From positions 372,001 through 436,000 of the forward strand of contig JAWPHD010000095.1 of NCBI GenBank assembly GCA_037043455.1: DNA of 64,000 nt, given 5' to 3'. Position numbers and translations under genes: made by a program. This DNA comes from Cyrtodaria siliqua (Eukaryota; Mollusca; Bivalvia; Adapedonta; Hiatellidae). Shown in pieces: positions 1 through 64,000 of this stretch (position 1 is its first letter; every line of letters starts with the position of its first letter). The notes under the pieces are model-generated. The model worked only from the letters and a program-made list of their open reading frames with translations, was not told the DNA's origin and did not search any database.

Positions 1-639
1 CCTTGCCTCCCAATGACACACTTAAATGAACTGCCCACTTATCCATGGTTCATTCCTGTAACTCAGCATAACGTTCAAACCGTAACAAGTAACTGTCCAT
101 GTTATCTTTGTCAGCATTAAAGTATGTAACTTCGGACATTTTAACTTCCCAGAATAACTATTTTTCCCTACAGTTTTACTGTCCTTACTGTCTATATTAG
201 CTGCTTCAAACTCTAAAGCTAACTTATGATCAAACGCTGCTTTCTCCATCACTATCTCTATCTTAGCCTTAGCTAGTCTACCATCTGTTTCGAACCTCGC
301 ATGTTCTAACTCTTGCTTCTCCCTTACTATTCTACTTTATAATTCCAACTTTTCCTTATCATCATCTCGCTTCTCTTTAGCTAATCTTCTTTCTAATTCA
401 AGTTTCTCTGTAGCTAATCTACTTTCTAATTCTAGCTTCTCTTTAGCTAATCTACTTTCTACTTCTAACCTATCTCTTTCTTTATCTCTTTCCTGCTTTG
501 CTAATTCTCTGTCCTTAAGTCTAAATTCCCTTTCCCTAGCCTGTTCGTCTCTAACAAAGTTTCTAAGCTCCTCTCCAGCATACCCTAACTCCTAACCCAT
601 ATCTGTAAGTTCCTTTATGGACGTCATGGTTATAGACAT
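1..639 (-). pseudogene. Decayed gag of a Ty3/Gypsy-like LTR retrotransposon (runs off left edge)
   Basis: Read from the ATG at 639-637, the minus strand gives a leader (MSITMTSIKELTDM). It continues as a long Arg/Glu/Lys/Leu coiled coil of repeated blocks such as RLAKEKLELE down to about 260, then a capsid-like start (PKLHT, then MDSYLLRFERYAE and TMDKWAVHLS). Coiled coil followed by this MDSYLxRFERYA type of segment is seen in gag proteins of metazoan Gypsy-type elements, which package the retroelement RNA. The copy is dead: an in-frame TAG lies near 597, TAA at 339-337 and TGA at 52-50 (where Trp would be expected), and there is a frameshift near 110. The rest of the element lies outside the window and no LTR was recognised on the right side. 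Family assignment is by motif memory only. Confidence 0.7.
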
Positions 640-2398
640 TGTGGAATACTCACTACAATAACTAGAATACACAAATCACTAATAATTCTACTCTACTAAC
701 TACTAATGGTAAGTCACTGTGTCCTCTGTAAATACAGGGGCATCATCATAGGACAAGGTACATACACATTTGTACTAGCGCTAACAACTAACGGTTATGT
801 ATAGATATTATCTAGCTTCCACAATACATATACACTACATAACATATCTATATTTGATATTGGACATAAACCTTAAACAATCATAGAAATGTGTATAACA
901 TGTACATGTTTCTATGTTTCTATTCTGCTCAGTTATATAGATAGATAGATAGATATTTTATTCAAACATAAGACATTACGCCCAACAGTTCACATGCAAA
1001 TAGTACATACATATAAACATGTATATCAAATACACACACTATTTTCCAGTTAATGACAATTTGTATAATTTCATAGGTGAGTTTCAAGATCATCTGTATA
1101 TGTTACTAGTTAAAAAGTATTTGACAACTATTAAGTATATGTGTTTAATATATATTCTTAAATTAATATCCTAAGTACTGATCAGAACACATTTATATCT
1201 GTGGACAAAAATGGAGAAAAGTGGTATTTATTTATAAAACATGTCGTCTCTTCTTTTAAAACTTTTACAAATGAAAACGGAGAGTTTCTTTAATAAACTC
1301 TTGTTTTCTGTTGTCATAAGTTCAATAAATTTTGGTATGTTTGGCCGTTTCCAAAAATATTTGTAAACATATTCTTTTCTAGTGGTTGGGGCTAACTCAG
1401 GAAAGAATCAATGACGGTAAATGCATTTACATAAGTTTAATGCAACTTTTAAAATATGTTAAATATATATACAATTATCAAAAAAACAACAAGCGAATAC
1501 ACATATGAAATATGAAAAGAATGTTATCATGAACGTTTAAGACGGTCTTAGTATTATCGCAAATACTGAATGTGTCGACTTTTATATACGACACTAAAGT
1601 GTTGTTAAAGTTATAACAATGTTGATCTATGATCTAGCGCGATAACTGTGATGCGCGAGAGCTCATGAAGATGATGATGCGCGTATCCAATGAGTGATTG
1701 TCATCAAATGCCTTCTATAAGGGTTGATGACGCTATGTGTATGATGATTAACCTCCACTGAGGTTGTGGATGATGTTCCTTCACCGAGGACTGATAACGG
1801 GCCCACCTCGTGTCCGTGGGGTTGTCACTACTTGAACCTGGCCATGTTGCGCATGTACGGGGACCGTCTCCACCGCTCTTAACGTTTTGCGTGGAAGCTT
1901 AGCTCCACTCCGCAAGGCTTATATCCAAACCTGGATGGCTTATATCCAACCCTGGATGGCTTAGGCACATATTGCATGTGAATTTGGCCGTCCAACTCCT
2001 GCTTCAAACAAAGCACTTATCGAGCAATCAGCGCAAAACTAGAAGACAATGGATTTTATAGCAAACGTTACGCCCAAACCATTATTTCCCAGTTCATTCC
2101 GTGACATACGTGGCTAAATTAGCAGTATTAAATTCTACACGAAAGGACCCTTACACAATTTTGCCTTTTAAGGAGATAGACCTATACTTTTACATGCATT
2201 AGCACAAAACTAAACGTATTAAACGGCCCTTCCGTACGCCCTCTGACGGCAACATAAAATGTGCACGCTTTTCCGAGTTACCTGAATATATCATGGATAT
2301 TGTGAATTGGTTTCAACTGAACAATGAATTAGGGTGTAATTAACATGTGCTTACAAGAGCTACGTAAGATCAATACGCTCTACCCGTGACATTTGGGA
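640..2398. other. Intergenic, no gene recognised
   Basis: AT-rich sequence with a short TAGA tetranucleotide run near 938-957. A more GC-rich stretch (about 1740-2000) contains two near-identical copies of a short motif (CTTATATCCAA.CCTGGATGG, 1918-1960). It might include the 5' LTR of the minus-strand gag element, but no primer site or LTR ends could be recognised. Confidence 0.5.
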
Positions 2399-3611
2399 CA
2401 CCTCGATTCAGTTGTTCTCTTTTGCGCTGACGGGACATCATCGCGTCACTCTATTATTGAACATTTAGGTCTCCCTAAACAGTGCATTTTTACTTTGTTG
2501 GCCAATATGAATAAAGATTACAGGGCCATTCCGAACAGGATATTTCCAAGCTTAAAGCTACATTTTATGTAACCAAGTCATTTGCCCACACAAAACTGTA
2601 AACAATCTGGTACGTTAACCAGGTGTTTTGTTTAATTTGAGTGGTGTCCGCCATTGCACTATTTTGGGCTTTAACTCCAGAGATTAGACCAGAATTCCTA
2701 CTCTTTTTCAACACCCATCAAACTGCCATATTTTGTAGGCAGGGTCATCTAATATCTGCACATCCAATTTCAGACTCTGTTCATTTCACCTGCAACAACA
2801 ATAAACATATCTGTCAGCAATTATTAAAAACATTTAAAATCAAAGAACACACTACTACTTTTTAAAGCGAAATAATTATCCTACCGGAAGGTTCAAGGGG
2901 GCTAGCTGTGTAGTGAGACTGAAAACACTGATAAATGAGATGCATTACCTATCGTCTCTCAGTTTTGTGGTCGTACTTTAGATTTCTCTGTGAATGCAAC
3001 TGCTCTGGTTGTTCAATACAATTCTGGTTACAGTCTGAGGTGTTTCTAATTATATGTTAAAAACATAAGATGTAGAGGATGTGCAAAGTTACTGTTTTCT
3101 GATGTTTGAGAAGCATACCAAATTCGATATTAATAAGCAATATAAAACTGCAATGTGTAATATGATGATCGTGGTCCATGTGATGTAATATATTACTTCA
3201 AATGTTGAAAGCTCTTATACAGAAAACAATATCACGAGGCATTCTAAATAAATAGCGGGACGAAAATATGAAATTCGATACAGATTTCAATTATTAAAAG
3301 TATCCATAGATTAATTTTCCCGGTCGCTTTAACTGATGTGGCTGTTCGTGAGTACAATTATGAATACTTCATGAGGTATTTCTTATTATGAATTTAAGAA
3401 ATACATTGTATATTTTGTGCAACATTACTGTTTCCAGATTTCTTGTACAGAAAAATTAGACTAACCAATAATTGTATTTTATATGAACTTAAAATAAGCG
3501 GTGATAAGTTTTAATTCGTTAATGCGAAATTGCTAGCTAGAACTATAAAACGACGTAAACGAATAATATTAGGATTAACATTTACATAAGTCGTTTGTTT
3601 CATTTTGTCAG

Positions 3612-3734
3612 ATATAAACGAATGTTCAACTGCCAATGGGGGCTGTCATGAAGATGCCAATTGCACAAATACTGCTGGATCCCATACATGTAATTGTAAA
3701 GACGGATTCACCGGAAACGGAAAAGAGTGTACAG
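3612..3734 (+). CDS. Calcium-binding EGF-like exon 1 (gene A)
   Basis: One complete EGF module on a symmetric phase 1-1 exon of 123 bp (41 codons), bordered by TCAG and GTATAA. The junction codon reads Asp, giving DINEC, the usual calcium-ligand start, followed by six cysteines and the N-x4-aromatic-like spacing CTNTAGSHTC, with His where Tyr or Phe is common. The module ends GNGKECT. EGF modules of this class act in extracellular matrix or receptor ectodomains. Because exon phases match, any number of copies can be spliced in frame. The open frame extends past the exon into the intron, which is not coding. The gene's 5' end was not found and may lie left of the window. Confidence 0.85.
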
Positions 3735-5047
3735 GTATAACTACGTTTATTATGCTAATACAAATACATAAATGTAGATACAGAAATATATCTAAATTTA
3801 TTGCGGTATTAACAGAACGCAATCACCTCGATTCAGTTGTTCTCTTTTGCGTTGACGGGACATCATCGCGTCACTATATTATTGAACATTCAGGTCTCCC
3901 TACAAAGTGCATTTTTACTATATTGGCCGATATGAATAATGTTTACAGGGCCATTCCGAACAGGACATTTCCTAGCTAAAAGCGACCTTTTATGTAACCA
4001 AGTCATTTGCCCACACAAAACTGTACACAATCTGGTACGTCGACCGGTTTTATTTGTTTAATTTGAGTGGTACCCGCCATTGCACTATGTTGGGCGTTAA
4101 CTCCAGAGGTTGGACCAGAATTCATACTCTTCTTCAACACCTATCGAACTGCCATATTTTGTAGGCAGGGTCATCTAATAGCTGCACATCCAATTTCAGA
4201 TTCTGTTTATTTCACCTGCAACAACAATAAACATATCTGTCAGCAATTATTAAAAATATTTAAAACCAAAAAACACACTACTACTTTTTAAAGCGTAAAA
4301 ATTATCCTGCCGTGGGTTTCAAGGGAGCTATCTGTGTAGCGAGACTGGAATCATTGATAAATGGGATGCATTAACTCTCAGTTTTGTCGTCGTATTCTAG
4401 ATATCTCTGTGGATGCAACTGCTACGGTCGTTCAATACAATTCTGATTACATTCTGAGGTGTTTCTAATTATGTATTAAAGAAATAAGTTGTAGAGGATA
4501 TGCAAAGTTACTGTTTTCAGATGTTTGAGAAGCATACCAAAATCGATATTAATAAGCAATATAAAACTGCAATGTGTAGTATGATCGTGGTCCATGTTAT
4601 GTAATATATTACTTAAACTGTTGAAAGCCCTTATACAGAAAACAATATCACGAGGCATTCTTAATAAATAGCGGGACGAAAATATGAAATTCGATACAGA
4701 TTTCAATCTGTAAAAGTATCCATGGATTAATTTTCCCGCCCGCTGTAACTGATGTGGCTGTTCGTGAGTACCATTCTGGATACTTCCTGATGTATTCCTT
4801 ATTATGTATTTAAGAAATACATTGTATATTTTGTGCGACATAACTGTTTCCAGATTTCTTCTACAGAATAATTAGACCAATCCATATCATTATCACTATA
4901 CACATTTTTAATTGCATGTTATATGAACTTAAAATAAGCGATGATAAGTTTTAATTCGCTAATGCGAAATTGCTAGAACTATAAAATGACGTTAACGAAT
5001 AATATCAGTATTAACATTAACATATGTCGTTTGTTTCATTTTATCAG

Positions 5048-5170
5048 ATATAAACGAATGTTCGACTGCCAATGGGGACTGTCATGAAGATGCCAATTGC
5101 ACAAATACCGCTGGATCCCATACATGTTATTGTAAAGACGGATTCACCGGAAATGGAAAAGAGTGTACAG
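5048..5170 (+). CDS. Calcium-binding EGF-like exon 2 (gene A)
   Basis: Same 123-bp phase 1-1 exon design, acceptor ATCAG and donor GTATTA. The translation is fully open with six cysteines. Differences from exon 1 are GGC to GDC after the first loop and CNC to CYC near the end. The surrounding intron is the one unit in which the shared 74-codon intronic frame is interrupted, while the EGF exon itself stays intact, consistent with selection only on the exon. Confidence 0.82.
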
Positions 5171-6479
5171 GTATTACTACGTTTATTATGATACAAATAC
5201 ATAAAGGCAGATACAGAAATATATGTAAATTTATTGTGGTACTAACAGAACTCAATCGCCTCGATTCAGTTGTTCTCATTTGCGTTGACGGGCCATCATC
5301 GCGTTACTCTATTATTGAACATTCAGGTCTCCCTACACAGTGCATGTTTTACTGTGTTGGCCAATATGAATAAAGATTACAGGGCCATTCCGAACAGGAC
5401 ATTTCCAAGCTAAAAGCTACTTTTTATGTAACCAAGTCCTTTGCCGACACAAAACTGTACAAAATCTGGTACGTTGACCAGTTTTTTTTGTTTAATTTGA
5501 GTGGTGTCCGCCATTGCACTATTTTGGGCTTTACCTTCAGAGATTGGACCAGAATTCCTTCTCTTCTTCAACACCCATCAAACTGCCATATTTTGTAGGC
5601 AGGATCATCTAATAGCTGCACATCCAATTTGAGACTCTGTTCATTTCACCTGCAACAACAATAAACATATCTGTCAGCAATTATTAGAAATATTAAAAAC
5701 CAAAGAACACACTATTACTTTTTAAAGCGTACGATTTATCCTACCGTGGGGTTCAAGGGGGCTAGCTGTGTAGTGAGACTGAAAACACTGATAAATGAGA
5801 TGAATTAACTATCGTCTCTCAGTTTTGTGGTCGTACTCTATATGTCTCTGTGAATGCAACTGCTCTGATTGTTCTATACAATTCTGGTTACATTCTGAGG
5901 TGTTTCTAATTATGTATTAAAGAAATAAGTTGTAGAGGATGTGCAAAGTTACTGTTTTCTGATGTATGAAAAGTATACCAAATTCGGTATTAATAAGCAA
6001 TATAAAACTGCAACATGTAATATGATCGTGGTCCATGTGATGTAATAAATTACTTCAATTTTGAAAGAAGCCCTTATACAGAAAACAATATCACGAGGCA
6101 TTCTTAATAAATAGCGGGACGAAAATATGAAATTCGATATGATTTCAATCTTTAAATGTATCCATAGATTAATTTTCCCGTCCGCTTTAACTGATGTGGC
6201 TGTTCGTGAGTACAATTCTGGATACTTCCTGAGGTATTCCTTATTATGTATTTAAGAAATACATTGTATATTTTGTGCAACATTACTGTTTCCAGATTTT
6301 CTCCTCAGAAAAAGTAGACCATTATCATTATACACATTTTTAATTGTAATTTATATGAACTGAAAATAAGCGGTGGTAAGTTTTAATTGGCTAATGCGAA
6401 ATTGCTAGACCTATAAAACGACGTAAACGATTAATATCAGGATTAACATTTACATAAGTCGTTTGTTTCATTTTGTCAG

Positions 6480-6602
6480 ATATAAACGAATGTTCAACTG
6501 CCAATGGGGGCTGTCATGAAGATGCCAATTGCACAAATGCCACTGGATCCCATATATGTAATTGCAAAGACGGATTCACCGGAAATGGAATAGAGTGTAC
6601 AG
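6480..6602 (+). CDS. Calcium-binding EGF-like exon 3 (gene A)
   Basis: Third intact 123-bp phase 1-1 EGF exon (acceptor GTCAG, donor GTATTA). It begins DINECSTANGG, has all six cysteines, and carries CTNATGSHICNC and GNGIECT. It is nearly identical to its neighbours, as expected of a recent tandem duplicate. Confidence 0.83.
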
Positions 6603-7921
6603 GTATTACTACGTTTATTATCCTAATACAAATACATAAAGGTAGATACAGAAATATATCTAAATTTATTGTGGTATTAACAGAACGCAATCACCTAGAT
6701 TCAGTTGTTCTCTTTTGCGTGGACGAGACATCATCGCGTCAATCTATTATTGAACATTCAGGTCTCCCTACACAGTGCATTTTAATATGTTGGCCAATAT
6801 GAATAAAGTTTACAGGGCCATTCCGAACAGGACATTTCCATGCTAAAAGCTACTTTTTATATAACCAATAATTTTGCCCACACAAAACTGTACACAATCT
6901 GGTACGTTGACCAGTTTTTTTTTTATAATTTGAGTGGTCTCCGTCCTTGCACTATTTTGTGCTTTAACCCAAGAGGCTGGACCAGAATTCCTACTCTTCT
7001 TCAACACCCATCGAACTGCCATATTTTGTAGGCAGGGTCATCTAATAGCTGCTCATCCAATTTCAGACTCTGTTCATTGCACCTGCAACAACAATAAACA
7101 TATCTGTCAGCAATTATTAAAAATATTAAAAACCAAAGAACACACTCTTACGTTTTAAAGCGTAACAATTATCCTACCGTGGGTTTCAAGGGAGCTAGCT
7201 ATGTAGTGAGACAGGAAAAACTGACAAATTAGATGAATTAACTATCGTCTCTCAGTTTTGTGGTCATACTCTAGATTTCTCTGTGAATGCAACTGCTCTG
7301 GTTGTTCAATACAATGCTGGTTACATTCTGAGGTGTTTGTAATTATGTATTAAAAAAATAAGTTGTAGAGGATGTGCAAAGTTACTGTTTTCTGATGTTT
7401 GAGAAGCATACCAAATTCTATATTAATAAGCAATATCAAACTGCAATGTGTAATATGATCGTGGTCCATAGGATGTAATATATTACTTCAAATGTTGAAA
7501 TTCCTTATACAGAAAACAATATCATGAGGCATTCTCTATAAATAGCGGGACGAAAATATGAAATTCGATACAGATTTCAATCTTTAAAAGTATCCATAGA
7601 TTAATTTTCCCGTCCGCTTTAACTGATGTGGCTGTTCGTGAGTACAATTCTGGATACTTCCTGAGGTATTCCTTATTATGTATTTAGGGAATACACTGTA
7701 TATTTTGTGCAACATTATTGTTTCCAGATTTCTTGTACAGAAAAATTAGACCAACCCATATCATTATCACTATACACATTTTTAATTGCATGTTATATGA
7801 ACTTAAAATTAGCGATGATAAGTTTTAATTGGCTAATGCGAAATTGCTAGAACTATAAAACGACGTAAACGATTAATATCAGGATTAACATTAACATAAG
7901 TCATTTGTTTCATTTTGTCAG

Positions 7922-8044
7922 ATATAAACGAATGTTCAACTACCAATGGGGGCTGTCATGAAGATGCCAATTGCACAAATACCGATGGATCCCATACATG
8001 TAATTGTAAAGACGGATTCAACGGAAATGGAATAGAGTGTACAG
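7922..8044 (+). CDS. Calcium-binding EGF-like exon 4 (gene A)
   Basis: Fourth intact EGF exon of the array (acceptor GTCAG, donor GTATTA). It reads DINECSTTNGG at the start, CTNTDGSHTCNC in the middle and FNGNGIECT at the end, with six cysteines. The next in-phase exon downstream is the Thr-rich exon at 10700, whose first codon is completed by the same phase 1 G. Confidence 0.83.
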
Positions 8045-9318
8045 GTATTACTACGTTTATTATGCTAATACAAATACATAAAGGTAGATACAGAAATATA
8101 TCTAAATTTATTGTGGTACTAACAGAACGCAATCACCTCGATTCAGTTGTTCTCTTTTGCGGTGATCGGACATCATCGCGTCACTCTATTATTGAACATT
8201 CAGGTCTCCCTACACAGTGCATTTTTACTATGTTGGCCAATATGAATAAAGTTTACAGGTCCATTCCGAACAGGACATTTCCATGCTAAAAGCTACTTTT
8301 TATATAACCAATTCTTTTGCCCACACAAAACTGTACAAAATCTGGTACGTTGACCAGTTTTTTTTGTTTAATTTGAGTGGTGTCCGCCATTGCACTATTT
8401 TTGGCTTTAACTTCAGATGTTGGACCAAAATTCCTACTCTTCTTCAACACCCATCGAACTGCCATATTTTGTAGGCAGGGTCATCGAATAGCTGCATATC
8501 CAATTTCAGACTCTGTTCATTTCACCTGCAAAAACAATAAACATATCTGTCAGCAATTATTAAAAATCTTTATAACCAAAGAACACACAACTACTTTGTA
8601 AAGCGTAAGAATTATCCTACCGTGGGTTTCAAGGGAGCTAGCTGTGTAGTGAGACTGTAAACACTGATAAATGAGATGCATTAACTATCGTCTCTCAGTT
8701 TTAAGGTCGTATTCTAGATTTCTCTGTGGATGCAACTGCTCCGGTCGTTCAATACAATTCTGATTACATTCTGTGGTGTTTCTAATTATGTATTAAAGAA
8801 ATAAGTTGTAGAGGATATGCAAAGTTACTGTTTTCAGATGTTTGAGATGCATTCCAAATTCGATATTAATAAGCAATATAAAACTGCAATGTGTAATATG
8901 ATCTTGGTCCATGTGATGTAATATATTACTTCAAATTTTGAAAGCCCTTTTACAGAAATCAATATCTCGAGGTATTCTTAATAAATAGCGGGACGAAAAT
9001 ATGAAATTCGATACAGTTTTCAATCTTTAAAAGTATCCATAGATTAATTTCCCCTTCAGCTTTAACTGATGTGGCTGTTCGTGAGTACAATTCTGGATAC
9101 TTCTTGAGGTATTCCTTATTATAAATTGTATATTTTATGCAACATTACTGTTTCCAGATTTCTTCTACAGAAAAAGTAGACCAACCCATATCATTATCAC
9201 TTTACACATTTGTAATTGTGTTATATGAACTTAAAATAAGCGGCGATAAGTTTTTAATTCCCTAATGCGAAATTGCTAGAACTATAAAACGACGTTAACG
9301 AATAATATCAGGATTATT

Positions 9319-10699
9319 AAGTAATATGAGTGAATTATATAATATGATTGAATGATACCAGTCATTTGCATATGTGATATCATGAACCTGTACTGAAAAG
9401 CATTCAAAATGAAAAGCAAAACAAAAATATAGAAAGATCTTAACAGTTACACAGAAGCCTTGCCATGTTTTTTCACATATTTGTCTTTACCTTTCAACCA
9501 AATGAATATGTTGCTACTCTTTACTTCGAATTAGAACAACATGACCTATTAAATACAATAAATTTCATATTAACATTTCTCAGTTAGAAAAGTCCCTGTA
9601 CAAATGACCAGCTGTAACCCGTTGCTGGTTGTATAGCATTTTTATTAGGGATATCAGTTTCCTCAAATGGTGGTCAGAGCAGCAGGGGTGGTGATTTGTG
9701 GCTGATAAGCCAGGGCATAAAATTCAGCCAAATTTTGGGATAAAATGCTAGACTGTATAATTTTTATAAAGTTTATTGCTCGTTTTCTGTTTTATCGATT
9801 TTAGCGAACATTATCATGTTATTCAGTACTTTGAAAGTGATTAAATTTATGAAATAACTAGTTCAAAACATCAGTTGCAAGCATTGGTATGATTTACTCC
9901 CCTATAAACAATAAGTTTTAATACTTTAATAGATTTGGGGCAAAACATACACACGTTACATTTGCAAATAATGACAAAACAATGACCGAAGATATCTCTG
10001 TATGGTATGTGATACACATCGAAATGTTGATGGGGTTTGCAAGCGTCTGGCCATAGAAAAGGGCAAATATAACTATTTATATTTTTGTCTTCCAAAATAT
10101 GAATAACGTTCTTATTTTTGATAACTTATAAATGCTTTATAAAATCCTGGCGTAAAGTACAAACAAATTGTTCCATTTACCTGATAATTTCTTAATATTG
10201 CGACAAAATGCACACTTTTAATTCGAATGGTATATTTCTGTCTTTAAATGAAAACACATTTAAATTACAAACACAGTTTCTAATAATTATTATTTACATT
10301 TGCAGGAACTATTTGGGCCAATATGCTAGGTTCCTACCCTCAAATTGTCCATGGCGTTAGTTTCGTAACAATTACACCATATCGCGTTCACCACGCACGA
10401 GTACCATTCATAAAAGTTCATTACTATTAGTAGTGAGAAATAAAATCGACTGTATGCATTATAGATGAAAAAAGTCAAAACTGTGACAAACATCCGTGAC
10501 GGATTCAAATAAATATGACGTTTGCATTATTTCTTTTTAGGAGCGATTACCTTGAAAGAACGTCCTACGTGTGCGTATGTATATTCAGTGTAAAGAACAA
10601 ATAGCAGAAAACAGTTGAGATCATCAATGTATTTTTCAGTGTATTCATACATTTTGCCTAATTTCGTTATGAAAATAACACACGTTCTTATATTTCTAG
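9319..10699. other. Intron of gene A, nothing recognised
   Basis: AT-rich sequence without a convincing exon. A weak acceptor (TTTGCAG) at about 10304 is followed by roughly 120 bp of open frame, but no good donor follows and no domain is recognisable. The short minus-strand frames at 9871-10095 and 10326-10508 look random. Confidence 0.5.
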
Positions 10700-11045
10700 T
10701 GGAGACGACAACAACTACGACAACCACCATTTCAACTACGCCGTTTAATACCACTCCACCTTATGTTACAACTTCAGCTTCTAAAATAAATCTTAGCTCC
10801 GATACACCTGCCATTAAAACGTCTTCTGTTAGTATTCCGACAACAAACGCTCATTTTACTACTACTTATACTACCACTCCTACAATCACAACTATTCCTA
10901 CTTCTACAAATACTGCCAGAACTACTACTCCCTCAACCATTACTACTGCCACCACAACTTCCAGTCCCATTTCTACCACTTTCATTACCACGTCAAATAA
11001 CTCTACTACCTCTTCCATTATCACCTTTAATCCAACTACTACCAA
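10700..11045 (+). pseudogene. Thr/Ser-rich mucin-like stalk exon, 5' part (gene A), interrupted
   Basis: After the acceptor TATTTCTAG the phase 1 frame continues from an EGF-type exon and reads VETTTTTTTTISTTPF and onward as Thr, Ser, Pro and Ile with almost no charged residue. This is the composition of an O-glycosylated stalk such as that between the ectodomain and membrane of LDL-receptor family and mucin-like proteins. At about 11046 the frame runs into the 3' tail of a minus-oriented Naiad element and ends at a TAA at 11095-11097. Thr-rich coding resumes on the far side at about 11520, so the insertion lies inside the exon. If the assembled allele is correct, the protein would be truncated before its membrane anchor. 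Confidence 0.7.
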
Positions 11046-11502
11046 AAGAAATATAAAAAGATCGGACAGGGAAAGTAGCATTCAAGGAGGACAGTAAACC
11101 ACAAAACACAGAAACAGACACGCAAACAGACAAACACGAAGGCAAAAGCAATAATAAATGCAAACGACATCACAAACACAAAAAGGGTTGACAATAGGGC
11201 TACCGCCTTGGAACGGTCAGTGGCAAAGTAGGCCACTGGGGGTTTAAACCGGTTCTAGGGTGCACCAAACCTCACACTTACCCTACTGTCATCCCATTAA
11301 AACAGGACAGTGTAAATAAAGAAATCCCCGCCATGATCTAATCTCTAACCAACAAGGCAGCATCAATAGGCAATATAAGTAAAACACAAATATGCTCGTG
11401 TAAATATAATACAAAAAAAACAATAGCTTAGAAAGCCACTTGAAGGTACTCAATGACTTTGCAGAAGCCAGAGCAGTAAGAGAATAAACCATTAAGGGCA
11501 CG
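11046..11502 (-). mobile_element. Naiad 3' fragment inserted into the stalk exon
   Basis: Matches the 3' end of the long Naiad copy at 16541-21038 in reverse orientation. It starts with the element tail (AAGAAATATAAAAAGATCGG on plus) and runs to AAGGGCACG, so it is 5'-truncated and holds only untranslated sequence. No clean target-site duplication is visible. It landed in ACN-codon low-complexity DNA, in line with the published microsatellite bias of Naiads. Confidence 0.88.
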
Positions 11503-13018
11503 TACTTCCTCTGCATATACCAATTCTACTATATTTCCATTCAGAACTACAGCAAACATCATCACGACTGATCATACGACCGCTATTATCCCGACCTCAC
11601 ATACTACCCGTAACGTCACTTATTCTCTCAATACCTCTACTAATTTGACCATCATCACTACTACCACTAGCACTAATACTACTCCCTCTACGATTATTAC
11701 TAACGCCACCACTTCTACTCCCACTTCCACTTCTAAACACACCTAGACTATTTCTGAAATTCACTACTACCACCACTATTACTACTCCCTTTACCAATAT
11801 AACTAACTCCACCATATCTACTCCCACCACTACTTCAACTCCTACCACCACTTCTACTCCTACATTCACTTCTACGCTCACTACGACTACTTCTGACATC
11901 ACCACTACTACCACCACTATTACCACACCCTCTACCAATATTAATAACACGACGTCTTCTGCAGCCACCACCACTAATCCCACCACCGCCATTACTACCA
12001 CCACCACTATCACCACAAATACACCCATAACAATGACTCCTACAAACGGCAATACCACCATCACCACTACTATTCCCTCTGCCACTATTACTCCCACCAC
12101 CAGTGTTTCACTCAGTACTACTCCCACCCCCGCTACTTCTACCATCACCACATTACCCTCTACCACTATTACTCCCACCACCAGTGTTTCACCCACAATT
12201 ACTCCCACCACCGCTATTTCTACCATCCCCACATTACCCTCTACAACTATTACTCACTACACCACTTCTACTTCCACCACCAATAGTATTTCAACCAACG
12301 CTCCTAAATTCACTATAACTACTCCCACCACCGCCGCTGCTATTGCCTCACCCACTGACCGTCCCACCACCAGCTCTACACCCACAACTAATCCCACCAC
12401 TGGTTCTAATACCACGACCACATTACCCTATACCAATATTGCTCACAACACTACTTATACTCCGACCACCACCTATATTTCAACCACCACTCCTAAATCT
12501 ACTCCCACCACATCCACTACTACCACCAACATTACTACTCCCTCTACCACTACACTTTCCATCACAACTACTATTCCCATCATCATAAATACACCCACCA
12601 CCACTTCCACATGCACCGCAATTACCACTACTACATCAACCAAAATTATAACTTCCTAAACCACTACTACTTACACAGCAATTAAGATTTACAACTCTAC
12701 TAATCCCAACGCGAATATAATTCCTATCGTAATTACAACTACTAATACTCCCACAACCACCACCACCACAGCTAATCCCATCACCACAACTTATTCTTTC
12801 ATAATTTCCACTCCCACTCCTACAACGTCTGTAGATCCATTCACCAATAAAATTAAGCATTTTTCCTCTTCCACAGAGAACAAACCAGTGCACGTTAAAG
12901 AAAACGATGACGGAAGAAACGCGAAACCTTTTCCAGTACTGTCTATAGTCGCCGTTGTTGCCGGAGTCCTGGTGTTCATTCTGCTCATCATAGTAGTGAG
13001 TGTTGTTGTTATTAAAAG
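11503..13018 (+). pseudogene. Mucin-like stalk 3' part plus transmembrane segment (gene A)
   Basis: Thr/Pro/Ser-rich coding resumes near 11520 (NSTIFPFRTTANIITTDHTT), shifts frame near 11744 and then stays in one frame to 13018. That frame contains a single TAA at 12657-12659. It carries many near-repeats of TITPTTSVSP type. The frame then reads a juxtamembrane segment (KPVHVKENDDGRNAK), a hydrophobic helix of about 22 residues (from VLSIVAVVAGVLVFILL) and a basic stop-transfer (IKR). It ends at a perfect donor AAAAG/GTAAGT in phase 2. The topology is type I membrane. The Naiad insertion, the frameshift and the stop suggest loss of function, or haplotype or assembly errors in a low-complexity exon. 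The plus strand is almost free of G, so the antisense Val-rich frames here are shadows. Confidence 0.7.
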
Positions 13019-13573
13019 GTAAGTTGACTAGCAAAACTTGAGTTGACAATGTTTAACTTCGCTGCCATTTATTTTTAATACAGTTTCATAAGGTGTTATT
13101 TTTCTGAATGTTTTTGTTTGTTACACAAATGTGTACATAGCAATGTGTATTTCAAAATGTAAGATTTATTAAAAAAATAAATAAAACATTTTAGACATTG
13201 TTTTATCTTGTACAGACAAAGCAACTAACTTTTGTGACAAAGACAAGTAGTTTCCATCACATGTTCGTAGAAAAAAATCAATGCAATAGTTGCCACACAC
13301 ATTTGATTATTAAACAACACATACGTGTTTTTTATCGGTCAGTTACGAATATGGATAAAAGTTTCATTTCCATGTGGATGTCAAACCTATGGATATAAAC
13401 CGCGTTATAGTATACTTCAATAATAATTATTCAACTTCTGTATTTGAATACTTGTTTAACGAGGGTGTTCTTGACGACAGTTGTTAAATATTAAATAATA
13501 TATAATGTAGTTTATGTTCTACGAATGAACAAATATCATATGGAGCATTTTACACGGTACCCCACTTTTTCAG

Positions 13574-13808
13574 ATTACGAGAAAATACAGGTGCATACAT
13601 CTTCCAGCAAACGACTTTCTCCAACCCGCAGTACGATGACCTTACCTTCGTGGAGCGTCATGCAGTTAGTAATAACGACGAAATTATTGGCAGTTTTAAA
13701 TTTGAATTAAGTCCTTATCAACATTCGTCGATGGATTCGTTAAACATCACAGCTGAGGAGCAAACACTAAGGTCGACGTCAACATTTCACCCAAATTCAA
13801 ACTCTTAG
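13574..13808 (+). CDS. Cytoplasmic tail exon with FxNPxY endocytosis motif, 3' end of gene A
   Basis: Begins after CTTTTTCAG. Phase 2 joins exactly with the exon ending at 13018, making an Arg codon, and the frame is open for 77 residues to TAG at 13806-13808. The tail contains TTFSNPQYDDLTF, that is F-S-N-P-Q-Y. FxNPxY is the clathrin/PTB-adaptor internalisation signal best known from the LDL receptor family. With EGF modules, an O-glycosylation-type stalk and a single membrane helix upstream, the order resembles the C-terminal half of LDL-receptor-type proteins. Placing it in that family is inference because no propeller was seen for gene A in the window. A polyadenylation signal AATAAA lies at 13974-13979. 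Confidence 0.78.
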
Positions 13809-13973
13809 GAGAACACCATCGTCATTCTATCTGACTATATTTACGGCGTGGTTTTTTGACTTCTTAAAATAAGATAATACATATTATTGCTACTGTGCAC
13901 AAATAGTTCATCCATGTGTAAACATTTGAAAACGACATCACGTGTATTCGGTTTCACCCAATGGCAGAAGGTT

Positions 13974-13979
13974 AATAAA
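13974..13979 (+). promoter_or_regulatory. Polyadenylation signal candidate of gene A
   Basis: AATAAA 166 bp after the stop codon of the tail exon. It is the first canonical hexamer found in the 3' flank. Confidence 0.5.
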
Positions 13980-14169
13980 GATATGCTTATGAGTTTGAAT
14001 TATTAATAATAATATTAAATATGTTTGATATTCTTCCTAATTAACTCTAGAGAATCAATTGGAAATGGATGATTCATTATTGTTGCGGAGCACTAATGAG
14101 TCGGTAAATGTATATTCTAATGCAACTATTATGTAACTCGTTCTTCCTTTGACTAACGTCTCAAATTTA

Positions 14170-14270
14170 CCGGCTGAAAAACATGTGACGTCACATAGCG
14201 TTGATACAAGCGACGTCATTGGATGACGTCAACAAAATGTTGGCATCCGTCAATTTGAGTTTTCATAGAA
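14170..14270. other. Cluster of TGACGTCA-type palindromes
   Basis: GTGACGTCAC, GACGTCAT and GATGACGTCA occur within 60 bp. The core is a CRE-like octamer or part of it. Similar clusters occur at 21620-22070 and 42750-42800, so this may be repeat-borne and not a true enhancer. Confidence 0.3.
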
Positions 14271-14335
14271 AAACAAGTGTGTATGTATGATTTTATTTTA
14301 TATTTGTAGCATTTGATTGGAAAAGCTTTAGAATC

Positions 14336-14507
14336 GAGATAACCATGCTTAGATTGTCAATCTCAGACGGTATGTGGTTGGTTTTACGGTCTCAAATTAC
14401 ATTTTACGGCTCCGCTACCGCTTCTCCGTAAAACGAAATTTCAGACCGTAAAACCACTCACATACCAATCCAGATTGAACATCTTAGCATGGTTATCTCT
14501 TAATTAT
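14336..14507. repeat. Inverted repeat (foldback/MITE-like), arms about 75 bp
   Basis: The left arm begins GAGATAACCATGCTTAGATT and contains GGTTTTACGGTCT. The right arm (about 14430-14507) is its imperfect reverse complement ending AGCATGGTTATCTC, with a loop of roughly 18 bp. No coding sequence and no clear target duplication. Confidence 0.75.
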
Positions 14508-14552
14508 AATGCTTTTATATGATATATATGATTATTGACAATTTGATAGTAA

Positions 14553-14880
14553 TTTGGAAATCGTCGAACACAATAAATACAAAACATAGTGCAGTCTCGG
14601 TTTGATTGAGACTTTTACATGGACGGTAGTGAAAAGTGCTTGCTACCGTTCACGCCCTCTAGCCCCCGGTTGAGCATAACTCAATATTTAAAAAGTCAAT
14701 AGTAAAGTTAATTCACCATCCCGAAGATGGTATGCATATGACGGTGAACATGGAATCTTCAATGAGGTATTTTTACACCATTCCATGGCCAGCGGCATAT
14801 GGTCCCAGTTTCTCACAAAACACTTTGCCCTAAACGATAAAACAATGGGCGAATCACAGATAACAGACAAAGGCTAAATA
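14553..14880 (+). repeat. Dispersed hairpin-rich repeat, family R2, copy 1
   Basis: Homologous to segments at 36745-37135, 37415-37495, 49490-49640 and 57127-57460. Visible stems are AGTCTC/GAGACT (14593-14598 with 14608-14613), ACGGTAG/CTACCGT (14623-14629 with 14643-14649), TTGAG/CTCAA, and ACCATC/GATGGT around CCGAA. There is no open frame and no tRNA-type A or B box. It could be a MITE or a structured non-coding element; it is unclassified. Confidence 0.7.
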
Positions 14881-15182
14881 AGTCAAAGTAAGCAACAGTT
14901 TTAAGATATACAAAGAAAACATAGAATTATGTTGGTTATTCGGTACCTATGATGTATCTATGATGTATTAATGACCCTGTTAACATATTCTAATATTTTA
15001 ATGATGTATTTATTGATGTTTTTCAAATGCATTAATGCAAATAAGTATTTTTGAATTCAAATATGTTGCAAATGTATTATCACTATGACTATGTTTATTT
15101 ACGATGTTCAACGTGCATGTTTATTGTTAATTTTGTCATCGAATGTCATCCAAATTAAAAACAAAAGCTTACAGCGGATTTT

Positions 15183-15350
15183 TTTTGCCACTGATCGTTT
15201 CAAGGCGGTAGCCCTATTGTCAACGATTTTGTGTTGCTGATGTCTTATCTTGCCTTTTATTCATCTTTAAAGTTGTTCTCTTTTCTGTGTGTGTTTATGG
15301 TTTATTATCGTCCTTCAATGCTATTTTTCCTGTTCGATTTGTATATCTAC
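15183..15350 (+). mobile_element. Naiad 3' tail fragment
   Basis: A diverged copy of the last 165 bp of the Naiad element: TTTCAAGGCGGTAGCCCTATT, then TGCCTTTTATTC, then CTTCAATGCTATTTTTCCTG. It abuts a minisatellite directly. Confidence 0.8.
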
Positions 15351-15636
15351 TTATCCCTATGACTGTGTATATCTACTTATCCCTATGACTGTGTATATCT
15401 ACTTATCCCTATGACTGTGTATATCTACTTATCCCTATGACTGTGTATATATACTTATCCCTATGACTGTGTATATCTACTTAACCCTATGACTGTGTAT
15501 ATCTATTTATCCCTATGACTGTGTATATCTACCTATCCCTATGACTGTGTATATCTACTTATCCCTATGACTGTGTATATCTACTTATCCCTATGACTGT
15601 GTATATCTACTTATCCCTATGACTGTGTATATATAT
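15341..15636 (+). repeat. 26-bp minisatellite, about 11 copies
   Basis: The unit is TATATCTACTTATCCCTATG plus ACTGTG, nearly perfect, with single changes such as TATATATA and CTTAACCC in individual units. Confidence 0.93.
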
Positions 15637-15786
15637 GTTCGGTGTTTATGCTTATTGTTAATTTTTTCATCGAAGATAATTTAAATTAAAAGCATAAACT
15701 TATCCCTATGTTTGTGTTTATTTACGATTTTCCGTGTACATGCTTATTGTTAATTTTATCATCGAAGTTCATTTAAATTAAAAAAA

Positions 15787-16540
15787 ACAAGATGTTTATG
15801 TCTCTGTAGGATGTTTATGTTTCTGTCTGGGACAAACACTTCTAGAAAATTATATTGCAGTATATAAATAAGGCTTTGTGAGATTGGTAGTTTAAACAAC
15901 TACATATACGTATATAGTTAAAGTAAAAGTAGATATAATCAAAGTACTGAAAGCACTGAGAATGCTAGGTTTGATAGGAAACTTAAAGACTGTAGTCATA
16001 TTTGCACGATTGCTGCACTTTTAAAATTTCCATAAATTATACATAGTTTTAGCCAAATTGGCAATCTTGGGCGACCTACAAAAATCTAAGAGGGTCGATC
16101 CATTCCAAATATATACTATTGTGATCAATTGTCATTAAACTGTTTCAAATCTAGATTAGAATATTATTTTATGAAATTGCTGATGGATAGACAGATTTGT
16201 GTTGTATGGCCAAGCTGTCACTTAAGATGACCTCCATGTCTAAAATGATGTCATTTACAGAGTGGCGTGTATTAAGTAGTCTTCTGAGAACAAGATGCAC
16301 AAGAGGGCCTACCTGTATCACTCTACTGGCTTAAATAGTCTAAGGCCTACTGGAAAACAATTTTTTAAAAAGCCAAAGGCTAGATAACTCTGATGTGTCT
16401 AGTCTGATGCAACTGGTTTTGAACATGTCCAAGTTCAGTGGCGTAACCTAGAAAACGCCTTCTGGTGCAGGGACAAATAACTTAACAAGAGGCACTACCA
16501 GTTGATTCAACTTCCCTGTGTCTGTCCCACACATTGAAAA
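15787..16540. other. Non-coding stretch
   Basis: No gene, domain or strong repeat recognised. A motif AACAAGATGCACAAGAGGGCC near 16290 resembles the start of 25318 (ACAAGAGGGCCAAGATGGCC) and may be a short dispersed element. Confidence 0.4.
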
Positions 16541-17286
16541 TAAACCTTACTTTCCCTGTCCAATCTTTTTATATTTCTTTATACTGCACAATAGTGTTGT
16601 TTGTGCCGTGTGGCGACCGTAAAAAGTCTCCCCGTACATCCAGTCAGTATTGTTATTTTTACATCCTACAGGGATTGTATGACATTCATTGATCCAGTTT
16701 TCCTTAAACACGTGTGTTTCATATACCGCGTTGAAGGTTTTGTGCTTATCGACATTTTGGCCCATTTGATAAGGGTTTTCCTTAACTTTCCTCATTATCT
16801 TGTATAAGATACTGACGTCGAGTTTTGGACCTCTTTTAACAGTCCGTAAGTTTACTAATATTATTTCTTACGGATCTTTGATACGATTCTATTTCGTATC
16901 TCTCGTAAATACTAATTGGCCCTTATTTCGCTTTTCACAGAATGGTATTACTCTCCTAAAAAACAATTATGAGTCTATTAGTTAAAACTCTTAAAATAAC
17001 TATTTCACCTCTTCGGTTACACTCTGCGTCATCAATACAAATTCCACATAGTAACTCTTCATTTCTTAGAACTAAACCATATGTACGCCCTACACCTTCA
17101 AATCTTCATTCGGCAACATCGTTTCATGTTCCTTCTAATAATTTTACTAGGATTTTAATAATGGCTCTAGAGTTTCCGTAACTCCTCTAAGGATCACCTG
17201 TTTTGAGGAAATACCATATAAAGTCTCCTTTCAGAAATAATTTCATTTCAGTTCATTCAAGACGCAGGGTGTTTCCCTCTATTAAT

Positions 17287-17340
17287 AAGTGCAATGCTAA
17301 GAGGTGCAGTTGTTGCAATTATTTATCTTGCAAGTCCACC
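17287..17340 (+). pseudogene. Naiad N-terminal Cys cluster (KCNxKRCxCC)
   Basis: Reads KCNAKRCSCCNYLSCKS just upstream of the nuclease. The second subfamily at 39.5 kb reads KCNSKRCICCSHLTYKS at the same place. This metal-binding-looking block is conserved between families although both copies are broken. Confidence 0.75.
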
Positions 17341-17392
17341 ATTAAATCAGCTGTTAATGGTAGATTGTTTATGTCTAGCTTCAAATGTTGAT

Positions 17393-17395
17393 TGA
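17393..17395 (+). other. In-frame TGA aligned to Cys of the other subfamily
   Basis: In the nuclease frame this reads D-TGA-RTYYVIYVLT. The 39.4 kb copy reads D-C-KTTHVIYVLT, so UGA and UGU exchange at one site. A one-base shift lies just upstream, so the frame assignment is slightly uncertain. Confidence 0.55.
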
Positions 17396-17930
17396 CGTAC
17401 ATATTACGTCATTTATGTTCTGACTTGAAATTCACCACGTTGCGGTATACAATATGTTGGACAAACTGGTCGATCCTTAAAAGTTCGATTTCGTGAACAC
17501 AAATATAATGCTAAAAAGTTAAAATATTACTTGTACCAACATTTTTGTCATTCAGGTCATCATTTTAATAACGTAACTGTTCAACCGGTTGAATATATAT
17601 TTTTTGATAATGATGCTACTGAAAGCTTTAAAATAAAAGCTAGACATATTGCAGAACTTAAATGGATGAAAAACTTACAGACACCTTATCAACTCGGCCT
17701 TAATGACAATATTTATCAAGAAGGAAATATTTCTAAAGATCCTAATATTGACATTTTTTCTATATTTTCTATTCGAAAGCGTAAATCTAGGTCTCATGGT
17801 CTGAGGCGTAATGGTAACATCAAACGTAAATCGGGTGTAATTATTTCTGTCGCCGATTTACATACTATTTTTAAACAGTCTGGAAAGCACTCTATGCTTT
17901 CACGGCTTACCCATTTCTTCACTAAAGTTG
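17396..17930 (+). pseudogene. Naiad GIY-YIG endonuclease domain
   Basis: GIY-YIG nucleases nick target DNA for retroelement integration. The frame reads VIYVLT-(UGA)-NSPRCGIQYVGQT, then GRSLKVRFREHKYNAKK, a His-rich CHSGHH segment, and ARHIAELKWMKNLQTPYQLG. These correspond to the YVG strand, the catalytic Arg region (R-x3-H-type) and the Glu-containing helix (IAELKW) of Penelope-type nucleases. The first residue of the zinc-ligand CCHH set, normally Cys, is encoded here by TGA (17426-17428), and the same TGA occurs in the diverged copy at 39429-39431. A single-base shift near 17386-17392 separates this frame from the Cys cluster upstream. A linker follows, and the frame shifts again near 17930 into the RT part. 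Confidence 0.88.
17426..17428 (+). other. Conserved in-frame TGA, candidate selenocysteine codon (nuclease CCHH position)
   Basis: VLT-TGA-NSPRCGIQYVG here and VLT-TGA-NVPRCGIQYVG at 39431-39429 on minus. Classical Penelope nucleases have Cys at this site. Confidence 0.75.
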
Positions 17931-18686
17931 ATCGACGAGGAAGCCGATTCAATTTTCATTCGTACAGATCCCTTGTATAACACTGCTTCCATAGTTCAAA
18001 GCTACACACAGCATGTTTTCCGACCCCATATTGACAAGGAGTCTGATCACGTCAGGCATTTTCAAAAACTACTATATATTAATAAAGGTATTGATTTCAC
18101 TGAGATGCCTAGTATTTTTCGAGATACTCATGTAGTTGATTCTATCCCAAAATATTTCAAAAATTCCGAAAGTCCTGTAATTTGTTATAAGTATAAAAAG
18201 CCTATTAGAAATATTATTTTCAACTACAACAAAATAGTTTCTGACCTTGATATAGTACATAATACTCCTAAGGAATGTGAATGCAACATATCAAAATTTT
18301 GCTATGCTCCAGCAGGTCATGTCATCACTGGTAATTTTGATATTGTTGATAAACGTATTCGGCATTTGTTTTCGAAAGGTCCTAAACATAGATTACCTTC
18401 AACTATCGATTTTAATGCCTGTCGTGCCCAGATCGCCCACTCCAGTGAAGATTTTAGTATAAAATGGTGTCATAGAGAACATGCGGACCCAAACTCGTTT
18501 TCTATTTGGAAAAAGTCAATTCTTAGACTTATAGATACACGTATTAACTTTTATAATGCTAACCCCTCTTTAGATCCTCCGAGACCTAGGTTTTCCTTTC
18601 GTAATTTAAAATCGGGAATTCAGGAAATTCATAATAAATTTGTTTTAGTTCCTGCAGATAAAGCAGCTAATAATGTAATTATTGTT

Positions 18687-18689
18687 TGA
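18687..18689 (+). other. Conserved in-frame TGA, candidate selenocysteine codon (RT block 1)
   Basis: TGA lies between NNVIIV and RLHYVNV. The copy on minus at 63722-63720 has the same codon in an otherwise open RT frame, and the diverged copy at 38213-38211 has TGA after NNIIII. Confidence 0.75.
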
Positions 18690-19615
18690 CGCCTACATTA
18701 CGTCAATGTTTTATCTCTGGAACTCGGCAGCACCAATTCGTATACTCCAGTTAATTCTACTGAGGATGATGTTGTTTCCGCACATATCACTCGGTGCACT
18801 ACTTTCAAGGCTGGGGTAAACGATAAGCAAAATAAACTAAAATGCCTACTATATACTGGATTCCTAAATTACATAAAAATCCGTATAAGGCTCGCTTTAT
18901 TTCGAATTCTAGTCCCTGCACCACAACAAACATCTCCAAACTTTTAACTTCTTGTCTGACTGCGTTACACTATATTGTGATAAAACTTATTAAAACTCTG
19001 GGATTAATTTATTTTGGTCTATAAAACTTTCAGGAGACGTTCTTGATAAAATGTTCAATAAAGGTTAAGTTTCACCAATAAGCACCTTTGACTTCTTACC
19101 ACATCACCATATTAAAGACAAGCTAATTTCTCTTATTCAAAAAATATTCGCTAGAGAAAATACTACATTTTTGGCATGTAATAATATTAAAGCGTTTTTT
19201 ACTAACGGCAGTTTAGACAATTATACTATGTGGACTTGCTATGAAGTGTGTGAAGCACTCATCTTCCTATTAGATAATATTTTCGTCAGGTATGGAACCA
19301 CCGTTTATAGACAAATTGTTGGTATCCCTATGGGTACGAACTGTGCACCACTTGTCGCAGATTTGTTTTTATTTTGCTATGAAAGAGATTCCATGTTGAG
19401 TCTTTCACCAGATACCCGGGCAGATGTTACTGAAGCTTTAATGACACCTTTCGGTTGACATATTGAACATTGACAACCCTTTCTTTCCAACTATGGTTAA
19501 TAATATTTATCCTAAAGAACTTCAGCTTAACAAAGCTAATATATCTGATAATAACGCTTCTTTTCTTGATTAAGATCTCTCGATTGAAAATGGTGATGAA
19601 AAATGGGCTAGGAAA

Positions 19616-19694
19616 ATGTGCAGCCAGACCGGGGCTCGAACCCGGGACCTTCGGACTACCGTTCCGATGCTCTACCGACTGAGCTAGCCGGCCG
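19616..19694 (-). other. tRNA-like sequence in left LTR
   Basis: On minus: A-box TAGCTCAGTCGGTAGAGC, perfect 5-bp anticodon stem TCGGA/TCCGA with loop ACGGTAG (anticodon read as GGU, C at position 33), and T arm CCGGG/CCCGG with TTCGAGC. The acceptor stem pairs imperfectly. It is inside a mobile element, so a tRNA-derived promoter is more likely than a functional tRNA. Confidence 0.7.
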
Positions 19695-19866
19695 GAAATG
19701 CAACATCAATCTACCTGTTAGATATCCATAACCGTGACACACTCCCCCTACAGACGAAAATTCGTCCTCGAATTTCCATGGGTACAGAGAATCATTTCTA
19801 ATGTTTCTCGGAGTTTACTCAGTCACGGTCCCACGTTTGGCGCCAAATGTCACAGGACTAGAAAAA

Positions 19867-19946
19867 TGTGCAGCCAGACCGGGGCTCGAACCCGGGACCT
19901 TCGGACTACCGTTCCGATGCTCTACCGACAGAGCTAGCCGGCCGGA
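19867..19946 (-). other. tRNA-like sequence in right LTR
   Basis: Same cloverleaf as in the left LTR with one D-loop change (GCTCTGTCGGTAGAGC). Both copies keep D, anticodon and T stems intact, so the structure was recently either functional or freshly duplicated. Confidence 0.7.
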
Positions 19947-20510
19947 CAATGCAACATCAATATACCTGTTGGATATCCATAACCGTGACATATGACAAGA
20001 GAGATGATTTTAATTTTGACATTGTTAATTATCCCCACTTGGATGGGGATGTTCCCCGAGCAACTTCCTTCTTATGGGGTGTATGTGTCTCAACTTATTC
20101 GTTTTTCAAGAGCTTGTACTCGAGTTGAGGAATTTAATATTCGTTATCTTTGTATAACTAAAAAGCTACTCAATCAGGGTTACCGTTATCATAAACTTCG
20201 TAAAACTTTGCAAACTTTTATTATCGTAACCCTGATCTTCTTTCCAAATATAAAAGTAATTTAAGGACTCTTCTGCGACAAGGACTATCACAACCTGACT
20301 TCTATGGTGATGTGATTTATAAACTTCGTAAGATTCTTGGTCATGATCAGTTTCATACTATCTTTGTAAACCTGTTAAAAAAAGTTTATCAAAAGAGGTT
20401 ATGACCCTATCATTTTGCAACGTACTGCATGCCTGGTGGTGGACCCTTTTACAGTTCGCCACTATTCTTTCCTCTTTAACTATATGATGACCGGACAGGC
20501 TGTGGACCCT

Positions 20511-20554
20511 ATGATGACGCCTACCTAAAGCCCATTGGGACGGTGGCGTTTGAT
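20511..20554 (+). promoter_or_regulatory. SECIS-like element at the end of the Naiad ORF
   Basis: SECIS elements direct selenocysteine insertion at UGA. The sequence has ATGA (20511-20514), then 12 nt (TGACGCCTACCT), AA, 22 nt, then TGAT (20551-20554). The UGA/GA parts form the tandem G.A quartet flanked by U.U. Helix II is GACGCC.ACC with GGU.GGCGUU (one bulged U), and the apical loop holds UAAA next to a small CCC/GGG stem, as in type II SECIS. The ORF stop TAA (20526-20528) is the apical loop itself, so the 5' strand of the SECIS is coding (MMTPT). The copy at 26556-26599 keeps the fold with a compensatory change. Confidence 0.7.
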
Positions 20555-21038
20555 GTTTGTCTATTATCTTTCTTGTTGTGCCCTTAATGGTTTATTCTCT
20601 TGTTGCTCTGGCTTCTGCCAAGTCATTGAGTACCTTCATTGTGGCTTTCTGGGCTATTGCTTTTTGCATTATATTTACACGAGCATATTTGTGTTTTACT
20701 TATATTGCCTGTTGATGCTGCATTGTTGGTTAAAGATTAGATCATGGCGGGGATTTCTTTATTTACATTGTCCTGTTTTAATGGGATGACAGTAGGGTAA
20801 GTGTGAGGTTTGGTGCACCCTAGAGCCGGTTTAAACCCCCAGTGGCCTACTTTGCCACTGGCCGTTCCAAGGCGGTAGCCCTATTGTCAACCCTTTTGTG
20901 TTTGTGATGTCGTTTGCATTTATTTTTATTTTCGCCTTCTTGTTTGTCTGTTTGCGTGTTTGTTTCTGTGTTTTGTGGTTGACTGTCCTCCTTGAATGTT
21001 ATTTTCCCTGTCCGATCTTTTTATATTTCTTTTTACTG

Positions 21039-21411
21039 TAGTATTTACAAAAAAATAAAAATACAAATTTATAGGAGGAAGAAAGAATTGAAATAGACTA
21101 TATGTAAATACAAGGGTAAAAGCGGCCATAATTTTGATAAAAAAACAACAACAAGAAAACAGAACAGAACCTAGCTGGACGAAATAGATAAAAATGCCAC
21201 AGCCATGTGCAGTTACATGATTTAGACGATTTCGAAATACATGTTTACAAACAAAACATTAAATCTTTTTGTAAGTACAGTGCTCAAATTCACCAAACAT
21301 GACTGAGAAAATGAATAGACTCCATAATATATTTTTGAAAATGGCCATAAAACCATTTTTAAAATATGCATGCAAATACAAATAAACATCAAACAAATGC
21401 AACTTGTCATT
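21039..21411. other. Non-coding stretch
   Basis: AT-rich flank of the Naiad copy with no recognised feature. The minus frame at 21222-21524 only reflects the repeats that follow. Confidence 0.4.
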
Positions 21412-21580
21412 ATGAATGAAAACTCAGATAATCTGGAGCGTGACACTTGTAATGAATGAATACTGATACTCTGGAGCTTGACACATGTTATGAATGAAAA
21501 CTCAGATAATCTCGAGCTTGACACATGTTATAAATAAAACCTCAGATAATCTGGAGCTTGACACTTGTTATCAATGAATA
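21412..21580 (+). repeat. About 40-bp tandem repeat, 4 copies
   Basis: The unit core is CTCAGATAATCTGGAGCTTG followed by ACACTTGTTATGAATGAAAA, with small changes between copies. Confidence 0.85.
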
Positions 21581-21584
21581 GATT

Positions 21585-22137
21585 TTGATCAAAACCTGGT
21601 CAAACACGGGCTTTCCAAATTAGATGACGTGATGACGTCACAACGGTCAGTGATCTGGCCATTTTGGATGGCATCATGTTGTTAAAACTGTCAGCGTTGA
21701 CACTGATAGATTTTATAGTAAAACAACTTAACAAATGCGATCAGTGAAACAAGAAACGTTTTTTATAACATTGTGACGTCAAGACGTAATGACGTAGAGA
21801 TACGTGTTAACGTTCTTGCACAACTAGACCATGAATTCTAAAATCTGAAAGTTTTGATCAAATCAAAACCTGGTCAAACACGGGCTTTCCAAATTAGATG
21901 ACGTGATGACGTCACAACGGTCAGTGATCTGGCCATTTTGGATGACATCATGTTGTTAAAACTGTCAGCGTTGACACTGATTGATTTTATAGTAAAACAA
22001 CTTAACAAATGCGATCAGTGAAACAAGAAACGTTTTTTATAACATTGTGACGTCAAGACGTCATGACGTAGAGATACGTGTTAACGTTCTTGCACAACTA
22101 GACCATGAATTCTACAATCTGAAAGTTTTGATCAAAT
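21585..22137 (+). repeat. Two nearly identical 274-bp tandem copies rich in TGACGTCA
   Basis: AAAACCTGGTCAAACACGGG starts at 21591 and again at 21865. Only about four substitutions separate the copies, so the duplication is recent. Each unit carries GATGACGTCAC, GACGTCAAGACGT and AATGACGTAG-type sites. Confidence 0.92.
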
Positions 22138-22270
22138 CCAATCTTAAATACAGAATATATAACCATAACAAGATTTCAGCATATACTATATTCCACACAG
22201 AATAACAATCCAGTGGTGTATAATGTCTAAACATGTTTCTTTATTTCATCTTATCATTAATAATAATAAT

Positions 22271-22317
22271 TGGAACGGTCAGTTGGGGTTTAAACCGGGT
22301 TCTAGGATGCACCAAAC
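22271..22317 (-). mobile_element. Very short Naiad 3' UTR fragment
   Basis: GGAACGGTCAGT, then GGGTTTAAACCGG and TTCTAGGATGCACCAAAC match the Naiad 3' UTR with an internal deletion of about 16 bp. Confidence 0.7.
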
Positions 22318-22539
22318 ATTGTGAAGTCATATTGAACGCTTTTGGAGTAAATATATATTTTGAGAGAATTTGCCTCTCTTTAAAAAAATTAGTTCTAAGC
22401 TCAAAATTGTTTTAATTTTATATGTTATATGAATGCTAGAAACTGTAATAATAAATCACAAAATGTGAAAAATAAAATTTGCATACATTCCACCTTTTGT
22501 GAGTGTGAGTAGGAACTTCCACATAGGAAATTGTTAAGC
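22318..22539. other. Non-coding stretch
   Basis: No gene recognised between the short Naiad fragment and the tRNA-headed SINE. Confidence 0.4.
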
Positions 22540-22795
22540 AGATGTCTGAAATTGTGCATAGAGGTAGAGCGTCCGCCTTGAATGCGGAGGATTATGGTTC
22601 AATCCCCGGCCGGGCAATAACAATGACTTTATAAAAATAGTGGCATATAAAGGGTACTGCTAGGACTGGTCGACCCGGTGTCCGTATAATGTGACTGGGT
22701 GTGGTATCTTGTCATGTGTCTACGACGTGGTAGTGTGTTATATAGTCAGGGCTTTATAAACGTCACAGCACAAACGTTCCAGTCACCAATTTAAT
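22540..22795 (+). mobile_element. tRNA-derived SINE candidate
   Basis: The head has a tRNA-like stretch with GAGGTAGAGCGTCC (A-box side), a CCGC/GCGG anticodon stem and GGTTCAATCCCC (B box). About 170 bp of body follow, containing GACCCGGTGTCCGTATAATG and GACTGGGTGTGG, which looks like a conserved SINE central domain. Target duplication not resolved. Confidence 0.6.
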
Positions 22796-23430
22796 TGTAT
22801 ATACTAATTCAAAATAAATCAACAGAAAACGTATATTTTATCAAAGTACATTCCTATTTAAATTTGTCCTAATTCTAACAGTTAAATGTAACAGAATTGA
22901 AATTGCCAAAACATGAGTCTAGCGGACTGGTGATTGCAAGCTTAAAAGTGCCTAAAACATAGACATGACTTCAACTCAAGACTTGCTTATAGACTGCCTC
23001 GGAACACGGAGCGGGCCCATTTTATACATGATCTCCCGCGGCAACAGCCCTGAGAATCTGTCCAGCCCGCCACATGGTTTCTGACTTATTGCCGCTAATG
23101 TGGCCAACATTCAATCTCTTGTGACACCAGTATGTGGTTCAGCTTTTGATTAGACACAAATTATACTCATAAATAGCAGCCATATGGCTTATGGATGACA
23201 ACAAAGTCAGCGCTACCGGTCTTTTTAATGAGCTTGTTGGACATATAATATATTCTCAGTACACAGCACCTCAGATATTAATTATATGGCTGTATTTATG
23301 TAACTGACCAACTTAAATGCACGCACGTGTCGCACAGCTGCCATAAGCCAAGTACTGACGCCGCTACCATCATTTCGGTCAACAATATGCTTAACCAATA
23401 TAATGAAACACGAAGTCTATATTCTGTATA
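22796..23430. other. Non-coding stretch
   Basis: No gene or known repeat recognised. A GC-richer part near 23000-23120 has no open frame of note. Confidence 0.4.
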
Positions 23431-23880
23431 GAAAAACGAATAAGACACATATACCCCATAAGAAGTTTCTCATGGAACATCCCCATCTAATTGGGAATAA
23501 TTAACAATATCAAAATTAAAATCATCTCTCTTGTCATAGATTTTGCTAATTATTTCACCAATTTCAATAGAGAGATGTAAATCGAGAAAAAATCGTTAGT
23601 ATCAGAAATATTAGCTTTGTTAAGTTGAAGTTCTTTAGGATATATACACTACTCAACTTTTATAATCGGTAAATTTTCAAAGAATTATATATTTTCTAAT
23701 TTTCATATTTTCATAACTAGCGATTTATAAATCTTAATCTGCCTTGATTGGACTAAACCCTTGTTGATAAACTAGGTTTCGGTGATTTCCATTTTTAGTA
23801 TTCGTGTTATTTTCAAAAAACCTAGGTGACCGATTATAAAAGTTGAGTAGTGTATTATTAACCATAGTAGAAAAGAAAGA
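23431..23880 (-). mobile_element. Naiad RT fragment split by a MITE
   Basis: Minus-oriented thumb-side RT sequence (ATCCCCATCTAATTGGGAATAA and AAATCATCTCTCTTGTCATAG on plus) runs to 23645. It is interrupted at GGATA by the element at 23646-23853 and resumes TTATTAACCATAGTAGAAAAG, exactly the continuation seen in the 56.4 kb copy. Confidence 0.85.
23646..23853. mobile_element. MITE with perfect 25-bp terminal inverted repeats, Tc1/mariner-like
   Basis: ACACTACTCAACTTTTATAATCGGT at 23646-23670 is the exact reverse complement of 23829-23853. TA lies next to both ends, consistent with TA target duplication into the Naiad fragment. The 158-bp interior is non-coding. Confidence 0.85.
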
Positions 23881-24319
23881 AGTTCGAAAACCAGCCGGAA
23901 CAGACCAGTAACACCAGACTTATGGTCCTCAATTTTCTTAAATATGCAGTATGCTATGTTGGGGATAGTGGGTCGTGGGTTTAAGTTTTTATATTTGTTT
24001 ATGACCCAAGGGGTGCAACAAGGTCTCACAAATTGGTTCCGCCCATTGGGTCCCAGATGGTGTTAATCGGGTTAAAATGTGCATATCTTGTCCAGTTGGT
24101 AACTCTAAATTTGACGCTCCAGTTTTGGGGTTTTGCCTGACTGGTTAAAGCCGTTTATCTTGTGTCTATATAGTTGGATTCGAAAAATATGTAAGCAACA
24201 TATCTATAAACCTCATCGTCAGTAGGTTTAGAAACGGTGTACATATGAATAATAAAAGGTGGCTGTTTGTTGGCTGAATAGCTGCTTTAAAGTACAATGT
24301 CTAACTACCCAATTTGATT

Positions 24320-24900
24320 TTTGTTATGAATGAGGTCAACTTTTCATTTTGAATAAAACATTTCCAGGCTAAAAATATATTTTTGTAAATACAGGCACTT
24401 TGTTTTAATGTTAGTTATGCCAGGTAATGCACTATATAGGGTTTCACTCCAGAGTTTGTACCTAAATTAATGCTCCTCTTCAACAGCCACGTATATGTTA
24501 TATTTCGCTGTCAGTGTTGTCTAATCGTAATGCGTCTAATCTCACATTGTGTTCTTCTCACCTGCAACAGAAAAGTATCCATGAGCAACTATTTAAATAA
24601 ATGTCTAAAAAGTAGTTCTAAAAGTCTAACAGGATATGCAGCTTTCACAGAGCACAGACAACCACACACACGCATTAAACCAAACAACAAGTACAATGTT
24701 AATACTAAGTAAGGCATGTGGCATCTGAAACACAAACGGATTGACAACAAACCAAATACAACCGAATAACATCCCTTATTTTGTATTGCGCAAGTAATAC
24801 GGTCACATGTAAGGGAACAACTGTGTAGTGATACCTAAAGCGTTAAACACGCCTACTGTAATTTGATGGCTAATACTCTAGATCACTGTCTTGTCTGGTT
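24320..24900 (+). repeat. Old copy of the gene A intron repeat
   Basis: The order ACATTTCCAGGCTAAAA, ATGCACTATATAGGG.TT.CACTCCAGAG, CTCTTCAACAGCCAC, TTCTCACCTGCAACA, and after 24780 AAGGGA.CAACTGTGTAGTGA and ACTCTAGAT matches the intron part of the 1.44 kb array units, with heavy divergence. A Naiad tail (24625-24760) interrupts it. No EGF exon is present. Confidence 0.75.
24625..24760 (-). mobile_element. Naiad tail fragment (older subfamily)
   Basis: GGATATGCAGCTTTCACAG, then ACACACGCATTAAACCAAAC matches the tail seen at 43660-43790. It lies inside the old intron-repeat copy. Confidence 0.75.
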
Positions 24901-25309
24901 ACTCAATAAGTCAATTTGTTTTTCAAGCATTCGTACAGTAAACAATAATACATACGTTTATATTTCCTTAACGTTAAACAGCACAATAAGTTACATGTTT
25001 AGTGTCTGGAAAGATGTATCTCATTGCAAGATTTGTTTTTGTGATTTCGATTTTACAGAACTTTATAGTTGTGTACGGTAAGTGTATCTTTTGTTACTAA
25101 TTTATTTATAAATGCTGTCAGACGACTATGACGGTGCGTTTTATTTTGTCATAAAGACCAAATATCAGGAGAACTTATTGTATGGCATTTAGTCCGTCCG
25201 TTGTAAAACAATTGGTAAATGTGGCATCTACTCTTAATACCAGTCAACCCATATTTAATTACAATATTTCTTGGGTGGTGTCCTTTTTGATGTGAGCTAC
25301 CTTGTAAAC

Positions 25310-26290
25310 ATTTGTACAAGACAAGAGGGCCAAGATGGCCCTGAATCGATCAACTGCGGATCTTTGCAATGATGAAAAAAATGTCCTCTCGCAAACGCTG
25401 ATTGACAATGTTTTTAAGTCTTTCCTTATGTAAGTCTATGTAAAAACATGCAAAATCTCTACATACAAACTTAGGTCCCAGGGGTTGCAGCCTTCTTGGA
25501 CTACAGGGACTTCAAATGAGCCAACTTGATATACCAGGGGTTAGCAATCATTAATAATAATAAAGAACACGAGAACGAATGGCTCTTATATCAAGGGGTT
25601 TCATGACTAAATTCCTTTCAATACCTTGTTACAAGTGCAAATAAGTTTATGTAAAACATGCAGAATCTTTATACACAATCTTTACAAAAATTAACCCCTC
25701 AAAAACCCGCATCCAAACAGGAAACAATAATAAAAATGAAGAATTAAAAAAAAGAAGAAAAGATTACCTCCAGTGGGATTTGAACCCATGGTAGAGGACC
25801 ATAAGCTTATAGTAAATGCAAAATATTAAACCTCTGGCTACTGTAGTTTCATTTGAAGAAGAATATTTGTTATTCCCTACAAGTCTATGTAAAACATTTG
25901 ACCCCTGGGGCGGGACCAAATGTGACCCAAGGGTCACCATTTGAACAAACTTGGTAGAGGACTATCAGCCTATAGCAAACGCAAAACATTAAACCTCTGG
26001 CTCTTGTAATTTCAGAGAAGATGATTTTTTAGAGTTGTCCCTATATAGGTCTAAGTAAAACATGCAAAATCTTTACAAAATTTAGAAAAAATAAACAAAA
26101 GAAAAAATGCATCCAAAGGAAACAATCATAAAAATGAAGAATAAAAAAAATCAATAAAAAGAACACACAAAAAAACAACAACACGCCAGTGGGATTTTAG
26201 CTTCCCAGTGTACAATAAGTAATCAGTGGGATTTGAACCCACGGTCTTAGCTTCCCAGTGTACAGTCAATAAGTAATTAAAGAGTTTTCT
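25310..26290. repeat. Low-copy AT-rich repeat with reversed tRNA B-box motifs
   Basis: AGTGGGATTTGAACCCA occurs at about 25768 and 26223, with a partial copy near 26189 (AGTGGGATTTTAGCTTCC). TTAGCTTCCCAGTGTACA appears twice within 60 bp near 26200-26265. Reverse complements read GGGTTCAAATCCCAC, a T-arm. No complete tRNA could be folded and no gene was found. Confidence 0.45.
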
Positions 26291-26351
26291 ATGGCGGCCA
26301 TTCGTGTTTACCTAATTTAAACAATTTAAAAAGCATTCCCCTAAGGATCAT

Positions 26352-26922
26352 CCATGTGAGGTTTGGTAATATCGTAATATCGTTGGTCATGATCACTTTC
26401 ATGCTACCTTTGTAACACGTGTTAAAAGGTTTATCAAAATAGGTTATGACCCTATCATTTTGCAACGCACTGCATGCTTGGTGGGGGACCCATTTACAGT
26501 TCGCCGCTATGCTTTCCTCTTTAATTGTACGATGACCGGACAGGCTGTGGACCCTATGATGACGTCTACCTAAAGTCCTAAAGGACGGTGACGTTTGATG
26601 TTTGTCTGCAATCTTTTCTTGTCGTGCCCTCAATGGGTTATTTTCTTGTTGCTCTGACTTCTGCCAAGTCACTGAGTACCTTATTTCTAGGCTGGTTTTT
26701 CTAGTTTTTTTTATTTATTTATATATACACGAGCATCTTTGTGTTATATTGCCTATTAATGCTGCTTTGTTAGTTAGAGAATAGCTCATGGCGAGGATTT
26801 CTTTATTTACACTGTCCTGTTTTATTGCGATGGCAGTAGGGTAAGTGTGAGATTGATTCACGCTAGAACCTGGTTTAAACCCCCAGTGGTCTTTTTTGCC
26901 ATTGACCGTTCCAAGGCGGTTT
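26352..26922 (+). mobile_element. Naiad fragment: RT C-terminus, SECIS and 3' UTR
   Basis: Reads IIxxGHDHFHATFV...GYDPIILQRTACLVGDPFTVRRYAF and ends VDPMMTST with TAA. It then follows the 3' UTR to TTCCAAGGCGG, where it breaks off. At the RTACLV site Cys is TGC. Confidence 0.88.
26556..26599 (+). promoter_or_regulatory. SECIS-like element, second Naiad copy, with compensatory change
   Basis: Same 44-nt layout as 20511-20554: ATGA, 12 nt, AA, 22 nt, TGAT. Helix II is GACGUC.ACC with GGU.GACGUU. Compared with the first copy a C became U and its partner G became A, so the pair is kept. The apical part GUCC/GGAC is also paired. Confidence 0.72.
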
Positions 26923-27329
26923 ATATGCAAAGATTGGTGCTTTTGTCAAACAATGCACATTGTTTTCACCAATCTGACCCACTAGGAGACAAAACTAGTG
27001 TTGCTTTTGCCACCTCGACCGTTATCATCTTTGGAAGCTGAACGCTAAATTTGGTTGAATTCCGTTCAGAGGTAACGACCCCGCATTACCCTACCATCCC
27101 ATCCACGCTCTAACCATCCCATCGGCAGACTTCAAAGTTTAAAATAATAAAAGTGTATGCTATTTATCTGTCATAGACAAATATATATACCAAGTTATTT
27201 GCAATGATGTAATTTCTTCAAGTTTAAAATGAAAGTAGAAACAAGTTGATTTTGTAAGATTAAATATATATTTTATTTTTGAGGAATAGTGGTATTTCGG
27301 TATTTGTAATACTAAACTAATGCTAAAAG

Positions 27330-27430
27330 TAAATATAAACATCGAACAGGAATAGTAGCATTCAAGGACGACAGTCAACCACAACCGCACAAAAAAACAA
27401 AGAAGAACTATATATAAAGATGAACAAGCA
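27330..27430 (-). mobile_element. Naiad tail fragment
   Basis: ATCGAACAGGAATAGTAGC, then ATTCAAGGACGACAGTCAACC matches the terminal 100 bp of the element. Confidence 0.75.
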
Positions 27431-27934
27431 AGGTTTTACGCAAGCGTAACATAGCTGCCGAGAGACAAGAAGTTAACATAATAATATATCAAGTCACGGG
27501 TGTTTAAACAATATTAAAAAACATAAATGTTGTCACGGAGACATAAACACGCCACGACCGTTTTTTCTTACATTCTTCCCGATTTTTACCATCAGTTCTT
27601 CCTACCAAGCCTTTTAAATCAATGTGGGCGACCTCGCTTATTTCTGTTCAAATACCTTGACATGCCTTACATTACCTTGTAACACGACGTGCTAGAAGTA
27701 TACATCAGCACATAAATACAATTGTTCACATGTAAAGGATACGTGTGCGTTAGAGTGTGCATTACAACACATATAAAGTGTTCACTGTTAGCATGTGTAA
27801 TTATAAGAATGCGTTATCAAAGTGAAAAATGCATTTCCTCTGAGATACTGATTGATAATCGGAACATAATGAAGCTAATAAATTATGTAAATGAACTGAT
27901 TATAATAAGCCAATATTTCAAGTACACTTTACAG

Positions 27935-28020
27935 GTGCGGATCCGGCGTATGCCATGCCCTCTCCACTTCCCGCCAATAACATCTATTTCGAGAGGAAAC
28001 AAAAATGTTTTCCCTCTTAA
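27935..28020 (+). CDS. Possible orphan terminal exon (28 codons)
   Basis: After the acceptor TTTACAG a phase 1 reading gives GADPAYAMPSPLPANNIY, then FERKQKCFPS and TAA. The stretch is GC-richer than its AT-rich flanks and the residue pattern looks like a receptor cytoplasmic tail. No partner exon was identified and no family was recognised, so chance is a real alternative. Confidence 0.22.
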
Positions 28021-28502
28021 ATGATCCTCTAATTTATTTGTTAATTTATTTTTTGAAAAATATGTGAAATCACGGATCCGTCTCTATTCTGCATGGTATT
28101 ATATTATTAAAGGGATCCACGGCAATCTGACAGCTTTTATCAAACATCAATCTTAGCGTCTTGATTTATTAATACAGTATCCTTTTGACTTTAAACATGC
28201 TTGCATATAATTAAACATAATTTTTAGTTTTCTTTTTCTTTTCTTATTCCACCATATGTTTAAATATATTATTGGTGCAATAAAATCAAGAGTCAGTAAT
28301 TTGCCCAAAACAGTTTGCTTAATCTTATTCTTATACTTAATAATATGTAGTTATGTAGAAAAACTATTTTTAAAAAAAGAAAGATTGTCGTGTGTCCCTT
28401 TAACAAGATGTATTGTCTTTGTTTCTTGTAAATGTGCTTAAACACGATATATCATTAACCCAGCATAAATGAAATGATAAAATAATAATATAAATAGTAA
28501 TA

Positions 28503-28550
<48 letters not shown>

Positions 28551-29486
28551 AAAGACATTATTTAACGAGAGAACTCGTTCTTCCTTGCGGCCCTCTAGTT
28601 TATGAATAATGGTAGGGTAGTGTCTCCTGTCACGACATCCTTTCTCTTCGAGTAATTACTGCAAATTAAAATTCTTAAATAAAAAATAAAATGTCGATGT
28701 TCAATGTCTGTGAAATTGTTATACTTTTATAAGTGTATACCTTTTCGTTTTCTCTTATTTTTTCGTGATATCGGTCTTTTGCGATTAACGGTATGTGAGT
28801 GAGGACGCACATTAAAAACACAAAACATATTTAAACTGATTAAGCTGATTTTGAATGATCGTTACCGTTCAGTTTACTTTTTTTTTAAATAAAAACATAG
28901 GCGCTAAATCATAAGAATAGTCATTCAAACGTTAAAATATTTGTAGAAATAATTCCTCAATGCACAAACACACGGGGGATCTGGAACACGTGCGCGACGC
29001 CCATACGGGCACTGCAGACGATACTAAAACAAGCGTTGAACTCCGAATGCGTCATGCAATGTGGAATGAAGATGAACTTTGGTCCTGTACTCGATTTGCG
29101 CAGCAGATGTGTATACTAATAATAAATAATATAAATATTTAAGCGATGAAAAACCCATCAGCCGCCATGTTGATATACACATGTAGATGGAACAATAACA
29201 ACGCACAACTGTGCATATTATGGCACTTCTATATGCAGGTGGTTTTCAAAAAGTCACAAGGTGTGCACGTGCTGAAACTTAAAATAATCCACATAGTTGA
29301 ATAGAAGCCTAACATGTTTGCAATTTCTATTGTAAACAGTCAGCTATACCAGTCCTATCACCTATTTTATTTCTAATAAAACAATCATACCTAACTGACG
29401 ATTGCCATTTAATTTCAGTTTCTGTGCTTCGTGGTATATTCATTAACGTAGAATGAGTTCCCGACATTACGAAGTTTTGACTCAGC
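28021..29486. other. Non-coding stretch with (ATA)n microsatellite
   Basis: AT-rich. A trinucleotide ATA run lies at 28490-28551. No gene recognised before the 3' end of the minus-strand tripartite-motif gene. Confidence 0.5.
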
Positions 29487-29492
29487 TTTATT
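29487..29492 (-). promoter_or_regulatory. Polyadenylation hexamer overlapping the stop codon
   Basis: The minus strand reads GTC TAA TAA AGC, so AATAAA starts within the stop codon. If used, the 3' UTR would be extremely short; a downstream signal could be used instead. Confidence 0.35.
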
Positions 29493-31538
29493 AGACGAGA
29501 TTATAGATGTGTACTATTTCCCCTAGTCCAACGACCACCATTTTATTTCCCATTGGCTCGATAGCGACATCTTGCGGCGATATCGGAACAAGGATCGATT
29601 TGATTAGAGTGCCGTCTGGTGCAATCTGTAGAACCTGTCCCGAGTCGTGCGAGCAGACGTAAAGATTTCCTTGGCAATCGAGTGCCATCCCGCGTAGATC
29701 CGTCCGTCGATACGTATTATGGAAAACCTGCTTTCCGGCGCTATTGTAACACGTAATGGCGTCGCGATCCGTCATATACATGTAGTTTTTAACCGGATCA
29801 AACGCGACACCACCCAATCCTTTGTAATCGCGCTTACGTGAAATTGTTCTTTCAACGCGGCCATTCTTCTCAACAATGGACAGGCTGCGACACGCCTTCG
29901 AGTAGCAGATTCCCATTATTTTGGCGCCGAAGCCAGTAATTCTGTACGCTTTGAAGGAAGTACGGAGTTCTCGAAGAGGTGACAGGAACTTCCCTTCGAT
30001 AGACAATAACTTGATGAGGCACTCTTCCGGAAGAGCAATGGCCGTTGTTTTATCTGGAAGCAAGCAGACACCTCGTGGTGGTGAATTCAGCTTCGTTTGG
30101 GATCGAAACATTCCGAAGTGATCAAACAGCTTCACGGCGCAGTTGTTAAAATCAGAGAGAATAACGTCTCCTGCATCCGAAATGTCTACTGAATTAAAGA
30201 TGCAGCCATTTCGATCTCCTTTTATTTTGCCGTTGATGATACCATTCTTTTGAGCTGAACAGTTGCGAAACGCTTTGGTGATTTCGCGTTTCTCGGCAAT
30301 CTCGACGAATCCCATACGATCTATCATCTTCGCCATGCGTACAAGATTCTCGTCTGCTGTGAAGACCAGTTCGACTTCCTTGTAGTCAATTCTTTCGTCG
30401 TCAGCCATCGCTTCGTATTTCTCGCACTCGTCCTTCATCGTCTGCGTAGCGACAACCTGTTGATAGTCCGATCCGGTATCCAGGGTGTTCTCCATAATAG
30501 TCAGGGAGCTGTGTATGGAGTCTCGGAGGCCACGGCTCCTGTCGATCTTGGACTGAAGAATGTCCTCGTAGTCGCGAGAGACAGCGTCGATTTCATCTCT
30601 CATTTTCTCTTCCAGTTCTTCTAGAAGTTGTACAACAGACATCTTTAACTTCGCCACGTCGTCTAATATCCCTTCCTTACGTGCTAGTAACCGCTTCTTG
30701 CTGCTTTCCTTCGTTGCTAATACGCTGTCGACAATGTTAATGCATTGACGTAAACGTTGTGCTAAGGTCTGATTTGTTCTCTTAGATCGGCTGTTCCGCG
30801 GCGTTTTGTCTACCCCAATGACAGTGTCGCAACGGCGGTGTCCCACCGCGACGCACGTGCTGCAGACGGAACACTGGTGATCGTGGCAATACATATCCAG
30901 CAGCTTCCCGCGGTGCTCGGGACATAATTCATGCGCCTGCAGCATGCGTTTCGGTTTCTCTTTGACATCATCTATGTCCATCAGAGCGTGACTCTTTGTT
31001 ATTTTCATGCCTCGGTTTTGGTGCACATATCACACATCGCTTCGCGGCACGTCGGGCACCAGTACATAGCTGGGCAGTTTTCGTCGTTCTCCATGCACGG
31101 GTCACAGCGACGTTCATTTCGCAGCTGCAACTGCATGCTCCTATCCGCTCTTTCCGTTTGATCCTCGACAGATGATCCACGCCGACTTGATAACAGCGGC
31201 ATGGTGCCATAAATTGACATACTGGGTATCTGTTGTGCCCACTGTTCAGCTGGACTCAATGCTTCGGGCTTCGGTGGCGGGTTCAATTCGCGACAGATTG
31301 GACAAGGGATGAATCTTTTTACGTTCGATCCCGGAAGTTTGGCGATGTAAATGTCAAGACAAGTCTCACAGAAAGAGTGCAGGCACGTTAGACTTTTGGG
31401 ATTCTTAAAACGGCTGTGACAAAGCTGACAGTTTAGTAAATCGTCCGGGAATGCACTGAGTTTCCGGGCAGAAACACGAGTCTCCGTCAGTTTGAAAGTC
31501 TCTCCTATTTCCGAATCGTTGTCCATACGCACGGACAT
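29491..31538 (-). CDS. Intronless tripartite-motif (RING, two B-boxes, coiled coil, NHL-like propeller) protein, one frameshift
   Basis: From ATG at 31538 the first 177 codons give a RING finger (Cys37, Cys40, Cys52, His54, Cys57, Cys60, Cys79, Cys82) and B-box 1 (CDPCMENDENC...WCPTC...CDMC). The frame closes at 31005, but a frame opening at 31026 continues with KITKSHALMDIDDVKEK, B-box 2 (CPEHRGKLLDMYCHDHQC...CVAVGHRRC), a coiled coil of about 100 residues, and a C-terminal half of NHL/propeller-like repeats (NGCIFNSVDISDAGDVILSD, GLGGVAFDPVKN, RGMALDCQGNLYV). It ends at TAA 29493-29491. One inserted base near 31015 (ACC-GA to ACC-nGA) would restore a protein of about 685 residues, the usual size for TRIM2/3/56-like E3 ligases that are expanded in bivalves. 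The break may be a sequencing error or a young pseudogene. AATAAA overlaps the stop. Confidence 0.85.
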
Positions 31539-33660
31539 CTTTGGACACTCAAATTGTCCAGAGTTTGCAGCAAAGTCATGTCCTTGTAAGCAAAACTAAT
31601 TTATAATCCTTTTTTTTTATTTCAACAAAATCCTTTTAACATAACATAAAGTTAGGTCTCTAGACACGTCTAACAAATGCGGTATCGAAGACCGCTGAAC
31701 GCCTTTTACAAAATAACTGTCTCGATTCAGTAATCATCAAAGACAAAACCAATTCTTTTACAAAATAAATTGGGCATTTAAATTTTACTATTAAGAAATG
31801 GTTACTTATATAGCTTTAATAGGCCCTATAGATACATAGTACAGCTAAATACTCTCGAAAGTATCTCGACAATTATATTCCCACCTGCACACCAAAATGC
31901 ATATGGAAAGCAGACTTTTACTTTTAAAAGTAATATAATCGTTTGTATTTGAAATATGCAAAAGTCAATGTTATAATTTATTAATATCGTCATTTTCGCT
32001 TGCCAGAGTATCACAATAGTAACCTATGTCGATCTGGGATGAGTGGGAGGGGAGTCGGGCAAGGGATGAGTTGTGGGGTAGTTTGTGGTGTGGGGAGTGG
32101 GGTGGAGATGTAGGGAGAGGGTGGAGATTGTAATACTGAGATGTCAGAATAAATACTTTCATTGTATGCGTTCACATATACATAAATATGACAAGCAATA
32201 ATTCAACCACCGAGACAGATTTACTATTTCATCATCAGAATAGAGGTTTGTTCATTTGGTGTGTATCGTCATTTTCCAGCACAGTCCCCACCACCCACCC
32301 ACCTCCGCACCCCCACCCCCACCAACACACACAGTTATTCCTTGGTAAAACCAGGCCTGTATCATCAGAATTGTGAAACTAATATATGTCAGTAAAATAT
32401 CCATCATGCCAAGTACACGTACACTTGGGGAATAAAATACATAAGTTAGCCATTTGTTTTTCTCTCGATCATGTTTATGTGACCCCTATCGAAAATATAA
32501 AATTCATACACTATCTAGCTGAATACGTGGTACTTAGGTCAAACACTTCTGAAATTTGAATGAAACCTCATATCAACATGGGATTTTCTGTATCATCTGT
32601 CTTTTACAGTGCAGATGTATACTAAAGCAAAGAAAGTGAGACCTTTTTACTATATACGTTTTTAAACCAAATGATTTTAAACTCCATTTTTGGGGACCGT
32701 GGACAGTGACGGTGGCTGGGGGTGGGAGCAAATTGTATTTTTAACATTTTATCATGCCTTATGGTATCCTTTTTATCGTAGGAAATAGATAAATAAACTA
32801 GTATTCACAATGGCTGCACTGACAATTCATGTTTCTTCCACCTGAATGTCAGGAACAACAAAATTTTGATTAGGTTTAACATAGTGTTTTCATGGAGTTT
32901 TAATTTTAAACCTGATCTTTATACAAATGCACGTAAAAACAATTTGAACTCAATGCTCTTTTATTCGTTCAAAACCTACACCTTTGTTTAATTCACGAAC
33001 TCGTGGATATTTAATATTCCAGGTAGACATGATATAACCTAGAAAGCCTCAACTTTCAGAATCGTCTACTCGCAGAAATTTTCCAGTATTTATCAAGCTA
33101 GCAAAGTTTAATTACGTCACTTCCGGTGGTGTCCCTTTCCGAAATGCAATATGAGGGATGAGGCTACGATGAATATCTAGGACAACGTGTACAATGTTGT
33201 CAATCTATTTATTTAAATTAACGTACTTTTACAGTGATAACTTAGGTATTTGTATATATTATTGACAGGTTAACATGGACTACCCAGATTGTTTTAACCT
33301 CAACTTCGCGAGTGAACACAATACGTTATTTTAGACTATTTCCTATGCAACAAACACATACTGTTGTAATATGTGGACAAATAAAAAACGACTAGCAGCT
33401 GTTATGAGGAAGAGGAAATAATATCGCTAATAAATGTCATTTTGTTTGCATTATCCAAAATGATTCAGGAAAATACTTACAGGACACTCAAAAAATACTT
33501 AAATATTAAGTAATTCAAGTACTTATATATTATACTATTCACCAGTCTTCCTCAATAGACAGGTTTTGACGTTGACATGTCAATGTCAATAAGTCATTGT
33601 TTTTTTGACACCTTATCATTCATACTCAATTGATCTGTATTGAAACTAGAGTTCCCATTT
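31539..33660. other. Intergenic, no gene recognised
   Basis: AT-rich with one G-rich block (about 32035-32130, GGGGAGTGGGGTGGAG type) and a C-rich block (about 32280-32330). The promoter of the minus gene should lie in the first part, but no clear element is visible. Confidence 0.45.
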
Positions 33661-33669
33661 TGTTTAATG

Positions 33670-34350
33670 TGTGTTGTTTAATAGGCATTTTTAATACATT
33701 TTGTTAATTACGCATTATGTTTCATTACCATTTAGCTTAATTGTCATCTTGTTTAATATGCATATTGGTTGATATGCATTTGTTTAATACGCATTTCGCC
33801 TATATCCATGTTGCACAATATATATTTTGATTACACGCATTATGTTTGAATATGCATTTTGTTTAATACGCATTTTTTATAATATACATGTAGTTTTATA
33901 TGCTTTTTGGTAATGCGCATTTTGTTTATTATGCAAGCTGTTTAATATGCTTTTTGATAATACGCATTTTGTTTAATACGCATTTTTATAATATTCATAT
34001 TGTTTTATATGCATTTTGCTAATACAAATTTTGTTTAATACGCATTTTTTTTTATAATATCCCTGTTGTTTTATAGGCTTTTGGGCAATGCGCATTTTGT
34101 TTAATATGCATGCTGTTTAATATGCTTCTTGGTAATACGCATTTTGTTTAATACGCATTTTTATAATATCCATGTTGTTTTATATGCATTTTGGTAATAC
34201 GCATTTTGTTTAATACGGATTTTTTTATATATAATTTACATGTTGTTTTATATCCATTTTGGTAATACGCATCTGTTTTAATACGCATTTTGTATAAAAC
34301 CCATGTTGTTTTATGAGCATTTTGTATAATATACTTGGTGTTTAATAAGC
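33670..34350 (+). repeat. AT-rich satellite-like tract of ACGCATTTTGTTTAAT motifs
   Basis: Variants of TTTAATACGCATTTTGT and ATATCCATGTTGTTTTATATGC alternate irregularly for nearly 700 bp. A higher unit of about 60 bp is visible in the middle. Confidence 0.8.
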
Positions 34351-34539
34351 ATATTGGTTATACGAATATGGTATTATGTTTGAGGGCACACATGTTTAGC
34401 ATGTACGAACATACGCATACGCATATGCAGTTATATCATACCATACACATGTTCATTAGAAATGTTGGTATGACTCGGGTTGAATTCACATTATATATCA
34501 ATGTACGTGAACTAATATAAAACTACATTACTCACAGTG

Positions 34540-34870
34540 TAGGAAAATATAACACCTCTCACATCCTTAGCACCGGCTTAAGTATTGGTCTTGATGATCC
34601 CAACGGATCAGTAAGTAACAACACTACTGATTTGTAGTCGGGACTACTTTTTACGACCGCAGCACAGCACTAAATAAACGCTAGTGTGAATGTCAATTAA
34701 TACTGGAAAGGGAATCCCTTAAAAAGAACAAATACAAACAAAACAGAAAAGTAGCAGAGTCGGTTTTATTGAGTCTGTTCATGAGAAGTAATATAATGTC
34801 TCTCACGCCCCTAGCACCGTTTTAAGCGGTATTTGACTTTAAAGACACAGCGTAATAACACAATACAAGT
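34540..34870 (+). repeat. Hairpin repeat family R3, head-to-tail partial copies
   Basis: CTCACATCCTTAGCACCGGC at about 34558 and CTCACGCCCCTAGCACCG at about 34802 are successive copies 244 bp apart. GAGTCGGTTTTATTGAGTC lies just before the second. Related to 42330-42663 and, through the hairpin module, to family R2. Confidence 0.7.
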
Positions 34871-35104
34871 CCATCACCATTATTCGTCAAACGGAATATC
34901 ACTTAAAGCTACAGAGTCCCTATATCAATCGATTTCTTCTTTGTAGGCGTGTCTTTATTTGTAACTTCATGTTCACCAGCTCATGTCGAAACCGGGTATT
35001 TAAGCGAGCAAATTTAGCGTAGGAAATCATTTACTGTATATACATCGACCAGAGCACATCGTACCTATACACTGGTAACAGTAATTTTTACAGAAAAAAA
35101 AAGT

Positions 35105-35185
35105 TAGCTTCTTTCGGGGCTCGAACACACGACCTTCTGATTTCAAGTCCGGTGCTCTATCCACGGAACTATAACGCTACTTGAG
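35105..35185 (-). other. tRNA-like sequence (SINE head candidate)
   Basis: On minus: AGTTCCGTGGATAGAGCACC, CUUGAAA loop, GGTCGTGTGTTCGAGCCCCG. The mismatched T stem argues against a functional tRNA. Confidence 0.5.
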
Positions 35186-35464
35186 AAAATAGTATACTAG
35201 CTACTATTTATTATGAGGCAAAATAACTTAACATATTTGAACGCAACTAAAGATGGATCACTAAATATGAAGTCCATATTGTCGCAAGTGTAAATTAACA
35301 TTGCCTTGTGTAATATTGTATTTTATTAATATGAAACTAATACTTCGCCTCAAATCAACCAAATCTCGACTTGTTATTTAGCGCTTGATATGTTTGTATG
35401 CGCGCTTTTGTTATTACGTAATGCCTATTTAGTGTTAAAACTGCTACAGCATACCAATACATAG

Positions 35465-35543
35465 CAGTGGTCTAGTGGTTCAGCGTACGACTTTCAAAAC
35501 TTACAAGTGCAAGGCTGTGGTTCAAATCCCGTTCCGGGCAATT
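35465..35543 (+). other. tRNA-like sequence (SINE head candidate)
   Basis: GTGGTCTAGTGGTTCAGCG (A box) and GTGGTTCAAATCCCGTTCCG (B box). The anticodon arm does not fold cleanly. Confidence 0.5.
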
Positions 35544-35868
35544 GTTTTTCAATCACATATATTTTGGAGCCGTATATTTATCGATGTTACCTGTACGGAG
35601 GCTAAATAAAAATGTGAAATTTTACGCATCGATTTCTCCTTATATACCGACTTTTGGGGTGTTCGTCGATTTGAAACTACTTCACACGTGACTCATTCAT
35701 ATTCATGAGTTATTACCAGTTAAAATAGGGCGTGTACAGCTTTAAGCCAGTGGTATTGATTACATTTGTTATATTGCTACACACGAGTCAAACGAAATAC
35801 CTGCATTTCAGCTCATAGACTGGGCCCATGTTTAAAATTTGTAAATTTTAGCGGCATTTTGTTTTAGA

Positions 35869-36094
35869 ATTATGATGGATACCAAGCTGCAGTTTGACAG
35901 GAAAGACAATTTTTGAGACATGTCATTGTTTTTTTGATAATTTTACTGGGAATATTTGGAATATATTTTAAAAATAAACATTTCTTACCAGTTATCAATT
36001 TTCTCTACATATTTTGACTCCATATACATTGACTTATCATATGAATAATATTTCAAGCTGATTTTTTAAGGAAAGGCAATTGTTGGGACATTTT
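35869..36094 (+). repeat. Left arm of a long inverted repeat
   Basis: ATGGATACCAAGCTGCAG, then GACAGGAAAGACAATTTT, TTGATAATTTTACTGGGAA and AATAATATTTCAAGCTGA are the reverse complement, with divergence, of 40770-40998. The region between is 35.9-41.0 kb. Confidence 0.75.
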
Positions 36095-36134
36095 AGAATC
36101 AATAAAATCCACTACTAGGATACGGCACACTTGC

Positions 36135-36700
36135 TTGATTCTGCCAGACAACAAGGCAGATGTAGTACAGTTTTGGTCTGATGAAGTGATTTCTCAAGTG
36201 ATAGACAATAAGGAAATTGTTGCAGCTGATGACCTCACAGACGAACTTAAAACATGGCCATCACTAAGTTCAAGTGATTTCACTCCGCTTCGATCATTAA
36301 ATGAGGAAGCTGATACACATTATGGAGTTGCATGCTCTCCAGCGCCAGTACAGCACTGTTTTCTGTTAGTTGTATATCATTTTCCGCATGTACAGCGTCA
36401 ACAACTGTAGCTTTCAAAAGGCAAGTCAAAGAAAAGGCGTAATATTCCAACTGAAGTTGGCTCAACAACCTACCAATCGAATTAGCGATGACCTTTTGCC
36501 ATTTCATGCGTTAAAAGAATACACCATCACTTCCTTTGCAAACCACACCAAATAGGCACCATGGAAGATAGTCCAAGAGCACCATAACCTGCTAAATGCC
36601 TTAGGGAGAGAGACCTTACAGAAAACACCATCAATTCTGCAGAGAAGTTTGTCTATAGAATCTATAAAGTGCAACAGATGAAAATTATTAGCCTTTATTT
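36135..36700 (+). pseudogene. Decayed protein of an unclassified mobile element
   Basis: Fragments in shifting frames read KADVVQFWSDEVISQV, DLTDELKTWPSLSSSDF, then RRNIPTEVGSTTYQSN, LPFHALKEYTITSFANHTK, APWKIVQEHHNLLNALGRE and TINSAEKFVYRIYKVQQ. The last segments resemble ORFs of uncharacterised animal transposon-associated proteins (a conserved EKFVxxLY-type motif), recalled but not verified. The frames are broken by stops near 36408 and 36553. Position inside an inverted-repeat pair fits a DNA transposon remnant. Confidence 0.4.
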
Positions 36701-36744
36701 CACTGTTACAGGTGCACTATAAAAAAAGTATTAAAGGAGATATT

Positions 36745-37135
36745 TGGAAAACACAAAAAATACCAAAGACATTGCAGTCTCGGTTTGATTGAGACTACTC
36801 ATGAACGGTAGTGAAAAGTGCTTCCTACCATGCACGCCCTCTAGACCCGGGTTAAGAAGAACAACTAAATATTTAAAATGCCAATATTACAGCAATTTGA
36901 GCCATCCCGAAGATGTATGCATATGACGGTGAACATGGAACCTTCAATGCGGTATTTTCACACCATTCCAATGCTAGCGGCAAATAAATTTAAATTCAGA
37001 TATGTTTCATATTACAATGCCAGCGGCGTATGGTCCAAGTTTCTAACAAAACGCTTTCCCCTAAACGAGAAAACAATGGGCGAAATTAACAAAATGGAAT
37101 TTAGCTGGGAGCAGAGGTTATGCGTATCACAGTTA
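36745..37135 (+). repeat. R2 hairpin repeat, copy 2
   Basis: CAGTCTCGGTTTGATTGAG, ACGGTAGTGAAAAGTGC, CCATCCCGAAGATG and ACGAGAAAACAATGGGCGAA align with copy 1. The open frames here are accidental. Confidence 0.75.
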
Positions 37136-37414
37136 AAAGTCAATATACTAAATTAAAAAGGCGGAAACATATCCTAAGTAAGAAACCAAAAGTATTTAAG
37201 AATGTACCACCGATATCTGTAACTATCGGGCTTAGCGATCTCCAAAGATTGGAATGTATAACTGTTCTGATTGCAAGCACCATGATACGGAAACAGACTG
37301 ACTTTGCTAAACCAGAGCTACCAGTGGCAGAGATAGCTTGTCGTGTTATTAAAAGCCTCGATAACATTAGCGTGTGTATCTGGAGAAAGGCCTAACATAA
37401 AAGAGTATGATAAT

Positions 37415-37495
37415 GGACCTTTGGAAACGTCCGAACACGACACTTACAACATATTGCAGTCTCGGTTTGATTGAGACTGTTCATGAACGGTAGTG
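37415..37495 (+). repeat. R2 hairpin repeat, truncated copy 3
   Basis: GGAAACGTCCGAACACGAC, then GCAGTCTCGGTTTGATTGAG and ATGAACGGTAGTGAAAA, cut off exactly where the minus-strand Naiad sequence begins. Confidence 0.75.
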
Positions 37496-38210
37496 AAAAT
37501 AAAGTCACGTTCGTAGCAGTATAATGACAAATCTGCGACAATGGGTGCACAGTTAGTACCCATAGGAATGCCAACGGTTTGCCTATAAACGGTATGCCCA
37601 AACCTGACAAAAATGTTGTCTAATAAGAATGATAATGATTCACAAACTTCTTGACAAGCCCATAAAGTGTAACCATCGGGATCACTGTTGGTAAAAAATG
37701 CCCTAGTATTGTTACAGGCTAAAAAAGTAGTTCCCTGTCGAAAGTTTTTTTTTGTATAAGAGCTATTAGTTTTTCCTTTATAAGGCTATGCGGTAAAGTA
37801 GTGTAAATTGTAGAAAAGTCATAAGTAGATAATGATGAAACTTGTGGTAGATTATGTAGTTTGTTAAGAACCTCGCCAGAATTTGTTATTGACCAGAATA
37901 AATTGAGTTTTCATAGGCTTTCTCACAATACCTTTTCACATGCTCTTTAACTGCTGTGATGCAATATGTTTAAAGTTTGGAGATATTAGTTGTGGTACAT
38001 GCGCTAGGATTTGCAATGAAGCTGGCTTTTTAATGCTGTTTGTGTAGTTTAGGGATCCAGTAAAATGTATGGAATTTATTATGCTTCTCATCCAGTTTGA
38101 TCCCAAACTTGGAAATATGTGCGATATGGTCACGAATTATATCGCTCTCATTTGAGTTAATCAGACTGTACGAGCCGGTGCTCCCGACTTTCTCTTTTAA
38201 AACATTAACA

Positions 38211-38213
38211 TCA
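38211..38213 (-). other. Conserved in-frame TGA in RT (subfamily 2)
   Basis: NNIIII-TGA, corresponding to 18687-18689. The bases after it are partly deleted. Confidence 0.6.
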
Positions 38214-39428
38214 TATAATAATAATATTATTAGAGGCTTTGTCAGCAGGAACTAAGACATATTTAGTATGAAAATCCTGGATCGCTTTCTTCAGATGACG
38301 AAACGTAAACCTAGGTCTAGATGGTAATAATGATGGATTAGATTTATAGAACTTAATTCTAGAATCCATTATTTTAAGAATTTGTTTCTTCCAATCATTG
38401 AGCTCTTGAATACCTGCATTTTCTCGACGACACCATTTTGCACTACAGATGTCAACAGATTCAGCAATCTGAACACGGCAAGTATCAAAATCAATTAATG
38501 AAGGTAATCTATATTTGGTACCTTCAGAAAATAGAAAACGAAGGCGTTTGTCGATAAGTTCAAATTTGCCAGTGATAAAATGACCGGCTGGAGTATAGCA
38601 GAAATTTGAATCTTTACAATTGCATAAGTATGGAGTATTTGTATCTAAATCAAGATCTAAAACAACTTATTATAATTCAAAATAATGTTTCTAATCATAG
38701 GATTTTCAGTGTTTTTGAAATATTTTGGAATAGAATCAATAACATTTTTATCTCTAAATATACTAGGTAAATCAATAAAATCTATACCCTTCTTAAGATA
38801 ACTTATTTTCAAGAAAAACCTTTCGTGTTCAGATTCTTTATCGATCCGAAGTCGGAGAACATGTTGCGTTTAACTATGAATGACGGGAGCTGAATTGTAA
38901 AAAGGATGTGTAGGAAGAAATTCCTCGTTAATTGTTTGTAATGCTAAAAGAAAGAGAAGTGAGACAAGAAAGCATGGTATGTTTACCGGAATTTGTAAGT
39001 ATGTTGCGTAAATATGAAACGGATATAAAAACTTAAGACTGTCGTTTGATGTTACTATTACACCTACGTCGATGTGACCTAGATTTACGTTTCCTAATAG
39101 AAACTATAGAAAAAAATATCAATATCATGATCTCGAGTAATATTTCCTTCCTGATAAATATTGTCGTTGAGGCCAGTGCAATCTCTTCATCCACTTTAAC
39201 TCTGCAATGTGTAACGCTTTAAATTTAAAACTGGATGGAGCATTAGTATAAAGTATATCTTCAAAAGGCTGAATAGTTACATTGTTAATGCCCTGTTTGG
39301 CGAATATGTTGATATAAAGAATTGTTTAATTTATTACCATTTCCAACACTGTATTTGTGTTCAAGGAATCGAACTTTTTATGATCTACTAGTTTGTCCGA
39401 CATATTGGATGCCGCAACGAGGTACATT

Positions 39429-39431
39429 TCA
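39429..39431 (-). other. Conserved in-frame TGA in nuclease (subfamily 2)
   Basis: VLT-TGA-NVPRCGIQYVG; same codon as 17426-17428. Confidence 0.7.
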
Positions 39432-40189
39432 TGTAAGAACATATATAACATGCGTAGTTTTACAATCTATATCCGATTGAAGATTTACTCTAAACACTGT
39501 ACCTTTGACTGTTGATTTTATAGTGGACTTGTAAGTTAAATGACTGCAGCATATACACCTCTTAGAATTGCACTTTTAATTGAAGGGTATAGGCTGCGTG
39601 TAGAGTACAAAAGGCGATTTAAATCTGAAGCACGAACATGGTATTTCTTGAAAATTGGAGATTTTAAAGGAGTCAGTAAGACTTTAGAAGTATATTGAAA
39701 AATATTTATAACTTTACTAGTGAGAATATAAAAATATTTAGCTGAAAGAAGATAACTATATAAACACCATTAATGTTTTTAATATAAAAAACAGTTATTT
39801 CCAATTAACGACAAATCGTGTAACAACTTAGATTACGTAATATTGCATAATAATATTTAGTACATCTAATTTTATAGTGCTTTATTCTATATCAGTTTCA
39901 TTATGCAATTAAAGGAAATTAATATGTGTTACATAATATTACAATGTTTCATGCAATATTACATGTCTACTAATTGAACTTTAAACATATTCACACACTT
40001 GTGAATAAAAAGTCACGTTGTGGCATATATCGACACTACACCCACTAGTTGTTTGTTACTTACTTCCCCGAATAAACAATGCGCATAAATCAGTCAAATT
40101 CAAGACCACATTTAGTAGAATATTTAAAGACTCCTTAGAAAAGTAAGCCAAAATGCCGGTGAACACAAAGTGGTTTGAGAAAGATACTA

Positions 40190-40998
40190 TTGGAATAAAT
40201 ATGCAGGGAAAATTGATAATTGATGTATGTTTTTTTTCAATATATTATAAAAAATCTAAAAAATATTAAAAAAACACGAACTGTCCGAAGGGTTGCCTTT
40301 CCTGTCAACATTCAGCTTGAAATAATATTCCTATAAAAATTGAAAATATATGGAATCGAAATATGTAGAAACAATTAGTAATTGATATAAAACGTGTATT
40401 TAAAAAAAACTTATTCCAAAACAATCCCAATAAAATTATCAAGAGACGATGAAATGTAAAAAAATAGCACCTTTTCTGCCAAAATGCAGCTTGGATTTGT
40501 TTACCTGTGTAAAGTCAGTTCATATAAATTATAAATATGTGGAGGAAACTGATGTAAAATGTTTCTTTTAAAAAATATTCCAAAAAATTCCCAGTAAATT
40601 ATTAAAAATCAATGAAATGTCCCCAAAATTACATTTCTTGTCAAAACTTTGCTTGAAATATTATTCCAATGATTAGTCAAAATATGTGGAGAAAATTGAT
40701 GACCGGTGTAAAATGTTAATTTTAAACATAGATTCCAAAAATTCTAAGTAAAATAATTAAAAGGACGATAAAATGTCCGATACATTGCATTTCTTTCTAA
40801 AATTCAGCTTGAAATATTATTCTTATGATATTAATGTATATGAAGTCAAAATATGTAGAAAAAAAAGATCACTGGTGTAAAATGTTTATTTTCAAAAATA
40901 TAATCCAAAACTTCCCAGTAAAATTATCAATAAACAATGAAATGTCCCCAAAATTATCTTTCCTGTCATCTTAATTCATCTTGGTATCTACCATAATC
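40190..40998. repeat. Right inverted-repeat arm made of about five degenerate 150-bp units
   Basis: Each unit has AAATATGTGGAGAAAATTGAT, GGTGTAAAATGTT, TTCCCAGTAAAATTATCAA, GAAATGTCCCCAAAATT and TTCAGCTTGAAATATTATTC variants. The outermost unit is the reverse complement of 35869-36094. Confidence 0.75.
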
Positions 40999-41675
40999 GA
41001 ACTCGGCATACCCAAATTAATATAAAAGCACCAAGATACCACTTTTACAAGGAAATACCGCTGAGGTATTGTCGAAATATTCGTTATAAAATCCTGCTGA
41101 TATAAGCTTTCCCATCGCTTAATGGAATTAAGGCGGGACAACGTAATATAAAATTACCTATTCAATGTTTTAATTTAAGGTTTTATTTCATACCCCAGCC
41201 AACCCCGTTTCCACTTCTTGGAGAAGGGGTTGGATGGGATATGAAAGTTAGTACTCGGACCACGTAATGTACAGAAATAGTTCTAGTTTATCATCTGCGC
41301 CGAGAGCTTAAAACGAGCTATTACAACCGCTCCACGTAGATCGCCGTCGTCCGGTAATAGTTTGCTTAAACGACTTCTCCTCAGAAACTGTTTGCCAGTT
41401 TCAAACTAACTTCATTGTGTATTTACCTTTGTTAAAATCTGGTCAACTTTGCATTCATAATAGTCACCTCTAACCAATATAGGGCAAACCTCAATCTTCA
41501 AGAACCAGATTTTGAGATATTTCTTCTGAAATAATTTTAAATCATAGACGATTAATCGTAATCAAATGATTACCGCGATCCCTCTGTTTATATTAATGTA
41601 TAAACATATGATTTATTTTTATATTTAGTACATTGACATTCTAGTTTGTACAAAAACAGATAATCCTTTTTCCAG
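40999..41675. other. Non-coding stretch upstream of gene B exons
   Basis: Contains an imperfect inverted repeat around 41204-41245 (CCAGCCAACCCC with GGGGTTGG). From about 41360 to 41520 it has a segment that may be a dispersed repeat. No exon recognised. Confidence 0.4.
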
Positions 41676-42180
41676 GCCTGTTTAAGGACAGCATTATCAT
41701 GACAGTAATTCAAGACGATGTATCACAGTCATCCAGTGGATTGTACCATATAGCAGCAGTACCCGGTTCACCGCATGATCTCAAATACAACCTCACCTAC
41801 AACCTTACAGTTTCCAAAGAATATCATGTCAGTTTCGCTAGCTTCAACATGAAATTCATGAGCTGCGACATCGATTATCTACTCCGCCAATTATACGTAT
41901 ACGATTTCTACACGTCTTCAGTCTATGTAGTCACAAATTTTGCTTGGGGAACACCCTTGTCCAGTTTATCGATTCATACGTTGCATGCCGGTGTATCGAA
42001 ATCCGACATCAATATTGCTGTAGACTGGATCTCACACAACGTTTACTGGACTGATCCACTATATCGCTGGATCGTTATGCAGCCTGGGAAATTAGAGAAT
42101 GTAGACCAGTTGCAATACAAAATTATTGTTGCAGGCGATCTGGAGCGGCCATATGGACTTGCAGTTGACTCAATACATGG
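41676..42180 (+). CDS. Gene B exon: start of first YWTD propeller (LRP-like)
   Basis: Acceptor CTTTTTCCAG, phase 1 entry, 505 bp open, donor ATGG/GTAAGA in phase 2. The first half (GLFKDSIIMTVIQDD, YNLTYNLTVSKEYHVSF) is not recognised. The second half carries propeller blades: DINIAVDWISHNVYWTDPLY, followed by LERPYGLAVDSIHG, the YWTD and GLAVD signatures of LDL-receptor-related proteins. A Met at 41699 could be a start, but the good acceptor just upstream and phase make an internal exon more likely. The preceding exon was not found. LRPs are type I endocytic or signalling receptors; ligand cannot be inferred. Confidence 0.82.
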
Positions 42181-42329
42181 GTAAGAGTATCCTAAATAAG
42201 TTTAAAATCGTAGTTTTTTTATATTGTAAATACGTTTAATAGGTAATTAATCGTCCTTAACTATTGTAAGCATATTTTATTCACAGAATTAGGTTTAATT
42301 AAATTTATTACATTTCTATGGGTGAAATA

Positions 42330-42663
42330 CTGATAAAGGTGATCCTTTGAGAGCAACAAACACAATTCAGAGAATAAAGCAGCAGACTCGGTTTTATTGA
42401 GTCTGTTCATGAGAAGTAATGAAAGAAGCAACACTTCTCACGCCCCCTAGCACCGGCTTAAGCGGTATTCTACTTTAAAGCCACCTATATTGGGATCGTT
42501 GGTCCCAAAGGACCAGTAAAAAATAACACTACCGATTCGTAGCACGGGGAGACTTTTTACAGCCGCCACACTGCACTAAACGAACGCTAGTGTGCATGTC
42601 AATAAATACTGATAAAGGTGATCCTTTGAGAGCAACAAACACAATTCAGAGAACAAAGCAGAA
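42330..42663 (+). repeat. Hairpin repeat family R3 flanked by 53-bp direct repeats
   Basis: ATACTGATAAAGGTGATCC...AGAGAATAAAGCAG at 42330-42382 recurs at 42607-42663. Between them are the stems AGACTC/GAGTCT (42384-42389 with 42399-42404) and TGAGAAGT/ACTTCTCA (42410-42417 with 42433-42440), then CACGCCCCCTAGCACCGGC. Confidence 0.75.
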
Positions 42664-42861
42664 AGATTGGGATTTCTCAGTGAAAGAATATTCATAATCG
42701 CTAAATATTAATAACTAACCACGAACACAAAAATAACTAACTGCGACGTTGAATTATGACGTCAATAACGTGTTGGTGACGTCGACGTCATCCGCCGATA
42801 ACGCTAAATAAAGCTAATAATTCCGGTTAAAATCATACATAATCTGATTAAAGATGTAATA

Positions 42862-43027
42862 GATAGATTATTTAACTGTTGTGATCGATAAGATGGAAAT
42901 CCTTCACTCGTTGGTAGACGTGTGTTGATTTTCACTCGCTCGCTTAGGCTCGTTCGTGAAAAGAACCACACGTCTACCATCTCGTGAAGGATTTCCCTAT
43001 TATCGATCCCAGCAGTTAAATAATCTC
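42862..43027. repeat. Palindromic MITE-like element, arms about 75 bp (family P)
   Basis: AGATTATTTAACTG..GATCGATAA at the left is mirrored by TTATCGATC..CAGTTAAATAATCT at the right. The inner parts GGAAATCCTTCACTCG and CGTGAAGGATTTCC also mirror, around a loop TCGCTCGCTTAGGCTCGTTC. A relative lies at 57590-57765. Confidence 0.85.
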
Positions 43028-43129
43028 TATGTAATATCATACGAAAAAATAACTTAAATCTGTGTATTTACGTGTATATGTCAACACCGAAACTTAAACA
43101 AAAAAGTGCATTATCTTTTCAACAAACAG

Positions 43130-43382
43130 ATATATATTTTGGAGCGACGTTGGAAAAACAACTAAAATCGAACGAGCCTCCCTTACAGGGAAAAGCCGAA
43201 AAACGCTCATTTCGAATGGATTGGCCACACCCGTCGGCATCGATATAGATCTAGACAAATCAAGAATAATTTGGATTGATTCAACGAGGGACACCATCGA
43301 ATCCTCTGATTTTGAAGGAAGCGATAGACAAGTCATCCGTCGAAGCTCACATACGACATTTTACGACGTGGCTGTGTTCAAG
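43130..43382 (+). CDS. Gene B exon: YWTD propeller 1 blades
   Basis: Acceptor AACAAACAG; phase 2 joins to Gly-Tyr giving GYIFWSDVGKTTKIERASL, then GKSRKTLISNGLATPVGIDI, LDKSRIIWIDS and IESSDFEGSDRQVIRRSS. These are two typical blades (FWSD, WIDS in place of YWTD; IERASL; GIDID). It ends VAVFK with donor AAG/GTATAG, phase 0. A splice donor in front of a TAG means read-through would stop immediately. Confidence 0.9.
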
Positions 43383-43635
43383 GTATAGCCAGTTTTTAGA
43401 CATTATGTCTGTAATCCCAAGTTTTAACGATAGTGTTCCCGAATGTGTAATCCCATTAAAATTGCATTAAAAAAAAGATTAGAACTCAAACAATACTAAA
43501 TATGTTTACATGCAACTTCCAATTAAATACGTATTTACTTTATCAGACATAGTGTTTTCTTTGAATAAAAAACACAAACTTGATACATATATGAATAAAG
43601 CAATACACAAATGATAAGTATTGATCAATATACAT

Positions 43636-44497
43636 TTGATCAAAGGAGGTATATAAGTAGAACAGGAAATGTAGCTTTCACAGAACACAATCAATCAAAC
43701 ACACGCATTAAAACAAACAACACTTTCAATGTTAATAAGAAGCAGGGCATGCATAATCACAAACACAAATGGCTTGACAACAGGGCTTCCACCTTTGAAC
43801 GTCAATGACAAAAAGACCACTGAGTGTTTAAACTAGGTTCTAGGCAGCAACAAACCCGATTCTTACCATTGTGTCATCCCAATAAAACGGGACTGTTTAA
43901 AAAAATCCCCACCAGGGTATATTCTCTAACAAAAAATGCAGCATTAATAGGCAATTAGAGTATATCACATAGGTGAGCAATGCAAGTACTGAAGCCAGAG
44001 CAACAAGATAACCAACCATTACTGGTATGACAAGAATTTTATTTTAAAGAAACATCAGACGCTACCGTCCTTTGAGGATATAGGTAGCTAGACGTCATCA
44101 TAGGGTCCATAATCTGTCAGCCACCGCATAAGCATGGTGGCGAACTGTAAATGAGTCAACCACTAAACATACAGTGCGTTGCAAAAGGATAGCGTCATAA
44201 CCCCTATTAATAAACACTTTATCAAGTTTAATAACGATTGGATGGAAATAATAAAGGATCTTACGAAGTTTGTAAATCACGTCACCATGGAATTCATGTT
44301 GTGGTAGTGCTTGTCGCAGAAGAGGTCTTAAATTACTTTTATATTTTAAAAATAGATCAGGGTTACGATAATAACAAATTGCAAAGGCTTTTTGAAGTTT
44401 ATGGTAAGGGCAGACCAGATGGAGTAGCTTTTGAATTATACAACGATTACAAATAGTAAAATCCTTAACTCGACTACAAGCTCTATAAAAACGAGTA
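43636..44497 (-). mobile_element. Naiad fragment (older subfamily): RT C-terminus and 3' UTR
   Basis: Tail AGAACAGGAAATGTAGC at left; the minus frame reads RFYRACSRVKDFTICNRCI, YYRNPDLFLKYKSNLRPLL, DVIYKLRKI and GYDAILLQRTVCLVVDSFTVRH. The SECIS equivalent (44054-44101) has gained 4 nt and lost the apical AAA, so it is degenerate. Confidence 0.85.
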
Positions 44498-44945
44498 AAA
44501 GTAGATATACAAGTAGAACAGGAAATGCAGCATTCAAGGACCACAGCACGCATAGAAACAAACAACATTTACAAAGATGAATAAAAGGCAAGATATGACA
44601 TCACAAACAGAAAAAAAAAAGAAAAATAGGTTGACAATAGAGCTACCGTCCGTTAAATGGGTAAATGGTTCAACCACTTAACATGCAGTACGTTTCAAAA
44701 TGATAGGGTAATGAACTCTTTTGATAATGTTTTAACAAATTTAATACAGATTTGAACATCCCAAACTAAGTAGGGATAATTAACAATATCAAATGTAAAA
44801 TCATCTCGCTTGTCATATATCTTTTGCTTTATTTTCCCACTTTCAATAGAGATATGTAAATCGAGAAGAGAAGCGACAGTATCAGAAATATTAGCTTTGT
44901 TGTGTTTAAGTGATTTAGGATAAATTTTGTTTACCATAACAGAAA
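44498..44945 (-). mobile_element. Second Naiad fragment joined head-to-tail
   Basis: A new tail (AGTAGAACAGGAAATGCAGC) starts directly where the previous fragment ends. After internal deletion it continues with RT sequence (KIYDKRDDFTFDIVNYPYL, MVNKIYPKSLKHNKANISD). This tandem layout is characteristic of Penelope-like insertions. Confidence 0.82.
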
Positions 44946-45080
44946 AGAAGCGGTTGTATTTTGCAGCACTGTCTATATAAAACTGTTAATATATAAGCAG
45001 GTAAACAAATCAAAATCAAAATTCCGAACATGTCATATAAAGACAACACTCGGTAGATATTCTACATGTTTTTTACCTAG

Positions 45081-45231
45081 GATATAATAGCTGTAGTGGA
45101 TAGTTCCGATGGGAAATTGAAAACTTATTACAAAGACAGCGGAGAAGATTATTTGCTTTTCTATCAAACTGCCACAGGAAAGATATCGAGCGTCACAATG
45201 TCTAGCCCCGAAACGCAGCCACAACGAACAA
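45081..45231 (+). CDS. Gene B exon: last blade of propeller 1
   Basis: Acceptor TTTTACCTAG, phase 0 entry, 151 bp, donor AACAA/GTAAGA in phase 1. Reads DIIAVVDSSDGKLKTYYKDS, then DYLLFYQTATGKISSVTMSS. Length and position match the exon that closes an LRP propeller before an EGF module. The YWTD signature is replaced, as is common in the sixth blade. Confidence 0.82.
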
Positions 45232-45419
45232 GTAAGAACAAGTATTGTGTTAATAGCTGTGTATATTGTAATTGTTTTTTTAATATGACTATTTTTTTCT
45301 GAAGTAATTGCATGTATACATTTTATCAAATTAAAAGAAACAATCAGATTTCTTATATTTTGTTTTGATTTTTTTTGTTTAACATTTACAGATATAATAT
45401 ACGAGAATATGGCAAATCT

Positions 45420-45740
45420 AGGCCTCTGACAACTTCTGCAGATAACAAGTATATTATTATTATAGACCAAGGGATTCAGTTTTTGAGTACCCTTATGCAA
45501 TCCACGTAAATCTGTTTCATGTGACTTACTATATATATACTTCAAAATAACACCCCGCATACCAAGATAGAGTGAGGGTTATGAAACTTTAAATATAATT
45601 GAGAAATTTGAAATTTGATAGGAGAATAGTGAAAAGATATACAAGAAAAGTGGATGCTTCACCTTCTCTGAATCCTTTAAGTTCCAGAATGACGAATGAT
45701 ACGCCAGCTACTGCCGTCAAGCTGTACATCTTCGAGTCTA
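45420..45740 (-). pseudogene. Inverted fragment of YWTD-propeller coding sequence
   Basis: The minus strand reads RLEDVQLDGSSWRIIRHSG, then (one frame later) LKDSEKVKHPLFLYIF. Further on it reads YSKSHETDLRGLHKGTQKLN, followed by NNNILVICRSCQRP. The IE..xLDGS..RRII and HPLxLxxF patterns are those of an LRP blade, opposite in strand to gene B and inside its intron. It is not the reverse complement of a gene B exon in the window, so it derives from a paralog. It abuts a plus-strand Naiad tail at 45741. Confidence 0.45.
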
Positions 45741-45942
45741 CCCCAGTGGCCTAAATTGCCATTGACCGTGCCAAGGCGGTAGCCCTATTGTCAACCCTTT
45801 TGTTTTTGTGATGTGGTTTGCATTTATTATTACTTCTGCATTCTTGTTTATCGGTTTGCGTGTTTGTTCTGTGTATTGTGGTTGACTGTCCTCCTTGAAT
45901 GCTACTTTCCCTGTCCGATCTTTTTATATTTCTTTACCAATT
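45741..45942 (+). mobile_element. Naiad 3' tail fragment
   Basis: CCCAGTGGCCTAAATTGCC to TTTTTATATTTCTT, the last 200 bp of the element, 5'-truncated. Confidence 0.88.
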
Positions 45943-46343
45943 AAATAGAATTAAATGTTGTAAGGGAAAACATAGAATTGTTTTTTTTAAACAAACATAA
46001 TTCTATGTCAGATTGGCTAGGATTTCCGATTACAAAACAGGTAACACGATACTTGTGTTAAAGTGTAGATGGAACGGTCAAAATTACAACTATGTGCAAC
46101 AACAAACGGCGGACAACAATATTGTACCATAAATGTACTTCTATTATGGGTTATCAGAAACAAAATTAATAAATTGCGTGCGAACAACTGTAACGTTCAG
46201 AGGCTGAGAGTAAATCAGAGATAATAGAGAACCAAAACGATGCACTAAACGCCTCAATTAGCTATCTATCTACGTTGTGTTTCATTTTTTACTGATCCCG
46301 CATCTCCAGATTAGTAACATGTTACACATATAAATATTTTCAG

Positions 46344-46454
46344 ACTATTGCGCCAGCGACCCTTGTAGTGATATATGTGTCAGTGGTACTCGTGGTGCAG
46401 AATGTTTATGCAGAGAGGGGTACCAGTTGAAATCCGATGGTGTTACATGCTCAA
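46344..46454 (+). CDS. Gene B exon: EGF module between propellers 1 and 2
   Basis: Acceptor ATTTTCAG, 111 bp, phase 1-1, donor TCAA/GTAAAA. Reads NYCASDPCSDICVSGTRGAE, then CLCREGYQLKSDGVTC; six cysteines in LRP-type EGF spacing with GYQL.SDG. It separates two propellers, the standard LRP repeat plan. Confidence 0.93.
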
Positions 46455-46520
46455 GTAAAATCTCTAAACATTAACATTATTAACGTGAACAAAATTTCAA
46501 AACAACGTCATAAATATAAT

Positions 46521-46840
46521 TGAATTGAATGTTGTTTAACGACTCATCAACACAGTATAGGTTATTTAGAGCCGCCCCAGAGAGAGGGGAAGGATACATA
46601 GGAATCCGGGAACCTGCCCTACTCTTATTATCGAATAGATTCCTATGGTTCTTTAACGTGCTCGGAGGATAGACCGATACACGGGACCGCCTGGTTTACA
46701 TCCCCATCCGACGGACGAGGCTAAGGGAAAGTGTCTTGCCCAAGAACACACCGACGGAACTCAGTGGCACCACGGAGGATTGAACCCGGGGCCTACGGTT
46801 ACAAATCCGCCGCGCTACCGACTGCGCCACGCTAGCCCTC
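46521..46840 (-). mobile_element. tRNA-derived SINE with 13-bp target-site duplication
   Basis: TCATAAATATAAT occurs at 46508-46520 and 46841-46853. On minus the head reads GGGCTAGCGTGGCGCAGTCG with B box GGGTTCAATCCTCCG, then GGGCAAGACACTTTCCCTTA, and the 3' end is AACAACATTCAATTCA. Complete insertion. Confidence 0.9.
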
Positions 46841-46926
46841 TCATAAATATAATAATGTATATCCAATGCTCTTAGAAAATTAAACAATAGATACATTATG
46901 ATATTTATAACGTTGTTTTGAATATT

Positions 46927-47233
46927 GGCGCTAACGTTTGTCTGACGTCGTGGCGGTTATTGGATAAATATGTGATTTGTTGTGCCTATATTCCAAACTA
47001 TATTAATATAAATACACACACATTAACGGGTTCCTATTCCATGCGAGTTATGAATTATTTTAATTTTAACTAGCCTTTTATTGAGTCACAATAACAACAA
47101 TTCAATACCAGTTTTCTAAATATGGAGTGGGGACCAGTTTAAGAGATTTTTTAACACACACATTTTACGGTCAAATGTATAAAACAATAAGATTAACATA
47201 TAACCGCCACGACGCCAGACAAGCGTTAGCGCC
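46927..47233. mobile_element. MITE-like element with 34-bp inverted ends
   Basis: GGCGCTAACGTTTGTCTGACG at left mirrors CGCCAGACAAGCGTTAGCGCC at right (three mismatches over about 34 bp). Non-coding interior, no clear target duplication. Confidence 0.7.
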
Positions 47234-47815
47234 AAGACGTCAAGTGACGCCATATAATCGTGTATTTAACGCCAAAACGTAATTTAACGTCATGTCGTTA
47301 ACGACGTTGGGTATCAAAGAGTTCGTGTTTTCTCTCTTTAAAAACGGCATTGTACAACAATTTCTAAACAATTACAAACTTATTTGTATAATGCTAATTA
47401 TTTATTTAAACCTGTTAGCAAATAGTTATATTATGACACTTAGATCGGGATTAACGTGTAATACACAAAATAGTTTCAGTTATCAAAATGAGTTTAGTGT
47501 TTCAGAGTTTATGCCTTGTGTGCCAAACCAACTGCAGTTCTTCCAGGTTGTATAACACATGTGTTCATACAACAGTACACATTTGTGCATACACTAGTGA
47601 ACATGTGTAAATACAATATAATATGAAATGGCCGCCTCGACTAACAAGGGTTGTAGTGTGATAAATAAAACTTAAATTTTCAATTTCACTTCATTCCATT
47701 TCACTAAATACAATATTTCACTAAATAAGATGCAGCATGGCAAATTAAAAAGAAATATGTTGAATGTTGTATCACCACAACCTAAATGTTTTATTATTAT
47801 TTTTATTTTTTATAG
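47234..47815. other. Intronic stretch, nothing recognised
   Basis: AT-rich intron of gene B. The open frame at 47292-47555 has no recognisable domain and no splice context. Confidence 0.4.
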
Positions 47816-47965
47816 AAAGTGGTGGTCTGTTCTACCGTGCTGTCGTATTGTCAAACACAACCACCATTTGCCTGTTTGATATACGCATCTTGACTGCGAT
47901 GGACAGCGTTATAGCCAGCTGCTTCTCCACTGCACCTAATATAAACATCACGCTCATCGATATAG
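47816..47965 (+). CDS. Gene B exon: first blade of propeller 2
   Basis: Acceptor TTTTATAG, 150 bp, phase 1-1, donor ATAG/GTATAT. Reads KSGGLFYRAVVLSNTTTICL, then FDIRILTAMDSV and NINITLIDI. It follows an EGF exon directly and keeps phase. Blade resemblance is weaker than in the other exons, as usual for a first blade. Confidence 0.72.
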
Positions 47966-48266
47966 GTATATTTCGTCTTTTGACACGTTATACATGTAAA
48001 AATGAGATATAGGGTCCTATAGAAACCGCAGCGTCCGAACGCAATGACATCGTAGGTCCGCACTGTACTGCAAACAAGGACTTGAAAATACAATGAAAGA
48101 GACAAAAAACAACACGTTTGGTCATCATGTAACTCAAAGCTGGTCCGGTTAATATACTCTTTTGTATGTTTTACAAGTTATCTAATCGGGTCGGTCCACA
48201 AGTTTTACAACATAATTTACAATTTTTTTCCAAACACAAACGTATACTACTATATTATTTAAGAAA

Positions 48267-48432
48267 TAGAACATCGTTTACTGTGAATTATCGTTTAATA
48301 TATCACGGTTTGGAGTTCAATTGTAAACAATAATTTCACCAGCCCGAAGGTGAGTGAAATTATTGTTTACAATTGAACGACAAACCGTGGTATATTATAG
48401 ATAATTCACCGTAAACGATGTTCTATTTCTAT
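48267..48432. repeat. Palindromic element, arms about 78 bp
   Basis: AGAACATCGTTTACTGTGAAT and TTGTAAACAATAATTTCACC at left mirror TGAAATTATTGTTTACAATTG and CGTAAACGATGTTCT at right, with loop CAGCCCGAAGGTG. Confidence 0.88.
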
Positions 48433-48788
48433 TCTAATACCCCTAAAATGTGAAAATAACGCACACATCTGAACTCTTTCGCATTGCTTTGCTTTCTCTC
48501 CTAACGTTGCATACGTTACACTGCGCAATGCGCAATGCGCAACGTTTATTCTCCTAACAATGCAAAAATTACAATGATATATCGTTCAATATAACGAGAT
48601 ATTTTAAACTAGGCTATATAGTGCGGGTGTATTAGAATAGTAAATAATTTCAATAACTTTTACATGTAACTTCTTTTTAATACGTGTATAATTACTTTTC
48701 ATATATTTGTACAGTATAATCTTTAAAATAGACATGAGAAAACGAGCACATGAAATATTGACATTGTATTACTTATTGCTTATTCCAG

Positions 48789-48899
48789 ACATGGTGGAGA
48801 GAAAGGTCATTTATGCCACTGATTGCAGCATCTATGCAGTAAACATAGCATCTAACCGCGTATCTCAAAGAATAATCTCAACAACAGAAACAATATCAG
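48789..48899 (+). CDS. Gene B exon: propeller 2 blade
   Basis: Acceptor TTATTCCAG, 111 bp, phase 1-1, donor ATCAG/GTGCAT. Reads DMVERKVIYATDCSIYAVNI, then SNRVSQRIISTTETIS. VIYATD stands at the YWTD position. The donor is a weaker GTGCAT. Confidence 0.78.
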
Positions 48900-48904
48900 G
48901 TGCA

Positions 48905-49490
48905 TGCACTTATTATTATAATATATACATAGAGACAATGTTATAATATATACATAGAGACAATATTATAATATATACATAGAGACCATATTATAATATA
49001 TACATAAAGACGATATCATAATATATACATAGAGACAATATTATAATACATACATAGAGACAATATTATAATATATACATTGAGACCATGTTATAATAAA
49101 TACATAGAGACCATGTTATAATATATACATAGAGACCATGTAATAAGATATACATAGAGACCATGTTATAATATATACATGGAGACAATATTATAATATA
49201 TACATAGAGACCATGTTATAATATATACATAGAGACAATACTATAATATATACATAGAGACGATATTAAAAATATATACATAGAGACGATATTATAATAT
49301 ATACATAGAGACGATATTATAATATATACATAGAGACGATATTATAATATATACATAGAGACGATATTATAATATATAAATAGAGACGATATTATAATAT
49401 ATACTTAGCATGCTTAGAGGCGATATTATAATATATACATAGATACGATATTATAATATATACATAGAGACAATAGTATAATATATACTT
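48905..49490 (+). repeat. 25-bp minisatellite, about 23 copies
   Basis: Unit ACATAGAGACAATATTATAA plus TATAT, with variants (GACCATG, GACGATA). Starts a few bases after a gene B exon. Confidence 0.95.
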
Positions 49491-49640
49491 ATATGGTGGA
49501 AAAAGGCTAGCTACCGTTCATGCCCTCTAGTCCCGGGTTAGCAAAACTCAATATTTAAAATGTCAATAGTTTGAAAATTTGAGTCATCCCGAAGATGGTG
49601 TGCAGATGATGGTGGACATGGAACCTTCAATGTAATATTT
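49491..49640 (+). repeat. R2 hairpin repeat, copy 4 (partial)
   Basis: GCTACCGTTCATGCCCTCTAG, CTCAATATTTAAAATGTCAAT and CATCCCGAAGATGGTGTGC align with copy 1. It is cut by a tRNA-like sequence. Confidence 0.72.
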
Positions 49641-49722
49641 CGTGGAGCGCCGTTGTCTAGTGTTAGAGCGAGGGACCCATTATCGAAATGTCGTTGGTTC
49701 GATCCCCACCATGACCATATGT
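49641..49722 (+). other. tRNA-like sequence interrupting R2
   Basis: GTGGAGCGCCGTTGTCTAGTG (A-box side) and GTTGGTTCGATCCCCACCATG (B box). Likely a SINE head, not a functional tRNA. Confidence 0.5.
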
Positions 49723-50030
49723 GTTGTGTACCTGAGCAATACACTTTATCTGCATTTTCTTACTACTGGTTCTATCAAGGAAGATCTCGAGGGTGACAAA
49801 TATAAGTTCAGAAAGCTTTCATTACAATCGATGTAAAATAAATAAGTTTAAACTAATGTGATAGTTTCATAACCATATTAGTGTCATTTTAGCGTTTTCA
49901 CAAACATTTTATCAAAAGAATTAAAAGGGTGCTTCAGTGATTTGATCTACCACACTTAAAATTACTCTCTGTGTGTAACATAACGTTGCCTTAAGTTTAT
50001 ATTTTGTGTCTAAACGTTTGCTGGTCAAAT

Positions 50031-50084
50031 CATTAGCGAGCAAACTGGAATAGTTTGTAGAGAACGTTTCCAGTTTGCTCGCTA
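50031..50084. repeat. Short palindrome, 19-bp arms
   Basis: CATTAGCGAGCAAACTGGA mirrors TCCAGTTTGCTCGCTAATG around about 16 bp, 100 bp before a gene B acceptor. Confidence 0.85.
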
Positions 50085-50185
50085 ATGCATAGATTCGCCC
50101 TGTCAGTCAAATACTATTTTGCTTTTTGTTTGTGTTTACTGCTTCCAAGGCATCCCATTTTCAATATTTATGTATATATTTTCAG

Positions 50186-50342
50186 GGTTGAGTCTGGATT
50201 GGACCAATAAGAATATATACTGGAGTATGGGCGACTTACATGGAAGTATCAATATGGTTTCTCAGCAAACATTTTCCGAGATACATATTATTCATTCACA
50301 TCTGATACATCCACGAGATGTAACTGTTTTGCCCCTTGAACG
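50186..50342 (+). CDS. Gene B exon: propeller 2 blade with YWSM
   Basis: Acceptor TATTTTCAG, 157 bp, phase 1 to 2, donor AACG/GTGAAG. Reads GLSLDWTNKNIYWSMGDLHG, then SINMVSQQTF and HLIHPRDVTVLPLER. LSLDWTNKNIYW matches the LRP pattern LAVDWxxxNIYW and HPRDVTV the start of the next blade. Confidence 0.9.
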
Positions 50343-50411
50343 GTGAAGTTTATATTAAAATACATCTACTCACTTTATCACTAAGTAATGTAAACTCCAG
50401 TAAACATGGTA

Positions 50412-50612
50412 AATGTAGATATAAAAGCCGCACAGGTAATGTAGCATTCAAGGACCACAGTCAACCAAAAACACGCATAGAACCAAACATTAATTACAAA
50501 GCTGAATAAAAGGCAAGCTATGCCACCACAAACATATAAGGCTTAAAAATAAGGCTACCGCCTTGGAACGGTCAGTGGCAAAAAAAGCCGCTGGGAGTTT
50601 TAACCAGGTTCA
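50412..50612 (-). mobile_element. Naiad 3' tail fragment
   Basis: AGATATAAAAGCCGCACAGG to GGGAGTTTTAACCAGGTTC. 5'-truncated tail in a gene B intron. Confidence 0.82.
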
Positions 50613-50844
50613 AGATATTGGGGTTATCTTGAATATGTTTATTAGCAGCAGTTAGTTAGCACATGATTGTGATTATTATTTGCTAATTTCATATCTTCCC
50701 TCATATCTAGCCTAGACTCCGATATTTGCCCGAGAGCGTTAGAAATGGAAAAATACCATATCATAAACTGATTATTATATATTTTCAAACGATTTGAAAG
50801 ATGTTTCACAAAAGTCTGCTACTGCATATAGAACAAAAACATTA

Positions 50845-50846
50845 TC

Positions 50847-50881
<35 letters not shown>
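50845..50881 (+). repeat. (ATT)n microsatellite
   Basis: Twelve ATT units. Short open frame across it is accidental. Confidence 0.9.
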
Positions 50882-50883
<2 letters not shown>

Positions 50884-51241
50884 ATATTTACCCTGAAGAT
50901 GATTGAAGAGGGTAGCATAGCGGTACTATTATCAGGGCCCCTCCAATGCCTACATTTCCTTTTACTTGCCTTGTCTATGAATGAAATAGTTACCAAAATA
51001 TTTCTGAGAATCTGGTTTATACGCAAAATTATCTTTGTCCCTTATGAAACATTGTCCGACAATCTAGTTCTAAAAATTGTTCGGCGAGTTCCTCCTGCCG
51101 CTGACCCATCCATTTTGTTAAAACTGCGTCGATAGCAACAATGTTTTTACCATGAGCGCGTGAAGGAAGGCTTTTGTTGTAGTTGACATTGGGTTGCTTG
51201 ATCATACCGACTCTATCTGATTGTTGTATTTTTTATTTCAG

Positions 51242-51382
51242 TATGATGGTATGGATATCTGGTAGGCCATGGAGTTACCAAATTGAGAAAGCGAGCATGG
51301 ATGGTTCGGGGAGAAAAACGGTTGTATACAGTAGAGACCTGAACCTTCCGAATACATTTACAATTGACAGGTCTAATAACGA
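51242..51382 (+). CDS. Gene B exon: propeller 2 blade with MDGSGRK
   Basis: Acceptor TTATTTCAG, 141 bp, phase 2-2, donor ACGA/GTAAGT. Reads RMMVWISGRPWSYQIEKASM, then DGSGRKTVVYSRDLNLPNTF and TIDRSNNE. WISG stands at YWTD, and IEKASMDGSGRK and LPNTFTID are classical LRP blade motifs. Confidence 0.92.
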
Positions 51383-51474
51383 GTAAGTATGTTTTATGGC
51401 TTTACTCGCATATATATTTAATTTAACAGTCTGTGCTGTAATATGTACACATTTTAAGTGAGGATAATCAAAAT

Positions 51475-51594
51475 ATGTTTACATTTCAGTATGTATTGGT
51501 CTGATAGCGGTGTTATGTTTACATTTCAGTATATATTGGTCTGACAGCGGAGTTATGTTTACATTTCAGTATATATTGGTCTGACAGCGGTGTT
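51475..51594 (+). repeat. Three 40-bp direct repeats containing a splice acceptor and the exon start
   Basis: ATGTTTACATTTCAG followed by TATATATTGGTCTGACAGCGG recurs with AG at 51488-51489, 51528-51529 and 51568-51569. Because 40 is not a multiple of three, only the last acceptor keeps the frame; the first two lead to TGA at 51542 and 51582. Confidence 0.93.
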
Positions 51595-51681
51595 ATAAAG
51601 AAGTGTAAGTTTGATGGGTCAGGTATTGCGACGATTGGACAAGGACTGATCTCGTCACCTGATTTGCTAGCCGTGTATAAG
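51570..51681 (+). CDS. Gene B exon: propeller 2 blade with YWSD, behind a triplicated acceptor
   Basis: With the third acceptor and phase 2 entry the exon reads D-IYWSDSGVIKKCKFDG, then SGIATIGQGLISSPDLLAVYK and ends AAG/GTAAAC in phase 0 (112 bp). IYWSDSG is the blade signature. Upstream are two more copies of acceptor plus first 24 bases of exon. They are open only briefly, so they act as decoys if recognised. Confidence 0.9.
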
Positions 51682-51969
51682 GTAAACTAGGTCTGAATAA
51701 TACATGATGAACTTTTAACTCCTATACCAAAATTAGTGGAGGTATACATAAAGTGAGGATAATGAACATATTAGAAAAATGGGTGTCGGACATATTCTTT
51801 AGTCCAGCCCAGTATCGTAGCCAGGATAAGGCGAACCGAGGCACTTGTCTCGGTGTTTTTGGTCGATTATTTAGGTAAGTAAGTTATATATAACATTAAT
51901 GCAATTTTGCTGTAGTGTGAGGGCGGGGATTTGCCTCGGTGCTATTGAAGTCTAGCTACGGGATGCAGC

Positions 51970-52570
51970 CTTATAATACACATGTTGTTATCTATATATG
52001 ATACAAATATTGTTATCTATATATAATACACATGTTGTTATCTATATATAATACATATGTTGTTGTCTATATATAATACACATGTTGTTATTTCTATTTT
52101 TATTTTTGATTGATTTAAACATATTGTATTGCCAACATTTTACATACAGAACAAATATAAACATATATACGATAGAAATATTATAATGACAAATATGTTG
52201 GGTAACAAGTTCTACCAACATTAGATTAAACCTTTCCCATTTATCTTTATACAATACACATGTTGTTATCTATGTATAATACGCATGTTGTTATCTATAT
52301 ACAATACATATGTTGTATCTATGTATAATACACATGTTGTTATCTAAATATAATACACTTGATGTTACCTATGTATAATATACATGTTGCTGTCTATATA
52401 TAATACACATGTTGTTATATATATAATACACATGTTGTTATATATATAATACACATGATGTTATCTATATATAATACACATGTTGTTATCTGTATATAAT
52501 ACACATGTTGTTATCTATATATAATACACATCTTGTTTATATATATAATACACATGTTGTTATCTATGTA
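51970..52570 (+). repeat. 25-bp minisatellite with one interruption
   Basis: Unit AATACACATGTTGTTATCTA plus TATAT, about 15 copies, interrupted at about 52088-52255 by unrelated AT-rich sequence. Confidence 0.9.
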
Positions 52571-52846
52571 TATATATTGTGTAAAATTGAAAATCGCGTG
52601 ATCATTAATGAATTGTTTTGCATTTATATTAGTCAATGGTATTGTTTGACACATTTACGGTCCCCGTTTATTAGAATATCTTCGATAGAAAAAAGGAAGA
52701 AAAATAACTTTTATAAGTCGTCAGAGTATTTTTGGGTCGAGGGCATACCACATAAGCATCGCACAATTTACACACGTGTTTGTAGATAAAATTTGAGGAA
52801 AGAACGTATTGTAACATTTTGTAACATTGACATCATTTTAATAAAG

Positions 52847-53006
52847 AATCATCTAGTTTCAACCACAACTCTATTCTCGTCGACAAAATTGGAGACGATT
52901 GACACAAAACAACCAACATCTAAGAAACAAGAGTTCACCATGAGTCAAGTTGACAATGTTAGCAACATCAAAATCCTCGATGCGGCACTTCAACCAGAAG
53001 AAGAGG
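52847..53006 (+). CDS. Gene B exon: closing blade of propeller 2
   Basis: Reads NHLVSTTTLFSSTKLETIDT, then SQVDNVSNIKILDAALQPEE and ends GAGG/GTAACA, phase 1. The end NIKILDAALQP is the usual LRP exit from a propeller into an EGF module. The acceptor chosen (AATAAAG at 52846) gives phase 0, as needed, but has a weak pyrimidine tract; CATCTAG at 52855 would shift frame. Confidence 0.7.
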
Positions 53007-53242
53007 GTAACATCTTCACTCTCCCTATCATTATTCTTGTTAAAATATTTGGTTAATGTTGTAATTTCGTTTTATGTTCAACGAATATGACACGGTTATT
53101 ACATACTCATATGAAGCCACTGAAAATAGTGTATTCCTAAAATGAAGGTACTGTGTAATTATCGTGAATGTTTGTTAGAATAAATCTAGTATAAACAGTA
53201 TGTATAAATATAAAATACTGTCTTCAAAAGTAGCTGCAAAAA

Positions 53243-54291
53243 ACAGTAGATATAAAAATCGAACAAGAAAAGTAGCATTCATGGAGGACATTCAACCACA
53301 AACACACAAAAAACAAAGAACAACTTAAATAAAGATGAATACAAGGCAAGATAAGATATCCCAAACACACAATAGTTGACAAAAGGGCTACTGCCTTGGA
53401 ACGGTGGCAAAAAAGGACGCACCAAATCTCACTGTTACACTATTGTTATTCCAATAAGCAGGACAGTGTAAATAAAGATATCCCGGTCAGGTTTTATCTC
53501 TTACAAAAAAGGCCGCATTATTATAAGTATAACACATAAATGAACATGTATATATAATATAAAAAAACAGAAGCCTAGGAAGCCACTAAATAAGTACTCA
53601 ATGACTTGGAGGAAGCTGACGGAACAAGAGAACAAACAGTTAAGGGCACAACAAGACAAGATTAAAGACAAACATCGAATGCTACCGTCCTATAGGGATT
53701 TAGGTAAACGTCATCACAGGGTCTACAATATGTCCGGTCATCGCACAATCAAAGAGGAAAGCATAATGGCGAACTGTAAATTGGTCAATCGCTAAACATG
53801 CAGTGCATTGCAAAATGAAATGGTCATAAACTCTTTTGATAAACTTGTTAACAAGTTTAATAAGGAGTGTATGAAAGTATACATAGAAGTCAGGTTGTGA
53901 TAGTCCTTTTTCGCAGAAGAGATCTTAAATTAATATTTAAAGTAATTTAGCGTTATGATAATAAGATTTTTATTTATTTTTTCGAAATTCATGGTAAGGG
54001 TAGCCCTGCTGGTGCAGTATTTAGTTATACACATATTACGAATATTAAAATCCTTAACACGACTACAAGCTCTATAGGAACAAATAAGTTGAGAAACATA
54101 GACCCCATAAGAAGTAGCTCTGGGAACAAATACATCTAAATGGGGATAATTAATAATATCAAAATTAAAATCATCTCTCTTGTCAGAGATTTTACTAATT
54201 ATTTCGCCATTTTTAATAGAGAGATGTAAATCAAGAAACGAAACGACAGTACCAGAAATGTTAGCTGTGTTGAGTTGAAGTTCCTTAGGAC
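53243..54291 (-). mobile_element. Naiad fragment: 3' UTR and RT thumb, diverged
   Basis: Tail AGATATAAAAATCGAACAAG, then the UTR, then RT thumb sequence to AGTTCCTTAGGACA. The SECIS equivalent near 53665-53712 has GUGA in place of AUGA and a changed 3' GA region. QCTACLAID has Cys (TGT) at the RTACLV site. Confidence 0.82.
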
Positions 54292-54334
54292 AGACAGGAC
54301 TGGAAATTCAGCATTATCAGAATTAAGTCAACTA

Positions 54335-54718
54335 AACGGTCGACACCACACACATAACATATTTAACAACAGTGGTACCGCAGGGGGAACGGTCGACACC
54401 ACACACATAACATATTTAACAACAGTTTTACCGCAGGGGAACGGTCGACATCACACACATAACATAATTAACAACAGTGGTACCGCAGGGGAACGGTCGA
54501 CATCACACACATAACTTATTTAACAACAGTGGTACCGCAGGGGAACGGTAGATATCACACATCTAACATATTTAACAACAGTGGTACCGCAGGGGAACGG
54601 TCGACATCACACACATAACATATTTAACATATTTAACAACAGTTGTACCGCAGGGGAACGGTAGACATCACACACATAACATATTTAACAACAGTTGTGC
54701 CGCAGGGGAACGGTCAGT
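54335..54718 (+). repeat. About 52-bp minisatellite, 7 copies
   Basis: Unit CACACACATAACATATTTAA plus CAACAGTGGTACCGCAGGGG and AACGGTCGACAT. The last unit ends GAACGGTCAGTGGCAA, which equals a stretch of the Naiad UTR. Confidence 0.92.
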
Positions 54719-54845
54719 GGCAATATTTTACAGAAGCTGAAGACAGACATTCCTCAATACGTCTGCAGGACGAAAATTGGACGCAACTGTTTATTCTGAT
54801 GATGGAACTATGTTGTGCCCAAATAAACTGTAAGTCAGTAATAAG

Positions 54846-55441
54846 AAATATAAAAAGATCGGACAGGGAAAGTAGCATTCAAGGTGGACAGTCAACCACA
54901 AAACACAGAAACAAACATGCAAACAGACAAACAAGAAGGCAAAATGAATAATAAATGCAAACGACGTAACAAACACAAAAGGGTTGACAATAGGGCTACC
55001 GCCTTGGAACGGTCAGTGGCAAAGTAGGCCACTGGGGGTTTAAACCGGTTCTAGGGTGCACCAAACCTCACACCTACCCTACTGTCATCTCATTAAAACA
55101 GGACTGTGTAAATAAAGAAATCCCCGCCATGATCTAATCTCTAACCAACAAGGCAGCATCAATAGGCAATATAAGTAAAACACAAATATGCTCGTGTAAA
55201 TATAATACAAAAAAACAATAGTCTAGAAAGCCACAATGAAGGTATTCAATGACTTGGCAGAAGCCAGAGCAACAAGAGAATAAACCATTAAGGGCACGAC
55301 AAGAAAGATCATAGACAAACATCAAACGCCACCGTCCCAATGGGCTTTAGGTAGGCTTCATCATAGGGTCCACATCCTGTCCGGTCATCGGACAATTAAA
55401 GAGGAAGTATAGTGGCGAACTGTAAAAGGGTCCGCCACCAA
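54846..55441 (-). mobile_element. Naiad 3' fragment (young)
   Basis: Begins with the tail AAGAAATATAAAAAGATCGG and includes the complete UTR and the SECIS region at 55321-55364 (helix II changed by GACG to GAAG on one strand). Very similar to the 21 kb copy. Ends at GTGGCGAACTGTAAAAGGG in the RT C-terminus. Confidence 0.9.
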
Positions 55442-56511
55442 GAAATATAAAAAGACCGGAGAGGGAAAGCAGCATTCAAGGAGGACAGCCAACCACCAAA
55501 CACAGAAACAAACACGCAAACAGACAAACAAGAAGGCAAAAGCAACAACAAAAGCAAACGACATCACAAACACAAAATGGTTGACAAGAGGGCTACCGCC
55601 TTGGAACGTTTAGTGGCAAAGTAGGCCACTTGGGGTTTAAACCGGTTCTAGGGTGCACTGAAACTCACACTTACCCTACTGTCATCTCAATAAAATAGGA
55701 CAGTGTAAATAAAGAAATCCCCGCCATGATCCAATCTCTTACCAACAAGGCAGCATCAATAGGCAATATAAGTAAAACACAAATATGCTCGTGTAAATAT
55801 AATATAAAAAACAATAGCAGTACGTTGCAAAATGATAGGGTCATAAACTCTTTTGATAAACTTTTTAACAAGTTTAACAAAGATAGTATGAAAGTGATGA
55901 TGACCAAGAATATTACGAAGTTTATAAATCAATCACATCACCAAAGAAGTCAGGTTGTGATAGTCCTTGTCGCAGAGGAGTCCTTAACTTACTTTTATAT
56001 TTGAAAAGAAGATCAGGGTTACGATAATACAATGTTGCAAAGGTTTTACGAAGTTTATGGTAACGGTAACCCTGATTGCGTAGCTTTTTAGTTATACAAA
56101 GATTACGAATATTTAAGTCCTCAACTCGAGTACAAGCTCTTGAAAAACGAATAAGTTGAGACACATACACCCATAAGAAGTTGCGCGGGGAACATCCCCA
56201 TCCATGTGGGGATAATTAACAATGCCAAAATTAAAATCATCTCTCGTGTCATAGATTTTGCTAATTATTACTCCATTTTCAATCGAGAGATCTAAATGAA
56301 GAAAAGAAGCGTTATTATCAGATATATTAGCTTTGATAAGCTGAAGTTCTTTAGGATAAATATTATTAACCATAGTTGGAAAGAAAGGGTTGTCAATGTT
56401 CAATATGTCATCCAGATACCGAGAGGTGTCATTAAAGGCTTCAATAATATCTGCCTGGGTATCTGGTGAATGACTCAACATGAAATCTCTTTCATAGCAA
56501 AATAAAAACAA
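55442..56511 (-). mobile_element. Naiad fragment joined head-to-tail, with catalytic YLDD
   Basis: A second tail starts immediately (AAGAAATATAAAAAGACCGG). The UTR then jumps over the SECIS to RT. The minus frame 56113-56574 reads CAPLVEYLFLFCYERDFML, AFNDTSRYLDDILNIDNPFF, IYPKELQLIKANISDNNASF and IVNYPHMDGDVPRATSYG. YLDD is the RT active site. It ends abruptly near 56511. Confidence 0.9.
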
Positions 56512-56663
56512 ATATTCGACAAGTAGTGCACAGTAATATGATATGTATATATATACTAGCATATAAGAAGTCAACAGTAGTAATAATTTCGAAATTCTTT
56601 ATTGCTTGTAGCAAATATACTGCAATAACCTATTTCATATTCTACTTATTAATACTGACACAG

Positions 56664-56783
56664 GTCCATGCCATACACTAAATGGTGATTGTGAGCACAT
56701 ATGTCTCCCGATAGGAAGTGACAGGATATGCAAATGTGAATACGGATTTCAGCTTGACAACAACAACGAAACATGCTCATCAG
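56664..56783 (+). CDS. Gene B exon: EGF module between propellers 2 and 3
   Basis: Acceptor CTGACACAG, 120 bp, phase 1-1, donor TCAG/GTAATT. Reads GPCHTLNGDCEHICLPIGSD, then RICKCEYGFQLDNNNETCSS; six cysteines and GFQL in the usual LRP EGF place. Confidence 0.93.
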
Positions 56784-57126
56784 GTAATTAATTGATTGTT
56801 AAAGTCATGCAATTCTTTAAACGAAAAAGAAAGAATACAATGACAATTTAAAAATCCAAAGTTGCAATTTTCAAATAAAGCATGGTTACAAAGCGTAATG
56901 ACACCTATGGATTCGGTGCATTTATTACTGCATGCATTACAAACAAGAATGTCCTATAAGACCGCAACTTTCTATTTTTTTGTGAACAATTATAATTATT
57001 ATATCATATATTTTCTCTCTTGTGGATTTGTCACAGAAGCAAAGTCATATATATATGTTACCATATTTATCCACGATATTCACAGTTTTAAAAAACAAAC
57101 ATGAAAAAAGTATGAAAAGGGAACTG

Positions 57127-57460
57127 TGGAAATCGTCGAACACGATAAATATCCCAGTCACGGTTTGAATGAGATGTTCAAATGAATGTTCATGAACGGT
57201 AGTGAAAAAATGTTTGCTACGTTTAGCGCCCTTCAGCCCCGGGTAGAGCAGACCTCAATATTAACAATGTCACTAGTACGACCATTTGAGCATTTGAGAT
57301 GGCATGCATATAGAGCCTTCATATTGGTATTTCCATACCATTCCATGGCCATCGGCGTATGAGTTTCAAACAAAATCCTTTGCCCTAAACGAGAAAACAA
57401 TGGGCAAAGCAAACAAACAAAATGGTATTTAGTTGAGATCGGAGGTTACAGCCTCTTAAA
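57127..57460 (+). repeat. R2 hairpin repeat, copy 5
   Basis: GGAAATCGTCGAACACGATAA, CAGTCACGGTTTGAATGAG, ATGAACGGTAGTGAAAA, CCATTCCATGGCCATCGGCG and AACGAGAAAACAATGGGC. The second stem is weakened. Confidence 0.75.
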
Positions 57461-57589
57461 TAGCACGGAAGGCACATGATTCGAAGCAGCCTCTTATATA
57501 AATAGGATCTTACATGAGTGTCTGTTTAATATTGAATTTATTAAAATAGTTTAATAAATTTAATATTAAAAAGGCACGTAATTGAAATA

Positions 57590-57765
57590 TAAATATTATG
57601 TAACTGCTAGGATCGAATACAAGGAAACCCTTCACGAGATGGCAGGCGTATGGTCCTTTTCACGCAACGAGCGTATGAGTGTGAGTGGAAAAACAAAACA
57701 CGCCTACCGTCGAGGAAAGGATTTGCCTATAATCAAACCATGCAGTTATATAATCCATTTAATAC
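57590..57765. repeat. Palindromic element family P, second copy
   Basis: TAACTGCTAGGATCGAATAC, CCCTTCACGAGATGGCAGGCG, TCACGCAACGAGCGTATGAG and CACGCCTACCGTCGAGGAAAGG match 42862-43027 in reverse, so it is a dispersed family. Confidence 0.78.
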
Positions 57766-58513
57766 ATTTTAAATCAATTTATGTATGACTTTAACAGAAA
57801 TTATTGGCTTTATTGACCGCTATGACTCAACGTCACCGTTAGTTATTTTTGTGTTCGGAGTTATATTCATTAATACATAAGAACATTATGAACATTCTTT
57901 CACTGAGAAATCCGAATCTTTCAAACATAGAAATGCAATATTTTATTTTCTCCAACTCAAACATTGCCACTTAACCTAACTTTATTAATGAGGCTGCCTA
58001 CATGTATTTATGGTTGTCTTATGATGGTTGCTTCAGTCTTCTCTGTGTTACCGGAACAATCGGGATTGCCTCGTCGATTTCCGAAATCCGGCATTTCCAG
58101 TGGTGACGGAAATTGACTAGAAAATTCCAATTGGACGTCTAAATGAACGAAAATGACCGAGCGATGATTAACCCTTAATTTGCATATACATGTATATTAC
58201 TTTAGTGACGTATACATGTCATGACTTTATTACACTACCACCACCGCAAATCATATAATGCATTTATTATAATTTGTACACAGTTCTAGTGTTGATTAAA
58301 ACACAATAATGGCAGACAACTTATAAACTTGCTTCCATATTTGCAGAATGCAGTGTGCGCCAGTGAGCATTTGTTTTGTCGTCTTTAAAAAATTATCCTT
58401 GGGTTATAGACGTGTTAATTGAACATATTCTCCCATGCCGAAACCCCTAAGTCGGTTCGTTTTAATTACTACACTTACATATATATATGGAGTTTTACGT
58501 TTATACTTTCCAG
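57766..58513. other. Intron of gene B, nothing recognised
   Basis: AT-rich. No repeat family or exon recognised before the acceptor at 58513. Confidence 0.4.
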
Positions 58514-58744
58514 TACCAATATATGACAATTTTCTGCTAACCGTTGACTGGACGCATAACAAAATATATCAAGTATCCTTGAAAACCGGTGCCGTCAATG
58601 CTTTAGATTGTGACTCAGCTGGATCTCCAACTGCAGTTGCTTACAATCACGTAACCAAACAAGTAGTTTGGGGAGAAACAACCAGCGGGCGTGTAAACAT
58701 TATTGGGATTACCGGCACGGGATTCCGAATGCTCAGTGATACAG
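58514..58744 (+). CDS. Gene B exon: first blades of propeller 3
   Basis: Acceptor ACTTTCCAG, 231 bp, phase 1-1, donor ACAG/GTAAAG. Reads VPIYDNFLLTVDWTHNKIYQ, then VSLKTGAVNALDCDSAGSPT and AVAYNHVTKQVVWGETTSGR. The order IYxVSLxTG..LD...SPTAVAYDxVxxxVYW is that of LRP propeller blades 1-2. Confidence 0.92.
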
Positions 58745-58831
58745 GTAAAGAAAAAGGAAGCATAAATGTAATCATTTTAGATTGACAGTTTTTACAGATA
58801 GTTTTATCCCTCCGTTTATTAGTCCTATCCT

Positions 58832-59277
58832 ACATTGGTTATTCTCTTGTTGCTCTGGCTTCTGCCAAGTCATTGAGTACCCTCATCGTGGCTTTCTAGG
58901 CTATTTTTTTTTGTATTATATTTACACGACAATATTTGTGTTTTACTTATATTGCCTATTGATGCTGCCTTGTTGGGTAGAGATTAGATCATTGCGGGGA
59001 TTTCTTTATTTACACGGTCCTGTTTTAAAGGGTTGACAGTAAGGTAAGTGTGAGGTTTGGTGCACCCTAGAACCGATTTAAACTCCCAGTGGCCTACTTT
59101 GTCACTAACCGTTCCAAGGCGGTAGCCCTATTGTCAACCCTTTTGTGTTTGTGATGTCGTTTGCATTTATTGTTGCTTTTGCCTTCTTGTTTGTCAGTTT
59201 GCATGTTTGTTTCTGTGATTTGTGGTTGACTGTCCTCCTTGAATGCTGCTTTCCCTCTCCGATCTTTCTATATTTCT
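58832..59277 (+). mobile_element. Naiad 3' UTR fragment
   Basis: TTGGTTATTCTCTTGTTGCTC to CGATCTTTCTATATTTCTT. Sits 90 bp after a gene B exon and directly in front of an old intron-repeat copy. Confidence 0.9.
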
Positions 59278-59280
59278 TCC

Positions 59281-59510
59281 TCTGTGGTTGCAACTGCCAT
59301 GGTTATTCGGTATTATTCTAAATACGTCCTGAAATGTTCCAATTATGTATTTTCATATATATTTACAACAACATTTAAGTGTATCGTTTTCAAATTTCTC
59401 TGAATGTGGAATTTATTGTTAGAGATTTATATTGATTTGATGTACATTCTTTTACACTTACAATTTAAGCGATGAAGACTGGATAATAGCGAGGTTGTGA
59501 ACTAATAAAA
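59281..59510 (+). repeat. Old copy of the gene A intron repeat (3' part)
   Basis: TGTGGTTGCAACTGCCATGG, GTATTATTCTAAATACGTCC, TTCCAATTATGTATTTTCAT and AATTTAAGCGATGAAG align with 3' parts of the 1.44 kb units. It lies in a gene B intron. Confidence 0.65.
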
Positions 59511-59539
59511 CCAATTTAAGCTAAGCAGTAGTCTATACA

Positions 59540-59625
59540 GTTTACTGACCGTTTCAAGTCGGTAACCTTGTTTTAACCACTCTTTGTTCCTCTTTGTTCC
59601 TTGTGTTGCGTATTGCCATTTTCAT
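59540..59625 (+). mobile_element. Short, diverged Naiad tail
   Basis: ACTGACCGTTTCAAGTCGGTA, then ACCTTGTTTTAACCACTCTTTG resembles the UTR stretch around the conserved GGCGGTAGCCC. Confidence 0.5.
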
Positions 59626-59888
59626 TTTATATTTAATTTGCTCTTAGTTTACGGTATAGTGGCCCCACGGTACCATTGCATTTGGGCGCTGTTGGTCAAC
59701 TTGACTGCAAGCATAGCGCAACTAAACTGTACATTGATTACACGTGATGTTCTACTTTTAAAATATCGCATCAGTATATTTAGTACAAGAGTATGTTTTA
59801 TATGCAATTATTAAAAACACTACCCACTTAGAAAAATGTATGTGGCAAATGCAAGTTTTAATTTAATCTGAATATGTATTAATTACAG

Positions 59889-60075
59889 CTCTATATGGAT
59901 CTATTCCTGACCGAGTTGCTATTGATCATACAAGTGGGAATATATTCTACACACTGGTACCGACAATATCATCTGGCTTAACTGGAGTTGGAGTCATAGG
60001 TCCAAACGGGACTCACAAGATACTGATAGCTGGTGGTGGACGCCCACGTGATATTGTCGTTGATCCAGCAGAAGG
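59889..60075 (+). CDS. Gene B exon: propeller 3 blade
   Basis: Acceptor TTAATTACAG, 187 bp, phase 1 to 2, donor AAGG/GTACAT. Reads ALYGSIPDRVAIDHTSGNIF, then YTLVPTISSGLTGVGVIGPN and LIAGGGRPRDIVVDPAEG. VAIDHTSGNIFYT and RPRDIVVDPAEG are standard blade segments. Confidence 0.92.
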
Positions 60076-61153
60076 GTACATTTAATATATCTTTTAATTT
60101 ATTCACCTATTTGGTGATGCATTTAATCCCACCGTCATAGGTGCATGCGTGTCGGGGAGGAACGCCCCTCCATGCAACTTACAATATATTGAGCATTTTA
60201 TTATTAGACAATTCAATATAAAAATTACAGATTGTTAAACTTAAGTGATCAGAAATTATTGAATGGGTATGTTTTTTCTTTCTATCTATTCTTGAGGTCG
60301 TGGGCAAATGAGTCGTGCTTGACAATTTTAATTAATTACATAAAAGAGAATGACAGTATTAATATTGACAATATTACAGTTATCTTTAATCAAGTTCTGT
60401 TTTAAGGTTTTAAGAGCAATATTAGTATAGCTCACGAACGTAGTATCTGTAACGTTATATGTTTCGTTAAGGGAGATAAGTCGTGTAAGACTATCTTGTT
60501 TATTACAGAACTCATGATAAACTTTGCCTGCGATTAGCATTTCTTTATCGGTTTCAAAATGAATACCTCATGTTATTTAAAATTTAAGAGTAGTGATGAG
60601 TTTAGAGAAATTATCTTTTAAGAATGGAGGGGATTTGCAGTAAATAGTCAAATACTCAGCTTATCTGGAGATATGTGTATTAGCTTATTACCTGCTCATG
60701 ACAAAGTAATAATTAAAAGGATATTTTCGGTAAAAAAAGCAATATAATACTATGTTTATGCATGTTCAATGCGTTTTACATTTGGTTTAACATTAAAAAC
60801 AGTATTAGTACAAACTCATTTACAGTCGCGGGACTTGGGAAAACAAATGAGCACACAGACTGATTCTACTGTTCACATAATCCCTCGTAAAAGAAATTTA
60901 AAATATGGGTTAGACGAATATTAAATGTTTTACATATACATTGACTACCATAAACTAATGATCGAAATTGTTTTAAAATGGTCCTGTACTATCAGTTATT
61001 ATTCCCGTTTTTAAACCATTTAGCAAATTAATCATGGTAGGTTAAAAAGAACGCAACATATACATATCAGTTTACTTTGCTTCTAACAAGGTTTTAATTG
61101 TTAATTTAATTTCATTATATCTGACTTGAGTTTTAAACGTATTTCTACTTCAG
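60076..61153. other. Intron of gene B, no feature recognised
   Basis: A minus open frame at 60328-60540 (KVYHEFCNKQDSLTRL) is not recognised; it may be a degraded retroelement piece. Otherwise AT-rich. Confidence 0.4.
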
Positions 61154-61284
61154 CTTATTGTTTTGGACAGACCACAACGATGTCTTACCTTTTGTTAGGA
61201 GGGCAAACATGGACGGATCGTCTATCACCACTATTATAACTACCAATATCAAATGGCCTAATGGAATTGCTATTGATTATAGAG
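61154..61284 (+). CDS. Gene B exon: propeller 3 blade with FWTD (last in window)
   Basis: Acceptor TTCTACTTCAG, 131 bp, phase 2 to 1, donor AGAG/GTACAT. Reads GLLFWTDHNDVLPFVRRANM, then DGSSITTIITTNIKWPNGIA and IDYR. FWTD, RRANMDGSS and WPNGIAIDY are textbook LRP motifs. The next exon must lie beyond 64000. Confidence 0.93.
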
Positions 61285-61509
61285 GTACATGCATATAAAT
61301 CTACTTTAAAATAAAAGAAATCGAGTTCTAAATCAATACCCTGACCAGTAATGCTAACGTTAAAATTGATGTGTTGTATATGAGTCAGAAATTGCTCAAG
61401 ATAAACACAAGCACTCGTAAAAATGATTATTACGATCAGCGTTCGCTGAAATATTAATAGAAAAATACACTATTTCAAAATTATCCAATGACAAATTAAA
61501 ATCGTTACA

Positions 61510-61722
61510 CGTAGATATCAAAGTCGAACTAGAAATGAAGCATTCAAGGACCACAGTCAGCCAAAATCACGCACAGAAATGAAACAATAAATACAAAGAG
61601 GAATAAAAAGAAAGAAACGACATCACAGACATAAACAGGATGACAATAGGGATACCGCCTTTTAACGGTCAGTAGCAAAAATGCCACTGGGTTATTAAAC
61701 CATGTTCTAAGGGGCACCAAAA
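61510..61722 (-). mobile_element. Naiad tail fragment (older subfamily)
   Basis: AGATATCAAAGTCGAACTAG, CATTCAAGGACCACAGTC to CATGTTCTAAGGGGCACCAAA, then a younger copy joins directly. Confidence 0.82.
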
Positions 61723-63072
61723 AGAAATATAAAAAGATCGGACAGGGAAAGAAGCATTCAAGGATGACAGCCAACCACAAAACACAGAAACAAACATGTA
61801 AACAGACAAACAAGAAGGCAAAAGTAATAATAAAAGCAAACGACATCACAAACAGAAAAGGGTTGACAATAGGGCTACCGCCTTGGAACGGTCAGTGGCA
61901 AAGTAGGCCACTGGGGGTTTAAACCGGTTCTAGGGTGCATCAAACCTCACACTTACCCTACTGTCATCCTATTAAAACAGGACAGTGCAAATAAAGAAAT
62001 CCCCGCAATGATCTAATCTCTAACCAACAAGGCAGCATCAATAGGCAATATAAGTAAAACACAAACATGCTCCTGTAAATATAATAAATAAAAAAACACT
62101 ATAGCCTAGAAAGCCACAATGAAGGTACGCAATGACTTGGCAGAAGCCAGAACAACAAGAGAATAAACCATTAAGGGCACGACAAGAAAGATCATAGACA
62201 AGCATCAAACGCCACCTTCCCAATGGGCTTTAGCTAGGCGTCATCATATGGTACACATCGTACAATTAAAGAGGATAGCATAATGGCGAACTTTAAAAGG
62301 GTCCACCACCAATCATGCAGTACGTTGCAAATTGATAGGTTCATAACCTCTTTTATTAGTCTTTTTAACAAGTTTAACAAAGATAGTATGAAAGTGATCA
62401 TGACCAAGAATCTTACGAAGTTTATAAATCACATCACCATAGAAGTCAGGTTGTGATAGTCCTTGTCGCAGAAGAGTCCTTAAATTACTTTTATATTTGA
62501 AAAGAAGATCAGGTTTACAATTATAACATTTTGCAAAGGTTTTACGAAGTTTATGGTAACGGTAACCCTGATTGAGTAGCTTTTTAGTTATACAAAGATT
62601 ATGAATATTAAAGTCCTCAACTCGAGTACAAGCTCTTGAAAAACGAATAAGTTGAGACACATACACCCGATAAAAAGTTGCTCGGGGAACATCCCCATCC
62701 AAGTGGATGTAATTAACAATGTCAAAATTAAAATCATCTCTCTTGTCATAGATTTTGCTAATTATTTCACCATTTTTAATCGAGAGATCTAAGTCAAAAA
62801 AGAAGCGTTATTATCAGATATATTAGCTTTATTAAGCTGAAGTTCTGTCAATGCTGTCAACATTCAGTATGTCATCCAGATATAGAGAGGTGTCATTAAA
62901 AGCTTCAATAACATCTGACTGGGTATCTGGTGAAAGACTCAACATGAAATCTCTCTCATAGCAAATAAAAACAAATCTGCGACAAGTGGTGCACAGTTCG
63001 TACCCATAGGGATACCAACAATTTGTCTATAAACGGTGGTACCATACCTGACGAAAATATTATCTAATAGGA

Positions 63073-63123
63073 AGAAATACAAAAAGATCGGACAGGGAAA
63101 GTACCATTCAAGGAGGACAGTCA
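63073..63123 (-). mobile_element. 51-bp tail-only Naiad insertion inside a Naiad RT
   Basis: AAATACAAAAAGATCGGACAG to GGAGGACAGTC is just the last 50 bp of the element. RT sequence on both sides is continuous (YEVCEAL, then FLLDNIFVRYGTTVYRQIVG). Confidence 0.85.
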
Positions 63124-63719
63124 AGTGCTTCACAAACTTCATAGCAAGTCCACAGAGTATAATTGTCTAAACTGCCGTTAGTAAATAACGCTTTAATATT
63201 ATTATTTGCCAAAAATGTAGTATTTTCTCTAGCGAATATTTTTTGAATAAGAGAAATTGGCTTGTCTTTAATAAGGTGATGTGGTAAGGTTGTATATAGT
63301 GTAGAGAAGTCATAAGTTCTTATTGATGAAACTTGACCTTTATTGAAAATATTATTAAGAACGTCTCCTGAATTTGTTATAGACCAAAATAAATTAATCC
63401 CAGAGTTTTCATAAGTTTTATCACAATATAGATTAACATGATCTTTAACGGCAGTAAGACAAGAAGTTAAAAGTTTGGAGATATTTGTTGTGGTGCATGC
63501 ACTAGAATTAGAAATAAAGCGAGCCTTATACGGATGTGTATGTAATTTAGGAATCCAGTACATGGTATGCAGTTTATTTTGCTTATCGTTTACACCAGCC
63601 TTGAAAGTAGTGCATCGAGTGATATGTGCGGAAACAACATCATCCGCAGATGAATTAACTGGAGTATACGAATTGGTGCTGCCGAGTTCCAGAGATAAAA
63701 CATTGACGTAATGTAGGCG

Positions 63720-63722
63720 TCA
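63720..63722 (-). other. Conserved in-frame TGA in RT (third copy)
   Basis: ATT GTT TGA CGC CTA CAT on minus, identical to 18681-18695, in an RT frame that is otherwise open over at least 450 bp. Confidence 0.75.
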
Positions 63723-64000
63723 AACAATAATTACATTATTAGCTGCTTTATCTGCAGGAACTAAAACAAATTTATAGTGAAATTCCGTAATTCCCGATTT
63801 TAAATTACGAAAGGAAAACATAGGTCTCGGAGGAAGTAAAGAGGGGTTAGCTTTATAAAATTTAATACGTGTATCTATAATTTTAAGAATTGACTTTTTT
63901 CAAGTAGAAAGCGAGTTTGGGTCCGCATGTTCTCTACGACACCTTTTATACCAAAATCTTCAATGGAGTGGGCGATCTGGGCACGACAGCCTCCCAATAA

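Follow-up and report, generated by a model that had tools for sequence, protein, structure and literature searches.

A SECIS element overlapping the stop codon of an open reading frame in a probable Penelope-like retrotransposon of the bivalve Cyrtodaria siliqua

The window analysed here is a stretch of 64,000 nucleotides from the genome of Cyrtodaria siliqua (contig JAWPHD010000095.1, positions 372,001 to 436,000), taken from an assembly (GCA_037043455.1) whose 26,948 contigs add up to 2.88 Gb; positions below are those of the window. It contains, at 17378-21040 on the plus strand, a broken copy of a Naiad-like Penelope-like element, which was delimited by comparing the window with itself, by copies found genome-wide and by the reading of one relative, L095; 17378 is the start of the stretch that was analysed rather than a mapped 5' boundary. 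Among the other features of the window, a calcium-binding EGF-like exon (DINECSTANGGCHEDANC) recurs at 3590-8289 (+) in four open frames that resemble one another and are spaced by about 1.4 kb, an arrangement that points to tandem duplication. Open frames that are mucin-like and rich in Thr occupy 10594-13022 (+), with a transmembrane-like stretch after them, and long open reading frames at 29491-31538 (-) resemble a TRIM-type protein, with RING-like, B-box-like and NHL-like stretches. Pieces at 41645-42184 and 58327-58899 (+) are similar to YWTD propeller exons of the LDL-receptor type. A plasmid, viral or phage context of the window was also considered, and it was set aside after searches for it gave no match.

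The element is recognized by a succession of motifs on the plus strand. A Cys-rich stretch, CNAKRCSCCNYLSC (17290-17331), precedes the endonuclease-like region and is read here in a different frame; a 201-base query matched about 215 bases in most of 40 scored relatives, so the window copy lacks about 14 bases here. The GIY-YIG-like region CGIQYVGQTGRSLKVRFREHKY follows at 17441-17506, assigned tentatively from its motif, and between it and the reverse transcriptase (RT) is the CxC-like motif KECECNISKFC (18270-18302). The RT core, GIPMGTNCAPLVADLFLFCYERD, is at 19321-19389. The order is therefore that of a Cys-rich stretch, GIY-YIG-like CGIQYVGQT, CxC KECECN, RT core GIPMGTNCAPLVAD with YLDD, and a tail running to UAA, and it is common to the window copy and L095; we take it to be the order of Naiad Penelope-like elements, a tentative name given by motifs, the type being otherwise characterized by pseudo-LTRs and a bias towards insertion at microsatellites. 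Sequence searches of Pfam and PDB with the element gave no credible match, the lines returned for VP4, DUF7296, PAGK and XisI being read as chance, and structure prediction for the RT part of another copy, L039, made from the single sequence with no alignment, had a mean pLDDT of 35.6.

The RT region of the window copy is interrupted at 19597-19990 (+), where the alignments of other copies break (the copy at 62-64 kb, L005 and L019). The inserted piece consists of two units that are 95.6% identical, each with a tRNA-like gene in minus-strand orientation, matched by Rfam at 19621-19693 (-) and 19871-19943 (-), and it is probably a tRNA-derived repeat.

Relatives of the element are numerous, with first-look candidates across the genome numbering 4,317 for one 3' query, 9,990 for another and 2,214 in a further search; 40 candidates were scored for each of the two 3' queries. 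Every copy that was read at length (the window copy, L034, L039 and L095) has frame breaks or rearrangements. Judging from its motifs and their order, the abundant retrotransposon that hosts the hairpin described next is most likely a Penelope-like element of the Naiad type.

Near the 3' end of this copy, at 20503-20563 (+), lies a SECIS element. The initial annotation had proposed one here from its core spacing, and direct reading of the sequence bears this out, with AUGA at 20511-20514, 12 nt, AA at 20527-20528, 22 nt and UGAU at 20551-20554, so that the AUGA/UGAU quartet is present at the base of helix II. In the predicted fold the apical AAA (20527-20529) is unpaired; an unpaired apical A motif (AAR) is given as a SECIS feature in the literature (PMC8704476). 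The Rfam model SECIS_1 (RF00031) matches the interval with 38.0 bits (E 4.7e-4 for the 64 kb window), above its curated gathering score of 35 bits, and only three Rfam matches in the whole window reach gathering level, this one and the two tRNAs. The match to an independent covariance model rules out a chance hairpin. The minimum-energy fold is of SECIS shape and corresponds to a form 2 SECIS with an apical mini-helix (-18.6 kcal/mol, z -2.2, with 7 of 200 shuffled sequences as good); with wider flanks z was -1.4 and 21 of 200 shuffles were as good. The same annotation had named a better SECIS further down the UTR as a finding that would count against it; within 20000-27000, at E<=5, the copy at 26.5 kb is the only other SECIS that Rfam lists.

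With a model derived from 15 copies, of which five lie in the window, six were detected there, namely the four already singled out in the initial annotation and two more, at 53.7 and 44.0 kb. One of the six reaches the Rfam gathering score, and the Rfam matches quoted for three of the others come from a laxer threshold. These are the copies at 26546-26610 (or 26548-26607; +), with 34.1 bits, at 55312-55372 (or 55313-55372; -), with 30.8 bits, and at 53663-53727 (or 53666-53725; -), a member of another subfamily with 20.8 bits (E 4.1). The copy at 62196-62255 (-) is absent from the Rfam matches even when E<=5 is allowed, and the decayed copy at 44046-44109 (-), which has a 4-base insertion and TAT in place of the stop, gave no Rfam match at the gathering threshold, the sole threshold applied there. 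Thus, among the three homologs proposed alongside the 20.5 kb element, two were listed by Rfam below the cut-off and the third was not listed. The copy at 26.5 kb folds into the SECIS shape at -21.4 kcal/mol (z -3.4, 0 of 200 shuffles as good) and differs from that at 20.5 kb by the C-G to U-A change, with MMTPT becoming MMTST, just as had been described. L068, of the type found at 53.7 kb, also has the SECIS shape, yet its fold (-13.3 kcal/mol, z -0.75, 43 of 200 shuffles as good) is no better than that of shuffled sequences.

In an alignment of 45 copies AUGA is present in 38 (GUGA in five more), UAAA in 39 and UGAU in 41, and the SECIS core is kept across several subfamilies. The hairpin occurs in three main forms, ACGCCUACC/GGUGGCGU with apex CCC/GGG, ACGUCUACC/GGUGACGU with apex GUCC/GGAC and ACGUCUACC/GGUAGCGU with apex UCCU/AGGA, each of which keeps UAA; in the predicted folds all three retain helix II, which carries a bulge of one base and varies slightly in register. 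Standard pairs fill 91.3% of the cells of the paired columns over the 45 aligned rows, against 90.0% after shuffling and 34.6-45.6% when the partners are slid by up to 3 columns. The covariation score of 0.115 (0.090 when shuffled) was above all 500 shuffles, although it reflects few independent events because the copies are related; two pairs had changed on both sides, a number that 134 of the 500 shuffles equalled or exceeded. Counting covarying pairs, which had been suggested as a check on the hairpin, gave a score beyond the shuffles together with both-sided changes within their range, and covariation of the hairpin pairs across copies is modest.

It could be argued that the hairpin mainly serves the element's own RT, for recognition or priming at the 3' end, and that its likeness to a SECIS arose by convergence. 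The position of the hairpin, inside the 3' region that the sampled copies seem to retain, would suit such a role, but the likeness extends to the specific AUGA/UGAU quartet, the AAA, the 12-nt spacing and the Rfam score, and the in-frame UGAs upstream, to be described below, would need a SECIS. We consider this explanation extremely improbable.

The unusual property of the SECIS is its position. The stop codon UAA at 20526-20528 (+) supplies, with its two A's, the beginning of the apical AAA, and the C-terminal end of the open reading frame, CLVVDPFTVRHYSFLFNYMMTGQAVDPMMTPT-stop (20430-20528, +), is the same in L095 and L039. L095 (G000:C1163, minus strand) has one frame that runs from NSGINLFW, ahead of the RT core, through YLDD into FNCTMTGQAVDPMMTPT and TAA, the part upstream of that frame being in other frames, and a 328-residue frame in L039 likewise leads into FNCTMTGQAVDPMMTPT-TAA with one UGA inside. 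In these copies the 5' arm and the apical UAA are inside the open frame, and the SECIS is not wholly in the 3' UTR. Among 81 distinct copies sampled, 75 retain TAA and the others have TAT (2), TAC (2), TTA and TGA; the sample was picked as best matches to window or L016 queries, a choice that favours retention. The first set, of 62 places, holds 61 distinct copies, as L016 and L040 are the same copy, and has TAA in 56 of them; the second, of 20 more diverse copies with no overlap with the first, has it in 19. These observations agree with the earlier claim that the SECIS terminates the open reading frame, and we conclude that the SECIS does overlap the end of that frame.

The earlier claim went further in stating that the SECIS doubles as coding sequence. 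Here the open frame stands and is presumably translated, into a peptide whose function is at most putative, and the last 16 codons carry no sign of amino-acid constraint. Comparison of the majority codons of the last 59 in the two large subfamilies revealed 11 that differ; six of the first seven are synonymous, and the last four, all within the final 16 codons, are non-synonymous. Pairwise pN/pS over the 59 codons is 0.56, only slightly lower than the 0.64 and 0.84 of the shifted frames, and over the last 24 codons it is 1.41. The tail thus forms an open frame as far as the stop within the SECIS, with no visible constraint on its peptide sequence. RNA structure probably dominates in the tail.

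Alternatively, the protein might end earlier in the mature mRNA, through splicing or an alternative end, so that the SECIS would in effect belong to the 3' UTR as in other animal mRNAs, and the lack of amino-acid constraint in the last 16 codons favours this view. The frame from YLDD to TAA is nevertheless continuous in L095 and L039, the only stop being the one UGA in L039, and the divergent L016 copy keeps an open tail and TAA (MMPYI-stop) while the 3' arm of its SECIS is damaged. An earlier end of the protein is, in our judgement, very unlikely.

A SECIS would be expected to act on UGA codons upstream of it, and reading the relatives with UGA as a residue brought out three such sites in the plus strand, which were counted in copies that are mostly close relatives. 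The first (SNVD-U-RT, 17393-17395) is TGA in 19 of the 21 rows aligned, which come from 20 loci, the exceptions being CGA in L110 and one GTA, which apparently comes from a second, frame-broken piece of L112. The second (YVLT-U-N.PRCGIQYVGQT, 17426-17428) is TGA in 19 of 20 rows, with AGA in L104. For the third (NNVIIV-U-RLHY, 18687-18689) 21 loci were given, of which L117, L118 and L125 had no alignment across the site and were left out, and TGA is found in 16 of the 18 aligned rows, with TAA in L129 and L131; an earlier, partly redundant set had TGA in 15 of 18. The departures CGA, AGA and TAA are each one base from TGA, GTA being the exception. With the insertion discounted, the third site is about 1.4 kb and the first two are about 2.7 kb upstream of the SECIS. 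The copy at 62-64 kb has its third site at 63708-63740 (-), and the upstream stretches of the 53.7 kb type (L071-L074) are rearranged, with the UGA sites outside them. In that earlier set one of the five rows at the first site reads TGT (Cys), and it belongs to the divergent copy at 39.4 kb. This relative (39476-37444, -), with about 68% DNA identity, has Cys at the first site and UGA at the second and third.

Two further positions with repeated TGA were considered and rejected. At the FN-C codon UGA had appeared in 11 of 47 rows, and direct reading of 62 places (one copy twice) gave TGT in 48, TAT in 2, TGA in 1 and no match in 11; TGA at another residue (9 of 43 rows) came from rows of 32-55% identity, which we read as another frame. 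As a separate observation, the FNC Cys codon near the end of the open reading frame is UGA in L045:3854-4888 (+), a piece that is joined to an unrelated repetitive open stretch.

The genome also contains tRNA-Sec-like genes, with 17 matches, of which 7 are over the cut-off and the best has 79.7 bits; the same search in control genomes gave matches in 14 of 14, over the cut-off in 5. One or two tRNA-Sec genes per genome would be expected, and some of the seven genes over the cut-off may be repeat copies.

An alternative explanation of the UGAs is that they are real stops in a non-autonomous family spread by an intact relative, in which case the SECIS would be a passenger or a fossil. The broken state of the copies read at length and the thousands of candidate places in the genome (from 2,214 to 9,990 at first look) are what such a family would produce. 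On the other hand, the same three UGAs recur, while the other positions with repeated TGA are minority codons or lie in rows of low identity and another frame; several subfamilies retain the SECIS core, and the genome carries tRNA-Sec-like genes. We find it very improbable that the UGAs are real stops of such a family.

Taken together, we think it highly likely that the element is a selenoprotein-encoding retrotransposon in which the three UGAs are read as selenocysteine and a single SECIS, overlapping the stop codon, serves them all. Computation shows the SECIS itself, UGAs at fixed sites, a frame that stays open into the stop and tRNA-Sec-like genes. The mRNA would encode a fusion of an endonuclease-like domain and an RT. 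As many as three selenocysteines would be part of it, of which two belong to the GIY-YIG-like region and the third precedes the RT, and the one SECIS at the end of the open reading frame would serve all three sites, presumably through its use by SBP2 and EFSec. The last coding triplets would form its 5' arm and UAA the first two A's of its apical motif, the tail of the element being translated up to that codon. The initial annotation, whose SECIS overlap is confirmed here, had mentioned neither the element itself nor the upstream UGAs.

If this is the case, the ribosome that terminates at UAA would sit over the apex and helix II, transiently melting the latter, and it would have to leave before the SECIS could refold for the next ribosome. 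It is conceivable, though rather doubtful, that the overlap acts as a built-in governor, where the terminating ribosome melts the SECIS and selenocysteine insertion on the same mRNA pauses until refolding. Such a governor would tie the output of full-length RT to a low ribosome load, may pass the RNA from translation to reverse transcription, and would mean that a SECIS is regulated by the termination of its own open reading frame. Irrespective of the governor, an abundant retrotransposon appears to encode a selenium-containing enzyme, as predicted from its reading frame and SECIS. Such a retrotransposon, with its stop codon in the apical motif of the SECIS, would show that genomic SECIS elements can overlap coding sequence and would provide a natural setting in which to see whether SECIS function suffers from terminating ribosomes; it is also a warning that automatic annotation will truncate proteins of this kind, ending them at the first UGA.

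Animal SECIS elements usually lie wholly in the 3' UTR, a location that is usual and not required. The element at 20503-20563 scores above gathering with SECIS_1 and differs in its position relative to the stop. In the titles and abstract openings surveyed we found no animal gene with a SECIS overlapping its stop codon, which leaves room for one in the articles themselves, and among the papers listed by searches for selenoprotein Penelope-like elements none dealt with them. Selenocysteine-containing Naiads, a kind of Penelope-like element, were reportedly described from clams and spiders by Craig et al. (Mol Biol Evol, 2021). These Naiads reportedly have an N-terminal GIY-YIG endonuclease, a CxC motif, a C-terminal RT, several Sec codons and a very high copy number, and the anatomy of the present element fits these features. 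The overlap with the stop in the loop is possibly new; it would already be known if the 2021 Naiad paper describes it.

A SECIS inside an open reading frame, that of the fowlpox virus GPX4, was reportedly described by Mix, Lobanov and Gladyshev in 2007. In two reviews the fowlpox SECIS is reported to work from within the open reading frame and to be functional in mammalian cells (PMC6769590, PMC8310308), and the second places all of its cellular counterparts in the 3' UTR (PMC8310308). A SECIS in coding sequence is common to both systems, whereas the fowlpox case is a virus gene with the SECIS inside its open reading frame and ours belongs to a genomic retrotransposon whose stop lies in the apical loop, far downstream of three UGAs. 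Selenoprotein P-type mRNAs, according to a further article, have several recoded UGAs and two SECIS elements in the 3' UTR (PMC5133445); on that description an mRNA with multiple UGAs is shared with the present element, in which one SECIS was found, and this one overlaps the open reading frame.
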